Shown here piece after piece: positions 1 through 64,000 of a DNA stretch of 64,000 bases. The stretch is from Streptomyces sp. NBC_01314 (GTDB lineage: Bacteria > Actinomycetota > Actinomycetes > Streptomycetales > Streptomycetaceae). The DNA is taken from NCBI RefSeq assembly GCF_041435215.1, contig NZ_CP108394.1, forward strand, positions 124,001-188,000, in the 5' to 3' direction. The position numbers and the translations under genes are program-made. Every line of letters starts with the position of its first letter. Position 1 is the stretch's first letter. Under the pieces are notes generated by a model. The model was not told the origin of the DNA and did not search any database. It saw nothing but the letters and a program-made list of their open reading frames with translations.

Positions 1-495
1 TGGGAGCGCTCCAACCATCCCGTCGCCGGGATCCGCGCCGAGCACGCCGACCACTACGCGCGCTGGCTGTCCAAGCGCACCGGCCACCCCTGGCGGCTGC
101 CCGCCGAGGCGGAATGGGAGTACGCCGCCAAGGGCCCCGACGGCCGCCCCTACCCGTGGCAGGGCGGCTTCGACGCGGGCGCCTGCAACACCCGCGAGAC
201 GGGGGTGCACACCACCACCCCGGTCGGCGCGTTCCCGGCCGGGGCGGCCCCGTGCGGCGCCCTGGACATGGCAGGCAACGTGGAGGAGTTCACCGCCGAC
301 GACTACGCCCCCTACCCCGGCGGCGAGCCGGTGGCCGATCACCTGGTGGAGTCGATGGGCGGCTACCGCATCGCCCGCGGCGGCAGCTTCGCCCGGTTCG
401 GCGACCTCACCCGCACCCGCCGCCGGCACGGCCCCTTCCCCGGGCCGCTGTATCCCGTGGGCTTCCGCCTCGCCAGCAGCGAGCGCCCCTCATGA
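1..495 (+). CDS. SUMF1/FGE-fold protein, C-terminal part (5' end outside window)
   Basis: The frame is open from base 1 to the TGA at 493-495. It reads the last ~164 residues of a SUMF1 (formylglycine-generating enzyme/EgtB-like) domain: RLPAEAEWEYAAKG, then DMAGNVEEF, then RGGSF, and a closing GFRLAS. This fold occurs in sulfatase-activating FGE, in EgtB/OvoA sulfoxide synthases and in many proteins of unknown chemistry. The region that carries the catalytic cysteines in true FGE (between GGS and GFR) has none here, so canonical formylglycine formation is unlikely. The stop overlaps the next start as ATGA, so it is translationally coupled to the PLP enzyme and belongs to the same operon. The specific role is unknown; a sulfur- or amino-acid-modifying role is inferred from the neighbours only. 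Confidence 0.85.
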   Translation, partial: WERSNHPVAGIRAEHADHYARWLSKRTGHPWRLPAEAEWEYAAKGPDGRPYPWQGGFDAGACNTRETGVHTTTPVGAFPAGAAPCGALDMAGNVEEFTADDYAPYPGGEPVADHLVESMGGYRIARGGSFARFGDLTRTRRRHGPFPGPLYPVGFRLASSERPS

Positions 496-1634
496 ACGCA
501 CCGGCGACGACCGTGCCGGGGACGACCGTGCCGGCAACGGCAGGACCCGGGACGCCCGCACCGGCACCGGCGATGGCGGGATTGGGGACGGCGGGACCGG
601 CTGGTTATCGGGACATCGAGCGGGCGCTGCGGGCGCGGCGCCCCCACCGTGCCGCCCTGGAAGCGGCGTTCGCACCCCTGGAGCGGGCCGCCCACCGGCT
701 GCTGCCCTCTCTCGCCTCGATCCGGCCCGCCGTGGGCGCCACGCCGCTGGTGGCGGTGCCCAGCCGGGGCGGGCGGGGAACGGTATGGCTGAAGGCGGAG
801 GCCGCCAACCTCACCGGCACCGTCAAGGCCCGTACCGCCTACGCGCTGCTGTGCGCGGCGGTGGCCCGGGCCGGCACCCCCGCGGTCCGCCTCGCCGAGT
901 ACTCCGGCGGCTCCCTCGCCCTGGCCCTGGCAGAGATGTGCGCGCTGCTCGGCCTGGATGTGCACCTGGCCCTGCCCCACGGCTCGCCCGGGCGTCTGAC
1001 GGACTGTCTGCGCCGGTACGGCGCGCAGGTCACCCACGCGCCCGAGGGCACCGGATTCCTCGGGGCGATGGACGAGGCGGTACGTATCGCCGAACGCGAG
1101 GAACGGCACCTGCTGCTGCAGCACTGCGCGCCCGAAGCGGCCGCCGTGCACCGCGAACAGACCGGCGCCGAGATCGTCGCCCGGCTCGCCCGGGACGGGA
1201 TACGGCCCGGCGTGCTGGCGGCCTCGGTGGGCTCGGCGGGCACCCTGGTCGGCACCGCACAGGCGCTGCGGGCGCGCTGGCCCAGCTGCCGTGTGGTGGC
1301 CGTCTTCCCCGCCGAGGCCCCCTACAGCGACGGCCGCGCACCGGACGGCGCCCGCCGCATGAGCGGCACCGGCGGCCTCGGGCACGGCCTTCGCCAGCCG
1401 CTGCTGGCCCCCTACGAGGACGGCTTCGCCTTCGCCGGCGTCCCCTACCCCCAGGCGCTCGACGCCATGAACCGGCTGCGCCGCACCCAGCAGATCGCCG
1501 TCTGCAGCAGTGCCGCGGGCGCCTGGCTCAGCGCGTCCCGCGTCATCGACGAGGACCTGCGCGGCGGACACGCCGTGGCCGTCGCCGCAGGCCGAGGAAC
1601 CCTGGAGGAATGGGCCCATGCCGCCGACCGCTGA
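492..1634 (+). CDS. PLP-dependent cysteine synthase/tryptophan synthase beta superfamily enzyme
   Basis: 380-residue fold-type II PLP enzyme. The start is ATG 492, coupled by ATGA to the upstream stop; a longer upstream frame is not needed. An Ala/Pro/Thr-rich N-terminal tail of ~35 residues precedes the core. KAEAANLTGTVKAR carries the expected Schiff-base lysine (GTVK). EYSGGSLALALAEM matches the substrate/cofactor loop and SVGSAGTLVGTAQAL the phosphate-binding Gly-rich region. Family members do beta-replacement on O-acetyl- or O-phosphoserine. A serine acetyltransferase gene closes the same operon, so the likely donor is O-acetylserine and the product a beta-substituted alanine (inference). 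The nucleophile cannot be told from sequence. The 3' end overlaps the methyltransferase start by 17 bases. Confidence 0.85.
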   Translation: MNAPATTVPGTTVPATAGPGTPAPAPAMAGLGTAGPAGYRDIERALRARRPHRAALEAAFAPLERAAHRLLPSLASIRPAVGATPLVAVPSRGGRGTVWLKAEAANLTGTVKARTAYALLCAAVARAGTPAVRLAEYSGGSLALALAEMCALLGLDVHLALPHGSPGRLTDCLRRYGAQVTHAPEGTGFLGAMDEAVRIAEREERHLLLQHCAPEAAAVHREQTGAEIVARLARDGIRPGVLAASVGSAGTLVGTAQALRARWPSCRVVAVFPAEAPYSDGRAPDGARRMSGTGGLGHGLRQPLLAPYEDGFAFAGVPYPQALDAMNRLRRTQQIAVCSSAAGAWLSASRVIDEDLRGGHAVAVAAGRGTLEEWAHAADR

Positions 1635-2315
1635 GAGCCCGCCGGGCTACGCCGCCTACCGCCGTCGCGTCGCCGGCTCCTTCGGCCACTGGTACCGCCG
1701 CCGACGCGACTCCTGGACCGGCGCCCACACCAGCGAGGCCATCACCCGCTTCGCCCTGGAGCACGCACCGCACGTCACCGGACGGCGCCCGAAAATCCTG
1801 GACGTGGGCTGCGGGCGCGGCCGGCAGACAACGGACCTGACCGAACGCCTGGACGCCGAGGGCACCGGCCTGGACCTGCTGGACGTCTGGGACACACCCC
1901 CGCCCGCCCGGGGCCGGGTCCGCTTCCGGCAGGGCGACTTCCTGCAGTTCACCGGCGCCGGACAGGACCTCGTGGTGGACAACGGCTGTCTGCACCACCA
2001 GCGGCGCGCCGACTGGCAGGCCTGGGCCGCGCACGGCGCCGGCCTGCTGCGCCCCGGCGGGGTCCTGGTCGTCAGTGTCTTCCTCAGCCCCGACGGCACG
2101 CTCACCGAACTCCCCCTGGACGACGGCCGGCTCAACTGGTGGCTGACCGAAGAGATTGTCACCGGCCTGTACGGCGGCGCCGGGCTCACCCCCACAGGCC
2201 GCCTGGTGATCGACCGTGACTTCCCCTACCGGGGCCACCGGCTGGCCTACCTGGCGCTGGCCTTTCGCAAGGACCCACGCACGACCCCCCTCACGGAGGG
2301 AAAGGGGAACCCGGC

Positions 2316-2319
<4 letters not shown>
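1618..2319 (+). CDS. Class I SAM-dependent methyltransferase
   Basis: 233 residues. Start ATG 1618 is chosen because GGAGGA lies about 10 bases upstream; the frame is open further upstream but overlaps the PLP gene. Motif I is ILDVGCGRGRQT (~residues 59-70), followed by an acidic loop (GTGLDLLDVWD) and LLRPGGVLVVSVF at motif III. It should transfer a methyl group from S-adenosylmethionine to a small molecule; the substrate is not predictable. It overlaps the preceding gene by 17 bases and the next by four (ATGA), so all the genes here are one transcript. It probably decorates the product of the PLP enzyme/oxygenase pathway (inference). Confidence 0.85.
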
Positions 2320-3418
<1,099 letters not shown>

Positions 3419-3422
<4 letters not shown>

Positions 3423-4048
3423 GCCGCCCCGCCTCCCTGACCACCCCCACCCTGCTGAAGCTGATCAGGGAGGACCTCCAAGCGGTCCTCGAGCGCGACC
3501 CGTCCTGCTCCGGCAGACGCGAGGCAGTGCTGCACGCCGGCTGGCAGGGCCTGGCCCTGCACCGCCTCGCACACCGCCGCCACCGCCGCGGACACCGCCT
3601 GAGCGCCGCGGCCCTCACCCGGCTGGCACGCCTGCTGACCGGCATGGAGATCCACGCCGGGGCCCGTATCGGCCGGCGCGCCTTCATCGACCACGGATTC
3701 GGCGTGGTCATCGGCGAAACAGCCGTCATCGGCGACGACGTGACCCTCTACCACGGCGTCACCCTCGGCTCGAGAGGCTGGCAGCACGACAGCACCCCCG
3801 GCCGCCGCCACCCGGTCATCGGCGACCGGGTCCTGATCGGAACCGGCGCGTCCGTCCTGGGACCGGTCACCATCGGCGACGGCTGCCGGATCCCGGCCCA
3901 CCGCCTCGTCGTACGCAACCTGCCCGCCCCGCCCGCCCCCCACGACACCACCCCCCGCCCCACCCCACCCGGCCGCACCCACCACCACCCGCACACCCGC
4001 CCGGCCCCAGGACACCCCACCCGCGAACCCGCCGGAGAAAAACACTGA
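3419..4048 (+). CDS. Serine O-acetyltransferase-like (CysE/EpsC type) left-handed beta-helix acetyltransferase
   Basis: 209 residues; start ATG 3419 in an ATGA overlap with the oxygenase stop. An alpha-helical N-terminus (LLKLIREDLQAVLERDPS) is followed by hexapeptide repeats: GMEIHAGARIGRRAFIDHGFGVVIGETAVIGDDVTLYHGVTLG, with the catalytic-type histidines in IDHG and YHGV. This is the short EpsC/CysE form that acetylates serine with acetyl-CoA to O-acetylserine. The last ~45 residues are a His/Pro/Thr-rich tail outside the fold. As last gene of the operon it probably feeds O-acetylserine to the PLP enzyme three genes upstream (inference). No terminator is obvious in 4049-4325, where it meets a convergent gene. 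Confidence 0.85.
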
Positions 4049-4325
4049 ACCGACCGGACAGAACACCCCACAACAACCCGCCCCCGCACCGGCCTCACAG
4101 CGAACCTCCGCTGCTACACGGCAACACCAACACCTCCACATGCAAGAGGACCAGCGCCCCCATCCGCCCAGGACGGCGGAGCGGAGAACCCAGGAACCGA
4201 AGAACGAGACCCCCGGAAACCGATACCGCAGGCGAGAGCGGGGCGAAGGCGGGAGGGGGAGGGCGGGGGCACTGCGCAAGAAACTCCACTTCCCGGGGCC
4301 GGTCGGTCCGTGTCTGCCGGGCGTG

Positions 4326-5033
4326 TCAGCGTGTCCGGTCCGCGGCCTGGGCGGTGCCGGTGGCCCGGCCCTCGCCACGGGCGCTTGCGGGGTCCTGGGC
4401 CCCGGCAGTGCGCGCGGCGCCGGCGCGGTGTCCCTGCGCCGTGAGCCGCCCGAGCGCCGACGCGGAGGCCAGCCGTGGCAGCAGGAGCTGCCAGAACCGG
4501 GTGAGGGTCCGGCACGAGAGCCATACGGGATCCCGCGCTCCCAGCACCTCCAGGCCCGAGGTCGCCGCCACGAGGGTGATCACCGCGTCCTCCGGTGTCA
4601 CCGTCTCGTGCAGGGCCCCTTGCGCACCGGCACGCCGCAGCGTTTCCTCGACCCACTGACGCCACTGGTGCCTCAGGTCCCGCTTGGCCACATAGACATG
4701 ATCACCGCTCAGCTCGAACCCGGTCCGCAGGACCACATCGTCGTGGAGCCCGCGCGCCAGGTCGTGGGTGGCGTCCACCAGCAGCTGCAGGGCGCCTGCC
4801 GCCTCCTCCTCCCGCAGGGTGATCCGGCCGAGCCGGTGCGCGGCCGCGTCCTCCACAGCGCCCGCCAGGGCGGCCTTGGTGGCGAAGTGGAAGTGCAGCG
4901 CCCCGTTGCTCACACCGGCCTGACTGCTGATCACGGTGAGCGACGCCACGCTGAAACCGTCCCGGTCGAAGACCACGGCGGCAGACTTGATCAGTGCCTC
5001 GCGCGTGCGCAGCGCGCGTTCCTGTTTGACCAT
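4326..5033 (-). CDS. TetR-family GBL-receptor-type regulator (first copy)
   Basis: 235 residues. The N-terminal helix-turn-helix (RALRTREALIKSAAVVFDRDGFSVASLTVISSQAGVSNGALHFHFATKAALA) is typical of the ArpA/ScbR/MmfR group, which bind gamma-butyrolactone-type signals or act as pseudo-receptors. The ligand-binding half contains the usual EAVDxxxxL-like helices and a Trp-rich stretch (HQWRQWVEETLRR). Start ATG 5033 has GGAG about 8 bases upstream. The C-terminus is an Ala/Gly/Arg-rich disordered tail. It lies convergent to the biosynthetic operon and ~1 kb from the AfsA homologue, so it probably controls this locus and perhaps the upstream operon (inference). Whether it binds a ligand cannot be judged. 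Confidence 0.88.
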   Translation of the reverse strand: MVKQERALRTREALIKSAAVVFDRDGFSVASLTVISSQAGVSNGALHFHFATKAALAGAVEDAAAHRLGRITLREEEAAGALQLLVDATHDLARGLHDDVVLRTGFELSGDHVYVAKRDLRHQWRQWVEETLRRAGAQGALHETVTPEDAVITLVAATSGLEVLGARDPVWLSCRTLTRFWQLLLPRLASASALGRLTAQGHRAGAARTAGAQDPASARGEGRATGTAQAADRTR

Positions 5034-5454
5034 CGGGGTGCTCCGTTGTCGCGGAAAAAGGGGTGGCCGTTCCCGCCGGCGGACAGAGCGGCGTACTCGG
5101 TGCGCGCCACGGCCAGGGAACGGATGAGAACCTCACGGATCCCGGCAAGGACCGGCGACGGAACCGGTGACGGGACTGGTGAGGGAACCGGTGACGGAAC
5201 CGGTGAGGGGGGTGCGCACGTGATGGCGTCGCCGGCCGGGCGGGCCGCCGGCTCTGCCCCGGCGGCCCGCACCCGGCCCGCCCGTCCGCCCCGGGCCCGG
5301 GGCGGACGGGCGGGCGAAGAACGCGCAGCCGCGCCCCGCGCCCCGCGCCGGCCGGCGCGGGCTGCGCCGCCGCCGGTGGTGGGTTCGCCGGTGCCATGCC
5401 AGGCCCCCTCCCGGTAGAAGGCCGAGGAGGTCCCGTCCAGGCCCACAACCCCCA
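5034..5454. other. Leader/spacer upstream of the first GBL-receptor gene; possible small ORF
   Basis: Between the receptor gene (minus strand) and an operator-like palindrome. A minus-strand frame 4991-5470 is open for 159 codons (starts MRFVMMGVVGLDG, contains repeated SPVP). It overlaps the receptor start and resembles nothing I know; it may be leader sequence. The repeat ACCGGTGACGGA/ACCGGTGAGGGA recurs at about 5155-5215. Confidence 0.35.
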
Positions 5455-5483
5455 TCATAACAAACCGCATATGCGGTCTCTAT
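5455..5483. promoter_or_regulatory. ARE-like operator (GBL-receptor site) 1
   Basis: Contains the perfect 14-base palindrome ACCGCATATGCGGT at 5464-5477, flanked by ATAACAA and CTCTATG. The AC...CGGT arrangement resembles autoregulatory elements bound by ArpA/ScbR-type repressors. It lies between the divergent receptor gene and AfsA-homologue regions. Confidence 0.5.
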
Positions 5484-5912
5484 GTGGTCGGTGAAAGGGT
5501 CCCGGGAGGCCCCCGGCCGGGGAGGCGCCGGCGGCCGGGCGCCGCACCGGCATCCGGGGAGCCGCCGCCCGCACACCCCCGCCGCCGGCCCCCTCGCGGA
5601 CACGCCCGCCCGGCGCACGGGCGGGCGGCGGGATGCACCGCGGGCCACAGCGGGCGGTGCGCCCGGGGACCCGCCCGCCCGCCGCCGCTCCCCGCCCGCA
5701 CCGCGCTCACGAGGGCGTTCAGGGCCCCGCCGCCCCGCAGCGGACCCCGCGCACCCCCTCTTTCACGCCCGCGCGGCCGGCAGGCGCCCCCGCGCCCCGA
5801 GCCGGGCCATACCCGCAGGCCGGACAGGGCCGCGCGGGCCGGGCGAAGACCGGCAAGGGATCTGGAGCAGCCCCCTCCAGATCCCGCCCGTCCGGACTGA
5901 GCGATACCGCTA
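5484..5912. other. Extremely GC-rich spacer, no gene recognised
   Basis: Several frames stay open only because stops are rare at this base composition; none shows recognisable protein features. Confidence 0.5.
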
Positions 5913-5937
5913 GAAATTAAACCGGTTGGTATGTATC
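5913..5937. promoter_or_regulatory. ARE-like operator 2, upstream of the AfsA homologue
   Basis: The minus strand reads ATACATACCAACCGGTTT, close to the known GBL-receptor autoregulatory element core. It sits in a local AT-rich pocket ~65 bases upstream of the AfsA-homologue start, where promoter overlap is expected. Confidence 0.65.
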
Positions 5938-6001
5938 TTCTTGCTTGCTCGAGGGACCACCACTCATCAGTGCACGCCATGGCGGCTCAAGGGGATCAGA
6001 C

Positions 6002-6997
6002 ATGTCTGCGATCACGTTCCGCACAGAACGCGCGATACCCAGCACTTCGCCCACCGCTCAGGACACCTCGGCACCGGCAGGGACGGGCGTGCTGCGCTAC
6101 CCGTCCCTGACCACCACGGTCCCCAAGGAGTACGTCCACCGCGCCAGCGTCGCCGAGGTCATGCTCACCGACTGGGAACGCACCGGCCAGGACCGCTTCA
6201 CGGTGAGCGCCCAGTGGCCCCGCGGGCACAGCTTCTTCACCGCCGCCGAAGGCCGCCACGACCCGCTCATCGCGGCCGAGACCATCCGCCAGGCCGGCGC
6301 ACTCCTGGCCCACGCCGAATTCGGTGTCCCGCTCGGCCACCACTTCCTGATGTGGGACCTCGCCATCGACGTGCGCCCCGAACACCTCCTGGTCGGCGGC
6401 GCACCGGCGTCCCTGGAACTCGACATCAGCTGCCCGGAGATCAAACGCCGCGGCCGCAGCCTGGCAGGCCTGCGCTACGAAGCCGTGATCCGGCGCGACG
6501 GCCAGATTGTCGCAGACGCCGGCGCCTCCTTCTCCTGCACCTCACCCGCGGTCTACCGCCGCGTCCGCGCCCACCGCACACCCGACAGCGACCTCCGCAG
6601 ACTCCCCCTCACCGCCCCGGTCGCACCGCAGAGCGTCGGACGGATGTCCCCCATGGACGTCGTCCTGTCCCCCCTCACCGAAAACCACCGCTGGCAGCTG
6701 AGAGTCGACAGCCGCCACCCCGTGCTCTTCGACCACCCCGTCGACCACGTCCCCGGCATGGTCCTCATCGAAGCCGCCCGCCAGGCCACCGCCACCGTCC
6801 TGGGCCGCTCCTTCCTGCCCCAGACCCTCACCAGCACCTTCCACCGCTACGCCGAACTGGACACACCCTGCATCATCGAGGCACACCCCGCCCCCGGCAC
6901 AGCACCCGGCCACAACACACCCGTCCAGGTAAACGGCCACCAGGACAACAAACCCGTATTCCGCTGCACCGTCACCCCCGCACCCCCCACCACCTGA
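6002..6997 (+). CDS. AfsA/ScbA-family signalling-molecule biosynthesis protein
   Basis: 331 residues; start ATG 6002 (MSAITF) has AAGGGG upstream. The family condenses a dihydroxyacetone-phosphate-type C3 unit with a beta-ketoacyl chain to start synthesis of gamma-butyrolactone, butenolide or furan autoregulators. Two AfsA repeats are visible: VPKEYVHRASVAEVMLTDW near the N-terminus and the second repeat with DHVPGMVLIEAARQ (~residues 240-255). The typical SCPEIKRRGRSLAGLRYEAVI linker region is present. It is preceded by an operator-like site and followed by a receptor gene and two reductase genes, as in barX/scbA-type loci. This gene probably sets which signal the cell makes. Confidence 0.92.
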   Translation: MSAITFRTERAIPSTSPTAQDTSAPAGTGVLRYPSLTTTVPKEYVHRASVAEVMLTDWERTGQDRFTVSAQWPRGHSFFTAAEGRHDPLIAAETIRQAGALLAHAEFGVPLGHHFLMWDLAIDVRPEHLLVGGAPASLELDISCPEIKRRGRSLAGLRYEAVIRRDGQIVADAGASFSCTSPAVYRRVRAHRTPDSDLRRLPLTAPVAPQSVGRMSPMDVVLSPLTENHRWQLRVDSRHPVLFDHPVDHVPGMVLIEAARQATATVLGRSFLPQTLTSTFHRYAELDTPCIIEAHPAPGTAPGHNTPVQVNGHQDNKPVFRCTVTPAPPTT

Positions 6998-7423
6998 CCC
7001 CCACCACCTGACCCCCACCACCACCCCCCACCCACCCCACAAAACCCACCCCACCACCAGCCCAGCCCCCCACACACACCGGCACACAACAACCACCCCC
7101 ACCACACCACCCTCCCCGCCCTCCGCGGCCGGCGCCGGCACACAACAACCACCCCCAGCACACCGCCCCCTCCCGCAGCCGGCGCCGGCTGCGGGAGGGG
7201 GCCGGGCACCGGCGTACCCCACCTTCCGCACCTTCCGGCCCCGCCACGGGCGCCAGCACACACCGGACCTTCCGGCCCCCGGCAGGCACCGGGCACGCAA
7301 AGGCCGGACGCCTGCCGGGGAACCGCAAAGACGCCCGGCGCCGCCTGCACCGGGTCCGGCCGGACACCCTCCCGCCCTCCGCCCGGCAGACGCGGACGGG
7401 CCGCCCCGCACCCCCGCCGTTGT
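6998..7423. other. Spacer with direct repeats
   Basis: No gene seen. CACCACCTGACCCC is repeated right after the AfsA-homologue stop, and a ~33-base unit beginning GGCACACAACAACCACCCCC occurs at ~7080 and ~7137. The second unit runs into the hairpin at 7165. Confidence 0.6.
7165..7202. terminator. Perfect 38-base GC-rich palindrome, probable terminator
   Basis: GCCCCCTCCCGCAGCCGGC at 7165-7183 is followed directly by its exact reverse complement at 7184-7202. Streptomyces terminators often lack a U-tract. It lies between the AfsA homologue and the second receptor gene. Confidence 0.7.
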
Positions 7424-7448
7424 AATATACAAACTGGACGGTTTTTTT
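7424..7448. promoter_or_regulatory. ARE-like operator 3, upstream of the second GBL receptor
   Basis: ATATACAAACTGGACGGTTT followed by TTTTGA, in an AT-rich pocket 45 bases before the receptor start. It fits an autorepressor site (ACAAAC...CGGTTT). Confidence 0.6.
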
Positions 7449-7492
7449 GAAGAGCTGGAACGCGCGCCAGCCGCACGACACATGGAGGCCGC

Positions 7493-8185
<693 letters not shown>

Positions 8186-8240
8186 CCCCACCCACAACCA
8201 CCCACCCACCCACGCGCCGCCACCGCCGCCGCCGCCGACC

Positions 8241-8530
8241 GAAGAACCGCGAAACAACGGCCGCCCGCCAACCCGAGCACTGCCGCGGCCTCCCGCAGGC
8301 CCGTGCACTGCCACGGCCACCGGGCCCAAGGAACAGGGCCAGGCCGACCGCCGGACCGGAAGAACGCGAAACGACGGCCCGTCCGCCGACCCACGCGAAA
8401 CCGCGGCCTCCCGCAGGCCCGTGCACTGCCACGGCCCCCGGACCGAAGAGCCGCGAAACGACGGCCTCCCGCCAACCCGAGCACTGCCGTGGCCACCGGC
8501 CGAAGGAGCGGGGCCAAGCCGGCCGCCGCT
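8241..8530. repeat. Three imperfect ~90-120-base repeat units between receptor and SDR
   Basis: Units begin GAAGAACCGCGAAAC (8241), GAAGAACGCGAAAC (8359) and GAAGAGCCGCGAAAC (8445). They share CCTCCCGCAGGCCCGTGCAC and AACCCGAGCACTGCCG blocks. I see no credible gene in 8186-8756; CACCCG repeats follow at ~8637-8657. Confidence 0.7.
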
Positions 8531-8756
8531 CCGCCCGGGGCCGGAGCCCCGCCGGCCCCGCCCGGTCCCGGCCGCGCCCGCCGGAAGCCGCCGAAGGCCG
8601 GGGCCGCGGACACCACACCCGCGCCACCGAATCCGCACCCGCACCCGCACCCGCACAACACCACCCGCATGCACGCCCGCCGTGAACACCACCACGCAGG
8701 CACCGCCACACAACCGATGCCACCCGACCGTCAAAAAACAGGGGGAAAACCACAAC

Positions 8757-9521
8757 ATGAAAACACTGACCGGGAAAACAGCACTGGTCACCGGAGCCAG
8801 CCGCGGAATCGGCCGGGCAATCGCCCGCAGACTCGCCCAGGAAGGAGCCCTCACCGCCGTCCACTACGGCACCAACGAACAAGCCGCCCACCACACCCTC
8901 GAACTGATCAGCCAGGAAGGCGGCCAGGCCTTCGCCGTCCGCGCCGAACTCGGCGTGCCCGGCGACATCGAAACCCTCTACACCCAACTCGAGGACCAAC
9001 TCGCCCGCCACCACAAAGGACCCGAGATCGACATCCTCGTCAACAACGCCGCCATCAGCGGATCCGCCCGCATCCACGACATCACACCCGAACTCTTCGA
9101 CCACCTCTTCGCCGTCAACACCAAAACACCACTCTTCCTCCTCCAACGAGCCCTGAAAAACCTCCCCGACGGCGGCCGCATCATCAACATCTCCTCCGCC
9201 GCCACCCGCATCGCCTACCCCGAATCCATCATCTACTCCATGACCAAAGGCGCCCTCAACACCCTCACCCTCGCCCTCGCCAAAGAACTCGGCCCCCGCA
9301 ACATCACCGTCAACGCCATCACCCCCGGCTACATAGAAACCGACATGAACAAACACAAACGAAACACCCCCCAAGCCGCCAACGAACTCGCCGCCCACTC
9401 CACCTTCAACCGCACCGGCCAGCCCACCGACATCGCCGACATCGTCACCTTCCTCGCCTCCGACGCCTCCCGCTGGATCACCGGCCAAACCCTCGACGCC
9501 AGCGGCGGCACCCACCTCTAA
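8757..9521 (+). CDS. Short-chain dehydrogenase/reductase
   Basis: 254 residues; ATG 8757 with GGGGGA ~9 bases upstream. Classical SDR: TGASRGIG cofactor motif (residues 12-19), LVNNAA, the catalytic serine in INISSAATR, and YSMTK (YxxxK). The end WITGQTLDASGGTHL is typical of the FabG-like subgroup. NAD(P)H-dependent ketoreduction is expected. In AfsA-type loci such a reductase makes the hydroxyl that distinguishes virginiae-butanolide/IM-2-type signals (BarS1-like role); here that is inference from position. Confidence 0.88.
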   Translation: MKTLTGKTALVTGASRGIGRAIARRLAQEGALTAVHYGTNEQAAHHTLELISQEGGQAFAVRAELGVPGDIETLYTQLEDQLARHHKGPEIDILVNNAAISGSARIHDITPELFDHLFAVNTKTPLFLLQRALKNLPDGGRIINISSAATRIAYPESIIYSMTKGALNTLTLALAKELGPRNITVNAITPGYIETDMNKHKRNTPQAANELAAHSTFNRTGQPTDIADIVTFLASDASRWITGQTLDASGGTHL

Positions 9522-9640
9522 CACCACCCCACCCACCACACCCGCCACCACATCAGCCCGAACCGCACCCCCACCCAACACACACCACCCACCCGCACAT
9601 CCCCCAAAACAACGCCGCGCACCCCCGGGCCGCGGGCCAG

Positions 9641-9698
9641 GGGCTGCGGCCGGGGCATGGTGCCAGGAGCAGCGGGCCAGGGCCGGTGGCCGCAGCCC
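9641..9698. terminator. Hairpin between SDR and epimerase-like gene
   Basis: GGGCTGCGGCC (9641-9651) pairs with GGCCGCAGCCC (9688-9698) across a 36-base loop. Possible terminator of the SDR transcript. The rest of 9522-9828 shows no gene. Confidence 0.4.
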
Positions 9699-9828
9699 GG
9701 CTGCGACCGGAACTCCCCGGCCGGGGATGGCGGGCCGGGGGTCGGCCGAGAGGGCCGGACCGGGGGGCAGGGGCACCACGCACAGCACAAGACCGGCACG
9801 GCCCGCACCCGACGCAAGGAGCCCGACC

Positions 9829-10881
<1,053 letters not shown>

Positions 10882-10971
10882 AAACCAGCGCAGCAACATG
10901 AACAGGAGCGGAAGCCGGACCACGAACCCCACGCCCACCCCGCCGAAGACAGAACCAGCAGCGAGAGACAC

Positions 10972-12342
10972 GGGAGTGTCTAATCAACGGCGGATCTGCT
11001 GATCAAGGAGATGCGTCTGATGACGGAGACCGTCGTGGAGAACGAGCAGGCCGAGCAGGTGGTTCAGGCACCGACGAGTGCGGTGTCGGACGAGCAGCTC
11101 GTTGCGATGCTCGTTGACCGTGCCCGAAACGAGGGGCTGCAACTGACCGGCGAGGGCGGGCTGTTGCAACAGCTCACGAAGCGAGTGCTCGAGTCCGCTC
11201 TGGAGGGCGAGATCACCGACCACGTCGGCTACGAGAAGCACGATCCGGCCGGGAAGAACAACGGCAACAGCCGCAACGGGACCCGGGCGAAGACCGTGCT
11301 GACCGATGTCGGCCCGGTGGAGGTGAGGGTGCCGCGCGATACCGCCGGCAGCTTCGAGCCGCAGATCGTCAAGAAGCGCCAACGGCGTCTGACCGGCGTC
11401 GACGAGATGGTGCTCTCCTTGTCCGCGAAGGGCCTCACTCACGGAGAGATCTCCGCTCATCTCGCCGAGGTCTACGGAGCGGAGGTGTCCAAACAGACCA
11501 TCTCCACCATCACCGATAAGGTCATGGACGGCATGGCCGAATGGCAGAACCGGCCCCTCGACCGCGTCTACCCCGTCCTGTTCGTGGACGCCATCAACGT
11601 GAAGATCAGGGAAGGAAAGGTCGCGAACCGTCCGATCTACGTGGTGATGGCGGTGACCGTGGACGGCACCCGCGACATCCTCGGCATCTGGGCCGGCGAG
11701 GGCGCGAAGTACTGGCTGCACGTGTTCACGGAGCTGAAGAACCGCGGCCTGGACGACGTGCTCATGCTCGTCTGCGACGGGCTCAAGGGCCTTCCCGATG
11801 CGGTGGAGGCCGTCTGGCCCCGCACGATTGTCCAGACGTGCGTGGTTCACCTGCTGCGCAATTCGTTCCGTTACGCCGCCCGTCAGGACTGGGACAAGGT
11901 CGCAGGGGCGCTCAAGCCCGTCTACACCGCACCCAGCGAGGATGCGGCGACGGAGCGGTTCCTGGAGTTCCAGGAGTCCTGGGGAGGGAAGTATCCGGCG
12001 ATCGTGAAGCTGTGGTCGGACGCCTGGGCCGAGTTCGTGCCCTTCCTCTCCTTCGACGTCGAGATACGCAAGGTCATCTGCAGCACGAACGCGATCGAGA
12101 GCGTTAACGCCCGCATCCGCAGGGCTGTCCGCGCCCGCGGGCACTTCCCCAACGAGGCCGCCGCTTTGAAGTGCATCTACATGGCGCTGATGAGCCTGGA
12201 CCCGACCGGCAAGGGCCGCAAGCGGTGGACCATGCGCTGGAAGGCGCCCCTGAACGCCTTCCAGATCGCCTTCGAAGGCCGCCTCACCCCGAGCAACAAC
12301 TGACCTTCAACAACCAAGATCAGCCGTTAAGTTGACACACCC
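10972..12342 (+). mobile_element. IS256-family insertion sequence
   Basis: Terminal inverted repeats of ~25 bases, 20 matching: GGGAGTGTC...AACGGCGGATC at the left (10972-10996) and the complement of GGGTGTGTC...AACGGCTGATC at the right (12318-12342). No target duplication is visible: flanks differ, and the right flank is a truncated gene while the left is not its other half. Confidence 0.88.
11020..12303 (+). CDS. IS256-family (Mutator-like) transposase, intact
   Basis: 427 residues from ATG 11020, which has AAGGAG 10 bases upstream; ATG 11011 is too close to that site. The N-terminus has GLLQQLTKRVLESALEGEITDHVGY. DDE residues are in VLFVDAINVK, LVCDGLKGLPDA and STNAIESVNARIRR. Full-length for the family with no frame disruption, so probably active. 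Confidence 0.95.
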   Translation: MTETVVENEQAEQVVQAPTSAVSDEQLVAMLVDRARNEGLQLTGEGGLLQQLTKRVLESALEGEITDHVGYEKHDPAGKNNGNSRNGTRAKTVLTDVGPVEVRVPRDTAGSFEPQIVKKRQRRLTGVDEMVLSLSAKGLTHGEISAHLAEVYGAEVSKQTISTITDKVMDGMAEWQNRPLDRVYPVLFVDAINVKIREGKVANRPIYVVMAVTVDGTRDILGIWAGEGAKYWLHVFTELKNRGLDDVLMLVCDGLKGLPDAVEAVWPRTIVQTCVVHLLRNSFRYAARQDWDKVAGALKPVYTAPSEDAATERFLEFQESWGGKYPAIVKLWSDAWAEFVPFLSFDVEIRKVICSTNAIESVNARIRRAVRARGHFPNEAAALKCIYMALMSLDPTGKGRKRWTMRWKAPLNAFQIAFEGRLTPSNN

Positions 12343-12472
12343 TCGGCCCCGAACTCGCGCACGAAACCCACGTTCGAGTCGCCGGCGGTCGTGGCGACGG
12401 CGGCGCCGAGGTGCTTGTCGAGCTGGATCGCGATCGAACCGACCCCGCCGGCGCCGGCAGAGGTGCGGACCT
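12343..12472 (-). pseudogene. Medium-chain dehydrogenase/quinone reductase fragment
   Basis: The minus strand reads VRTSAGAGGVGSIAIQLDKH then LGAAVATTAG...VGFVREFGA. This is the NADP-binding core (GAGGVGSIA) of an MDR-family NADPH:quinone oxidoreductase. It is cut at its 3' side exactly by the IS256 end, and no N-terminal part is seen upstream. About 43 codons survive. The other half is not at the far side of the IS, so a deletion or recombination accompanied the insertion. Confidence 0.75.
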
Positions 12473-12785
12473 TATATGGATGGACGGAGCCGCTCCGCCC
12501 CGGTAATGGACAGTGGAATCGGGTCGAACGAGCGGGTTGAACGAGCAGGGCCTGGCACGCTTCCGGCTTGCGTGAGTGCGACCACCCTTCCGAGCCCGAG
12601 ACGCGACGGTCCCGAGTGCCAGCACCGGAGGACGGCCACTCATTAACTTACGATCGTAATCGTATCGGCGTGACCGAGAGGCCGCAAGCGATTCCCGAGG
12701 CGAGTGGGATCGTGTGGCGGCCTGCCGGTCGAGCACCGGGGCACGCCGTCAGCCGTGAACATCACGGCGGACAACGGGGCGCGGC
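12473..12785. other. Spacer, palindrome TTACGATCGTAA
   Basis: No gene recognised. A perfect 12-base palindrome TTACGATCGTAA at 12648-12659, followed by TCGTAT, looks like a TetR-type operator without an adjacent intact gene. Confidence 0.35.
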
Positions 12786-13085
12786 GTGTGCGGCAGCGAG
12801 CGCGTCGCGTCGCGTCGCGTCGGCGATGACGAACACCTGACGATCATCCGGAAGAGCATCACTGCTCTCGCTGACCGTCTCCCGGCCCACGTCCCCTCGC
12901 CCCACCTGCCCGAGTACCCGGACTGCGCCCGCGTCCTCGCTGTCTTCAACGAGGGCACCGCCCCCCTCCGGGCCCATGATGTCCGCGAAGCCCTCGACCA
13001 CGAACTACTGCCGAAGAACCTCGACGGCACCCGCGCCAAGCTGAAACGCCTCGGCAGGCTCGACGTCCTCACCTACGCAGGCGCT
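12786..13085 (+). pseudogene. Remnant of a small conserved actinobacterial protein
   Basis: The open frame reads LTIIRKSITALADRLPAHVP... then VLAVFNEGTAPLRAHDVREA and PKNLDGTRAKLKRLGRLDVL. This looks like a winged-helix segment found near transposon remnants in Streptomyces. The frame then runs into an ISL3 fragment in another frame, so the true end is lost. Start uncertain; function unknown. Confidence 0.45.
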
Positions 13086-13218
13086 CCGCGAAGCCTTCCC
13101 CCTCGATCCGCCTCGCAAGGCACCGTCGGTGCGCGATGCGACTGGCTGGCTCACCCGCCACCCCGACCGTCGCACCGACGACCAGGCCCGGCAGCTCAAG
13201 GCAATACTGACCCGCTGA
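13078..13218 (+). pseudogene. ISL3-family transposase fragment
   Basis: QALREAFPLDPPRKAPSVRD followed by ATGWLTRHPDRRTDDQARQL and KAILTR, then stop. The segment around TGWLTRHP is characteristic of ISL3-family transposases in Streptomyces; only ~46 codons remain. Confidence 0.6.
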
Positions 13219-13254
13219 GCTTCCCCTGAGATGCAGAGTGAGTTGACAAAATCC

Positions 13255-14148
13255 GGCAGGTAGGCAGGGAACCGTCCCGGCAGTACATGAACTGGTGTCC
13301 GGCGATCACCAGGTGCGGGGGATGTCCCATGCCTGCGCGAGGGTGCGCGTGCTGATCGCGGACCACCTGGGAGTGTCGTTGTCGATCCGAGGTGTGTGAG
13401 AGTTGCTGCGGCGGCACGGCTGGTCGTGTCAGCAGCGTGCGCGGCGGGCAGTCGAACGGGACGATGCGGCGGTGGCCGGCTGGGTGAGGGAGTCCTGGCC
13501 CCGGGCAAAGCCACCGCGGCGGCGCTCGGGGCACGGCTGGTAAATGAGGACGAGGCCGCCGTCTCGATGACGTCGCACCGGGCACGCACCTGGGCGCCCA
13601 GAGGGGGCACGCCCGTGGTTCGGTTCAACGGCGCTTCCCGCGGCCGCATCTCGATGGCCGCGCTGGTGCGTTTCAAGGCCTGCGAACACAGCCGCCTGAT
13701 CTACCGTCCTCGCATCCAGGGCCATCACCGAGGTGCCCACCGTGGCTTCACCTGGCAGGACTACCGTGATCTTCTCGTGCGGGCCCACCTCCAGCCCGGC
13801 GGTCCCATCATTGCGATCTGGACAATCTGAATGTTTCATCGTTGCAGCCGATTACGTGAGTGCGCGGCGGAACATGACTGACTCACCATCGTGCAGTTGC
13901 CCAGCTATGCGCCCGACCTCAACCCGGTTGAGGGCATCTGGTCGTTGCTCCGGCGCAGCACTACCGCCAACGTCGTTTTCCGCGACCGCGACCATCTTGT
14001 CCAAGCCGTCCGCAGCGGCCTGCGCCGTATCCCACGACGCACCGACCTCATCGAGGGTTGCCTCGTTGAAACCGGCCTCTCGCTCACCGCGACAACACAA
14101 CAGAAAGGTCAGTGGTCGAACACCGGGAGGAATCCGCTGTACTCCTGA
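13255..14148 (+). pseudogene. IS630-family transposase, frameshifted remnant
   Basis: Reads in at least three frames: RVRVLIADHLGVSLSIRGV, then LVNEDEAAVSMTSHRARTWAPRGG and DFLVRAHLQPGGPI-like sequence (to ~13825). After a shift comes DNLNV, then LPSYAPDLNPVEGIWSLLRRS (13891 onwards). The catalytic D...D...E framework is recognisable but the gene is dead. Confidence 0.8.
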
Positions 14149-14251
14149 TGGGTGACATGGAGATTTTCCGACCTCTGGCGTGCGTCGGCAGGGAAGGGAT
14201 GCGTCGGCCCAGAAGATCGGCGGTACCCCGCGCGGGCACCGCACGTCAGAA

Positions 14252-14707
14252 GTGGAGCATGCCTTGGCACCTGTACCGAACGGCCTCTACATGATCATCC
14301 GTCCCGGCGAGCAAATGCTCACGATGGAGGGAGGGTCGTCGGAGCCCAAGACACCCGTCGTGCTGCTGCCGCCCACCGGCAACCCCGGCGAGCAGGAATG
14401 GCAGCTGGAGGTACTCAGCAACGGCAACTACACAATCCGCAATCTCAGGAGCGAAACGTACCTGTCCTTCGACGGTGCCCCGGAGATGAACAAGCCGGTC
14501 GTCGGATACCCCGAGCCGCGCGAGTGGGCGCTCTACCAGAGCGCGCAGCCGCACACCTTCCACGTCGTCGTCCCTGGAGGCCCCGTCGAAGGCGCGGAGC
14601 TGGCCCTGGACCTCAGCCTGCTGCGGATCTTCCCGCCTCGCATCGCTCTGAGGCCGCTCGACGTCAGCAACCAACGCCAGGCGTGGACCTTCCAATTTAT
14701 GGAGTAG
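14252..14707 (+). CDS. Beta-trefoil-like (I66/ricin-type) small protein
   Basis: About 151 residues from GTG 14252; the start is uncertain because no clear ribosome site exists and the frame is open to 14180. The pattern NGLYMII...EQEWQLEVLSNGNYTIRNL...YLSF...PREWALYQ...FHV...LALDLSLL...QAWTFQF repeats Trp/aromatic-bounded beta-hairpins, as in beta-trefoil protease inhibitors (family I66) and ricin-B folds. No signal peptide is seen. It lies between dead transposase and tpg fragments yet is open throughout, so it may be functional. A role in binding a protease or carbohydrate is inference only. Confidence 0.55.
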   Translation: MEHALAPVPNGLYMIIRPGEQMLTMEGGSSEPKTPVVLLPPTGNPGEQEWQLEVLSNGNYTIRNLRSETYLSFDGAPEMNKPVVGYPEPREWALYQSAQPHTFHVVVPGGPVEGAELALDLSLLRIFPPRIALRPLDVSNQRQAWTFQFME

Positions 14708-14871
14708 AGGCGTGAACCATGTGCCCGGGTCGGCCGCCGACCCGGGCACTGCCCCGAGAGGGCGGACCTGCTGACTACGGCCGCTCACCAGGTGACAACA
14801 AGGCCGCTTTTGTGTCAGCTGTCGTGCTTCGGCTCAGGTCCGGGGCTCACGGGCTGTTCGGGGCGCGGCTA

Positions 14872-15326
14872 CTACAGATCAAACTCCAGGTGCTCGATGT
14901 CCGTGAACCGGACCTCCTCCATGCCGCCCGCGCGGCGGCCGCCGTCCTGGAAGTACACCTCCTTGAGCGCTTTGGCAGCGATCTCCTGGAGCTGCTGGTC
15001 GGTGGCGCCGGCCTCCTGGGCCTCGAAGAGGCGCGCGGCGTAGCGTGGCGGCAGGGCGATCGCCAGGTGCCGCGGTCCTGGGCCGTCGACCCGATCGGCG
15101 CCGTGTAGCCCAAGCGGGCGCGGGCATCGATGACGATGCCGCCAGTCGGCGCCGCCTTCTCCCGTGCCCTGGCCCGGATCTGCGGCTGCCCGCGCGTCGT
15201 CACCTCGCGCTCCAGGCGCGCGGCGAGGTCGGCGCGAGGCTTCTTGATCGGGTCCTTCACATACCGCTCGACTGTGCGCTGCGAGATCCGCAAGGCCAGG
15301 ACAATCTCTTGACCACTGCCGGACAA
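14872..15326 (-). pseudogene. tpg: Telomere terminal protein (Tpg) remnant, truncated and frameshifted
   Basis: The minus strand reads ALRISQRTVERYVKDPIKKP, RADLAARLEREV, TGGIVIDARARLGYTAPIGS. A frame change near 15100 is followed by HLAIALPPRYAARLFEAQEA, LKEVYFQDGGRRAGGMEEVR and FTDIEHLEFDL-stop. This is the helix-turn-helix plus C-terminal half of Streptomyces Tpg, the protein attached to 5' ends of linear replicons. The first ~40 residues are missing and the frame is broken, so it cannot be functional. A relic like this implies past or present proximity to a linear replicon end. Confidence 0.82.
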
Positions 15327-15581
15327 CAGTTATGCGACAGCCTCCCGGGTCACCAGTCGGCGCACCGAAACTCACCCGCCCTGAACCAGGCCGGCCGCCG
15401 GGTTCGAAGAACCGTCACCCGGCTCCCCACCATGGGCAGAGTCCTTGCCCACGGGCGAGGCGTTCAGCCGTCCCGCCCACCACAAGGCCGGCACGAAACC
15501 GCGTCGAACTGGATAAATGACAAGCTCAGCTTGTTCTTTGACTTCTGGCGCTTCTGAAGTGGCGCGGGCAGGGTGGACGGC

Positions 15582-15935
15582 ATGACAGACAGCTCTGGCC
15601 CTGTTGCTGCGGACGGACGTGACCGCCAGGCGATAGAACACGCCCTCGGTCGTCCTTTGGATCGGACGTGGCCGACGGATGCTTTGCCACCGGGCAGCCG
15701 GGTCACGGTCATTCGTGACCCGGAGTGGGACGGGCCGTGGCAGTTCGAGTTCCCCGGAACGATCGATGTGATCGGTGCCCCCGAACCCAACCGACATGCC
15801 CACGCGCTGAGCGGTGAGTTGCTGTACTGGGTCACTTTTGACACGCCGCAGTACGACAGCGGTGGGGACGGCCCCTATCGCAAGGCCCAGATTTGGGGTC
15901 GGTACCTGAGGCCCGAGCCGGTTCCCGAAGCGTAG
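15582..15935 (+). CDS. Small conserved Streptomyces hypothetical protein
   Basis: 117 residues from ATG 15582 (GTGGAC upstream; ATG 15573 is possible). Sequence PPGSRVTVIRDPEWDGPWQF, then LLYWVTFDTPQYDSGGDGPYRKAQIWGRYL. It matches a family in Streptomyces often labelled ferrous-iron-transport-A-like, a small SH3-like beta-barrel with no proven function. Cytosolic, no signal. Codon use is normal. Confidence 0.7.
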   Translation: MTDSSGPVAADGRDRQAIEHALGRPLDRTWPTDALPPGSRVTVIRDPEWDGPWQFEFPGTIDVIGAPEPNRHAHALSGELLYWVTFDTPQYDSGGDGPYRKAQIWGRYLRPEPVPEA

Positions 15936-15969
15936 GGGGAACACCGCGTACACCTGGGCCACTGCATGT

Positions 15970-16060
15970 TCGCTCGAATCGTCCGTCGAACTAGCCTGCT
16001 CACCCGGGCGTTTGCCGGACGTGGGGCCGGCCTTCGTCTGATCATGCGCTCCGACCCAGT
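15970..16060 (-). repeat. Dispersed conserved non-coding repeat, copy A
   Basis: The minus strand shares an exact 29-base core (GGTCGGAGCGCATGATCAGA... through AAGGCCG) plus ~75% similarity over ~85 bases with 31932-32020. It starts ~35 bases past the small hypothetical gene, on the opposite strand. Function unknown. Confidence 0.75.
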
Positions 16061-16226
16061 AATTGCGTACGTGGCCGCGTTCTCGGGTGCGGGTCAGAGT
16101 CCGCAACGCCAGTGGGACCACGAACGGAAGCGGTCTGGGGGCTACCAGCGGATTACCCGGGGCGCGCCTGGAGCCGAGCTTTTGCCACGTGCAGACGGGG
16201 AGCCCCCGGCACCGGAACGACCAGCG

Positions 16227-16601
16227 TCACGACAGCAGCATTCGCGTCCAAATCACGGCCAGGAACGCGCAGGCGAGCGCGAACAGGCTCTGAACGACGG
16301 CGCTGATCGGCATCCTCAGGCGGGCGTGCACAACGGCACCGGTCGCCGCCACGGCCGGAACGCCCCAGACGGCGAGCCATGTCAGGACGGGGACGTCGCG
16401 GGAGTGCGCGGTTGCGGAAGAGTGCGGCGACTGCGCACTGCCCATACCGACCATGACCAACAGCATCACGGCGACTACGACAATGACCGCGTCCGCGACC
16501 AGGAACAGCAGAGCGACCGCGATGTCGATGAGCCGGGAGGGGCGTCCGCGGGTCTGGGAAGGCGCCGGGGTGTCCTGGTCGTCCTCGGGCGGTGAGGCCA
16601 T
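16227..16601 (-). CDS. Small integral membrane protein, unknown function
   Basis: 124 residues; ATG 16601. A charged N-terminus (MASPPEDDQDTPAPSQTRGRPS) precedes three hydrophobic helices: LIDIAVALLFLVADAVIVVV..., LTWLAVWGVPAVAATGAVV and VVQSLFALACAFLAVIWTRM. No recognised domain. The arrangement is typical of Streptomyces small hypothetical membrane proteins. Confidence 0.65.
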   Translation of the reverse strand: MASPPEDDQDTPAPSQTRGRPSRLIDIAVALLFLVADAVIVVVAVMLLVMVGMGSAQSPHSSATAHSRDVPVLTWLAVWGVPAVAATGAVVHARLRMPISAVVQSLFALACAFLAVIWTRMLLS

Positions 16602-16757
16602 GACCAGACTGCACCACGGAATATCGTGTTCGGCACCGGGCGGGATCGTATAGCGGCCCGACTGTGACCAGCCGTCACCACGACCGACGTGGAGCCGTGC
16701 CTCATGTCGCTGTGCGGTCGGCTCGGGAGGCGGGGACGACGTTGCCGTAGTTCAGGC

Positions 16758-17295
16758 CCGAGGTGTGGGTGATCGACGACGTGTCGTTCCCCAAGTGCAG
16801 CAAGGCGTCGGTCGGGGTGGGCCCGCCAGTACTGCGGAGCGGTCGACAAACGGGCGAACTGCCAGGTCACGGTCAGCGTCCATGCCGCCACCGACACCGC
16901 CTCGTGCCCGTTGGAGTGGCAGTCGTATCTGCCGCGTGAGTGGACGGACGAGCCGGACCGATGCCACAGGGCAGGAGTCCCCGACGACGTGGTGCACCGG
17001 GAGAAGTGGCGTCTCGCCCTCGGCCTCCTGGACACACTCGCCGAGTGGCGGTTGAAGGCGCCGGTCGTGGTCGCCGACACCGGCTACGGCGTCAGCACCC
17101 CCTTCCGGCTCGGTCTCGAGGAGCGAGGGCTGTCCTATGTCCTGGCCCTGAACGGGAAGGAAGTCGCCCACCCGGAGGATGTCGAGCGGCACCAGCCTGC
17201 TTATGGCGGGCTCGGACCGCCCACCTTTCCTCGCCACCGCACTCCACCGCGAGCCGTCTCCGTCCTCGCAGCGGAGGCGGGCGCGGAACGGTTCA
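16758..17295 (+). pseudogene. IS701-family transposase fragment, frameshifted
   Basis: VWVIDDVSFPKCSKASVGV, then after a one-base shift (~16826) VARQYCGAVDKRANCQVTVS, LEWQSYLPREWTDEPDRCHR, VVVADTGYGVSTPFRLGLEE and AERFTE. Family similarity stops at AERFTE (~17295), and unrelated sequence follows to 17454. Confidence 0.8.
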
Positions 17296-17454
17296 CGGAG
17301 GACGTCCGGCAGGCGATCACCCTCGCCGTGCGCGTCGGGAGCCGACGCCTCGTCCCGGAGGCCGGATACCGCCCAACCCGTGACCGCCGTCCCGCCCCGA
17401 CCGGACGGGCCGGGAAGTGGGCGCGCGGCGCACGCAACATTGCCCGTATATGCA

Positions 17455-17915
17455 TCAGAGAACGCGCCAGGCGACGGCGTAAGGCTGAGCGAACCGGGTG
17501 ATCCGGTGAGCGCTGACGACGACCTCGGCCTCCCCTGCGGGCATGTCTCGCCAGTGGACCTGCTCGACGTTGTTGACGCGGTCGAAACCGGGCCCCGCGC
17601 CCATGTTGCCGTGGCGTTCCTGACCGCCCGCGCGGACGACCAGGTCAAGGTCGTTCTGCAGGGCTGCCCCGGCGGGGTCCGTCCAGACGAGAGTCACCTT
17701 CAGAGTGCGGGCCGCTCCCTCGGAACAGTGATGAGGAAGGCGAGCTCCTCCCCCTGGTCCAGTTCCTCGGCGTCGGTGAAGCCCGCCCGGCCGTCGTCGG
17801 TCGGCAGGACGACGGCACGCTGGAGGTTGACGAGGCCGAAGCCGGAGTTGTTGTTCGGCGAGGGGCCCGCCTCGCTGGGGACGTACTGGCCGGGCAGTTC
17901 GTCGGCGGAACATCT
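17455..17915 (-). pseudogene. Subtilisin-like (S8) protease C-terminal fragment
   Basis: The minus strand reads ADELPGQYVPSEAGPSPNNN, SGFGLVNLQRAVVLP and EELAFLITVP, then shifts frame near 17715 into LKVTLVWTDPAGAALQNDLD, NVEQVHWRDMPAGEAEVVVS and AVAWRVL-stop. SGFGLVN is the end of the peptidase domain; the WTDP block is the C-terminal domain of large secreted subtilases. The catalytic part is absent, replaced by a GH16 gene. Confidence 0.75.
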
Positions 17916-17931
17916 CCGTCGCCCCGCAGGC

Positions 17932-18726
17932 TCACGGTCCGTCGTTGTCGGACACCTCCTCGGGCTCGTCGGACAGTGCCTCCAAGAGTGCGACTGGCCG
18001 CCGCACCACGAGGTGCTCGACCTTGTACGACATCTCCTTGATGTGGGGAGCCGGTGGGGGGTGGTACCGGCCTGCGCACACCGACAGATTGACGATGAGG
18101 TAGGCGTGCCAGGAACGTCCCACACCTCGGCGGTCGGCGAACACCCGACTGCCGTTCACCCACCAGATCACGGACCTCGGACCGAACTCGACGCGAAGAT
18201 CGACCCACGTGCCCGGGCCGATGGCGGGGTCGCGGTAGTAGAGGTTGCCGCCGCGAACGTGGTTGGTCAGCTCTAGGAGGTCGGCGTTGTCGGGGTGGTA
18301 CTCGAAGACATCGATCTCCTGGTCGCCGTCCCGCCAGGTCCAGATGGCCGGCCATGCCCCGACCTCGTACGGCAACCTGACCCGTGCCTCTAGCACATCC
18401 CCCGCGCGGACGGTGAAGTCCTCCTCGCTTCCCTCCGTGGTAAGCAGGCCCGAGTCCCACCGGCCGTCCTTGCGGCGTGTGGCACGGAAGGTGCCCGAAC
18501 GGCTGTAGGCGGGGTCCGCCGTCAGGTGATCCAGCTTGTTGTCACCGGGGTTGACCGGTCCGCCGTTCGGATATGCCCACGAACGCCCTGCCACCCATTG
18601 ACGGGTAGATGCGAAGTCCGCCGTGAAGACGACCTCAGTGCCAGACAAAATCGTCTCTGCCGACGGTGTTCCGTCGTATCCAGAACTCTCCATGCACGGA
18701 TGCTGCTCCGTATCTGACTTCGACAT
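17932..18726 (-). CDS. GH16-family endo-beta-glucanase-like protein
   Basis: 264 residues from ATG 18726; the frame extends to a TTG at 18783. The catalytic motif is DQEIDVFEYHP (ExDxxE), preceded by VRLPYEVGAWPAIWTWRD, the usual GH16 substrate-cleft segment, and followed by WVDLRVEFGPRSVIWWVNGS. GH16 retaining enzymes cut beta-1,3(4)-glucans, agar and related glycans. No signal peptide is present, which is unusual. Either the start is lost (the next upstream 400 bases look non-coding) or the protein is not exported by Sec. Its stop lies 17 bases from the subtilase fragment. Confidence 0.72.
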   Translation of the reverse strand: MSKSDTEQHPCMESSGYDGTPSAETILSGTEVVFTADFASTRQWVAGRSWAYPNGGPVNPGDNKLDHLTADPAYSRSGTFRATRRKDGRWDSGLLTTEGSEEDFTVRAGDVLEARVRLPYEVGAWPAIWTWRDGDQEIDVFEYHPDNADLLELTNHVRGGNLYYRDPAIGPGTWVDLRVEFGPRSVIWWVNGSRVFADRRGVGRSWHAYLIVNLSVCAGRYHPPPAPHIKEMSYKVEHLVVRRPVALLEALSDEPEEVSDNDGP

Positions 18727-19179
18727 GCAAATGCTGGTGAACCCACGGAACGGAAAACTCGTACGGGCGAATTCGTGTGACAAAATTGGTTGCGCCCACT
18801 GAGACGATCAGCCGCCGTTGGCCGCTGCGGTCAAAGCTGGCCAGCCGGTGGAGGTCACCGTGGACTTCATCTCCGGAGCAGTTTACTGATTCGACAGGGG
18901 TTGCCCGCTGCGCCCGCTCCTTCCCTCTCGACGGTCGGAGAATGACCGCTCGCCGTCCGTGTCCGCCCACGCAGCGACTGCTGGAGGCAAATACGCAGCC
19001 CGGTTCGACAGCTCTTCTGGAGCCTGACACGGCGACATGGCCTTCGCGACTACCTGACCGGGATGCTTCGGGAGAGGAAGTCTCTCTCACGCCATGGTAA
19101 AAGGATAGGTAAAGTCGCGCTGGTGCAGCTGGTCGCGGCGCGCACTGCCTGTTCCTGAGCCAGCCGCTGGGGCGCGGCA
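18727..19179. other. Spacer upstream of GH16, no gene recognised
   Basis: Lower GC than average with mixed codons. Frames on both strands stay open for ~100 codons but show no family features. It probably holds the GH16 promoter. Confidence 0.4.
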
Positions 19180-19914
19180 ATGTTTCCGTCACTGACAGCG
19201 CGGGAGGTGGCTCACGAGGACGTCCTCGCCCATCTCAAGATGCTGCAAGGCCACCATCGCCGAGATCAACTCATCGCCCTGCGCTCGCTGCTCACCTGGG
19301 CCAAGCGGGCAGGCCTCGTCTTCCGCAACCCGACCAGCCGGATCAAGGTCGGGCAGTACCAGTACGGTGTGCTGCAACCGCTCGTCCCCGCCCAGGTCGA
19401 CCGCTCCGTCGCGGCAGCCACCACTCCAGCGACACGACTCATCCTCGCCTTCGCCGCAGTGCACGCCGCCCGAGTCGCCCAGATCGGCACTCTCATGCTC
19501 GACGGCCTCGACATCGGCTACCGCCGGCTGACCATTCGCCGGCCGCGTCCGCCCGCTCGACGACCTCACCATGAAACTGCTGCTGGACTGGCTGGAGCAC
19601 CGGCGGAGCCGGTGGCCGAACACCGCGAACCTCCACCTGCTGATCAACAACCAGACTGCCACCAAGACCAGCCGCGCCAGTAACCATTGGATCAGCGCCG
19701 CGATGCGCGGGCAGGACCCGACGCTGGAACGGCTCCGCGTCGACCGCCAACTCGAAGAGCCTTGACCCACGGGCCCGATCCGCTCTACCTCGCCGAAATG
19801 TTCGGGTTCGATGAGAAGACCGCGATGCGCTACGCGGACTCCGCACGATCTTTATTGGAACAGGCCGCTGAACAGCAACTTCGACGAAATCAGCTCGACC
19901 GGGACATCCCGTGA
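19180..19914 (+). pseudogene. Site-specific tyrosine recombinase (integrase-like) remnant
   Basis: REVAHEDVLAHLKMLQGHHR, LRSLLTWAKRAGLVFRNPTS and LAFAAVHAARVAQIGTLMLD in frame one. Then MKLLLDWLEHRRSRWPNTAN, LHLLINNQ and LERLRVDRQLEE in a second frame, and LTHGPDPLYLAEMFGFDEKTAMRYADSARSLLEQ in a third. The order (SAM-like domain, then Arg/helix region, then the EKTAMRYAD C-terminus with the Tyr position) fits phage-type integrases seen in Streptomyces. At least two frameshifts inactivate it. Confidence 0.7.
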
Positions 19915-19930
19915 AGGGAATCATGGGTGG

Positions 19931-20458
19931 GTGACGCCGACTGAAGCAGCAGCAAGTGTCCTCCAGGATCATGCCGCCTTCTGGAGCATGGGAGACGCAG
20001 GGGCGAGCGACGTCGTCAATGCCGCCTGTGACGCGCTCGTCGCAGGGCTCGACAGCCCGGGCTTCGCATCCTGGCAGCCTGCACATGTGCTGAGGCGTAC
20101 TACGACGTGCACGCGTTGCTCCCCGACGCACTCGAAGAGCTAAGCCTCACCTTTCTATCCAGTTGCCAGCGAAGCCGGCCAGGAAGCCGCCGCGCGAGCC
20201 CTGGCACGTCGCGTGCTCGCCGGCGCGTTGACACCTCGGGAGTTCACCTTCCGGATCCACCAGCGTCACGGACACGAGCTGGCCCTGACCGAACGGCTCG
20301 CCGAACTCGACGACGAGTACGACACCCTCGAATACGGCGACAGGACAGCGGCACAGGTCGGTGCAGAGGTCATGGCAGAAGCTCGCCGCCTCGCAGTGCA
20401 ACGACCACGAACAACCCCCTTGAGGTGGGCCGGCGGCCCCGGCAGCAGATCTTCCTAA
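19931..20458 (+). pseudogene. Frameshifted hypothetical protein gene
   Basis: VTPTEAAASVLQDHAAFWSM (GTG 19931), then a shift near 20065 into ILAACTCAEAYYDVHALLPD and ALEELSL. A shift near 20160 leads into ASEAGQEAAARALARRVLAG, ALTPREFTFRIHQRHGHELA and LAELDDEYDTLEY. The three pieces join as one ~160-residue helical protein of unknown function, common next to integrase genes. Confidence 0.55.
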
Positions 20459-20810
20459 CCCACCCGGCCGTCATGCCGAGAGGCTGGAAGAAACCCTCTA
20501 TGGGATGGGCACCAGGTGAATGTTGACCTGCAGGCTGGTGCAGCGTCGGCGTGGTGGCGGTCGAGAACGTGAGCTCGACGGTCCACTCCGGCGGCGCAGG
20601 CCGGCTCCAGCGATAAACCATGTTCAGCTGATTGTCACTGCTTCGAGGTAAGCATCTCGTCTCCCCGGTGGATGCGGCATGCCCAGCGGCTAGCTTTCTG
20701 CAAGTGGGGGATCTCCTTGATCCTTTCCGCTCGTTGCCCACTCCTGCCTGTCTCCCGGTGGGCGCACCCGTGTGCCGGATCTCCCGTCGTGCAAGGAGAA
20801 ACTCCTCCCG
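20459..20810. promoter_or_regulatory. Upstream region of the 2-MIB operon
   Basis: No gene recognised. AAGGAG at 20793-20798 is the ribosome site of the encapsulin gene. The promoter must lie here but I cannot place -35/-10 boxes with confidence. Confidence 0.4.
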
Positions 20811-22226
20811 ATGACCGTCGACAGCATCCCGGATGCTCAGACCACGCCTGACGCCCCGCCGCAGTCCCTGAGTACCGCCGCCGCCCGCAACCTCGCCACC
20901 ACCACCAAGTCCGCCCCGCAGATGCAGGAGATCACCTCCCGCTGGCTGTTGCGGATGCTGCCCTGGGTCGAGGCCGAGGGCGGCACCTACCGGGTCAACC
21001 GGCGACTGCGTCACACCGTCGGTGATGGCCGCATCGAGGTCGTCCAGGAGGGCGCCACGGTCCGGGTGATTCCCCGAGAGCTCGGTGAGCTGGCCCTACT
21101 GCGTGGATTCCAGGACACGGACGTCCTCACGGCCCTCGCCGATCGCTGCACGCAGCGCGACTTCGCGGCGGGTGAAGTTCTCGTCGAGCGTGGCAGCCCC
21201 GCAGACCGGATCTACCTGATCGCCCATGGTCGAGTCGGTCAGACTACCCAGGGCAAGTACGGCGGAGAGCTTGCCATCGCGGTGCTCGCGGACGGCGGCC
21301 ACTTCGGTGAGAATGCCTTGCTGGACTCCGGCGCCCGCCACGACTGCAAGGTCACCGCCGAGACCTCCGGTACCCTCCTCACCCTCTCCCGTGCCGACTT
21401 CGCCGCAGTCCAGGCCTCCGCGCCCCACCTTCAGGCCCACGTCGACGAGTTCAGCTCCCGCACACAGCAGCGGCAGAACAAGCACGGCGAGGCCGAGATC
21501 GCCCTGTCGGCCGGCCATGTCGGCGAGGCCGACCTGCCGGGCACTTTCGTCGACTATGAACTGCAGCCGCGCGAGTACGAACTCTCCGTCGCACAGACGG
21601 TTCTGCGGATCCACACCCGGGTCGCCGACCTCTACAACGGTCCGATGAACCAGACGGAGGAGCAACTCAGGCTCACCATCGAGGCGTTGCGCGAGCGTCA
21701 GGAACACGAGCTGATCAACAATCGCGAGTTCGGGCTGCTGCACAACGCCGACTTCAAGCAGCGCATCCAGCCCCGCTCCGGCCCCCCGACCCCGGACGAC
21801 ATGGACGACCTGCTCTGCCGCCGGCGCGGCACCAAGCTGTTCCTCGCCCACCCCAGGACCATCGCCGCCATCGGGCGCGGCTTCAACGCCTGCGGCCTCT
21901 ACCCAGACCATGTCGACCTCGGCGGACAATCCGTTCCCGCCTGGCGCGGGGTGCCCATTCTGCCTTGCAACAAGATCCCGATCAGCAAGGAGCAGACCAG
22001 CTCCATCATCGCGATGCGCACCGGAGAGGAGAACCAGGGCGTCATCGGCCTGCGGCAGACCGAGCTTGTGGACGAGTACGAACCGGGCCTCTCCGTGCGG
22101 TTCATGGGCATCAACGAACAGGCGATCATCTCCTACCTCGTCAGCACCTACTACTCGGCCGCGGTGCTCCTGCCCGACGCCCTCGGCGTGATGGAGAACG
22201 TGCAGATCGCCCCCAGGCCGCGCTGA
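20811..22226 (+). CDS. Family 2B encapsulin shell protein with cyclic-nucleotide-binding-like domain
   Basis: 471 residues; ATG 20811 with AAGGAG upstream. A disordered Pro/Thr/Ala N-arm (1-30) is followed by a cNMP-binding-like domain at ~95-200 ([40 protein letters not shown]). The HK97-type shell fold fills the C-terminal half, including [40 protein letters not shown] and [20 protein letters not shown]. These proteins (formerly EshA-like) self-assemble into icosahedral compartments. Family 2B shells encoded beside 2-MIB synthase are known to package it. First gene of a three-gene operon, 80 bases before the synthase. Confidence 0.92.
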
Positions 22227-22306
22227 AGCCCTGATCGCGGCAGGTCCACGCCCTTCCACCCCCACGCACGACGAAGCGCCCGTCCCACCGCAGCAAGGAG
22301 CTGTTG

Positions 22307-23620
22307 ATGCCCGACTCCGGGCCCCTGCGATCATCCCGCCCTGAGCAGCGGCCGACGCCGCCCACAGCTGTGCCGGACGCCCCCACGCCGCGGGCCCCCG
22401 ATCTTCCGGTCACGCCGACCGTCTCTGACTTTTTTGCGGCACTGCATCCGCCGGTCACGATCCCCGACCCGTCACCGACGCCCGCCTCCGCGGTACGGGA
22501 CACGCCTGACGCGACCCCGGCCGGCTCCGCCCTCCAGCGAATCCTGCGTGGACCGACCGGACCGGGAACATCCTCGATCTTCGTGGCCGCCAGGCACGAA
22601 CCCCCGCTGCCAGTACCCCCGACCCCCGGCCCGCCCGCCGAGGGACGAGCCGTCCCTGGCCTGTACTGCCACCCCGTCCCGGAGCCCGACCCCGTACGCG
22701 TCGAGGAGGTGAGCAGTCGGATCAAGAGCTGGGCCGAGGACGAGGTCCAGCTCTATCCCGAGGAGTGGGAGGGGCAGTTCGACGGATTCTCCGTCGGCCG
22801 TTACATGGTCGTCTGCCACCCCGACGCCCCGACGATCGACCACCTGATGCTCGCCACACGGCTGATGGTCGCGGAGAACGCGGTGGACGACTGCTACTGC
22901 GAGGACCACGGCGGGTCGCCCGTCGGTCTCGGCGGGCGCCTCCTCCTGGCGCACACCGCGATCGACCACTTCCACACCACCGCGGAGTACGCGCCTGCGT
23001 GGCAGGAGTCGCTCACGTCGGACGTACCGCGCCGGGCGTACCGCAGCGCGATGGAGTACTTCGTCAGCGTGGCCACGCCCTCCCAGGCCGATCGCTACCG
23101 GCACGACATGGCCCGGCTGCACATGGGCTACCTCGCCGAGGCCGCCTGGGCACAGACAAGTTACGTGCCGGAGGTGTGGGAGTACCTGGCGATGCGCCAG
23201 TTCAACAACTTCCGGCCCTGCCCCACGATCACCGACACCGTCGGCGGTTACGAGCTGCCCGCGGACATGCACGCCCGCCCGGACATGCAACGGGTGATCG
23301 CTCTCGCCGGCAACGCGACCACCATCGTCAACGACCTCTACTCGTACACCAAGGAACTCGACAGTCCGGGCCGCCACCTGAACCTGCCGGTGGTGATCGC
23401 GGAACGCGAGCAGCTCTCCGAACGCGACGCCTATCTGAAGGCCGTTGAGGTCCACAACGAACTCCAGCACGCCTTCGAGGCCGCCGCGGCCGACCTCGCG
23501 AAGGCCTGCCCCCTGCCCCCCGTGCTGCGTTTCCTCAAGGGCGTGGCCGCCTGGGTCGACGGCAACCACGACTGGCACCGCACCAACACCTACCGCTACA
23601 ACCTGCCCAACTTCTGGTAA
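22307..23620 (+). CDS. 2-methylisoborneol synthase (class I terpene cyclase)
   Basis: 437 residues from ATG 22307 (AAGGAG at 22294-22299; the TTG just upstream is not needed). The first ~110 residues are Pro/Ala/Thr-rich and disordered, with conserved-looking islands SDFFAALHPPVTIPDPS and SALQRILRGPTGPG. Such N-termini act as cargo-loading domains for family 2 encapsulins (established for the family). The catalytic domain has the acidic motif DDCYCED (194-200) and the NSE-type motif NDLYSYTKE (342-350), which bind the Mg-diphosphate cluster. It cyclises 2-methylgeranyl diphosphate to the musty odorant 2-MIB. Confidence 0.94.
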   Translation: MPDSGPLRSSRPEQRPTPPTAVPDAPTPRAPDLPVTPTVSDFFAALHPPVTIPDPSPTPASAVRDTPDATPAGSALQRILRGPTGPGTSSIFVAARHEPPLPVPPTPGPPAEGRAVPGLYCHPVPEPDPVRVEEVSSRIKSWAEDEVQLYPEEWEGQFDGFSVGRYMVVCHPDAPTIDHLMLATRLMVAENAVDDCYCEDHGGSPVGLGGRLLLAHTAIDHFHTTAEYAPAWQESLTSDVPRRAYRSAMEYFVSVATPSQADRYRHDMARLHMGYLAEAAWAQTSYVPEVWEYLAMRQFNNFRPCPTITDTVGGYELPADMHARPDMQRVIALAGNATTIVNDLYSYTKELDSPGRHLNLPVVIAEREQLSERDAYLKAVEVHNELQHAFEAAAADLAKACPLPPVLRFLKGVAAWVDGNHDWHRTNTYRYNLPNFW

Positions 23621-23636
23621 GGAAACGGAAATTTCT

Positions 23637-24530
23637 GTGACCACTGAGACAACCTCCACCTCCACCGCCACCGCCACCGCCACCGCGAAGATCCCGGCCC
23701 CGGCGACGCCGTACCAGGAGGACATCGCCCGTTACTGGAACAACGAGGCACGGCCGGTCAACCTACGCCTCGGTGACGTGGACGGGCTCTACCATCACCA
23801 CTACGGCATCGGCGCCGTGGACCACGCCACGCTCGGCGACCCGGCACACAGCGCGCACGGGAAGAAGCTCATCGCGGAGCTGCACCGGCTGGAGTCCGCA
23901 CAGGCGGAGTTCCTCCTGGACCATCTCGGCCCCCTCGGGCCCGACGACACCCTCGTTGACGCCGGCTGCGGGCGGGGTGGGTCCATGGTCATGGCCCACC
24001 GCCGCTTCGGCTGCCGGGTCGAGGGCGTCACCCTGTCCGCCACCCAGGCCGACTTCGGCAACAAGCGCGCACGAGAACTGCGCATCGAGGACCACGTCCG
24101 CTCCCGCGTGTGCAACATGCTCGACACGCCCTTCGACAAGGGCAGCATCGCCGCCTCGTGGAACAACGAGTCGACCATGTACGTCGACCTCCACGACTTG
24201 TTCGCCGAGCACTCCCGCTTCCTGAGGGTGGGCGGCCGGTACGTGACGATCACTGGCTGCTGGAACCCCCGCTACGGCCAACCGTCGAAGTGGGTCTCGC
24301 AGATCAACGCCCACTTCGAGTGCAACATCCACTCCCGCCGAGAGTATCTGCGCGCCATGGCCGACAACCGGCTCGTGCCGCAGACCATCGTCGATCTCAC
24401 CCCGGAGACTCTGCCCTACTGGGAACTGCGGGCCACGTCCTCGCTGGTAACGGGGATCGAGGAAGCCTTCATCGAGTCCTACAAGGATGGCTCCTTCCAG
24501 TACGTTCTGATCGCGGCCGACCGCGTGTGA
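23637..24530 (+). CDS. Geranyl diphosphate 2-C-methyltransferase
   Basis: 297 residues from GTG 23637, 16 bases after the synthase stop with GGAAA upstream. A short Thr-Ala repeat (STATATATA) made by ACCGCC units forms the N-terminus. YYHHHYGIGAVD-like LYHHHYGIGAVD, SAM motif I LVDAGCGRGGSM (106-117), GVTLSATQADFGNKRARELR and NNESTMYVDLHDLFAEHSRF match GPP methyltransferases. It methylates C2 of geranyl diphosphate with SAM, giving the substrate for the cyclase. Last gene before a strong terminator. Confidence 0.94.
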   Translation: MTTETTSTSTATATATAKIPAPATPYQEDIARYWNNEARPVNLRLGDVDGLYHHHYGIGAVDHATLGDPAHSAHGKKLIAELHRLESAQAEFLLDHLGPLGPDDTLVDAGCGRGGSMVMAHRRFGCRVEGVTLSATQADFGNKRARELRIEDHVRSRVCNMLDTPFDKGSIAASWNNESTMYVDLHDLFAEHSRFLRVGGRYVTITGCWNPRYGQPSKWVSQINAHFECNIHSRREYLRAMADNRLVPQTIVDLTPETLPYWELRATSSLVTGIEEAFIESYKDGSFQYVLIAADRV

Positions 24531-24534
24531 TGCT

Positions 24535-24590
24535 CACCTCGCGTGGCCGGGGACCGAAGCCCTCCCAGGCAACCCCGGCCACGCGAGGTG
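24535..24590. terminator. Terminator of the 2-MIB operon
   Basis: An 18-base arm CACCTCGCGTGGCCGGGG (24535-24552) has a perfect complement at 24573-24590 with a 20-base loop, starting five bases after the stop codon. Confidence 0.9.
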
Positions 24591-24883
24591 CGCTCTCTCG
24601 CAGCGCCATGTAGGAACGTCCTCGTGCTCCTCGGTGAGGATCTGCAGGGCGAAGTCGATGCTCGCGCGGGCGATGCCCCGGGGAAGCCGTACGTTGACGG
24701 CACGGCACGGAGCGGGAGCGCGGGCAGTCGCGGCGAACCCAGAGCGACTTGGTCCGTCTTCCGCAAGACCGCCCTGGCCGGACGGTCCTTCGCCAACCCC
24801 GACAAGATGAGCAGGCAGTGGTGGGTCGGCTGTCGCGGGCCCGTAAGGCGCCGCGGGACCTGGCTGCTTCCTGATACATCCCG
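24591..24883. other. Spacer with possible short protein remnant
   Basis: The minus strand at ~24610-24720 reads VNVRLPRGIARASIDFALQI then LTEEHEDVPTW, which has protein-like composition but belongs to no family I can name. Otherwise nothing seen. Confidence 0.3.
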
Positions 24884-25471
24884 TCAGCTCATGGGTGGCA
24901 GTCCGGGTTCCGGCAGCACCTGTAGGGAGTTCAGGGTGAAGGCCAGCAGATGGTAGTGGCCCACCAGCATCGGCAGCTCGATCAACTGGCGCTCCGTCAG
25001 GTGTTGGGCCAGCCCTTCCCACGTCGACTGGCCGATCCGGGCGCCGGAGTGCAACTCGTCCGTGGCCCGCAGCAGCAACGACTGCCGCTCCGTCCAACCC
25101 GGCGCGTCGGGACCCGCAGCGACCCGCGCCATGTCGTCCGATGACAGCCCGGCCTTCGCCGCGATCCTCACGTGCTGGCCCCACTCGTAGGGCGACTCGC
25201 AATTGCGCGCCACTCGGAGGATGACCAACTCGCGTTCAGCGAAGGGCAGCTCGCTGGCAAGCAGCAACTGGCTGCTGAAGGGCAGCCAGGCGGCGAACAA
25301 CTCCGGATGACGAGCAAGCGTCGTAAACACATGTGCCTCACCGAGCGAAGACACTCCGAGGCCTAGTGAACCGATGTCGGCGGACAACGTCTCCCGCACG
25401 GATTCAGCCCATTCATCCGCGGGCTGCGGAGGAATGCGGGGCGCGGCGGGCGACAGCGGCGGCTCTGACAC
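24884..25471 (-). CDS. Carboxymuconolactone decarboxylase/AhpD-like protein
   Basis: 195 residues; ATG 25471. HPELFAAWLPFSSQLLLASE, LPFAERELVILRVARNCESP and YEWGQHVRIAAKAGLSSDDM form the CMD-type helical core. The CxxC redox pair of true AhpD is absent (NCESPYEW instead), as in the common actinobacterial subgroup with no assigned reaction. Convergent with the 2-MIB operon, stand-alone, cytosolic. Confidence 0.85.
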   Translation of the reverse strand: MSEPPLSPAAPRIPPQPADEWAESVRETLSADIGSLGLGVSSLGEAHVFTTLARHPELFAAWLPFSSQLLLASELPFAERELVILRVARNCESPYEWGQHVRIAAKAGLSSDDMARVAAGPDAPGWTERQSLLLRATDELHSGARIGQSTWEGLAQHLTERQLIELPMLVGHYHLLAFTLNSLQVLPEPGLPPMS

Positions 25472-28234
25472 GCGGTCACGCTACGCCAAGGGCCGTCCGG
25501 CGGAAACGCCGACGACAAGCCATGTCGCCTGGAGACTTTAGGCCACGCGTCACCGACTTCGTAGTCGGGGGGCCTTGACCCAAGTCCGGATAATTAAAGG
25601 GCTTGCAGAGCATTAACCCGTAGCTTCCCGCTGGCCGACTCGTTGGCGTGGTATGGGCGCATCGGAGGGGCAACGGGCGGCGCTGGCAGCCAAGTTCGAG
25701 GCGATCTTTCCGCATCTCGACGAGCGGCAGCGGCGTCTGCTGATAGGAGCGGAAGCCCGGTCGATCGGCCATGGCGGGATCAGGCTGGTCGCCCGGGCTG
25801 CCGGGGTGCGGGAGGCCACGGTGTCGCTGGGTGCGGATGAACTGGAATCCGGCGAGGCCCCGTTGGGGCGGGTGCGCCGGGTGGGCGGAGGCCGCAAGCG
25901 GACGGTCGATCTGGACCTGGGACTTCGTCCGGCGCTGCTGGCCCTGGTCGAGCCGGATGTGCGGGGTGATCCGATGTCGCCGTTGCGGTGGACGACGAAG
26001 TCCACCCGTCATCTGGCCGCCGAACTCACCCGCCAGGGTCACCGGATATCCGCCGACACCGTCGCCGACGTGCTGCGCGAGGAAGGCTTCAGCCTCCAGG
26101 GGAACGCCAAGACCATCGAAGGCCGGCAGCACCCCGACCGGGACGGCCAGTTCCGCTACATCCGTCGAATCCATCCGCCGCTGGTGGAAGGGCCGCGGCA
26201 AGGAGGACTACCCGCAGGCCGGACGACTGCTGATCACCGCTGATGCGGGAGGTTCCAACGGATACCGGACCCGCGCCTGGAAGGCCGAACTCGCCGCCCT
26301 GGCCCTGGAGACGGGCCTGAACATCACCGTCTGTCACTTTCCTCCCGGCACTTCGAAGTGGAACCGAATCGAGCACCGGCTGTTCTCCCACATCACCATG
26401 AACTGGCGCGGCAGGCCCCTGACCAGCCACGAGGTCATCATGCAGTCCATCGCCGCGACCACCACCCGCACCGGCCTGAGAGTCCACGCGGAACTCGACA
26501 CCACCGCCTATGAGACGGGGATCCGCATCGGTGACGGGCAGATGGAAGCCCTGCCCCTGACCCGCCACGACTTCCACGGCGACTGGAACTACTCCCTGGT
26601 GCGCCACGAGGCGCCACTTGATACCGGGTAGGGGTGGAAGACCCCTACCGCCGGCCTGTCGCAGCAGGCTGGTGAAGCTGAGGGCAGCCGATGCGTGGAG
26701 ATGTACGCGGAGGTGGGAGCAGCCCTGACAACGACGGGACGCGCCGGTACTTCCAGACGACGCGGGTCCGGCAAGCAAGACGAGACGCCGTACGAGAGGA
26801 ACCAGTGTCTGACGCCCCGTAAGAGTTCCACCGGCTCCAATCTGGAAGATGCGGGCCGGGTGCAGCGCACGCCACCTCCGGGTGGCGACTCCGAAGCCGA
26901 CTTCAGGGTGTCGGTGGGGAGGCCACGTTGAAAGCCTGCGGCGTAGGCGTGGCGATGCTGTCGGGGTAGAGCTGGGCGGCTCGCTCGTCGACCGGTTGGT
27001 GGTGAACGTGGGAAGCGTCCTGGTGTCGCCCTTCCCGTCTGGCAGCCAGCCAGACGGAGGGCAAGGCCCGTCGTCGGTTGACGACTCCAGGACGTGGCGG
27101 AGGCCTCGTAGTAGTCCGAGCGTGTTAATGGCGCGCACATGGCGAAGGGGGCCAGCAAGTCAGCAGTCGAGGAACTGGAAGACCGGGAGGTCATCGGTGA
27201 ATACCGACGCACTGGAGCACGCCACGTATGAGGCGGAGCTCCGGGTACTGGAGATCCATGCCAAGCTGCACCGTTGGGCCCGTGATGATCCTCATCGCAG
27301 GTTCGATGACCTCTTCAACCTCTGTGCCGATCCCGCGTTCTTGCTGGTCGCGTGGGATCGGGTGCGGGGTAACAAGGGTGCCAAGACTGCCGGGGTGGAC
27401 GGCCGCACAGCGGCGTCCATTGCGGAGCGGACGGGTGTTGAGGAGTTCCTCGACGCACTACGAGGCTCGATCAAGGATCGTAGTTTCCGTCCGCGGCCGG
27501 TGCGGGAGCGGATGATTCCCAAGACAGGCGGCAAGCTGCGCCGCCTGGGGATCGCGACGATCGCCGACCGGGTGGTGCAGGCGTCCTTGAAGCTGGTGCT
27601 GGAGCCGATTTTCGAGGCGGATTTCCTCCCGTGCTCCTACGGGTTCCGTCCGAACCACCGGGCTCACGACGCGGTGGCCGAGGTCCGCCACTTCACGTCC
27701 CACGGGTATGAGTGGATCGTGGAGGGTGACATCAAAGTCTGCTTCGACGAGATTTCGCATCCGCCCCTGCTGGACCAGGTGCGGCTTCGGATCGGGGACA
27801 ACCGCGTTCTTGACCTGGTGAAGGCGTTCCTCAAGGCGGGCATCCTCGGTGAGGATCGCGTGCTGCGAGAAACCAGCGCCGGAACCCCGCAGGGTTCGAT
27901 CTTGTCGCCGTTGCTCAGCAACGTGGCCCTCTCCGTCCTGGACGAGTACGTAGCCCAGGGACCGGGAGGACCCGGAAGCAGCAAGCTGGGGCGGGAACAG
28001 CGTCGCCGTCAAGGTCTTCCCAACTACCGTATTTCCAGGTATGCGGACGACTGGTGCCTGATGGTCCACGGCACCGAAGGCGATGCCGAAGCCCTGCGCG
28101 AGGAGATCGCAGGGGTCTTGTCCACGATGGGCCTGCGCCTGTCCCCGGAGAAGACCCTGATCACCCACATCGATGAGGGACTGGACTTCCTCGGGTGGCA
28201 CATCCAGCGCCACCCGAGGAACCAGCCGGTACTA

Positions 28235-29404
28235 CTCAGGCTGAACTCGCAGCGTCGTCTTGGGTGGTGACGGCTCATGATCCTCGCGCTATTGCTGGAT
28301 CATGAGGTATGCGGCAGCGGGCGGGTACACGCCCGAGGAACAGGCCCGTCGGGAACGGTTGCGGCTGGAGGTCGCCGAGCGGTTCGCGGCGGGTGAGTCG
28401 AGTGCGCGGATCGCGCGGGAGTTGCGGGTCACGAAGCGCTCGGTGGAGCGCTGGCGGGCGGCGTGGAAGCAGGGTGGAGCGGCGGCGCTGTACTCGGCGG
28501 GACCCGTGGCGCGGGAGCGGCTGAGCGAGCGGCAGTGGGAGAAGGTGGCTGCTCTGCTGGACGCCGGGCCCGGCGTGTGCGGCTTCGAGGACGATCAGCG
28601 CTGGACGCTGGCGCGGGTCGCCGACCTGATCGGCCGGACCTGCCATGTCAACTACACCCTGACCGGGGTGAGCAAGCTGCTTGACCGGCACGGTTACTCC
28701 TGGCAGGTCCCGGTGCGCCGCTCGGCGGCACGCGACGAGGAGGAGATCACACGCTGGCGGGAGGAGACCTGGCCCGAGGTGGAACCACCGCCGGCGAGCT
28801 CGGCGCCTACATCTGCTTCGCCGACGAGTCGGGGCAGGGGCTGAGCCCGCCGCGAGGCCGGACCTGGGCCAGGCGCGGGGCTCGCCCGCAGGTCACAGTG
28901 CACGTACGCAAGCGCGGGCGGGTCAACGCGCTCGGTGCGGCCTGCTACCGCCCCGGCGGCCACCGGCCGCGCTTCGCCTACCGGTTACACACCTGGCACG
29001 GCCGCAAGAACGAGAGCAAGAGCTTCACCCTGGACGAGTACCGCGCCTTCCTGACTGCGCTCCATCATCAACTGCACACCCCCGTCGTGCTGGTGTGGGA
29101 CAACGTCTCCACGCACAAGACGCCGGAGTTCACCGCGTGGGCAGCGCGGCAGAAGTGGCTTCGGGTGTTCCACCTCCCCAGATACGCACCCGAGCTGAAC
29201 GCCGTCGAGTGGATCTGGTCCTGGCTCAAACGAGGCATCGTCAACTTCCTGCTCGCCGGTATCGACGACCTCGAAGCGCTCGTCCGCAGTCGACTCAAGC
29301 AGATCCAGTACCGGCCCGACGCGATCACCGGCTGCCTCGCCGACACCGGACTGATCACGAAGCCGCCATGATCCATCACAGCGACGCTACGGGTTCAACC
29401 TGAG
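28235..29404 (+). mobile_element. IS630-family element inserted in the intron 1 maturase
   Basis: Terminal inverted repeats CTCAGGCTGAACTCG (28235) and the complement of CTCAGGTTGAACCCG (ending 29404) are flanked by TA on both sides (28233-28234 and 29405-29406), the TA target duplication of the family. Confidence 0.85.
28302..29371 (+). CDS. IS630-family transposase in two overlapping frames
   Basis: Frame A (28302-28844) carries the helix-turn-helix half: ARELRVTKRSVERWRAAWKQ and YTLTGVSKLLDRHGYSWQVP. Frame B (readable from ~28790 to 29371) carries the catalytic half: GAYICFADESGQGLSPPRGR, VVLVWDNVSTHKTPEF and RYAPELNAVEWIWSWLKRG, with the DDE residues intact. IS630 elements often use programmed frameshifting between such frames, so this may be active; a simple mutation is the alternative. 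Confidence 0.85.
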
Positions 29405-29639
29405 TACGTCTACACCTACTCCTCACGCAAAGCCCTCGCGGCTGTGATGGGCAAGGTCAAAACGGCGTGCCGGAAGATGGCCACGAACCAGCCGCTCGAC
29501 ACCCTGCTCATCCAGCTCAACCGGATGCTGCCGGGCTGGTGCGCCTACTTCCGACCCGGCGTGTCCAGCGCGACATTCCAATACCTGAGTGAACCGCCCC
29601 GTTTCGAATGGAGACTCGATTTCATGAAAGGATCGAGTC

Positions 29640-29966
29640 ATGGCACGACCTTCCCGTTACCCGCTTGAGCTCCGCCGCCGTGCGGTGCGCATGGTCGCCG
29701 AGGTGCGCGACGACTACCCCAACGAGACGGCCGCTCTGCAGGCGGTCACGGACAAGCTCGGCATCGGCTCCCGGGAGACGCTGCGGAACTGGCTGAAGCA
29801 GCACGAGATCGATGCGGGGGTGCGTCCGGGGGCGACAACGGAGGAATCTGCCCAGCTCAGAGCGTTGAAGAAGGAGAACGCCGAGCTGAAGCGGGCGAAC
29901 GAAATCCTGAAGGCGGCGGCGAGTTTCTTCGCGGCCGAGCTCGACCGGCCACACACACGCTCGTAG
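29640..29966 (+). CDS. IS3-family OrfA (helix-turn-helix, leucine zipper)
   Basis: 108 residues. RPSRYPLELRRRAVRMVAEV and IGSRETLRNWLKQHEIDAGV give the DNA-binding helix-turn-helix. LRALKKENAELKRANEILKA is the leucine-zipper region. It overlaps OrfB, which is in the -1 frame, so the OrfAB fusion transposase is expected from frameshifting near the C-terminus. Confidence 0.93.
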   Translation: MARPSRYPLELRRRAVRMVAEVRDDYPNETAALQAVTDKLGIGSRETLRNWLKQHEIDAGVRPGATTEESAQLRALKKENAELKRANEILKAAASFFAAELDRPHTRS

Positions 29967-30892
29967 CGTTCATCGACGAGCACCGGGACCGCTTCGGCGG
30001 CGTCGAGCCGATCTGCAGAACCCTCACCGGGCACGACTGCAAGATCACCCCTTCTACCTACTACGCCCAGAAGAAACGCCTGGCCGTCCCGTCCACCCGT
30101 TTCGTGCGGGACGCCGAACTCAGGGAACTGATCCGCCAGGTCCACACCACCAACTACCGCGTCTACGGGGCAAGGAAGATCTGGCGGGAGCTGAACCGGC
30201 AGGGACATGCAGTGGCCCGCTGCACCGTCGAACGGCTGATGCGCGAGATGGGCATCAGCGGCGCCGTCCGCGGCAAGAGGGTCATCACCACGATCCCGGA
30301 CCAGCAGGCCGATCGGGCACCGGACCGAGTGGACCGTGACTTCGTCGCCGCCGCACCGAACCGCTGCTGGGTCGCGGATTTCACGCACGTGGCGACCTGG
30401 GCCGGCGTCGTCTACGTCGCCTTCGTCGTGGACACCTTCTCCCGCCGGATCGTCGGCTGGTCCGCCGCGACGTCGAAGGAGACCCAGCTGGTCCTGGACG
30501 CTCTGGAGATGGCACTGTGGCAACGCAACCGCGATGAACGCCCCCATGTTCGGGGCGAGTTGATACATCACAGCGACGCGGGCAGCCAGTACACCAGTTT
30601 CAAGCTGGCCGAACACCTGGATGCGGCCGGCATCGCCGCCTCGATCGGCTCTGTCGGCGACGCATACGACAACGCCCTGATGGAGAGCACGATCGGCCTG
30701 TTCAAAACCGAGTTGATCAAGCCTCAACGGCCCTGGAAGACCCTCTCCGAGGTCGAGTTGGCCACCGCCGAGTGGATCGACTGGTACTGCCACCGGCGCC
30801 TGCACGGTGAGATAGGCCACGTGCCACCCGTCGAGTACGAGACCAACTACTACACGGAACTCACAAAACCCCAGGTCACAACCACAATCTGA
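29942..30892 (+). CDS. IS3-family OrfB (DDE transposase)
   Basis: Frame open from before the OrfA stop with no start codon at its head (first ATG-like start at 30104), consistent with production by frameshift. HTH_21 region VYGARKIWRELNRQGHAVAR. The rve core has DDE residues in WVADFTHVATW, IHHSDAGSQYTS and ALMESTIGLFKTEL. Full length. Confidence 0.92.
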   Translation, partial: RPATHTLVAFIDEHRDRFGGVEPICRTLTGHDCKITPSTYYAQKKRLAVPSTRFVRDAELRELIRQVHTTNYRVYGARKIWRELNRQGHAVARCTVERLMREMGISGAVRGKRVITTIPDQQADRAPDRVDRDFVAAAPNRCWVADFTHVATWAGVVYVAFVVDTFSRRIVGWSAATSKETQLVLDALEMALWQRNRDERPHVRGELIHHSDAGSQYTSFKLAEHLDAAGIAASIGSVGDAYDNALMESTIGLFKTELIKPQRPWKTLSEVELATAEWIDWYCHRRLHGEIGHVPPVEYETNYYTELTKPQVTTTI

Positions 30893-31795
30893 GATCTCTA
30901 CCGAACCCGGGGCGGTTCAGAGCTCGTACACATGGAGCCAGGTCATGAAATGGCTGCGCCGCAAACACCGCTGGATCACCTGGAAGGACCTCCGCCGCCG
31001 CTATTGCGGGGGAGGTTGGCGGCCAGTTGGAGAGGAACGGACGCTGTTCGACCCCGGAAAGGTGCGCACCACGCGCTACCGCTACCGGGGTGCGGCCATC
31101 CCTTCCCCCTGGCCGACCACGGCATGAGGACGATCATCGACAGCAAAGCGGGACTTGTGGAGCGCCCGGTGCCATGAGAGTGGCACGCCGGGTGCGGGAA
31201 GCGGCCCGAAGAAACGGCTCGATCGAAAGACGAGACCGCGCTTCGGGCCGACTTCACCGCCCCGAGGCATACACCCAGGTCAATGACGCCCCGGACCCCT
31301 TCGACCAGCCGAGCCCCGACCTCTCCTGGCTCTGCCACCCGGCACTGACCGGGCTGCCGCCGCAGGAGTGGGACACCCTCATCACCACGCTGACCATCCT
31401 CCACGAGGCTCAGCGCGAGACGCACCTGGACAAACGATGCGGCCACCGGCCACGCGCCAAGGGCGACGGCAACACCGGACGCCGCCCGATCCTCACCCTC
31501 GCCGACCGCCTCCTGGCCGCCGTCCTCCATTACCGGCACGGCCTGCCCCAGATCGCTATCGCCGCCCTGTTCAATGTCCGGCCCGAGACAGTCAACCGGC
31601 GCCTGAGGGACATCCGGGAACTGCTGGCAACCGCAGGCCACGACCTCCACCCCGCCGAACGCCAACTCGCCACCTTGAACGACCTGTTCAGCCTGGCACG
31701 CGAGGCAAGCATCATCACCACGCTAGAGATCAAGACTGCGAGTTAATGCTCTGCAAGCCCTAACGGATTCGTGCTGGTGGCAAGGGGGGTTATCG

Positions 31796-31895
31796 GGTGC
31801 CTTGGCTGGTGTAGGTGGCGGGTCCGGTTTTGCGGATGTGTCCGTGGCGTGCCCATCGGTCGAGTTGTCGGCGCAAGCAAAGCATCAGGCAGCAG
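31796..31895 (-). pseudogene. Short C-terminal remnant of a DNA-binding/transposase protein
   Basis: The minus strand reads LRRQLDRWARHGHIRKTGPA then TYTSQGTR-stop, resembling the winged-helix C-terminus of IS4-type transposases (compare RWAETGLIHKLGPGLY in the element at 37567). Only ~28 codons. Confidence 0.35.
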
Positions 31896-31931
31896 ACTCA
31901 CCTTCACTGCCCTGTTGTGGTCCCGCGCATC

Positions 31932-32020
31932 CTTGGTCGGAGCGCATGATCAGACGAAGGCCGCTCCAGCGTCCGGCGAACTCCCAGGTGAACGGCCCAG
32001 TTCGAGGATTATTTCGACTC
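31932..32020 (+). repeat. Dispersed conserved non-coding repeat, copy B
   Basis: Shares the exact 29-base core and ~75% of the rest with the minus strand of 15970-16060. It ends ~20 bases before the start of the redox membrane protein, so it may act as a leader there. Function unknown. Confidence 0.75.
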
Positions 32021-32038
32021 ATCGATAGTCTGCGTCAC

Positions 32039-32476
32039 ATGACGCGCACTTGGATCTTGCCGATACTGCTTGTGCTCTGCGGCTCAGTCGTTGCGACCGC
32101 GCTGGTCTTCAGCGGGAGCCCCGGCGAAGCCGCAGCACTGCTGCTGGTGTTTGTGCTGCTCGCAGGAGTGAACTCGCCTCTGGTTTTCCCGAGATCAATC
32201 GGTGCGCTGGAGGCGCAACGCCGCAGCGCGGTCGACGGCCGGCCGGTCGTCTACTGGCGGTCGGGCTGCAAGTACTGCCTGCGAATGCGTATCCGGTTGG
32301 GCCGCAGTGCCCGCCAGTTGCATTGGGTCAACATCTGGCGAGACCCGGCTGGAGCGGCAGCTGTGAGGGCAGCCAACAGGGGAAATGAGAGCGTGCCGAC
32401 CGTCGTCGTGGCGGGCCAGCCGCACACCAATCCCGATCCTGAATGGGTGCGCGAACAGCTTTCTCCTTCCGCGTGA
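32039..32476 (+). CDS. Membrane-anchored glutaredoxin/mycoredoxin-like protein
   Basis: 145 residues; ATG 32039. Two hydrophobic helices (WILPILLVLCGSVVATALVF and ALLLVFVLLAGVNSPLVF) precede a thioredoxin-fold domain. The redox motif is CKYC in WRSGCKYCLRMRIRL, and the cis-proline region is ESVPTVVVAG. Mycoredoxin-like membrane proteins with this layout are widespread in Streptomyces. It probably reduces mixed disulfides (mycothiol-dependent) near the membrane; partner unknown. Isolated between mobile elements yet intact. Confidence 0.85.
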   Translation: MTRTWILPILLVLCGSVVATALVFSGSPGEAAALLLVFVLLAGVNSPLVFPRSIGALEAQRRSAVDGRPVVYWRSGCKYCLRMRIRLGRSARQLHWVNIWRDPAGAAAVRAANRGNESVPTVVVAGQPHTNPDPEWVREQLSPSA

Positions 32477-32498
32477 TCGGGAGCGCTGCCATCTTGCA

Positions 32499-32600
32499 TT
32501 ACGGCCCCCTGAGCGCGTCGGTGACCAGCGAGGTCCGCATATGGCCGGCGATCGACCAGCCCGCCAGGCGTCTCGAGAACAGGTCCAACACCGTTGCCAG
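32499..32600 (-). pseudogene. IS3-family OrfB fragment (downstream half)
   Basis: The minus strand reads LATVLDLFSRRLAGWSIAGH then MRTSLVTDALRGP-stop, the rve core of an IS3 OrfB. It starts at a CTG that is also the target duplication of the ISAzo13 copy 2 end at 32601. The matching upstream half is at 39357-39620. Confidence 0.8.
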
Positions 32601-32681
32601 GGACGCGCAGAGGAATAAGCCGTTCCATTGGACTGCCGATTCGTTGGTGTCATATGGGCATACCAGAGGGCACCCGTGAGG
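32601..32681 (+). mobile_element. ISAzo13-family element copy 2, detached 5' end
   Basis: Starts with terminal repeat GGACGCGCAGAG and encodes ATG GGC ATA CCA GAG GGC ACC CGT (MGIPEGTR), then meets the IS6 end. It aligns with the 5' end of copy 1 (MGASEGQRAALAAK). The rest of the gene continues at 43850 on the minus strand. The last eight bases CCGTGAGG (32674-32681) are the IS6 target duplication. Confidence 0.9.
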
Positions 32682-33541
32682 GGCGCTGTCACGTTGGCTG
32701 ATGACGTGGGATGATCTCCGGGTTGATCATGCCGGAGGGGCGGTTGTGAAGAGCAGGTCGCCGTCGTACAAAGGGCACCGGTACCCGGTCGAGATCATCT
32801 CCCACTGCGTACGGCTGTACCACCGCTTCCCGCTCAGCTTCCGCGAAGTCGAAGAGCTCATGCTCGAGCGCGGTGTCGTCGTGTCCTACGAGACCGTCCG
32901 CCGCTGGTGTCTGAAGTTCGCGCAGACCTACGCCGGCGCACTGCGCCGTCGGCAGCCCCGGCCCGGCGACAAGTGGCATCTCGACGAGGTCTTCATCAAG
33001 ATCAATGGCGAACGTCGGTACCTGTGGCGGGCCGTCGACCAGGACGGGACGGTGCTTGACATCCTCGTGCAGGACCGCCGCGACAAGGCCGCGGCCAGGC
33101 GCTTCTTCCGCCGCCTGCTCAAGAAGACGGGTGCGGTGCCCCGGGTGATCGTCACTGACAAGCTCCGCTCCTACGGTGCGGCCCACCGCGAGGTCATGCC
33201 CTCCGTCGAACACCGGCAGTCGAGGTACCTGAACAACCGCGCCGAGAACAGCCACCAGCCCACCAGACAGCGCGAACACGCGATGAAAGGCTTCCGGAGC
33301 ACCGGCGGGGCCCAGCGGTTCCTCTCCGCGTTCAGCGGCATCTCACCCCACTTCCGCCCCCGCCGCCATCTGATGACCGCTCCCGACCACCGGGCCGAGA
33401 TGGCCATCCGCTTCGCGATCTGGGACCAGGTAACCGGCGTCACCAGCCAGCCCGCTGCGGCCTGAACACATAACCGCAACCCGGCCCACCACACCCCGAC
33501 CCACCTTCACCCGACGACGCACTCGATAAGTTGACAGCGCC
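32682..33541 (+). mobile_element. IS6-family element, copy A (860 bases)
   Basis: Ends GGCGCTGTCA (32682) and TGACAGCGCC (33541) are inverted repeats. Same length as copy B at 43851-44710, which lies in inverted orientation and encodes an identical protein. The 8-base flank CCGTGAGG is on the left of copy A, and its partner is beside copy B rather than on the right of copy A. Confidence 0.95.
32746..33465 (+). CDS. IS6-family transposase, copy A
   Basis: 239 residues from GTG 32746 (GGAGGGG 5-11 bases upstream); the frame is open from ATG 32701. YKGHRYPVEIISHCVRLYHR, RPGDKWHLDEVFIKINGERR, RVIVTDKLRSYGAAHREVMP and NNRAENSHQPTRQRE hold the DDE triad and the C-terminal K/R seven residues after the Glu. 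Intact. The predicted protein is identical to that of copy B. Confidence 0.95.
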   Translation: MKSRSPSYKGHRYPVEIISHCVRLYHRFPLSFREVEELMLERGVVVSYETVRRWCLKFAQTYAGALRRRQPRPGDKWHLDEVFIKINGERRYLWRAVDQDGTVLDILVQDRRDKAAARRFFRRLLKKTGAVPRVIVTDKLRSYGAAHREVMPSVEHRQSRYLNNRAENSHQPTRQREHAMKGFRSTGGAQRFLSAFSGISPHFRPRRHLMTAPDHRAEMAIRFAIWDQVTGVTSQPAAA

Positions 33542-33890
33542 CCTTCGAGGCTTCGACACTTCGAAGTTCAGCCGGTGGCCGTTCGTCTATGCGGGCATCA
33601 CCCTGAAGCCGGAGAAACCCCTGGATCAGGTCGAACCCGTACACCATCTCCATGGACGCAACCGAGCCCTTCACGCACTGCCCGCCGCTCAGCCGTCAGG
33701 CCCCCACCCTCCGAATACCGCATAGCACCGGCATACCGCAGGGATCACTCATCGTCACCACCCGAAGCCAAACAGAAAAAGTCAGTAGTAGTGCTCTTTC
33801 CCGGGCTGCATGAGCCAGCTGATCGCACCGAGGACGAAACATGATTCCTGGACCGCTCGCGGACGCGGTCGTGGAGGGTCGAAGAACGCG
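33542..33890. other. Junction region right of IS6 copy A; unrecognised protein-like stretch
   Basis: The plus strand at 33546-33660 reads RGFDTSKFSRWPFVYAGITL then KPEKPLDQVEPVHHLHG, probably a fragment of a gene cut by the inversion endpoint. I cannot name the family. No intact gene. Confidence 0.35.
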
Positions 33891-35030
33891 TCAGCTGACC
33901 CGAAGACCGACCGCCAGCGTCAGTTCAAGGACCCGGTGTGGCGATGCGAGATCCGGAAACAGCTCCCGCAGCTGCGACATCCGGTACCGGACTGTCTGGG
34001 GATGGACGAACAACGCCGCCGCCACCTCGTCCCGTCTGCCCTGGTGCAGCAGCCACGCCCGCAACGTCTCCTCCAGTCGCCGTGCGGTTGCGACAGGCAA
34101 GGTCCGCAACGGTGCGAGGGCTCGGGCACGCAGGTCTGCGAACGCGTCCACGTCGGCGCTCAGCACCAGCTCTGGCAGGTGGTCCTCGGTGTCGCGAATA
34201 TCAGAGGAGAGGGAGCGCGCGCGTACGGCTCGTGCGTACGAGGCGGACGCACGAGTCCACGGCCGGGCCGGGCCGACCACGGCGGTGCGGTCGGTCAGCT
34301 GCCGCAAGAGATGTGATCGGTCGGCGTCGGGGACGAGCAGCACACCGGTGGCGTCCGGTAGATCGTCGAGGACGAGGGTGCTCGGGTCGAGCGCGCGGTA
34401 GGCAGGCCGGGCCTGGGCGGCGGGCAGCAGGACCGCGGTCAGCGAAACCGGAGGCTGCCACCCGGCCCGTTGAACAGAGGCCAGCAGCACGTCCGGGCTC
34501 GCACCGGCGAGGAGGTCGCGGGCCAGATGTTCCAGATGGCGCTCCTGGTCCCTGCCCCGGGCGGCCAGTTCGTCGGCGTGGCCCGCGGCGCTCGCGGCGG
34601 AGAGCTCATCGATGTAGGCGAAGGTCAGCTCCGCGAACTTGGCGACCTCCGCGGCGGGCAGACCTGCGGGTACGGCACCCGCCGCCAGGCACCGCCAGGC
34701 CACACGGGCCCCGACGCGGTAGGCGCTGAGCAGGGCGTCCATCGAACGCCCGTCGCGCACCTCGCCGCGGCCCAGCTCGTAGGCTGCGTCACCGGCGTCG
34801 CCGCCCGTGGCGTTCCCGCTCGCGAGGTCCAGATAGTGCCCCAGGGCGGTGCGGACAGCTCGGCGGATGGTGGCGCCCATGCGGCCCGAAAGAGCGTTGG
34901 CGTAGGAAGGGACCTCGTCGATGATCGCCTCGACGACCTCGTCGGCCGTGCTCCTCAGCGCGGCCCGAAGTACGGTGACCGTCGTCTCATCCAAGGCCAG
35001 TTCACCGGCCCTCCGCATTGCATAGCTCAC
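33891..35030 (-). CDS. PucR-family transcriptional regulator
   Basis: 379 residues; ATG 35030. The N-terminal RsbRD/GGDEF-like sensory half (VEAIIDEVPSYANALSGRMG, MDALLSAYRVGARVAWRCLA) is followed by the PucR C-terminal helix-turn-helix: LEETLRAWLLHQGRRDEVAA, ALFVHPQTVRYRMSQLRELF. The same layout is common beside desaturase/reductase pairs in actinobacteria. Divergent from the reductase gene with only 86 bases between starts, so it most likely regulates that pair. Confidence 0.9.
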   Translation of the reverse strand: MSYAMRRAGELALDETTVTVLRAALRSTADEVVEAIIDEVPSYANALSGRMGATIRRAVRTALGHYLDLASGNATGGDAGDAAYELGRGEVRDGRSMDALLSAYRVGARVAWRCLAAGAVPAGLPAAEVAKFAELTFAYIDELSAASAAGHADELAARGRDQERHLEHLARDLLAGASPDVLLASVQRAGWQPPVSLTAVLLPAAQARPAYRALDPSTLVLDDLPDATGVLLVPDADRSHLLRQLTDRTAVVGPARPWTRASASYARAVRARSLSSDIRDTEDHLPELVLSADVDAFADLRARALAPLRTLPVATARRLEETLRAWLLHQGRRDEVAAALFVHPQTVRYRMSQLRELFPDLASPHRVLELTLAVGLRVS

Positions 35031-35116
35031 TTTTTGTTCCCTGCGAACAATTCAGCCGACCAGATTTACGTCCTGCGGTCAGGACTTTACCCCCCGAGGC
35101 GCAGCAAGCTGGAGTC

Positions 35117-36172
35117 ATGACGAGTACAGCCCTCCGCAGCAGGGCGTGGAAACTGCTGGAGATGGTCACGACGCCGCTGCTGCCGTCGGACTACCTCGAC
35201 CTGGTCAGCCCGCTGCGTGCGGGCGCTGACCTACGTGGGCGCATCGAGGCCGTGCACCCCGAGACGGGTGACGCCGCGACCATCGTGATCAGGCCGGGAC
35301 GGGGCTGGCGCGGCCACACAGCCGGTCAGTACGTGCGGATCGGGGTCGACGTCGACGGGGTGCGCCTGTGGCGTGCCTACTCCCTCACCTCGCCGACACA
35401 CCGCCAGGACGGCCGCGTCACGATCACCGTGAAGGCGATCCCGGACGGCAAGGTCAGCAACCACCTGGTCCGCAGGGCCAAACCAGGCACGCTGATCCAG
35501 CTCGACCAGCCGACCGGTGACTTCGTGCTGCCGCAGGCCAAGCCCGCCAAGGTGCTCTACCTGACGGCCGGCAGCGGCATCACGCCCGTGATGGGCATGC
35601 TGCGCGACACCGAGTTCGACGACGTCGTCATGGTCCACTGCGCGCCACAGCCGCACGACGTGATCTTCCGCAACGAACTGCACGACCTGGTCGCGGACAA
35701 GAAGCTGCGGCTCACCGAGGTGCACACCGACACAGACGGCATGCTCGACATCGCCCGTCTCGACGAACTCGTGCCCGACTGGGCCGATCGCGAGACCTGG
35801 GCTTGCGGGCCCGCGGGCCTGCTCGACGCCGCCGAAGAGCACTGGAGCGAGCACGGCGTCCAAGAGCGCCTGCACACCGAACGCTTCCGCCCCAGCATCG
35901 TCGTCGCCGGCGACGGCGGCGAGGTCACGTTCAGCGCCACCGGCAAGACCGTCGACGCGGACGGCGCCACGCCGTTGCTGGACATCGGCGAGGAGGCCGG
36001 CGTGCTCATGCCCTCCGGGTGCCGCATGGGCATCTGCTTCGGCTGCGTCTCGCCGCTCAAGGCGGGCGCCGTCCGCGATCTGCGCACCGGCGAGATCACC
36101 GAGGCCGAGCCGGGCGTCCTCATCCAGACCTGTGTGTCCGCCGCGGCGGGCCCCTGCGACATCGAACGGTAG
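35117..36172 (+). CDS. Ferredoxin-NADP-type reductase fused to 2Fe-2S ferredoxin
   Basis: 351 residues; ATG 35117 with GGAG upstream. FAD-binding segment LWRAYSLTSPTHRQDGRVTI (RxYS motif), NAD-binding AGSGITPVMGML and WACGPAGLLDAA. The C-terminal plant-type 2Fe-2S domain has CRMGICFGC and a later CVSAA cysteine. Same organisation as mycobacterial Rv3230c, the electron donor of the stearoyl-CoA desaturase DesA3. It sits seven bases before the desaturase gene start, so it is the expected redox partner. Confidence 0.92.
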   Translation: MTSTALRSRAWKLLEMVTTPLLPSDYLDLVSPLRAGADLRGRIEAVHPETGDAATIVIRPGRGWRGHTAGQYVRIGVDVDGVRLWRAYSLTSPTHRQDGRVTITVKAIPDGKVSNHLVRRAKPGTLIQLDQPTGDFVLPQAKPAKVLYLTAGSGITPVMGMLRDTEFDDVVMVHCAPQPHDVIFRNELHDLVADKKLRLTEVHTDTDGMLDIARLDELVPDWADRETWACGPAGLLDAAEEHWSEHGVQERLHTERFRPSIVVAGDGGEVTFSATGKTVDADGATPLLDIGEEAGVLMPSGCRMGICFGCVSPLKAGAVRDLRTGEITEAEPGVLIQTCVSAAAGPCDIER

Positions 36173-36179
36173 GAGCACC

Positions 36180-37298
36180 GTGACCGCCACCGACCCCACC
36201 GCCCACCTGAGCGCGAAACAGATCGAGGAGCTCGGCCGCGAGCTGGACGCGATCCGCGACGAGGTGATCGCCGGCCGCGGCGAGAAAGACGCCGCCTACA
36301 TCCGTAAGGTCATCTCGGCGCAGCGCAAGCTCGAGCTGGTCAGCAGGGGCGTGCTGCTGTTCTCGATCTTCCCGCCCGCGTGGCTGATCGGCACCGCCGG
36401 GCTGTCCGTGGCGAAGATCATGGACAACATGGAGATCGGCCACAACATCCTGCACGGCCAGTGGGACTGGATGCGCGACCCGAAGATCCACTCCACCACC
36501 TGGGAATGGGATCACGCCTCGCCGTCCGAGCAGTGGAAGCACTCGCACAACGAGCTGCACCACACGTACACCAATGTGATCGGCAAGGACAACGACCTCG
36601 GCTACGGCATCATGCGCGTCGACGAGGACCAGAGGTGGCACCCCTTCCACCTCGGCCAGCCGCTGTGGAACTTCCTCAACGCCTGCTTCTTCGAATACGG
36701 CATCGCCGCGTACGACCTGGAGCTCGCCAAGAACCTCCAGAAGCGCCGCCGCAAGAACCCCGAGTTCCGCGCGCGGGCCAAGGCCGTGGGCCGCAAGATC
36801 CGCAAGCAGGTGCTCAAGGACTACGTCATCCACCCGCTGCTGTCGGGCCCGTCGTTCTTCACCACGCTCGCCGCCACGTTCACCGCGAACCTGGTCCGCA
36901 ACATCTGGACCCACTCGGTGATCATGTGCGGGCACTTCCCCGAGGGCGTGCAGGTCTTCGAGCGCCGGTCGATCAAGGGCGAGACGCGCGGCCAGTGGTA
37001 CCTGCGCCAGATGATGGGCTCGGCGAACATCAGCGGCAGCAAGGCCATGCACTTCATGACCGGCAACCTCTCGCACCAGATCGAGCACCACCTGTTCCCG
37101 GACCTGCCGAGCAACCGGTACGCCGAGGTCGCGGTGAAGGTGCGCGCGCTGTTCGAGAAGTACGAGCTGGAGTACGTCACCGGGCCGCTGCCCAAGCAGG
37201 TGTTCTCCGCGTGGCACAAGGTCTTCCGGCTCTCGCTGCCGAACAAGAAGCCCGCGGTCAAAACGCCGGACCGCGAGCAGGAGCTCGCCACGGCCTGA
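36180..37298 (+). CDS. Membrane fatty acid desaturase (DesA3/acyl-CoA type)
   Basis: 372 residues from GTG 36180 (GGAG at 36172-36175). The three histidine boxes of di-iron desaturases are GHNILHGQ, HNELHHTY and HQIEHHLFPD. Hydrophobic segments flank them (LLFSIFPPAWLIGTAGL and the region around LSGPSFFTTLAATF). It introduces a double bond in acyl chains at the membrane, with electrons from the preceding reductase (inference from pairing). Intact although surrounded by mobile DNA and within an inverted segment. Confidence 0.92.
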   Translation: MTATDPTAHLSAKQIEELGRELDAIRDEVIAGRGEKDAAYIRKVISAQRKLELVSRGVLLFSIFPPAWLIGTAGLSVAKIMDNMEIGHNILHGQWDWMRDPKIHSTTWEWDHASPSEQWKHSHNELHHTYTNVIGKDNDLGYGIMRVDEDQRWHPFHLGQPLWNFLNACFFEYGIAAYDLELAKNLQKRRRKNPEFRARAKAVGRKIRKQVLKDYVIHPLLSGPSFFTTLAATFTANLVRNIWTHSVIMCGHFPEGVQVFERRSIKGETRGQWYLRQMMGSANISGSKAMHFMTGNLSHQIEHHLFPDLPSNRYAEVAVKVRALFEKYELEYVTGPLPKQVFSAWHKVFRLSLPNKKPAVKTPDREQELATA

Positions 37299-37566
37299 TT
37301 CCCGGTATTGATTCAGATCTTTCGGCCGTACCGGCGGCACCGCCGGTTTCGGTGAGATCCGTTGGAAGCGCCCCGAGTATGTCGCCGATCTGGCCGACGA
37401 GGCATGTGAGACCGCCTATGCCTTGGTCCGCGCGTACAACATTCCCGGTCGCCGCTCGGCGACCACCTCAACGGTGAGTCCCACAGGACGTGACCAGGCG
37501 TACTCAAGTCGTTCTCAGATCCTCCGGATCCAGTGTCTCGTGTGTCCAGGATCAAGGGGCAAGGCC
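37299..37566. other. Remnant region before the IS4 element
   Basis: The plus strand at ~37320-37470 reads GFGEIRWKRPEYVADLADEA then ETAYALVRAYNIPGRRS, an unrecognised coding-like fragment. From ~37490 the sequence appears to be the 5' neighbour of the IS3 OrfB fragment that continues beyond the IS4 (RGSRGKAGSARVTAEL across the target site). Confidence 0.4.
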
Positions 37567-39356
37567 CAAGGCCGGGTAGTTAACGTTTTCGCAGGTCACG
37601 CAAGGGGTGTTGGGGTCCATGCCGTGGCGGCGTAGAGGCCGGGGCCGAGTTTGTGGATGAGGCCGGTCTCGGCCCATCTGGAGAGCTGCCGATACATGCT
37701 CTCCATGGTGATGTCGCCGAAGTGAGAAGCGATGTCGCGGGGGCGCCAGAGGCGGGTGGGGTCCTCCTCGAGCAGGCCAAGGATCCGGTGACGGCGGCGG
37801 TCGGCGGGGGCGGTGTTCCGGTCGTCGCGGGAGATGGCGGGGAGCTGAGGGTGCGGTTCGTGAGGTTCGAGGACGCTGATGTCGAGGCCGGTGATGGTGC
37901 GGCTGGTGTCGGGCCTGCCGTCGTCATGGCGGGTGCTGTAACGGGACATCGGTGACTTGACCTTGCGGGTGCTGACCCGCTGCCGTCGGGGCGGCAGGAG
38001 ACGGGCCAGGATCCGGTGCCCGATCAGTCCTACGCGACCGACATCGGCGGGGTCGGTGATGACGGCGGCGGCCTGGACGACCTGGTCGCGGGCGGTCTGG
38101 AGGGCGATGGTGAAACAGCAGCGGTCCGGATCGGTGCCAGGCAGCGATTCGGCAGCCTCGACCATCATGGTGCGTAGGGCCTGGTAGAGGGTGAGCAGGG
38201 CCCACATCTCCTGTTCGACGCCGGCCCGGTCGCCCGAGCGCAGGACACGCCCGTTCATGAGCGTGTGGCGGAGCGCGTAGTACGCAGATTCGTGTACCCA
38301 CCGCTGGTGGTAGAGGCCCACCAGCACGGCCGCCGGGTAGCGGCCGGCGTCGGTCAAGGTGGTGACCAGCCGGTAGGAGCCGGTGAAGACGGTGCCGTCC
38401 GCGCAGGTCACCGTGATGTTCGCGTCGATCACACGTACCTTCTCGGCGGCGATCACCGACAGGTATGAGCCGTCGGCGAGACGGGTGAGAACGGGGGTAC
38501 GCCGGTTGCTGCGGAGTCGACCCAGGAACTGGGCGCGGGTCGCGGTGACGGAGGCGAGGAAGCCGTTGCCGTCGAAGCCCTTGTCCCACAGGACGAGCAT
38601 GTCCGGCCGCAGCAGATGCAGCAGGCGCGAGGCATAGCTGGTCTCGCCCTCGGTGGTGGGCCCGAACACCGCGCCGAGCAAGGCTCGTGTGCCGGTCTCG
38701 ACCAGCGTCATCAACTCCAGTGTGGGATAGCCGTGATGGGAGGTTTGCCCCAGCCAGGCCCTGTTTCGCCAGGAGTCGGGGACCTTCTGGGAACTGCAGC
38801 CGTCGAATGACACAGTCCGGTACGGCCCGAACCGCACACCGGGTGTCGTCGGCCGGGCCAAAGGCCCGCGAGAACCTCGAATAACGCGCGCACCGGCGCG
38901 CTGCCCAGTCGTCGGCGCAGATCACGCAGGGCCTTCGGCGTCGGGGAGGCCACCGGCACGTCGGCCAGCCCGGCCGTCAGCTTGTCCCAGACCAGCCGGT
39001 AGCCGACTTCAGGGAACAGACACATCGCGAGCAGGAAGTAGATCCCGACCCGCGAAGGAAGATCACGCAGTCGTCTCTGCACCGAGCGGGTCTCCGCCAG
39101 GACCGCGTCGACCAGCTCGAACGGCACGACGGCCGTCAGCTCGCCCAGATGCCCGGGCGCGAACCGGCCCGCGGCCACTGTGACCGTACGGGTGATGGCC
39201 ATCACCGGGGCCGGCAGGACATGATGAAACGGCAACGGAGCTCCTCAAGTACAAGCTGTCTTGGACGACTGCCTGTACCAACGAACTCCGTTGTTCTGCG
39301 TCGGAAATCCTTCAACTGGCTTGCGTGACCTGCGAAAACGTTAACTACCCGGCCTT
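37567..39356 (-). mobile_element. IS4-family element with long perfect terminal repeats
   Basis: Exact inverted repeats of ~38 bases (CAAGGCCGGGTAGTTAACG... at 37567-37604, complement at 39319-39356), flanked by an 11-base direct repeat GGGGCAAGGCC at 37556-37566 and 39357-39367. It interrupts an IS3 OrfB fragment. Confidence 0.93.
37596..39235 (-). pseudogene. IS4-family transposase with one-base frameshift
   Basis: N-terminal part (39235 to ~38865): APGHLGELTAVVPFELVDAV, RLRDLPSRVGIYFLLAMCLF and PKALRDLRRRLGSAPVRALF. C-terminal part in the next frame: LARPTTPGVRFGPYRTVSFD, VLWDKGFDGNGFLASV, YHQRWVHESAYYALRHTLMN and a winged-helix tail RWAETGLIHKLGPGLY. The frame change lies in GGGCCTTTGG, where one extra C would join the halves (LAGPLARPTTPG). 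Loss of one base is likely; programmed shifting is the alternative. Confidence 0.88.
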
Positions 39357-39620
39357 GGGGCAAGGCCGGGTCCGCGCGTCACCGCCGAGCTGAAGGAGGC
39401 CGGGACGCCGGTCAATCACAAGCGGGTCGAGCGCGTCATGCGCAAGTTCCACATCGTCGGGCTGCACTTGCGCAAGAAGGTCCGCACCACCATTCCCGAG
39501 CCGTCGGCGACACCGGTGCCGGACCTGCTCCAGCGGGACTTTGCTGCCCAGGAGCCGAACACCAAGTACGTGGACGACATCACCTACCTCCCGATCGGCA
39601 ACGGCCAATTCCTTTATCTG
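39357..39620 (+). pseudogene. IS3-family OrfB fragment (upstream half)
   Basis: ARVTAELKEAGTPVNHKRVE, MRKFHIVGLHLRKKVRTTIP and NTKYVDDITYLPIGNGQFLY, then L at CTG 39618-39620, where the ISAzo13 end begins. The continuation (LATVLDLFSRR) is now at 32600-32499, 7 kb away, because of the inversion. Confidence 0.85.
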
Positions 39621-40781
39621 GGACGCGCAGAGAATCAACACGCTGCTTTGACCGCTGGGTTGCTTCGATTGCGGTGCTGCGCGACGAGTACGCGGAGGGC
39701 GGTGATGGACGTCGGCTGGACTTCGGCCGGCTCGAGTGGGCGACCGAGGAGAACGAGGAGCTCACGGGCTTGGCGGATGCGCTGGCCGATCGTGTCGCAT
39801 CGGACGTGGAAGTGCTCGGCAATCGCGGTCCTGGGCAGTCCGAGTCGATCCTGCAAGAAGGCGGCCAGGATCCGATCGACGAGGGTGAGCGTGGGAGGCC
39901 GGCCCGCGCCGGGTGCCTTCGTGCGCTCGCGCCCTCGACGTCGCCGCAGGCGCGCTTCGCGCTGGTCCTGGTTCAGGGCACCGAGCGCCCGTACCAGCGC
40001 GGCCCACTCAGCGGGTTCCAGTCCGGTGACCGCGGGGTGGCACAGCCAGGCGTGCTCGGGACTGGCCTGGTCGAACGGCGTTGCCGCAGGGGTGATGACC
40101 TGGGCGAATGCCTGCGGCAGCAGCGTGTAGTTCCAGGCCCCGTGCCAGTCGTGGCCCCGCAGCGGCAGCGCTTCCAACTGGGCGTCACTGACCCGCACGC
40201 CGACGGGGTATTCGCCTGTGTCCAGTTCGGCCAGGACTTTCAGTCCGGTGCGCGTGGTGGTCGCAGCGATGGTGTTCACCACTACCTCGTGGCTGGTCAG
40301 AGGTCTGCCGCGCCAGTTCATGGTGATGTGCGCGAAGAGACGGTGCTCGATCCGGTTCCACTTCGAAGTTCCGGGAGGAAAGTGACAGACCGTGATCTCC
40401 AGCCCGGTCTCGACTGCCAGTTCCGCGAGTCGGGCCTTCCATGTGCGGCTGCGGTAGCCGTTGGACCCACCCGCATCGGCCGTGATCAGGAGGCGTTGCG
40501 AGTGCGGATAGGCGTCCCGGCCGACGGCTTCCCACCAACGGCGGATCGAGGCAACTGCGAACGCGGCGGTGTTGTGGTCACAGCCCACACTGACCCAGCC
40601 GGTGTTCGCGGCCAGGTCGTAGATACCGTAGGGGATGACCTGGCCCGCGCCGCCGTACTCCAGGAAGTCGTGTGAGCGGACCTTGATCGGCTCCCCCTTG
40701 CGCTGCCAATCCCGGCCGGCCATGTCGTACCGGCCAACCTTGTCGGGTAGGTGCGGCGCATTGCTGCGCCGCACCCCCCTC

Positions 40782-40817
40782 AGAACCGTGCGTGCCCGTC
40801 GTCCGAGCACACGGCTC
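40782..40817 (-). ncRNA. Domain V of group II intron 2
   Basis: 36-base hairpin with the catalytic AGC at its 5' strand, a two-base CG bulge and arms GCCGTG/CACGGT. This is the most conserved element of group II ribozymes. Confidence 0.88.
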
Positions 40818-42627
40818 AAGCAGGCCCCGGAGGACTGCTGGCAGGTTGCAGTGCTGTCCGACTGCCGGTGCTGGCACCGCGCCAGCGATGGCAGTGGGTG
40901 TGAATCAGGCGGAGGTAGGCGGCGCTGTCCGGTGCACTGCGGCCCGGATCGGCGGTGATCGCGTTCTTGCGGACCGCCTGTCGGGTCACCTTGAGCCACT
41001 GCTCCCATTCCGATGGGCTCTGCGGCTCGCGGTCGGCGTGCAGGAGGAACCCGTTGCAGAGCGGACAGCGGCCGTGCTGCTTCTGCAGCAGTCGCAGCCC
41101 GGTCACGCTCAGCGGGGGTTTCCGCTTGCTCCGTCGTGCAGCCCAGTACTCGCTCAGAGCCGGGTCGTCGACCGACGCCCGACCCGGAACCATCTGGTGC
41201 CGGACAATCTTGGTCCAGGCGAACTTGGTGAGATAGGCCCCGGACTCCCGGTCACCGAACACCCACCGGTCCTGCCTGGACCGGTTGAACCGACCGAAAT
41301 ATCGGGACGCCACCCAGTGCTTCGACTTCTTCGGGTGGCTGTGCTTGGCCCACTTGTAGGTGAGCTTCCACATGTGGAAGTCCAAGGAGGCGAACGCCTC
41401 GCTGGACACCACACCCCGGTAGTAGGCGGCCCAGCCCCGGATGATCGGGTTGAGTTTGGCGATCACCGCTGCGGCGTTGACCCCTCGCAGGTTCACCACC
41501 TCGGCGGAGAGCCGGTCCCGCATCCGTTGCAGGGCAGCCCTGCTCGGCTTGATCAGCAGCGTGCCGCGATAGCGACGGACGTTGAACCCCAGGAAGTCGT
41601 AGCCGTCATCGAGGTGCGCTGTGCGCGTCTTGTCCTCGTTGAAGACCAGCCCCCCAGGCGCCAGCCACGCGGCGAGCCGAGCCTGGACCTGTTCGGCCTC
41701 GTCACGGCTGTGACAGAGAGCCACCAGATCATCGGCGTACCTGATCAAAATCGGCGAGCCCGCCTCGGTCTCCCCGGCATGAGCACCGGTCTGCCGATAG
41801 CGGACCCCAGCCGCCTCCTCCATCCCGTGAAGGGCCACGTTCATCAAGAGCGGTGAAACGATCCCGCCTTGCGGGGTCCCCTCCACCGTCGGGGCGAATC
41901 TCCCCTGGTCGACCACCCCGGCCTTGAGCCACTGCTCGATCAGGCCCCGGGCGGGGAACTGTCCGAGCAGGCCCAGAAGCCGGTCATGGTCGATCCGGTC
42001 GAATGCCGCCGTCAGGTCGGCGTCCAGCACCCACTGCCGCTTGGGGGCCTTGCCCTTCGCGGCCTGGAAGATGGCCTGGATCGCGTCGTGACAACCACGG
42101 CCGGGCCGAAATCCATAGGATCGCGGCTCGAACCGTGCCTCCCACTCGGGTTCGAGTGCACCAAGGACCGCAGCTTGAAGACAGCGGTCCAAGATCACGG
42201 GAATTCCTAGTGGCCTTTGACGTCCGCCTGCCTTCGGTATGAACACTCTCCTGACGGGGCGGGCCTTCCACGGAGCGGCCTTGCGCTGCATCCAGTCGGC
42301 CAGTTCGGCCTTGCCCCGGGGCAGCAGCACGACCATCCCGTCGATGCCCGCCGTCTTGCGGCCAGCGTTGACCTCCGTGACCCGCCGCACGCTCATGAGC
42401 GTGTTGGAGCGGGAGCGGAGCATCAACTTCTGCAGATTGCGGACCCGTTTGAGGTCCCCTGCCTGCGACGCCGTGAAGATCCTCTGCCTCAGCCGCCGTA
42501 CTTCCCCCTCCGCCGCCTGCCAGTCGATCGACAGCCAGCCGGTGGGGTCGTCCTCCGGTCCGTTCACCGCAGCCCGGTGGACCACTGCGGAGTCCGCCGT
42601 GGGTACCGGTGTCGCCATGGTGTCCAA
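40816..42627 (-). CDS. Group II intron 2 reverse transcriptase/maturase with HNH domain
   Basis: 603 residues. RT fingers/palm: VNAGRKTAGIDGMVVLLPRG, VRRVFIPKAGGRQRPLGIPV, TPQGGIVSPLLMNVALHGME, and the active site LIRYADDLVALC (YADD at 297-300). The maturase X domain spans ~residues 350-450 (IIRGWAAYYRGVVSSEAFAS, LTYKWAKHSHP). A C-terminal zinc/HNH endonuclease-like segment has CPLCNGFLLHADREP and HTHCHRWRG. Complete, in frame, with its stop inside domain V. It would promote splicing and retrohoming of its intron. Confidence 0.94.
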   Translation of the reverse strand: MDTMATPVPTADSAVVHRAAVNGPEDDPTGWLSIDWQAAEGEVRRLRQRIFTASQAGDLKRVRNLQKLMLRSRSNTLMSVRRVTEVNAGRKTAGIDGMVVLLPRGKAELADWMQRKAAPWKARPVRRVFIPKAGGRQRPLGIPVILDRCLQAAVLGALEPEWEARFEPRSYGFRPGRGCHDAIQAIFQAAKGKAPKRQWVLDADLTAAFDRIDHDRLLGLLGQFPARGLIEQWLKAGVVDQGRFAPTVEGTPQGGIVSPLLMNVALHGMEEAAGVRYRQTGAHAGETEAGSPILIRYADDLVALCHSRDEAEQVQARLAAWLAPGGLVFNEDKTRTAHLDDGYDFLGFNVRRYRGTLLIKPSRAALQRMRDRLSAEVVNLRGVNAAAVIAKLNPIIRGWAAYYRGVVSSEAFASLDFHMWKLTYKWAKHSHPKKSKHWVASRYFGRFNRSRQDRWVFGDRESGAYLTKFAWTKIVRHQMVPGRASVDDPALSEYWAARRSKRKPPLSVTGLRLLQKQHGRCPLCNGFLLHADREPQSPSEWEQWLKVTRQAVRKNAITADPGRSAPDSAAYLRLIHTHCHRWRGASTGSRTALQPASSPPGPA

Positions 42628-43850
42628 CTTGTCCTTCGGTTAAAGCGTTGATGGTCATCGGGTCCTCACAGGCCCACCTGATCCACGTCAGCACCCTTTC
42701 GGGTCCGGACAGTGCCCGTATCCGGCCAGTTGTGCGGGACGGCCAGCGGAGGCGCTGGCCACCAGTCCCGGTTTCCTGTCGCCTTTCGGCTGCCGGCCTT
42801 GGCTTCTTGGATCATCCTGTGCCCGCTGGGGAGTTGGGCCTTCCTTACGGTCGGCTGACCGGAGACGCTGTCTCCGGACCCCATCGGGGTTACCACGTTC
42901 CACGCGAGCGAGATGCGACCGGGTTGGGTGCCCCCTTTACTCCGGGACGGCGATGCTCTCCCGGCTGGCAAAGAATCCCCAACCGGCGCCTGCCGCTTCT
43001 CAGCGGCCAGTCCTGCACCCCGCTGGAACATCCCATCTGCGGAGCCAAAGATCACGAAGCATCATCAGGGGTTCAGTCGCCTTCACCCGTCCGGTCTTCC
43101 CCTTGCCTGTGGCCTACGGATGGAACGCAGGCCCTTGGGCTTTTCCCCCGAGCTCCGCACCGAGCCGTTACCGGCAACGCACGTCGGGGTGGGGACTGGC
43201 CTTGAGCACTGGCCAGGAACTACGCTGCCGACGTCACTCGTCGGGCCTCTGACCAGCGCATTCACTCATCTCGTGCAGCATCGTGTCGCACCTCTTTCTT
43301 CTTCGCGTCCACGCTGATCACCGGGTCCCCGCTCGTCTGCTGGGCCTTGACCTGGTCGTTGATGTAGCGGAACTGCGCATCTCGGTCCGGGTGGTCCGCA
43401 CCTTCCAGGACTCGGGAATTGCCCTGCAGACTGAAGCCCTCCTCGCGCAGCAGATTGCCCACCGTGTCCGCACCCACGCGGTGGCCCTGCCGGGTCAGCT
43501 CCGCAGCCAGGTGCCGGGTCGACTTGGTAGTCCACCGGAGAGGCGTCATCGGATCGCCCCGCAGGTCGGGCTCGACCAGGGCGAGCAGGGCTGGACGCAT
43601 ACCCGGATCAATGTCAGCGGCACGCTTGCGTCCTCCTCCAGGCCGTCGAACGCGCCCCAGCAGGGGTATGCCACGGTCCAGTTCGGCCGCTCCCCGCGAG
43701 ACCGTTCCCTCGCGCACACCTGCGGCTTGCGCAACCGCCCGGACCCCGCCATGCCCAAGCGAGCGGGCCTCGGCGCCAAGCACCAACCGCCGTTGGCGCT
43801 CGTCCAAGTGCGGAAACACCGCCTTGAACTTTGCCGCCAGCACCTCACGG

Positions 43851-44710
43851 GGCGCTGTCAACTTATCGAGTGCGTCGTCGGGTGAAGGTGGGTCGGGGTG
43901 TGGTGGGCCGGGTTGCGGTTATGTGTTCAGGCCGCAGCGGGCTGGCTGGTGACGCCGGTTACCTGGTCCCAGATCGCGAAGCGGATGGCCATCTCGGCCC
44001 GGTGGTCGGGAGCGGTCATCAGATGGCGGCGGGGGCGGAAGTGGGGTGAGATGCCGCTGAACGCGGAGAGGAACCGCTGGGCCCCGCCGGTGCTCCGGAA
44101 GCCTTTCATCGCGTGTTCGCGCTGTCTGGTGGGCTGGTGGCTGTTCTCGGCGCGGTTGTTCAGGTACCTCGACTGCCGGTGTTCGACGGAGGGCATGACC
44201 TCGCGGTGGGCCGCACCGTAGGAGCGGAGCTTGTCAGTGACGATCACCCGGGGCACCGCACCCGTCTTCTTGAGCAGGCGGCGGAAGAAGCGCCTGGCCG
44301 CGGCCTTGTCGCGGCGGTCCTGCACGAGGATGTCAAGCACCGTCCCGTCCTGGTCGACGGCCCGCCACAGGTACCGACGTTCGCCATTGATCTTGATGAA
44401 GACCTCGTCGAGATGCCACTTGTCGCCGGGCCGGGGCTGCCGACGGCGCAGTGCGCCGGCGTAGGTCTGCGCGAACTTCAGACACCAGCGGCGGACGGTC
44501 TCGTAGGACACGACGACACCGCGCTCGAGCATGAGCTCTTCGACTTCGCGGAAGCTGAGCGGGAAGCGGTGGTACAGCCGTACGCAGTGGGAGATGATCT
44601 CGACCGGGTACCGGTGCCCTTTGTACGACGGCGACCTGCTCTTCACAACCGCCCCTCCGGCATGATCAACCCGGAGATCATCCCACGTCATCAGCCAACG
44701 TGACAGCGCC
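43851..44710 (-). mobile_element. IS6-family element, copy B (inverted relative to copy A)
   Basis: Ends GGCGCTGTCA at 43851 and TGACAGCGCC at 44710. Same 860-base length and same encoded protein as copy A. Its left flank carries the complement of CCGTGAGG, matching the flank left of copy A; its right flank GGACGGCA has no partner. Confidence 0.95.
43927..44646 (-). CDS. IS6-family transposase, copy B
   Basis: Predicted protein identical to copy A (GTG start at 44646, open from 44691). DDE residues intact (HLDEVF, VTDKLRSY, RAENSHQ). Intact and presumably active; provides the homology for the inversion. Confidence 0.95.
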   Translation of the reverse strand: MKSRSPSYKGHRYPVEIISHCVRLYHRFPLSFREVEELMLERGVVVSYETVRRWCLKFAQTYAGALRRRQPRPGDKWHLDEVFIKINGERRYLWRAVDQDGTVLDILVQDRRDKAAARRFFRRLLKKTGAVPRVIVTDKLRSYGAAHREVMPSVEHRQSRYLNNRAENSHQPTRQREHAMKGFRSTGGAQRFLSAFSGISPHFRPRRHLMTAPDHRAEMAIRFAIWDQVTGVTSQPAAA

Positions 44711-45437
44711 GGACGGCAAGGTCGTCGTCGTCACCGGAGCCGCGCGCGGGCAGGGCGCGGCCGAGGTCGAGGCGCTGGCCCGGGCGGGGGCGGTGGTCGT
44801 CGCCACCGATGTGACCGAGGCTCCGGGCTGTCTGCGTCTGGACGTCACCGAGGCGGCGGAGTGGGCGGCGCTCGCGGAAGGGCTGCGACGCCAGTACGGA
44901 GAGGTCCACGGCCTGGTCAACAACGCCGGCATCACCTGGCGCGCGCGGCTCCACGAGGTCACGCCCGAGGACTTCGCCCGCGTCCACGCGGTCAACGTCA
45001 CCGGCCCGCTGTTGGGCATCCAGCACCTGGCGCCGTTGATGCCGCCGGGCTCGTCGATCGTCAACGTCGGCTCGGCCGCCGGGCTCACCGGGCACTACCC
45101 GGTCGCGTACACGGCCAGCAAGTGGGCGCTGCGCGGCCTGTCGAAGGCGGCCTGTGTCGAGCTGGGCCCGCGGGGCATCCGCGTGAACACCGTCCATCCC
45201 GGCTTCATCGAGACCGAGATGACCGCCTCCGCCGCGCCCGCCTTCCGCGAGGCGAACATCCGCGAGACGCCGCTGGCCCGCACCGGCACCGTCGACGAGA
45301 TCACCCCGCTGGTGGTCTTCCTCCTCTCCGACGACGCCTCCTTCATCACCGGCGTCGAGATCCCCGTCGACGGCGGCTTCACCGCACACGGCGGCGCCAA
45401 GTCCATCTCCGACGCCCTGCGGTCGGCTTCCGACTGA
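44700..45437 (+). CDS. Short-chain dehydrogenase whose start lies in the IS6 terminal repeat
   Basis: 245 residues as read from GTG 44700: GTG ACA GCG CC belongs to the IS6 end, and GG ACG GC... is chromosomal. Classical SDR: VVVTGAARGQG (cofactor), LVNNAGITW, NVGSAAGL (Ser) and YTASK (YxxxK), ending VDGGFTAHGG. The native first few codons were replaced by the IS end, and whether a ribosome site remains is unclear. It lies 34 bases before the CoA-transferase genes, suggesting oxidation of a 3-hydroxyacid followed by CoA transfer (for example ketone-body use); substrate unproven. Confidence 0.82.
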   Translation: MTAPDGKVVVVTGAARGQGAAEVEALARAGAVVVATDVTEAPGCLRLDVTEAAEWAALAEGLRRQYGEVHGLVNNAGITWRARLHEVTPEDFARVHAVNVTGPLLGIQHLAPLMPPGSSIVNVGSAAGLTGHYPVAYTASKWALRGLSKAACVELGPRGIRVNTVHPGFIETEMTASAAPAFREANIRETPLARTGTVDEITPLVVFLLSDDASFITGVEIPVDGGFTAHGGAKSISDALRSASD

Positions 45438-45471
45438 CCTCCGACTGACCTCCGATTGAAAGGACCCATAC

Positions 45472-46250
<779 letters not shown>

Positions 46251-46254
<4 letters not shown>

Positions 46255-46886
46255 GCTGGACTCGCGGCCAGATGGCCGCCCGCGCCGCCGCCGAGCTGAC
46301 CGACGGCAGTTATGTCAACCTCGGCATCGGCCTGCCCACCCTCGTCCCGGGCCACCTTCCGCCGGGAGTTCACGTCGTCCTGCACTCCGAGAACGGCATC
46401 CTCGGCACCGGTCCGTACCCCCGCGAGCACGAGGTCGACCCCGACCTCATCAACGCAGGCAAGGAAACCGTCACGGTCCTCCCTGGCGCCTCCTTTTTCG
46501 ACTCCGCGCTCTCCTTCGGCATGATCCGCGGCGGCCACATCGACACCGCCGTCCTCGGCGCCATGCAGGTCTCCGCCACCGGCGACCTCGCCAACTGGAT
46601 GATCCCCAGCAAGATGGTCAAGGGCATGGGCGGCGCCATGGACCTCGTCCACGGCGCCCAGCGCGTCATCGTCCTCATGGAACACACCGCCAAGGACGGC
46701 AGCCCCAAGATCCTCGACGAGTGCACTCTGCCCCTCACCGGCAAGGCCTGCGTCCACCGCGTCATCACCGACCTCGGCGTCATGGACGTCACCGACAATG
46801 GCCTGCTCCTCGTCGAGACCGCCCCCGGCGTCACGGCCGAGGCCATCACAGCGGTCACTGCCGCGAAGCTGCACACCGCCACCTGA
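46251..46886 (+). CDS. scoB: 3-oxoacid (succinyl-CoA) CoA-transferase subunit B
   Basis: 211 residues from ATG 46251. [20 protein letters not shown] and [11 protein letters not shown]: the Glu of SENG is the catalytic residue that forms the glutamyl-CoA thioester. [20 protein letters not shown] and [20 protein letters not shown] complete the fold. Coupled to subunit A; together they are full-length. A hairpin terminator follows. Confidence 0.93.
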
Positions 46887-46892
46887 GGCACG

Positions 46893-46923
46893 CCGGCCTG
46901 GCCGCGGCGCACAGCCAGGCCGG
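46893..46923. terminator. Terminator after the CoA-transferase operon
   Basis: CCGGCCTGGC (46893-46902) pairs perfectly with GCCAGGCCGG (46914-46923), 11-base loop, seven bases after the stop. The rest of 46924-47226 shows no recognisable gene. Confidence 0.8.
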
Positions 46924-47226
46924 TAACAGGTCTTCGTCGAGGATGTGTAAGCCCATCAGATCCAGTCGCTCCCGCATTTGCGCACGTACGCGGCCCGGTC
47001 GGAGGGGGCGAGGAGCCGCCGGGGGGGATCACCCCCGCCGTGTCACGGTCTCGGAGAGGTAGGAGCAGCGGCCGTCCAGGGGGATGGTGTCGCCGGTGAC
47101 TTCGAAGCGGGACATCGGGCAGGCATCCGGTTCCACGCGCTTGAAGTCGTCGGCCACGAGCCCCTGACTGTTTCACGAGGGTGCTTCAGCCTTCCAGGCG
47201 CTTGCAACAACTCATGAGGTCCGCGC

Positions 47227-47415
47227 ATGGGACCGGGTCCACCCCGGCTCACCCATCGCTCGGCCTGGATCGACCTGGACGGCGAACTCTCCCTGATCGA
47301 GGGCACGTTGATCCGGCTCAAGGTCGACCACCTTCCCGGAGACCGTGACGTGCCACCGGTCTGGCTGTGGTCCTCCGCGACCGGCGCCACCCCGGACGAC
47401 GTCGACTTTCACGTG
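47227..47415 (+). pseudogene. Transposase C-terminal fragment (NF041680-like)
   Basis: GPGPPRLTHRSAWIDLDGEL, SLIEGTLIRLKVDHLPGDRD and VPPVWLWSSATGATPDDVD match a segment of a Streptomyces DDE transposase family. It breaks off before the next expected block (QAFLRRFDLEHTF-like) and joins a radical SAM fragment. Confidence 0.6.
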
Positions 47416-47429
47416 GCGAACATGTCCGG

Positions 47430-47640
47430 CACGCAAAGTGCCTGGTCACGCTAACTTCTCGCGAGAGGCAGTCGGAAAATTGGAGCTCACCAGCCGCTGT
47501 CAACTCACGTGCGCCTCGCACTGCTACGCCGAGGCCGGCCCGACGAAGGGCCACGGCACCATGACCGGCGAGGACTGGCGGCGCGTCATCGACCAGGCCG
47601 CCGACCTCGACGTGAAGACCGTGCAGTTCATCGGCGGTTG
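47430..47640 (+). pseudogene. Radical SAM protein N-terminal fragment
   Basis: LELTSRCQLTCASHCYAEAG then MTGEDWRRVIDQAADLDVKT and VQFIGG. The CxxxCxxC iron-sulfur triad (CQLTCASHC) and the FIGG strand (normally followed by EPTL) define the start of the radical SAM barrel. After FIGG the sequence turns into unrelated CRRRDRV, so everything downstream is lost. Confidence 0.75.
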
Positions 47641-47749
47641 TCGCCGCAGAGACCGTGTCCCATGCAGGTCGTGTCGCTTTAGGAGGCGGCGGTTGCTCCG
47701 GCCCGTGTCCCGTTGAAACGGTCCATTGTGTCGCTTTCCATTGCAACGA

Positions 47750-48119
47750 TCACCGTATCAGGTGACGAAGGTCACTCCTGATGGCCTGTCGGTGGATGGG
47801 CTGGGTAGGCCGCCCCGCGCGTCGGGGGCACGGACACAGGGGCGGCTGGCTCAACCTCTCGTCGTGGAGGGCGCCGACCGCTGGACAGGCGGCATCGGTG
47901 ACCCCTGGCCTGCAGCTGGCTGACCTCGGCTGTGTTGCGGAAGAGGAACCGGAAGTCGACGTGCTGGTGGTCCGGCTCGCCCTTGGCCGCGTTGACGGGG
48001 ATGAGGTGAATGCCGAAATGGCGGGGGCCGTCGCCCACCGGGATGACGGCGTCGGCAGGGGTGCCGGTCTCCTCGGCAAGCTCGTGAACGTTCGCTGACC
48101 CGTGGCTGGGGCCGCTCAC
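47750..48119 (-). pseudogene. NUDIX hydrolase fragment
   Basis: The minus strand reads ANVHELAEETGTPADAVIPV, GDGPRHFGIHLIPVNAAKGE and PDHQHVDFRFLFRNTAEV. HELAEETG is the core of a NUDIX box (REXXEEXG). After LQA the frame shifts toward AACPAVGALHDERL. N- and C-termini are missing. Confidence 0.65.
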
Positions 48120-49327
48120 CGTATGTCCGCGGCGAGACTGTATTCCGGCAGTGCGATGTCCCCGGCCTTGGCGAACTGTGCGGCGAGCAGGTTCCGCATC
48201 GGCCAGCGGGTCATCTGGCGCATGGAGAGGTCCCGCAGGCGGATGCCGAGTCGGCCCGAAGGCGCGAATCCCGAGGCGCCGCCGGGCGGGAGCTGATGGG
48301 CCTGGCTCACGTACGGGCGCATCACCTCGTCGTAGCGGCGGAAGGCGATGCGGTGGTCGCCCTCGGCGGCCGCGAGTTCACCAGCCAGGATGTAGGCGCC
48401 GACCAGAGCCAGGCTGGTCCCCAGGCCGGTCAGCGGGGTCGCGCAGTATCCGGCGTCGCCCAGCAGCGCCACACGGCCGCGCGACCAACGGTCGAGGCGG
48501 ACCTGGCCCATGGAGTCGAAGAAGAAGTCCGGGGCGGTGCGCATGGCCCGCAGCAGGCGTGGGGTCTCCCAGCCGACGCTCGCGAAGCGCTGGGCCACGA
48601 GTTCCTGCTGGGCGGCGATGTCGCGGCGGTCGTAGGCGATAGGTGCCGAGCGGAAGCTGAGACCGGCCTTGATCTCGCCGGGGAGGCGGCCGGGCCGTGC
48701 GGAGGCGACCAGTCCGCCGGGCGCGTTGTGCATCAGGTACCAGCCGTCGAGTTCCAGGTCGTCGGTGGCGGTGAACCAGGCTGTGTAGAGGCCTAGCGGG
48801 TGGACGAACTCCTGCTCCGGGCCGAAGGCCAGCGCGCGTACCACGGAGTGCGGTCCGTCCGCGCCGACGACCAGCCTGAACCGGCGCGGCGCGGCTTTCT
48901 CGAAGGTGACGGTGACCGCCTCCGCGTCCTGATCGATCTCGGTGACGGTGTCGTCGAACAGGTACTCCGTGTCCGGCAGGGTGGCCTCGTACAGCAGGTG
49001 AGCGAGATCGCCGCGGAGGATCTCGATCTCGGAGACGATTCCCTCGCCGCCGAAGCTGTCGGCGGGCACCCGCGCGGTGGTCCGGCCGGAGGCGTCGACG
49101 AGTGCGAGGCCGCGTTGGTCCACGCTCTCCGCCCTGGCCCCGTCCATCAGACCCATCCGCTCGATCACGGTGCGGCCGGCGCCGCGCAGATCCACGGTCT
49201 GCCCGCCCGGCCGGGGTTCCGGCGCGCGTTCCACGATCGTGACCCTGGAGCCTCCCTTGCGTAGCCAGTACGCCAGCGCGGGCCCGGCGATGCCAGCCCC
49301 GCAGATGAGTATCTCGTTGTTCGGCAT
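48116..49327 (-). CDS. FAD-dependent monooxygenase (PHBH/TetX-like)
   Basis: 403 residues; ATG 49327 (MPNNEILICGAGIAGPALAY). The FAD-binding GxGxxG is in ICGAGIAGPALA, followed by TIVERAPEPRPGGQ. The DG motif is VVGADGPHSVVR and the second FAD motif RVALLGDAGYCATPLTGLGT. These are class A aromatic/polyketide hydroxylases using NADPH and O2. The gene is divergent from a GntR-TetR fusion regulator with palindromic sites between, so it is probably induced by, and acts on, a xenobiotic or antibiotic-like compound (inference). Confidence 0.9.
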   Translation of the reverse strand: MPNNEILICGAGIAGPALAYWLRKGGSRVTIVERAPEPRPGGQTVDLRGAGRTVIERMGLMDGARAESVDQRGLALVDASGRTTARVPADSFGGEGIVSEIEILRGDLAHLLYEATLPDTEYLFDDTVTEIDQDAEAVTVTFEKAAPRRFRLVVGADGPHSVVRALAFGPEQEFVHPLGLYTAWFTATDDLELDGWYLMHNAPGGLVASARPGRLPGEIKAGLSFRSAPIAYDRRDIAAQQELVAQRFASVGWETPRLLRAMRTAPDFFFDSMGQVRLDRWSRGRVALLGDAGYCATPLTGLGTSLALVGAYILAGELAAAEGDHRIAFRRYDEVMRPYVSQAHQLPPGGASGFAPSGRLGIRLRDLSMRQMTRWPMRNLLAAQFAKAGDIALPEYSLAADIR

Positions 49328-49404
49328 GATGGTGAAAGTACGCCGTACGCAAGATGGTACACAAGCATGAAATCCCTTTTCAGGATGAGGTATTGAGCGG
49401 TACT

Positions 49405-49414
49405 GCACTAGTGC
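49405..49414. promoter_or_regulatory. Palindromic operator GCACTAGTGC, site 1
   Basis: Perfect 10-base palindrome 78 bases upstream of the monooxygenase start. The identical palindrome recurs at 49486. Confidence 0.7.
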
Positions 49415-49485
49415 TGAGAGACGGGGAAGGTGTTCGCATGGGGGGATCGCCCGGCGTCGAGGGCTAGGATGGCGCCCATCCAGGT

Positions 49486-49495
49486 GCACTAGTGC
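49486..49495. promoter_or_regulatory. Palindromic operator GCACTAGTGC, site 2
   Basis: Second copy, 81 bases from the first, touching the start region of the regulator gene. Placement fits autoregulation of the GntR-TetR fusion and control of the divergent monooxygenase. Confidence 0.7.
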
Positions 49496-49500
49496 GGGGG

Positions 49501-50469
49501 GTGTCGGTGGGCGGACAGGCGGTACCGCGCTACAGCCAGATCGTCGGCGAACTGCGGCAGCGGATCGAGACGGGTGAACTGGCGCCGGGCGATCGCGTGC
49601 CCTCGACCCGCGAGATCACCAAGCAGTGGGGCGTCGCGATGGCGACCGCGACCAAGGTACTCACCGAGCTGCGCCAGGAGGGGATGGTCCGTGCCGTCCC
49701 TGGCGTCGGGACGGTTGTGGCGGCCCCGAGCCGCCCGGTGCGGGCCGCCCGCCCCGCGGCCGCCTCACGCCCGGGCAGGCCGTCTGATGCGTCATCGGGC
49801 CAGGCGGCACTCACGCTTGGACGGATCGTCGGTGCCGCCGTCACGGTCGCCGACACGGAGGGGCTGGCTGCGGTCTCGATGCGCCGGGTGGCCGCCGAGC
49901 TCGGGGTGGCGACCATGTCGCTGTACCGGCACGTGGCCGACAAGGACGATCTGCTGACGCGGATGATGGACACGGTCATCGCGGAGTACCCGTTGCCCGC
50001 CGGCCCGCCGGAGGGCTGGCGCGAGGCGATCGAGCTAGCGGCCCGGCAGCTCTGGGACCTGTTCCGCCGCCACCCGTGGTTCGCGCCGGCCCTGTCGGTG
50101 ACCCGCCCTCAGATGATCACCTCAGCGCTGCCGTACAGCGAGTGGATGCTTGCCACCCTGCACGCCCACGGACTCGACCTGCAGTCCGCCTTCACCGCGC
50201 ACCTCATGTTGCTCAATTACGCCCGTGGTGTCGCAGTCCACCTGGAGTCGGAGCAGGAGGCCGAGGCGCACAGCGGCCTGGACAGCGAGGAGTGGATGGA
50301 CACTCAGGAGCCCGCGCTCCTGGCGATTCTGGCCACCGGCCGGTTCCCCGCGCTCTCACGCCTTGCCACGGCCGGTTACGACCTCGACCTCGACGCCCTC
50401 TTCGAGTTCGGCCTCCAGCGCCTCCTCGACGGCCTTGCCTCACTCCTCAACGAGGGCTCCGCCGACTAA
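49501..50469 (+). CDS. GntR-TetR fusion transcriptional regulator
   Basis: About 322 residues from GTG 49501 (GTG 49492 or 49507 also possible; site 2 overlaps 49492). The N-terminal GntR winged helix is YSQIVGELRQRIETGELAPG, DRVPSTREITKQWGVAMATA and TKVLTELRQEG. A Pro/Arg/Ala linker follows, then a complete TetR DNA-binding domain (VAAELGVATMSLYRHVADKD) and a TetR C-terminal ligand domain (PPEGWREAIELAARQLWDLF). Such double-HTH fusions occur in actinobacteria. Divergent from the monooxygenase, which it likely controls. Confidence 0.9.
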   Translation: MSVGGQAVPRYSQIVGELRQRIETGELAPGDRVPSTREITKQWGVAMATATKVLTELRQEGMVRAVPGVGTVVAAPSRPVRAARPAAASRPGRPSDASSGQAALTLGRIVGAAVTVADTEGLAAVSMRRVAAELGVATMSLYRHVADKDDLLTRMMDTVIAEYPLPAGPPEGWREAIELAARQLWDLFRRHPWFAPALSVTRPQMITSALPYSEWMLATLHAHGLDLQSAFTAHLMLLNYARGVAVHLESEQEAEAHSGLDSEEWMDTQEPALLAILATGRFPALSRLATAGYDLDLDALFEFGLQRLLDGLASLLNEGSAD

Positions 50470-50482
50470 ACGGAGAACTCAA

Positions 50483-51347
50483 GGGCACTGTCACGTTCGC
50501 TGACCGGGGTGGGAAGATCTTCGGATTGATCATGCTGGAGGAGGCTGTCCGTGGGGAACGTGTCACCGTTGCACAAGGGGCACCGGTACCCGGTCGAGGT
50601 CATCTCCCAGGCGGTGTGGCTGTACCACCGCTTCCCGCTCAGCTTCCGTGAGGTCGGGGAACTCATGCTCGAACGCGGCGTGATCGTCTCCTACGAGACC
50701 ATCCGCCGCTGGTGCGCCAAGTTCGGGCAGGTTTACGCAGGCGCCCTGCGCCGCAGGCAGCCCCGGCCTAGCGACAAATGGCACCTGGACGAGGTCTTCC
50801 TCAAGACCAACGGGCGGTTGCGGTACCTGTGGCGGGCCGTCGACCAGGACGGGATGCTGCTCGACATCCTCGTACAGAACCGGCGGGACACCGCCGCGGC
50901 CGAACGCTTCTTCCGCCGCCTGCTGAAGAACACGGGTGCGGTGCCGCGGGTGATCGTCACCGACCAGCTCCGCTCCTACGGCGCGGCCCACCGCGAAATC
51001 ATGCCCTCCGTCGAGCACCGCTCCCACAAGGGCCTGAACAACCGGGCCGAGAACAGCCACCAGCCCACCAGGCAGCGCGAGCGCGCGATGAAGGCTTCCG
51101 CAGTACCGGCGCTGCCCAGCGGTTCCTGTCCGCGTTCAGCGGCATCTCACCCCACTTCCGGCCTCGCCGCCATCTGATGACCGCTGCCGGCTACCGATCC
51201 GAGATGACCGTCCGCTTCGCGATCTGGGAGCAGATCACCGGCGTTGTCGGCCAGCCCGCCGCGCCGTAAGTACACAGCCGGAACCCGACTCCACCACGCC
51301 CCGGCACACCGTCAAACAACCCCACACCCAACAACGTGACAACGCCC
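50483..51347 (+). mobile_element. IS6-family element, copy C (diverged)
   Basis: Ends GGGCACTGTCACGTT (50483) and GTGACAACGCCC (51347) are imperfect inverted repeats related to copies A and B. No target duplication seen. It lies 14 bases after the regulator gene. Confidence 0.85.
50551..51268 (+). pseudogene. IS6-family transposase, copy C, frameshifted
   Basis: GTG 50551 with GGAGGAGG upstream. HKGHRYPVEVISQAVWLYHR, KWHLDEVFLKTNGRLRYLWR, RVIVTDQLRSYGAAHREIMP and NNRAENSHQPTRQRERAMK. A shift near 51095 puts the rest (GFRSTGAAQRFLSAFSGISP ... GVVGQPAAP) in the next frame. The DDE residues lie before the shift; the C-terminus is lost. Confidence 0.88.
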
Positions 51348-51379
51348 TGTGGAGTTCTCAACCGCCGCGCGGGATCGTC

Positions 51380-51529
51380 GGCTGATCCTCGCGGGCGCGG
51401 GGACGACACGTCGGCCCGGCCCTTCGAATACGCCCGGAGCGAGCTACCCCCGCGGGCGCGGGGACGACACCGCGTCCGTCGGAACAGCACCGACGGAGAT
51501 AGAGCTACCCCCGCGGGCGCGGGGACGAC
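51380..51529 (-). CRISPR. Orphan type I-E-like CRISPR array, three repeats and two spacers
   Basis: 28-base repeats at 51441-51468 and 51502-51529 are identical (plus strand GAGCTACCCCCGCGGGCGCG then GGGACGAC). A degenerate repeat at 51380-51407 keeps the last 17 bases. Spacers are 51408-51440 and 51469-51501, 33 bases each. The minus-strand form GTCGTCCCCGCGCCCGCGGG has the CCCCGCG/CGCGGGG hairpin of type I-E repeats, so transcription is likely leftward with the degenerate repeat at the distal end. No cas genes or leader are in the window. Confidence 0.85.
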
Positions 51530-51556
51530 TAGCTCCGTGCTTCGCGGGTAGCTCGT

Positions 51557-52394
51557 TCAGGTCTCTGGCCAGCGGGGATGCGTCGGTTCCAGGCCGAGGA
51601 GATCGAGGAGATGGAGCTGGACGCCGCGGCTGATGACGATGGTGAGTGGGTCAGTGGCGCTGCCGACGCGTAGCCGCAGGCCGGAGAGGTGGTAGAGGAT
51701 CATCCGGCCGGTGGGCCGGACCTGCTGGTTGCCGGGATAGAGCCCGGGCATCTTCTGCTCGCCCCCGAGGGCCCGGCGGACCTGGCGCTCGATCAGGCAG
51801 AACACGAGCAGGGCCAGGCAGATCACCGTCACCAGCGCGGCGACCCTCTTGTTGTCCTGCACGAAGACGGGGGGTGACGGCCAGGGGGCCTTTGAAGTCG
51901 CCGTAGCGGCGCTCGACGGTGCCTTGACCCTTGTGGCGCCGTAGTATCTCGGCGGCGTCGGCCTGTTCGAGGGTGAGGGTGGTCAGCAGCGCGTACCAGC
52001 CGTCGACGGCCGCTTCGGCCTGGAGGACGTCCTGGTCGAAGTGCCAGTCGAGGGTGGGCCGTCCGGTGTCGTCGGTGGTGATGGAGGTACGCAGGCAGCC
52101 GGTGACGCGGCGGGTTTTGGCGATCACGCCGATGCGGGCGGCGATCTTCTCGGCGGTGTTGTAGTAAGCGGCCGCCGGCCCCGCGCTGCAGCTTGTCGAG
52201 CTCTTCCCGGGCCTTGGCCAGGCGTTTGTCCTGGGCCCGCTGCTGACCTTTGACGTTGCCGGTGGAGTGCACCAGGATCCGGCGCGCGACGCCGCGATCC
52301 GCCTCGTCCGGATGGCCCACGACCGCGCCCCGCAGTGCCGCCCGTGCCTGCGACTGGTCCTGATGTCGCGGCACGTGACACGCCGTAGGGACCG
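51557..52394 (-). pseudogene. IS1634-family transposase, truncated and frameshifted
   Basis: The minus strand reads VHSTGNVKGQQRAQDKRLAK and AREELDKLQRGAGG, a shift near 52170, IAKTRRVTGCLRTSITTDDT and GTVERRYGDFKGPLAV, a shift near 51860, then VQDNKRVAALVTVICLALLV, FCLIERQVRRALGG and ending HPRWPET. Only the C-terminal half survives; upstream it abuts the SARP gene. Confidence 0.82.
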
Positions 52395-55300
52395 TCACAC
52401 CGGGTCCGCGACAGCGATGCGGCTGTGTTCGTGGTGGGCCGATTCCGCGAGGACTTCGGCACCGCACTGGGTGAACAGCGCCCCTGCCTGGAGGAGTTGG
52501 GCCGACGCGTCGGTGGGACGGCCGGAGGAGGACAGGGCGTTGCCTGCCGTCAGCCGGGCGGAGGCCTCGTAGAGCGGCATGCGGGCCGCGCAGAACGCGT
52601 CGGCGGCTCGCAGCGCGGTGGATGCCGCGTCGGTGTCCCGCCGAGCGAGCTGGACCTCGGCGCGGGCGAGCAGGGCGAAGCCCGTGCAGGACGGGGGTCC
52701 GTCGGAGGGCACGGCCTTGGCAGCGGCACGTGCCCAGCGCTCGGCGGCGGGGACATCGCCCCGGGCAAGCTCCGCCGCGGCCAGGGTTCGGAGCCACAGC
52801 GGACGTACCGGGGCCTCGTAGCCGGCGAGCCCGGGCCCGCCGCCGCCCTCGACCACGGTGCGGACGCAGCCGGCCGGATCGCCGGTGAGCAGCATGGCCT
52901 GACCGAGCAGCGCGGTGACCGCCGGCCTTCGGGAGCCCGGGTCGGTGACGGCCCGGGACAGTGACTCCTGACAGGTCTTCAGTGCTCCGGCGCCGTCCCC
53001 TCGCCACATGAGCACCGCGGCGTTCACCACGGTGGCCAGTGAGCAGGATTCGTCGCTCCCGACCAGCGTGGCCGCCTCCAGTGCCTCGTCGGCGTACGCC
53101 GCCGCGTCGTCCAGCCGGCCGAGCCACAGCTGCACGTAGGCGGCGGTCTCCAGCAGGTCGGCGCGGAAGACACTCTGGCCCGTGTGGCGGCAGACCCGCA
53201 GTCCTCGTCCGATCGCGTGCAGCGCGGATTCGTAGTGGCCCTGGAACATCTGTGTCCAGCAGACGGTGACAAGGGTGTTGAGGTGGTCGGCCAACTGCTG
53301 GTCGTCGGCGTCGTCCAGCGCGTCGTGTGCCAGGTCGAGGTGTTCCGTCGACCGTGTGTGGTTCCCGGATATGACATGGGCCAGCGCCAGCTGGCCGTGC
53401 GCCTCGGCGATGTGCGGCGCGTCCCGGTGGTGTTCCGCCGCGCGCAGGGCGCGTTCGGCCCAGTCGACGGAGGCGGAAAAGTCGGAGGTGCGCAGTGCGA
53501 CGGCCGCGATCCCCAGGTGCAGGACCACGGTCTCGGAGGCCAGCCGCCCGTTTCTGTTCGCCAGCTCCCGCAGGAGCAGGTCCCTTGCCTGCTGGTACCG
53601 GCCGAGCTGCCATTCCGCGCGGGCGAGGGAGGCGGTCGTGCGCACCCGCGGGCCGTGCGCGTCGGCGGGAAGGAGGGCGGCGGCCTCGCGCAGGAGGTCC
53701 CGGCTGTCCTGCAGCCGTCCGGCCATACCGAGGGCATCGGCCTGCTGGAGCAGGAGTTCCGGTCGCGCCGGGTGGTGGCCGCCGAGCAGGCGCAGTGCCT
53801 CCCCGGTCCAGGAGGCCGAGGTGACCGGCGCGAGGGTCAGGACCTGCCGTGCGGCCCGTAGGAGGAGGTCGGCGGCTTCCGTGTCACCCTCGCGGGCCGA
53901 GCACTGGACATGGGGTGCCCGTGTGATCAAGGAGGCACCGCGCGCGGCCAGGCTGTCGGCGGCCCGGCCGTGCGCCTCAATCCGCCACCCGGCCCCGAGG
54001 CCCTGGTACACGGCCGCGCGCACCAGCGGATGGCGGAACTGGAACCGCCGAGTGACGTCCGACTGACGTACCAGATCCCGGTCCGTGAGTTCGTCCAGGG
54101 CCTCCAGCGCCCGCGTGTCCGAGATCCGCGCCACGGCCGCCGCCGTGCCCACGTCGAAGGTGTTGCCGAGCACCGCGGCGGCGCCCACGGTGGCGCGTGC
54201 GGTGTCCGACAGGCCTTCCAGCTCCTGCTGGAGTGCTGCCCGTACCGACTGCGGCAGTCCGTCGGGGGCCGACCCGGGGTCGGCAGGGGCCGGCGGCGGA
54301 AGGGTGCCGGTGCTACGGGCCAGCGCCTCCAGATAGAACGGATTGCCTCTGCTCTCCTCGTACAGCCGATCGAACTGCTCGTTTTCCGTTGCCGCGCCGC
54401 ACAGTTCGGCGCACTCTGCCCGCGACAACGGCTGGATCTCGATCCTGGCCGACCGTCCCTCGGCCTTCGACCGGGACAGCGTCGCGATCAACCGTGGCGG
54501 GGCCTGCCGGGGCCGGTGGGCGAGCACGAGCAGCAGCGGTGTGCGCGGCGGGTGCCGTACCAGATGGTCGATGAGCTCGACGGTCGCCGCGTCCGCCCCG
54601 TGCAGGTCGTCCAGCCCGAGCAGGAGGCCCCCGGCGCCTCCCAGTGTCTCCAGCGACTCCCGCACCGACCGGTGGAACCAGTGCCTCTCGGCGGTCACCG
54701 ACTTCGGCCCGTCGGGACACCACCCGGACAGGGCGGGGAAGACCGCGCCCAGCAGGCCGAGCGGGAGACCCGACGATTCGCCCAGTACGCCGAGGTGATC
54801 GTCCAGCGCGTCCACGAACACGCCGTACGGAACCTGATCCCACTCCCCGCACCGCCCGGTCAGGACGGTCAGGCCCCGTCGGCGCCCTTGTTCGCCGATC
54901 TCACCGAGCAGCCGGGTCTTCCCGATGCCGGGCTCTCCGACAAGTTCCAGCACTCCTGGCGTCCCCGCGACGGCATCCTCGATCGCCCGTTCGGCGAGCG
55001 CGAGTTCCGTGGTACGTCCGACCAGTCGGCCGACGGTTCCGCGGCGCCGCACGGCCACGGCGGCGGAGACCGGTACGGGGTCGGCGGCGAGGAGGTCGAG
55101 TGCGGGATCGGTGGTGATCATCCGCTGGTGCAGCCGCCGCAGCGGAGGGCTCGGGTCGCAGCCGAGTTCACCGGCCAGCCGTTGCCGGAGCCACTCGTAG
55201 CCGTGGAGAGCGTCGGCCGGGCGGCCGCATCGATACAGGGCGAGAAGGAACTGGCCGGCGAGCCGCTCGTCCAGCGGATGCGCCTCCGCGCGGCGTGCGA

Positions 55301-55874
55301 GGTCGGCCAGCAGGTCGGTGTGCTGCCCGCGCCGCAACTGGATGTCGGTGCGGTCCAGTTCGGCCCCGCGGCGCTCCTGGTCCAAGGTGGTGCGCAGAGT
55401 GTTGATCCATGGGGTGTCGAGGCCGGCGAGTGCGTCTCCCCGCCACAGCCCCAGAGCCTGGTCGAACAGGGCCGCGGCCCGGTCGTCCTGTCCGGCCGTC
55501 CGGGCACCGGCCACCAGGTCGTGGAAGCGGTGCAAGTCCACCGCCGCCCGCTCGACGCCCAGGACGTAGCCGCCGGATCGCCGGACGATGTCCGCCCCCT
55601 CCACGTCCGCCAGCGCGCGCCGGAGACGGGAGACATAGCCGTACAGCGTGTCCTTGGCCTGCCGGGGAGGATCGGCCCATACCCGGTCGACGAGCTCTCC
55701 GACCGGCACGGAACGGCCGGCTTCCACGAGCAGCACCGCCAGTACGCACCGCTGCCGTGCGTGGCCCAGGTCGAGGAGCCGGCCCTGCACCCGCGCCTCG
55801 ACAGTGCCCAGCAGTCCGAAAGCCACCAGCCGGTTCAAGGTTTCCCCCAGGTTCACCGCAGGCCCACCCTGCAC
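52395..55874 (-). CDS. SARP-type regulator with BTAD, ATPase and TPR domains (AfsR-like)
   Basis: 1159 residues from ATG 55874 (GTG 55856 also possible). The N-terminal OmpR/SARP winged helix (FGLLGTVEARVQGRLLDLGH, DTLYGYVSRLRRALADVEGA) is followed by a BTAD of TPR type (~100-245). The AAA/NB-ARC ATPase has Walker A GEPGIGKTRLL and Walker B-like LLLGLDDLHGAD. The last ~450 residues are helical TPR-like repeats. There is no C-terminal LuxR helix-turn-helix. Large SARPs of this type switch on secondary-metabolite clusters. Divergent from the secreted protein gene at 55957. Its own target cluster is not evident in the window. Confidence 0.9.
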   Translation of the reverse strand: MQGGPAVNLGETLNRLVAFGLLGTVEARVQGRLLDLGHARQRCVLAVLLVEAGRSVPVGELVDRVWADPPRQAKDTLYGYVSRLRRALADVEGADIVRRSGGYVLGVERAAVDLHRFHDLVAGARTAGQDDRAAALFDQALGLWRGDALAGLDTPWINTLRTTLDQERRGAELDRTDIQLRRGQHTDLLADLARRAEAHPLDERLAGQFLLALYRCGRPADALHGYEWLRQRLAGELGCDPSPPLRRLHQRMITTDPALDLLAADPVPVSAAVAVRRRGTVGRLVGRTTELALAERAIEDAVAGTPGVLELVGEPGIGKTRLLGEIGEQGRRRGLTVLTGRCGEWDQVPYGVFVDALDDHLGVLGESSGLPLGLLGAVFPALSGWCPDGPKSVTAERHWFHRSVRESLETLGGAGGLLLGLDDLHGADAATVELIDHLVRHPPRTPLLLVLAHRPRQAPPRLIATLSRSKAEGRSARIEIQPLSRAECAELCGAATENEQFDRLYEESRGNPFYLEALARSTGTLPPPAPADPGSAPDGLPQSVRAALQQELEGLSDTARATVGAAAVLGNTFDVGTAAAVARISDTRALEALDELTDRDLVRQSDVTRRFQFRHPLVRAAVYQGLGAGWRIEAHGRAADSLAARGASLITRAPHVQCSAREGDTEAADLLLRAARQVLTLAPVTSASWTGEALRLLGGHHPARPELLLQQADALGMAGRLQDSRDLLREAAALLPADAHGPRVRTTASLARAEWQLGRYQQARDLLLRELANRNGRLASETVVLHLGIAAVALRTSDFSASVDWAERALRAAEHHRDAPHIAEAHGQLALAHVISGNHTRSTEHLDLAHDALDDADDQQLADHLNTLVTVCWTQMFQGHYESALHAIGRGLRVCRHTGQSVFRADLLETAAYVQLWLGRLDDAAAYADEALEAATLVGSDESCSLATVVNAAVLMWRGDGAGALKTCQESLSRAVTDPGSRRPAVTALLGQAMLLTGDPAGCVRTVVEGGGGPGLAGYEAPVRPLWLRTLAAAELARGDVPAAERWARAAAKAVPSDGPPSCTGFALLARAEVQLARRDTDAASTALRAADAFCAARMPLYEASARLTAGNALSSSGRPTDASAQLLQAGALFTQCGAEVLAESAHHEHSRIAVADPV

Positions 55875-55956
55875 CGTCAGTCAGGAAGCGTGGCATGGGC
55901 ATGGGGAAGAAGCCACGGTTGCCCAGCCTCGAACTGACCGAAGGAGACCTTGCGAC

Positions 55957-56541
55957 ATGCGGAAAACGCTCACACAGGCCGGCCTCGCGCTCGGCGGAAT
56001 CACCTTGATCGCAACGACCGGGCTCGTCCTGGCGCCGGCAGCACAGGCCGGGGGCGCCCAGGCGGCGCAGACGACGGGGGTACAGGCACAGTTCGAAGGC
56101 AGGACGATCGACCTGTCGAAGGACTGGGGAGCCGCGAAGGCATGCATGATCTGGAAGACCGAGGGCGAGGTCCAGTGCTTCCGCACCGCCAAGGCACAGG
56201 AGCAGGCAGCCGCCGAGCTGGCGCGGAGCCAGACTCCGAGCGTGGCCGCCGCCTCCTGCTCCACCCCGCTGCGCCTGTACGAGCACGGTGAGTTCAACTA
56301 CAACGGCAGCGCCAACGGTCGCACACTGTCCTTCTACGACCGCGGCTACTGGCAGAACCTGACCGACTACGACTTCAACGACAAGACGTCGTCGTACCGG
56401 ATCGGCAGCTGCAACGCCCATCTGGCCGAGCACACCGGTGGTGGCGGGTACTGGTACCCGGGCAACACCAACGCCTGGCACTCGGAAGGTGTCATGTACT
56501 CGGGCTGGAACGACCGGATCAGCTCCATCTACAACACCTGA
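55957..56541 (+). CDS. Secreted I36-like (beta/gamma-crystallin-type) small protein
   Basis: 194 residues; ATG 55957 with AAGGAG at 55941-55946. A Sec signal peptide (MRKTLTQAGLALGGITLIAT... with cleavage near AAQA-GG) is followed by an Ala/Gln linker. The C-terminal domain (STPLRLYEHGEFNYNGSANG, SFYDRGYWQNLTDYDFNDKT, SSYRIGSCN) has the YxxxxF..G and DFNDKTSSY pattern of peptidase-inhibitor I36/crystallin-like proteins. Likely extracellular, with a possible disulfide between the Cys in ASCSTP and GSCN. Divergent from the SARP regulator. Confidence 0.75.
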   Translation: MRKTLTQAGLALGGITLIATTGLVLAPAAQAGGAQAAQTTGVQAQFEGRTIDLSKDWGAAKACMIWKTEGEVQCFRTAKAQEQAAAELARSQTPSVAAASCSTPLRLYEHGEFNYNGSANGRTLSFYDRGYWQNLTDYDFNDKTSSYRIGSCNAHLAEHTGGGGYWYPGNTNAWHSEGVMYSGWNDRISSIYNT

Positions 56542-56555
56542 CCCACACCGCGTGA

Positions 56556-56588
56556 GTGGTGGGGGCGGGGTCACCTCTCCCCCACCAC
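56556..56588. terminator. Terminator after the secreted protein gene
   Basis: GTGGTGGGGG (56556-56565) pairs with CCCCCACCAC (56579-56588), 13-base loop, 14 bases after the stop. Confidence 0.75.
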
Positions 56589-56745
56589 AGCGCACCGAGG
56601 TTTGAGACACGTTTTACGCGGCACACGCAACTGCGGCCCACCGCGTCGCTGTCTCACAGTGCGTCGGGTCCATCAGGGCCGCTGTCACCGCGGGCTAGTA
56701 CTCCAGCCGTAGATTGTGATCTTGTCCGTGGGGGTCGGTGCGGAC

Positions 56746-58089
56746 ATGGGTACGGCCACCGTTGATCATCGGTGTGTGAAGACAAACGATCATGCGGTGG
56801 CCGCAGGTCACAGCGTAGACCCTGCCCGTTGGCAGGAGGCGTTCGAGGGCCTGATGAGCCAGATTGCAGGCCGGTTCAGTCGGGTCGAACCGCGGCGTCG
56901 GGTCCGGCAGTTGGTGCTCGGAATGCTCTCGGATCTGCCGCGCAAGAACTGCTGGAGCATGGCCGAGTGGGCCGGGGAATCCACCCCGGACGGCATGCAG
57001 CACTTGCTCGGGCGGGCCAAGTGGGACGCCGACCAGGTCCGCGACGACCTGCGCGGCTATGTCCTGGAGCATCTGGCAGACGACCAAGCGGTTCTGGTGG
57101 TCGACGAGACCGGGGACGTGAAGAAGGGCACCAGCACGGTCGGCGTCCAGCGCCAATACACGGGCACCGCTGGCCGGATCGAGAACGCGCAGGTCGCTGT
57201 CTACATGGTCTACGCAGGTCAGCGCGGGCATGCGGCCGTGGACCGGGAACTCTACATTCCGCGCTCCTGGACCTCGGATCCTGACCGGTGCCGCGCCGCA
57301 GGGCTGAGAGAAGAGACGCGCTTCGCCACCAAGCCGGAGCTCGCGGCCCGCATGGTCACTCGGTTTCTGGACGCCGGCCACCGTGCCACCTGGGTTGCGG
57401 GCGACGAGGTCTACGGCGGCGACCCGAAACTGCGAACCGCGCTGGAGGTGCGCGGCATCAGCTACGTGCTCGCGGTGGCGTGCTCACACGGCGTCACCAC
57501 CGGTGCCAGGAAGTTCCGTGCGGACAGCCTCGCCAAGAAGGTGCCCAAGCGGGCTTGGCAGAAGCTGTCCGCCGGGGCCGGGGCAAAGGGCCACCGCTTC
57601 TACGACTGGGCCGTTATTGATCTCACCGATGCCGGACCCGGCAGTCGCCAACTCCTGATCCGCCGCAACCGCAGTACCGGCGAAGTCGCCTACTACCGCT
57701 GCTACTCGCCCGAACCGGTTCCCCTGACCACGCTGGTGCAAGTCGCTGGGTCCAGGTGGCGAGTCGAGGAGTTCTTCCAGGCCGGAAAGGGCCTGGCCGC
57801 CCTGGACGAGCACCAGGTCCGCCGCTACGCATCCTGGTCCCGCTGGGTCACCCTCGCCATGCTCGCGCATGCCTTCCTGGCCGTCGTCCGCGCGGACGAA
57901 CACGCCCGCAGCCCCACACCGGACGGCCTCATACAGCTCACCTGCAACGAGATCCAGCGCCTGTTCATTACGCTCGTCGTCCGGCCCGCCCCCGACATCG
58001 CCCATCGGCTCAGCTGGTCCGACTGGCGCCGCCGCCATCAGGCCCGATCCCGGACCAGCCACTACCAGCGCCGATCCGTTCCGGCATGA
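56746..58089 (+). CDS. IS701-family transposase, intact
   Basis: 447 residues from ATG 56746. RRVRQLVLGMLSDLPRKNCW, then DDE residues in QAVLVVDETGDVKKGTSTVG, RATWVAGDEVYGGDPKLRTA and RWRVEEFFQAGKGLAALDEH. Full-length and uninterrupted, unlike the IS701 fragment at 16758. Confidence 0.95.
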   Translation: MGTATVDHRCVKTNDHAVAAGHSVDPARWQEAFEGLMSQIAGRFSRVEPRRRVRQLVLGMLSDLPRKNCWSMAEWAGESTPDGMQHLLGRAKWDADQVRDDLRGYVLEHLADDQAVLVVDETGDVKKGTSTVGVQRQYTGTAGRIENAQVAVYMVYAGQRGHAAVDRELYIPRSWTSDPDRCRAAGLREETRFATKPELAARMVTRFLDAGHRATWVAGDEVYGGDPKLRTALEVRGISYVLAVACSHGVTTGARKFRADSLAKKVPKRAWQKLSAGAGAKGHRFYDWAVIDLTDAGPGSRQLLIRRNRSTGEVAYYRCYSPEPVPLTTLVQVAGSRWRVEEFFQAGKGLAALDEHQVRRYASWSRWVTLAMLAHAFLAVVRADEHARSPTPDGLIQLTCNEIQRLFITLVVRPAPDIAHRLSWSDWRRRHQARSRTSHYQRRSVPA

Positions 58090-58158
58090 AGGGCAGGACC
58101 TGCGGCAGAGACGCGGCGGGGTTGGCAGCGATGACTGCCGTTCCTAGGCTCGGCTGCC

Positions 58159-58830
58159 ATGACGGTTCTGATCACCGTGTGGGGAGCATCTCCCGGAGTG
58201 GGCAAGTCGACGCTTTGCGCCGGCCTGTCCCGATGGCTTGCCGATGCGGGACTGCGGGTGGACCACTTCCGCGAGGAAGAGATCTTGACCAGGCCGCAGT
58301 TTGCCCCGGTGGCTGAGGAGTTCAAGGCGACCGGCGCCGTCGACCTGGGGACGTTGATCGCAACAACTGCCGAGTTCGTTGACGCGGTTCTGGCGACCGG
58401 CGATGACGTGGTGATCGCGGACGCCCTGATGCCGTTCGTGCCGACGCTGCTGGCCATGGGGCACGGCGAAGAGACGATCGATGCATTCATGACTGAGCTC
58501 ACAGAGGTGCTCGCGCCGCTCTGCCCGGTCATGGTCTTTCTCGATGGGAACGCCGAAGCTGCATTGTCCCGAGCCGCCAGGAGAGAAGGGGAGCAGTGGC
58601 TGGACTGGTATGTCGAGAAGCTCGCCCGCTCCGAGGTAAGCCCTCCAGTGGCTGACGTCGCGTCGGCGGTGAAGTACCTGCTGCGCGAGCGTGCGGTGAC
58701 GCTCGACACCGTCGGCCGGAAGAACTGGGGACTCGTTGTGATCGAACCAGCCGATGGACTGCCGCCTGATGACGTGCTGCGGGTCGCGCAGCGGGGCTTA
58801 AGGCCGTGGTTGGGCAGGCCCGCACCCTGA
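58159..58830 (+). CDS. P-loop NTPase/kinase-like cargo gene of the IS701 element
   Basis: 223 residues; ATG 58159, 69 bases after the transposase stop. The Walker A motif is WGASPGVGKSTLCAGL (residues 8-23). ATGDDVVIADALMPFVPTLL may be the Walker B region, and VMVFLDGNAEAALSRAARRE resembles the LID/nucleobase region of nucleoside or shikimate-type kinases. It lies wholly inside the IS ends, so it travels with the element. Substrate unknown; small-molecule phosphorylation (for example drug inactivation) is one inference, a transposition accessory ATPase another. Confidence 0.82.
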   Translation: MTVLITVWGASPGVGKSTLCAGLSRWLADAGLRVDHFREEEILTRPQFAPVAEEFKATGAVDLGTLIATTAEFVDAVLATGDDVVIADALMPFVPTLLAMGHGEETIDAFMTELTEVLAPLCPVMVFLDGNAEAALSRAARREGEQWLDWYVEKLARSEVSPPVADVASAVKYLLRERAVTLDTVGRKNWGLVVIEPADGLPPDDVLRVAQRGLRPWLGRPAP

Positions 58831-58902
58831 GTAGGACGGGCCTGGCAATGCGTAACTGCCGCACGCCGCCACGCCCGTAACGATCTACGGCTGGAGTACT
58901 AG

Positions 58903-59223
58903 ATCTCGGTTGGCTTCGCAACCCCGAGCTACCAAGAGGCCCTGTTCCCATGCCCGGCACCGGCCGCGATCACCCGATCGAGACTCCCGTTCGACGCACA
59001 CCCCTCAAGATCGGAACGACAACAGCTACTCACCCAGCTCTTCAGTCATGAGCGCCTCCCGGGTGCGAGCCAACCCTGCACGGCTCCCAGCCGTACACCT
59101 CTACCGCGCCGCGCTTGCCACGATCGTCTCCACTTCGTCCGAGCATCGGCTGTCCCACCTAGCTTCTCCGTGTCCCGGAGGCGCTTGCTGCTCCGGAGGA
59201 CCTACACGACGGAGGAAAGCGAC
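58903..59223. other. Spacer after the IS701 element, no gene recognised
   Basis: Short frames only; it leads into the truncated nitrilase gene, whose ribosome site GGAGGA lies at ~59210-59215. Confidence 0.45.
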
Positions 59224-59511
59224 ATGTCCCATCCCCTCAACCGGCGAAGCGTGACGCGTACCGCCGCAGCAGTCGGGACCAGCCTCGGGGCCCTCTCCTC
59301 CCCCGCAGCCGCAGCCACCGCCCGGGGCATGACGTCGCCGCACGACGCGGTCGATGTCGGCAAGGACCCGTACAAGGTGGCCGTGGTGACTGCGGCCCCG
59401 GTGGGGTTCGACCTGCGAGCCGGCGTCCACAAGGCCGTCGCCCTCATCCAGGAGGCGGCGCACAACGGTGCCCGGCTGGCCGCCTTCGGTGAACTGTCTG
59501 CAAGCACGTGA
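59224..59511 (+). pseudogene. Truncated Tat-exported nitrilase-like protein
   Basis: ATG 59224. Twin-arginine signal (NRRSVTRTAAAVGTSLGALS) followed by KVAVVTAAPVGFDLRAGVHK and AVALIQEAAHNGARLAAFGE, the first strand-helix-strand of a carbon-nitrogen hydrolase; the E of FGE (normally FPE) is the first catalytic residue. A stop follows after SAST, and the Lys and Cys catalytic segments are absent. A deletion is more likely than a real 95-residue protein. Confidence 0.65.
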
Positions 59512-60019
59512 GCCGGACCACCTGGGCGCCGGAAGCCGGCGGGCCGATCGGGCGGGGTTGGTGCACGTCATCTCCAAGAGGGCTGATGCCAGCCCTATAC
59601 CATCACGCTCCGGACCGACCTCTCGAAAGGTACATCCGTCGCATGATGGGCGGGTCAATGTCAGTCGCCCATGTGATCTCGCGTCAAGACGCGTGCTCGA
59701 TTCTGTCGGTATCGAGCTTTCCTCCGAGCGGCATCGGTGCCGATTTGTCAGATTTTACGCTGGCTTCATAGGACGCGCACATATATAACGATGCCGGAAC
59801 CTAACCGTCCAGCGATTGACCCTTTGAACGAGTAGGACGTACAACAGCCCAAGCGCGTCAGGAAACGTTAGTTCATGGTTCTTTTTGTTTGAGCAGCAGT
59901 GGGCTTCGGGCGTTGCGAGGACACGCCACCCCGCCTTCCGCCCGCGGCGCTCGCCGGGCCGACGCGACACTCTGCTCTCTTTTTCGTGCGATTCACTCAA
60001 TGGAGAGGTGCGCCACGCC
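59512..60019. promoter_or_regulatory. AT-richer region upstream of GH97
   Basis: No gene recognised. Base composition falls at 59740-59890, where the GH97 promoter probably lies. GGAGAGG at 60002-60008 is the likely ribosome site. Confidence 0.4.
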
Positions 60020-61996
60020 ATGGAAATGTCAGGAAACCAGGACCAGCCGAACCGGCACCGGGCCGTCCCCTCGGGGGCGTTGTCCCGGCGGGGGCTCCTC
60101 AAGGGAGCGGCGGTCACGGCGGGTGCCGCTGCAGTGGGCTTCGCCACCATGGGCACGGCTGCCGCGGCGGACGCCTCGATGACCGCGACGTCGCCCGATG
60201 GCAAGAACAAGATCACGGCGTCTCTGGTGGGCGGGGTGCTCCAGTGGTCGGCCAAGCGCAGTGCCACGACCGTCATCGACACCTCGGTCCTGGGCCTGAA
60301 GCTGAGCAGCGGCACCACACTGGGCACCGGCAGCACGACGGTGACGAACTACCAGCACTGGACCAAGGACAGCACCTGGACCCCGGTCTTCGGCCGCAAC
60401 GCCGCGATCCGGGACTACTACCAGGAGATGCGCTGGAACCTCCAGGACAGCACCAGCGGCGTCAACTTCAGCGTCCAGCTCCGCGCCTACAACACCGGCG
60501 TCGCGCTGCGCTACGTCCTGCTCGACACCGGCAGCGCCACCATCTCCGACGAGCTCACCACCTGGGCCTTCCCCGACAACACCACGGTCTACAGCGCCCG
60601 CGACGAGGCCGCCTACACCGCGAGCGCGCCGGACGCCATCCCGTACACCGGCACCTCCAGCACCGACTACGGCTACCTGAGCGACCTGCCGCTGCTGGCC
60701 TCCCTGGACAGCGGGCTCTTCGCCACCATCTGCGAGTCCTCCCGTGTGAACTACCCGCGCTCGATGCTCAGCTCGGTCACCGGTGAGAGCAACACGCTCA
60801 AGACCTACCTGATGCAGAAGTCCGCCCGCTCCTCCGGCACGACGCAGACCACCTCGACCGTCACCACGCCCTTCGCCACACCGTGGCGGGTGCTGGTGCT
60901 CGGCTCCGAGGAGGCTGACCTGATCGACAACGCCGAACTGGTGCTGAATCTGGCCCCGCCCTGCGCCCTGTCGGACACCTCCTGGATCAAGCCCGGCAAG
61001 GTCTTCCGCTGCGAACTGACCACCGCCGCCGGCACCGAGGGCGTGGACTTCGCCGTCGCCCGCAACCTCGACTACATCGAGTACGACGCGGGATGGTATG
61101 GACCGGAGTTCACCACGACCGACGCCAGCGCCTCGATCTCGGCCATCAATCTGACGACGGTGATCGACTACGCCACGGCCAACGGCATCGGTGTCTTCCT
61201 CTACGTCAACCGCATCGCCCTGACGGCCCCGGACACGCTCTTCGCCCTCTACAAGAGCTGGGGCGTGGCCGGCATCAAACTGGGCTTCATCAACGACGGC
61301 ACCCAGACCATGACCAACCAGATCATCACCTGGGCCAAGACCGCCGCCAAGTACAACCTGCTGATAGACATGCATGACGACGTCCGGTCGTGGGGCTACG
61401 AGCGCACCTACCCCAACTGGATCAGCCTGGAAGGCGTCCGGGGCAACGAGCAGTTCCCGACCGCCACCAACAACGTTCTGCTGCCACTGGCCCGCAACGT
61501 AGGCGGCCCGATGGACTACACCATCTGCTACGGCCAGTCCCGCGACCAGACCACCAACAACCACCAGATGGCGATGGCCGCCGTCTACTACCAGCCGCTG
61601 AACTTCCTCTATTGGTACTCCAAGCCATCCGCCTACGCCACCACCGCCAACTGGCCCGGCCTGGCCTGGTTCGGCGCCATCCCCACCACCTGGGACGAGA
61701 GCACGGCCGTCGCGGCTTCCATCGGCGAGTACGTCGCGGTCGCCCGCCGCAGCGGAACCACCTGGTTCCTCGGGGCAATGAACAACGAGACCGCGCGCAC
61801 CCTGCCGCTCCCGCTGGACTTCCTCGACAGCGGCACGAGCTACACCGCCACCGTCTACGCCGACGGAACGGCCGGAAGCACCCCGTCAGCGACCCCCACC
61901 GTGGTCAGCACCCAGACGGTCACCTCGGCCACCACACTGAACGTGACCATGACCAGCGCCGGCGGACAGGCGATCATCCTGACACCGGCCAGCTGA
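60020..61996 (+). CDS. Secreted glycoside hydrolase family 97 protein
   Basis: 658 residues from ATG 60020 (GGAGAGG upstream; the frame is open to 59885). A Tat signal has SRRGLLKGAAVTAGAAAVGF ending near AAAADA. The GH97 N-terminal beta-sandwich is at ~50-300 (YQEMRWNLQDSTSGVNFSVQ, RAYNTGVALRYVL). The TIM barrel has YIEYDAGWYG, GVAGIKLGFINDGTQ, NLLIDMHDDVRSWGYERTYP and EGVRGNEQFP. A C-terminal sandwich follows (AMNNETARTLPLPLDFL). GH97 enzymes are alpha-glucosidases or alpha-galactosidases; the inverting or retaining class is not decided here. Probably exported folded. Confidence 0.9.
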   Translation: MEMSGNQDQPNRHRAVPSGALSRRGLLKGAAVTAGAAAVGFATMGTAAAADASMTATSPDGKNKITASLVGGVLQWSAKRSATTVIDTSVLGLKLSSGTTLGTGSTTVTNYQHWTKDSTWTPVFGRNAAIRDYYQEMRWNLQDSTSGVNFSVQLRAYNTGVALRYVLLDTGSATISDELTTWAFPDNTTVYSARDEAAYTASAPDAIPYTGTSSTDYGYLSDLPLLASLDSGLFATICESSRVNYPRSMLSSVTGESNTLKTYLMQKSARSSGTTQTTSTVTTPFATPWRVLVLGSEEADLIDNAELVLNLAPPCALSDTSWIKPGKVFRCELTTAAGTEGVDFAVARNLDYIEYDAGWYGPEFTTTDASASISAINLTTVIDYATANGIGVFLYVNRIALTAPDTLFALYKSWGVAGIKLGFINDGTQTMTNQIITWAKTAAKYNLLIDMHDDVRSWGYERTYPNWISLEGVRGNEQFPTATNNVLLPLARNVGGPMDYTICYGQSRDQTTNNHQMAMAAVYYQPLNFLYWYSKPSAYATTANWPGLAWFGAIPTTWDESTAVAASIGEYVAVARRSGTTWFLGAMNNETARTLPLPLDFLDSGTSYTATVYADGTAGSTPSATPTVVSTQTVTSATTLNVTMTSAGGQAIILTPAS

Positions 61997-62025
61997 TCCC
62001 CCGGGCGAACCCGGTCCCGGCAGGC

Positions 62026-62067
62026 CCGTGGCGCCACCGCCCGAGCAATCAGGTCGCGGCGCCACGG
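62026..62067. terminator. Terminator after GH97
   Basis: CCGTGGCGCC (62026-62035) pairs perfectly with GGCGCCACGG (62058-62067), 22-base loop, 30 bases after the stop. Confidence 0.7.
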
Positions 62068-62359
62068 CTGTCCAGCCGTACACAGCGAGTGCCTCAGGCG
62101 GAAAGCTCCGTCGGACCTGACGGCTGACGTCAGAGTGTCGGTATCCGCCAATCTCTGCCAGGGCAACTGAGCGTAGCCGCAGCTTGTGGCACCGGCTGAA
62201 CTTCAACCGACACCGATGGGAGCGTCCCTCGGAAAAAACCCATCGCCCTAGATCTCCGGTAGTTGCGGATTGCTGGAGATCAGTGCCTGTAGTCGGCCCG
62301 TCTCCTTCGGGAGTGACCTCGGACCCTGGTGTCGCGCGATGCACCGAGCATCACTGCAC

Positions 62360-62535
62360 AGTGTCGCCGTTGGCATGACGCCACGCCCGAGGCCGTTCCC
62401 GGCTCGGGGCTGGTGTTGGTGCGGGTGCAGGGCGTCGGCGTCAGCCTGGTCGACGGGTATGTCGTCGCCGGGCGTTGGACGTCGGTTGACCTCGGCCGTC
62501 CCTTCGTCGTCCCGGCCGGATCAGGCCGGGACGAC
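62360..62535 (+). pseudogene. Possible MDR/quinone reductase N-terminal fragment
   Basis: The plus strand reads WHDATPEAVPGSGLVLVRVQ, GVGVSLVDGYVVAGRW and PFVVPAGS, resembling the GroES-like N-terminus of medium-chain reductases (PGEVLVRV...VNxxD...PFVPGxE). It stops at the edge of the convergent dehydrogenase gene. The rest of 61997-62538 shows nothing. Confidence 0.4.
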
Positions 62536-62538
62536 GTT

Positions 62539-63552
62539 TCACGCGCTGATCGCGAGCTCCCCACGCCGGACGCCGTGCGAGAGCGGCAGCCCGGCGGCGA
62601 GCCGTTCCAGTTCCTCCACGACGGTGTCGCCCAGGCGGGCCAGTTCGTTGCCGAGGGAGCCCGCGATGTGCGGGGTGAGGAAGACGTTGGGCAGGCGGTA
62701 GAGGGGGGAGTCCGCGGGCAGTGGCTCCGGTTCGGTGACGTCGAGGACCGCGCTGATCCGGCCGCCGGCGAGTTCGTGGGTGAGGGCCTCGGGGTCCACG
62801 AGGGCGCCGCGCGAGGTGTTGATCAGTACGCCGCCGTCGGGGATCAGGGCCAGCCGTTCGCGACTGAGCATCCGGTGGGTCTCCGGGGTGTCGGGCGCGT
62901 GGACGCTGACGATGTCGCTGGTGCGCAGCAGTTCGTCGAGAGGCAGTGAAACCGCACCGAGCGCCGCCGCCCCGGCCTCGTCCACGTACGGGTCGTACAG
63001 GCCCACCGAGAGGTCGAAGGGTCGCAGCAGTTCCAGCACGCGGCGGCCCACACGTGACGCGCCGATGACCCCGATCCGTCGGCCGAGGTTGCCGATGGCC
63101 GCGTACGCGCCCAGCGCGGGGTAGACGTGTTCGGTCCGGAAGCGCTCACGGAGCCCGAAGGCGTCCTTGCCGGCGAAGAGGATCGCGGCGAGGGTGTATT
63201 CGGCCACGGGAAGCGCGTTGGCCCGGGCGGCACTGGAGACGGTGAGTCCGCGTTCCCAGACGGCCTCGCCGATCAGGCTGCGTACGCTGCCGGCCGCGTG
63301 CAGAACGGCCCGCAGCCGGGGCGCCGCGTCCAGCACCTCCGCGCCGATGTGCGGACAGCCCCAGCCGGTGATCAGCACCTCGGCCCGCGCCAGTGCACGG
63401 ACGGCCGCCGGATCGGTGAAGTCCCGGACGACGAGAGCGGGATCGATCGTCACGAGCTGCCGTAGCCGCGTCATGAGCGGGGCCGGAAAGAGCTCCGGCA
63501 GATGCACCGGGTCCATGGCGAACACGGCGGGTGGAAGCAATTGCGGGGGCAT
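62539..63552 (-). CDS. D-2-hydroxyacid dehydrogenase
   Basis: 337 residues; ATG 63552 with GGAG-like bases upstream. The nucleotide-binding segment is RRIGVIGASRVGRRVLELLR. Catalytic residues of the family appear as Arg in LINTSRGALVDPEAL, Glu in LDVTEPEPLPADSPL and His in VFLTPHIAGSLGNEL. NAD-dependent 2-oxoacid reduction; the subgroup resembles actinobacterial sugar-acid dehydrogenases located near sugar-uptake genes. Divergent from the secreted protein starting at 63933, with a LacI-type site between, which fits a carbohydrate regulon (inference). Confidence 0.9.
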   Translation of the reverse strand: MPPQLLPPAVFAMDPVHLPELFPAPLMTRLRQLVTIDPALVVRDFTDPAAVRALARAEVLITGWGCPHIGAEVLDAAPRLRAVLHAAGSVRSLIGEAVWERGLTVSSAARANALPVAEYTLAAILFAGKDAFGLRERFRTEHVYPALGAYAAIGNLGRRIGVIGASRVGRRVLELLRPFDLSVGLYDPYVDEAGAAALGAVSLPLDELLRTSDIVSVHAPDTPETHRMLSRERLALIPDGGVLINTSRGALVDPEALTHELAGGRISAVLDVTEPEPLPADSPLYRLPNVFLTPHIAGSLGNELARLGDTVVEELERLAAGLPLSHGVRRGELAISA

Positions 63553-63607
63553 GGCGCTCCTGCTGGGACACGAGGATGAGGACGAGGCCGAAGAGGACCT
63601 AGGGAGA

Positions 63608-63622
63608 GTAAACGGTTTCTAC
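63608..63622. promoter_or_regulatory. LacI-type operator-like site
   Basis: GTAAACGGTTTCTAC is an imperfect palindrome centred on AAACGGTTT, 56 bases upstream of the dehydrogenase start; LacI-family operators have this form. The rest of 63553-63932 holds no gene. Confidence 0.45.
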
Positions 63623-63932
63623 GCTAGAGAGCCATCATCCCTCAGGTCAATGGCCGGATGCGGGATACCACTCGCGCGGGTTCAGGGCTCACCCCCAGTG
63701 ACAATGCCTGGAAAAAAGCAGGTCGACTCGGTAGCCGGGTAACGCTGTTGAAAGTTAGACGAAACAAACCGGCCTGGCCCTCTTGTGGTTTCGGCCACTC
63801 ACGCCCACGGTCCCACAACAACCGGTTACTACTCCTCGGGAAGCGCCACCGCGTTCCTGCCTTCCCTGCCTCACCGCTGACCGCGCCAGTTCCCCCACCC
63901 CAAGCGCCGTCCTGTCCGTCCGTGGAGGACCG

Positions 63933-64000
63933 ATGTCCCAGTTCCGTGCCAGAGCCCTCGCCGCAGCGGCTGCCGCGGCATCCCTGTCCCTCCTGCTGGC
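63933..64000 (+). CDS. Start of a secreted protein or lipoprotein (runs off window)
   Basis: ATG 63933 with GTGGAGG at 63921-63927. The 22 codons read MSQFRARALAAAAAAASLSL then LL, a positively charged n-region and a hydrophobic core, hence a signal peptide. Too short to name; a sugar ABC transporter binding protein would suit the LacI-type site and the divergent dehydrogenase. Confidence 0.7.
   Translation, partial: MSQFRARALAAAAAAASLSLLL

Follow-up and report, generated by a model that had tools for sequence, protein, structure and literature searches.

Inversion of a 10.3-kb segment between two identical IS6 copies in Streptomyces, very probably by replicative transposition in trans

Two identical IS6 elements in opposite orientation delimit an inverted segment in the genome of Streptomyces sp. 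NBC_01314 (Table 1). The locus lies in the window, as we call the whole stretch of 64,000 nucleotides analysed, which covers bases 124001-188000 of an 11.33-Mb contig. It is very probably explained by a single intramolecular replicative transposition in trans, carried out by one IS6 after an earlier deletion in cis. The single trans event is favoured because it accounts in one step for the second copy, for the inversion and for a target duplication that is split and inverted.

Table 1. Features of the inverted segment and its borders (window coordinates)
Feature	Position	Strand	Evidence or remark
IS3 OrfB fragment, downstream half	32511..32597	-	tblastn
ISAzo13 left tip (GGACGCGCAGAG), leader and first transposase codons	32601..32681	+	CCGTGAGG terminates the piece at 32674-32681
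IS6-family element, copy A	32682..33541	+	intact 254-aa transposase; PF13610 DDE_Tnp_IS240, E 7.9e-40
Cut end of another IS; putative old flank of donor IS6	33542..33665		four relatives run on into a shared transposase-like frame
PucR-type regulator (-), reductase (+), desaturase (+), within inverted segment	33793..37364		
DDE_Tnp_1 transposase region, within inverted segment	37596..39235	-	PF01609 in 37596-38861; ORFs
IS3 OrfB fragment, upstream half	39372..39620	+	tblastn
ISAzo13 right tip (39621-39632) and 3' part of transposase gene	39621..40741	-	PF07592 101-308
Group II intron, 2550 bp, with 603-aa RT/maturase ORF, within ISAzo13	40742..43291	-	RF00029, RF02012; PF00078, PF13655, PF08388
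ISAzo13 transposase gene, 5' part, with the octamer's other copy at 43843-43850	43292..43850	-	PF07592 2-102
IS6-family element, copy B	43851..44710	-	every base as in copy A
SDR gene without native first 11 nt; putative other old flank of donor IS6	44711..45437	+	PF13561, PF00106; IS6-free L034-L037

Copy A and the reverse complement of copy B agree in 860 of 860 bases, in line with a sequence-only reading of this DNA which had described them as inverted, equal in length and coding for identical transposases. Both transposase frames are open and feature a DDE_Tnp_IS240 domain, scored at 136.7 bits (cut-off 27), as in DDE transposases of the IS240/IS6 type. The length of 860 bp and the ends GGCGCTGTCA / TGACAGCGCC fall within the norms given for the IS6/IS26 family in a review (PMC7986276): about 700–890 bp, short terminal inverted repeats, GG at the tips. 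The octamer CCGTGAGG is found outside copy A, at 32674-32681, and its complement on the inner side of copy B, at 43843-43850, where the same reading had located them. The 8-bp target duplication of IS6/IS26 elements is present, split between A and B and not arranged as a direct repeat. The remaining flanks (CCTTCGAG from 33542, GGACGGCA from 44711) are unlike each other; therefore neither copy has a target duplication of its own, as had been remarked for B and holds for A too. At either copy, one flank is old and the other belongs to the target.

The genome contains 11 IS6 matches, the closest after A and B being 83% identical. The best other copy listed among 295 genomes of the genus, with two candidates scored per genome, reaches 86%. 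The best 20 of 761 plasmid records matching the IS6 DNA are 82–83% identical, all from Streptomyces; 77 of the 80 transposase relatives kept as loci (the best 80 of 582) are from this genus. A third IS6 in the window (50484-51346), 83% identical, is free of direct duplications, and has 8-bp inverted repeats, GAGAACTC / GAGTTCTC, immediately outside its ends.

Turning 33542-43850 around on paper mends four seams at once. First, CCGTGAGG becomes a direct 8-bp repeat around a single IS6. Second, the ISAzo13 pieces located left of A and inward from B, which share one octamer, form one continuous frame: 15 of the 24 ISAzo13 loci fetched (L048-L071) align from residues 1–3 across the joint, gap-free in the stretch printed, the others starting later or missing the start region. 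The best relative among the 24, L048, is 66% identical over residues 1–547. Third, the ISAzo13 tips GGACGCGCAGAG at 32601 and 39621, which match over 12 bases and are co-oriented in the window, become opposed, and CAG/CTG becomes a 3-bp duplication. Assignment to the ISAzo13 family rests on these terminal inverted repeats and on PF07592, a profile covered by the two gene pieces from 2 to 102 and from 101 to 308. Fourth, the IS3 OrfB parts at 39372-39620 (+) and 32511-32597 (-), found by tblastn with OrfB from L034 as query, join into one match of 112 residues (62.5% identity, 0 gaps, 154 bits; 109 and 52 bits for the separate pieces). ISAzo13 is nested within this IS3 remnant. A common chance cause of the seams is not credible, because they are separate junctions of different ages (IS3 before ISAzo13 before IS6). 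The split ISAzo13 gene, and its restoration by the flip as one element interrupted by IS6 together with the rejoined IS3 gene, had been proposed from the sequence and are thereby confirmed.

Inverted repeats of 860 bp can mislead short-read assembly, and the flipped order might be the true arrangement, the segment having been misoriented between them. The region lies within an 11.3-Mb contig of a two-contig genome, which suggests that long reads were used, and a misoriented segment would still not explain why the IS6 at the SDR gene has no duplication of its own; an assembly artefact is accordingly very improbable.

The 2550-bp insert that splits ISAzo13 is, by its sequence features, a group II intron. 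It features domain V (RF00029, 51.7 bits against a cut-off of 40), GIIM and RVT_1 domains, and conserved ends; the end consensus of group II introns is GTGYG...AY. The other ISAzo13 copy of the window (25653-31698) is likewise fragmented. Its gene pieces (25653-26601 and 31261-31698) are separated by an RT ORF, a group II intron domain V (31160-31257) and other transposase-like ORFs. The intron, the nesting of ISAzo13 within IS3 and the missing start of the SDR gene had escaped the sequence-only reading. We infer that IS3 came first, then ISAzo13 within IS3, then the intron and IS6 within ISAzo13.

The old flanks of the donor IS6 suggest an earlier deletion. Four relatives of the 33542-33665 sequence, read among at least eight matches (L033, L038, L042, L043), have in common the sequence beyond it, starting from exactly the point where IS6 begins; the cut element is presumably IS256-like, a label assigned by eye. 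At the opposite side, the SDR gene right of copy B is truncated 11 nt past a presumed GTG, and has lost its start. Loci L034-L037, which have no IS6 there, retain the start of the SDR gene, and 8.8–9.0 kb of upstream DNA are common to them (92–95% identity). When 4.27 kb of this block were searched in the NBC_01314 genome, the best match was only 73% identical over about 0.7 kb. A deletion bounded by IS6, and probably made by it, would have taken the DNA ahead of the SDR gene. The donor IS6 would lack a duplication of its own because it already bordered this deletion. At 44700-44722, the end of copy B would provide an in-frame GTG to the SDR gene, four IS codons apparently replacing the four native first codons.

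The seams, the identity of the copies, the split octamer, the absent duplications and the absent upstream block are read directly in the DNA; the one-step replicative route is what we infer from them. One IS6 would first have been located with the cut IS (33542-33665) on one side and the cut SDR gene (from 44711) on the other; the deletion in cis would already have removed whatever direct repeats the donor had, as well as the remainder of the adjacent IS and the DNA upstream of the SDR gene. Both IS6 ends would then have attacked, in trans, the octamer CCGTGAGG within an IS6-free ISAzo13 some 10 kb distant. Replication of the strand-transfer intermediate would have produced an identical, inverted second IS6 and, in the same step, inverted the intervening 10.3 kb and doubled the octamer, whose two copies, inverted to each other, adjoin one IS6 each. 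An inversion of this type would depend on the transposase rather than on RecA. The ancestor may thus have carried one IS6 and an ISAzo13 free of IS6, and the flipped arrangement with two copies may never have been real. According to the IS6 review, intramolecular replicative transposition in cis leads to deletion, in trans to inversion; after the latter the target is duplicated in inverted orientation, and each IS has one original and one target flank (PMC7986276). The footprint of A and B, identical inverted copies with an inverted target duplication and one original plus one target flank each, supports a trans reaction because it is the outcome described there.

The same final sequence would be obtained in two steps, by entry of IS6 into ISAzo13 with a normal 8-bp duplication, through a cointegrate with another replicon and its resolution, followed by homologous recombination with an identical IS6 at the SDR gene, which would flip the segment. 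A stretch of 860 identical bases is a fair substrate for recombination, and recombination of inversely oriented IS26 copies has been proposed for SGI1-K (PMC7056807). In one sequence the product of a single step and that of insertion plus recombination are indistinguishable, because their bases are identical; recombination between A and B, possibly before or after, would also leave the same outcome. The two-step route is nevertheless unlikely. It takes more steps, it requires an identical IS6 to have come from elsewhere, the genome having only A and B of that kind, and it needs an intermediate with a direct duplication, of which no instance was seen in 125 copies surveyed. The inversion, its endpoints and its reversal on paper, as given in the sequence-only reading, stand; the route implied there, an IS6 with its duplication and an independent copy B, then inversion, is the less likely one on the grounds of these extra steps and of the missing intermediate.

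In the survey, direct 8-bp duplications, with up to one mismatch allowed, were found at none of 31 IS6 loci with both ends. These derive from 49 first-round loci (40 fetched, 9 from the NBC_01314 genome), 18 of which are without one or both ends. The 40 were taken from 44 non-own rows, leaving out a fragment from G252 and three duplicates that G165 has in its terminal repeats. The set was extended with loci from the 295-genome search, two linear plasmid records (30 of 40 rows became loci) and named genomes of transposase relatives (15 of the 80 loci without two ends) to 125 full-length copies of the clade, judged unique by their flanks. None of the 125 has a direct 8-bp duplication; the longest direct repeat at IS6 ends, seen in 4 of the 125, measures 4 bp. 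Insertion flanked by a duplication is therefore apparently not the usual product, and the trans event remains the preferred reading of the A/B pair. For IS26, cointegrates are reported to be the exclusive product; a single copy flanked by an 8-bp duplication would likely result from subsequent resolution, and the surprisingly low number of duplications on record may be due to adjacent deletions (PMC6807381).

When IS6 ends were compared in 155 ordered pairs from the same genome, the octamer left of one copy matched that right of another once, in A/B; visible inversions are therefore rare in the sample. Three left/right matches emerged from all ordered pairs of the 125 copies: A/B, a pair in Streptomyces sp. 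Ag109_O5-1, and L155/L082, taken as chance as the records are unrelated. The Ag109_O5-1 copies (L228 and L233) are in direct orientation about 728 kb apart, differ at 3 positions and have the octamer CCGCCGAC on the inner side of both. Such a fusion-like pattern would be expected if a chromosomal IS6 had captured a circular replicon. In G140, two identical 861-bp copies (L100 and L101), separated by about 35 kb and directly oriented, agree in the right flank and differ in the left, as if an IS-bounded segment had been duplicated. In the 892-kb linear plasmid NZ_CP108874.1 (L140), IS6 positions are mirrored about the middle, a symmetry suggestive of a head-to-head palindrome or of an assembly artefact imitating one. 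Inverted-repeat flanks occur at some copies, and targeting of hairpins by IS6 was considered; permutation tests are too weak for such a claim. With n=30, p was 0.005 for flanks of 15 or 20 bp and 0.42 for flanks of 30 bp; with n=64 it was 0.028 (count) and 0.04 (mean), and with n=125 0.01 (count) and 0.075 (mean), a weak excess.

The PucR/reductase/desaturase cassette was carried along within the inverted segment, as had been stated. Among 295 genomes searched, NBC_01314 included, 121 others contain this block with 92–97% identity across 3.39 kb or more, at widely differing chromosome positions; it is either unusually conserved or often transferred, a point we leave as a side note. A mobile cassette had been suspected from the high identity and sharp ends, and was discarded as in several relatives, in a comparison of 11 loci, the similarity extends further on one side, by up to about 0.9 kb. 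In G252 the block lies about 364 kb from the SDR gene, and their relative orientation is the flipped one; in G127 the distance is about 83 kb and the orientation that of the window. Gene order and orientation in these relatives conflict, and do not polarise the event.

The process is known from IS26 in other bacteria; this instance is new and unusually complete. A search of open-access literature titles found none on inversion by IS6 in Streptomyces, although this does not prove that none exists. The history of the locus can be followed stepwise from the DNA alone, from IS3 to ISAzo13, to the intron and IS6, to the IS6-bounded deletion and then to the inversion, and a rule established for IS26 in clinical plasmids is extended to an environmental actinomycete. 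Taken together, case and survey suggest that IS6 elements remodel Streptomyces DNA via deletion and inversion rather than by simple hopping. More tentatively, and with the odds somewhat against it, essentially no resident copy of this Streptomyces clade might be a simple insertion, each being the scar of a deletion, an inversion or a replicon fusion; the proposal is based on the 125 copies free of direct duplications, the inversion pair found here and the fusion-like pair of Ag109_O5-1. If true, the flanks of IS6 would be a readable record of how the arms of linear chromosomes are rebuilt.

As in adjacent deletion by IS6 in cis, described in the IS6 review (PMC7986276), the flanks of the donor are unrelated to each other, and sequence known from relatives breaks off precisely at the IS6 end. 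What differs is that the deleted partner molecule is gone, so that the reaction is only a probable one, and that other losses may have preceded or followed the arrival of IS6. Recombination of homologous IS copies in inverted orientation also yields a segment bounded by identical inverted ISs, but alone makes neither a second copy nor a split target duplication. The closest parallel is the trans inversion by IS26 reported for SGI1-LK1 (PMC7056807), where, as here, a new identical IS in opposite orientation accompanies an inverted segment (19.5 kb there, 10.3 kb here), and the 8-bp target, duplicated in inverted orientation, lies within another IS. The IS26 target in SGI1-LK1, CCGTGGGG, is located in IS6100 and is one base apart from CCGTGAGG (PMC7056807); the near-match is perhaps a coincidence, perhaps a shared preference. 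In contrast to SGI1-LK1, a diverged IS6 acted here in what is probably a Streptomyces chromosome, the donor had apparently been stripped by deletion beforehand, and the target ISAzo13 also bears a group II intron and is nested in an IS3 remnant.
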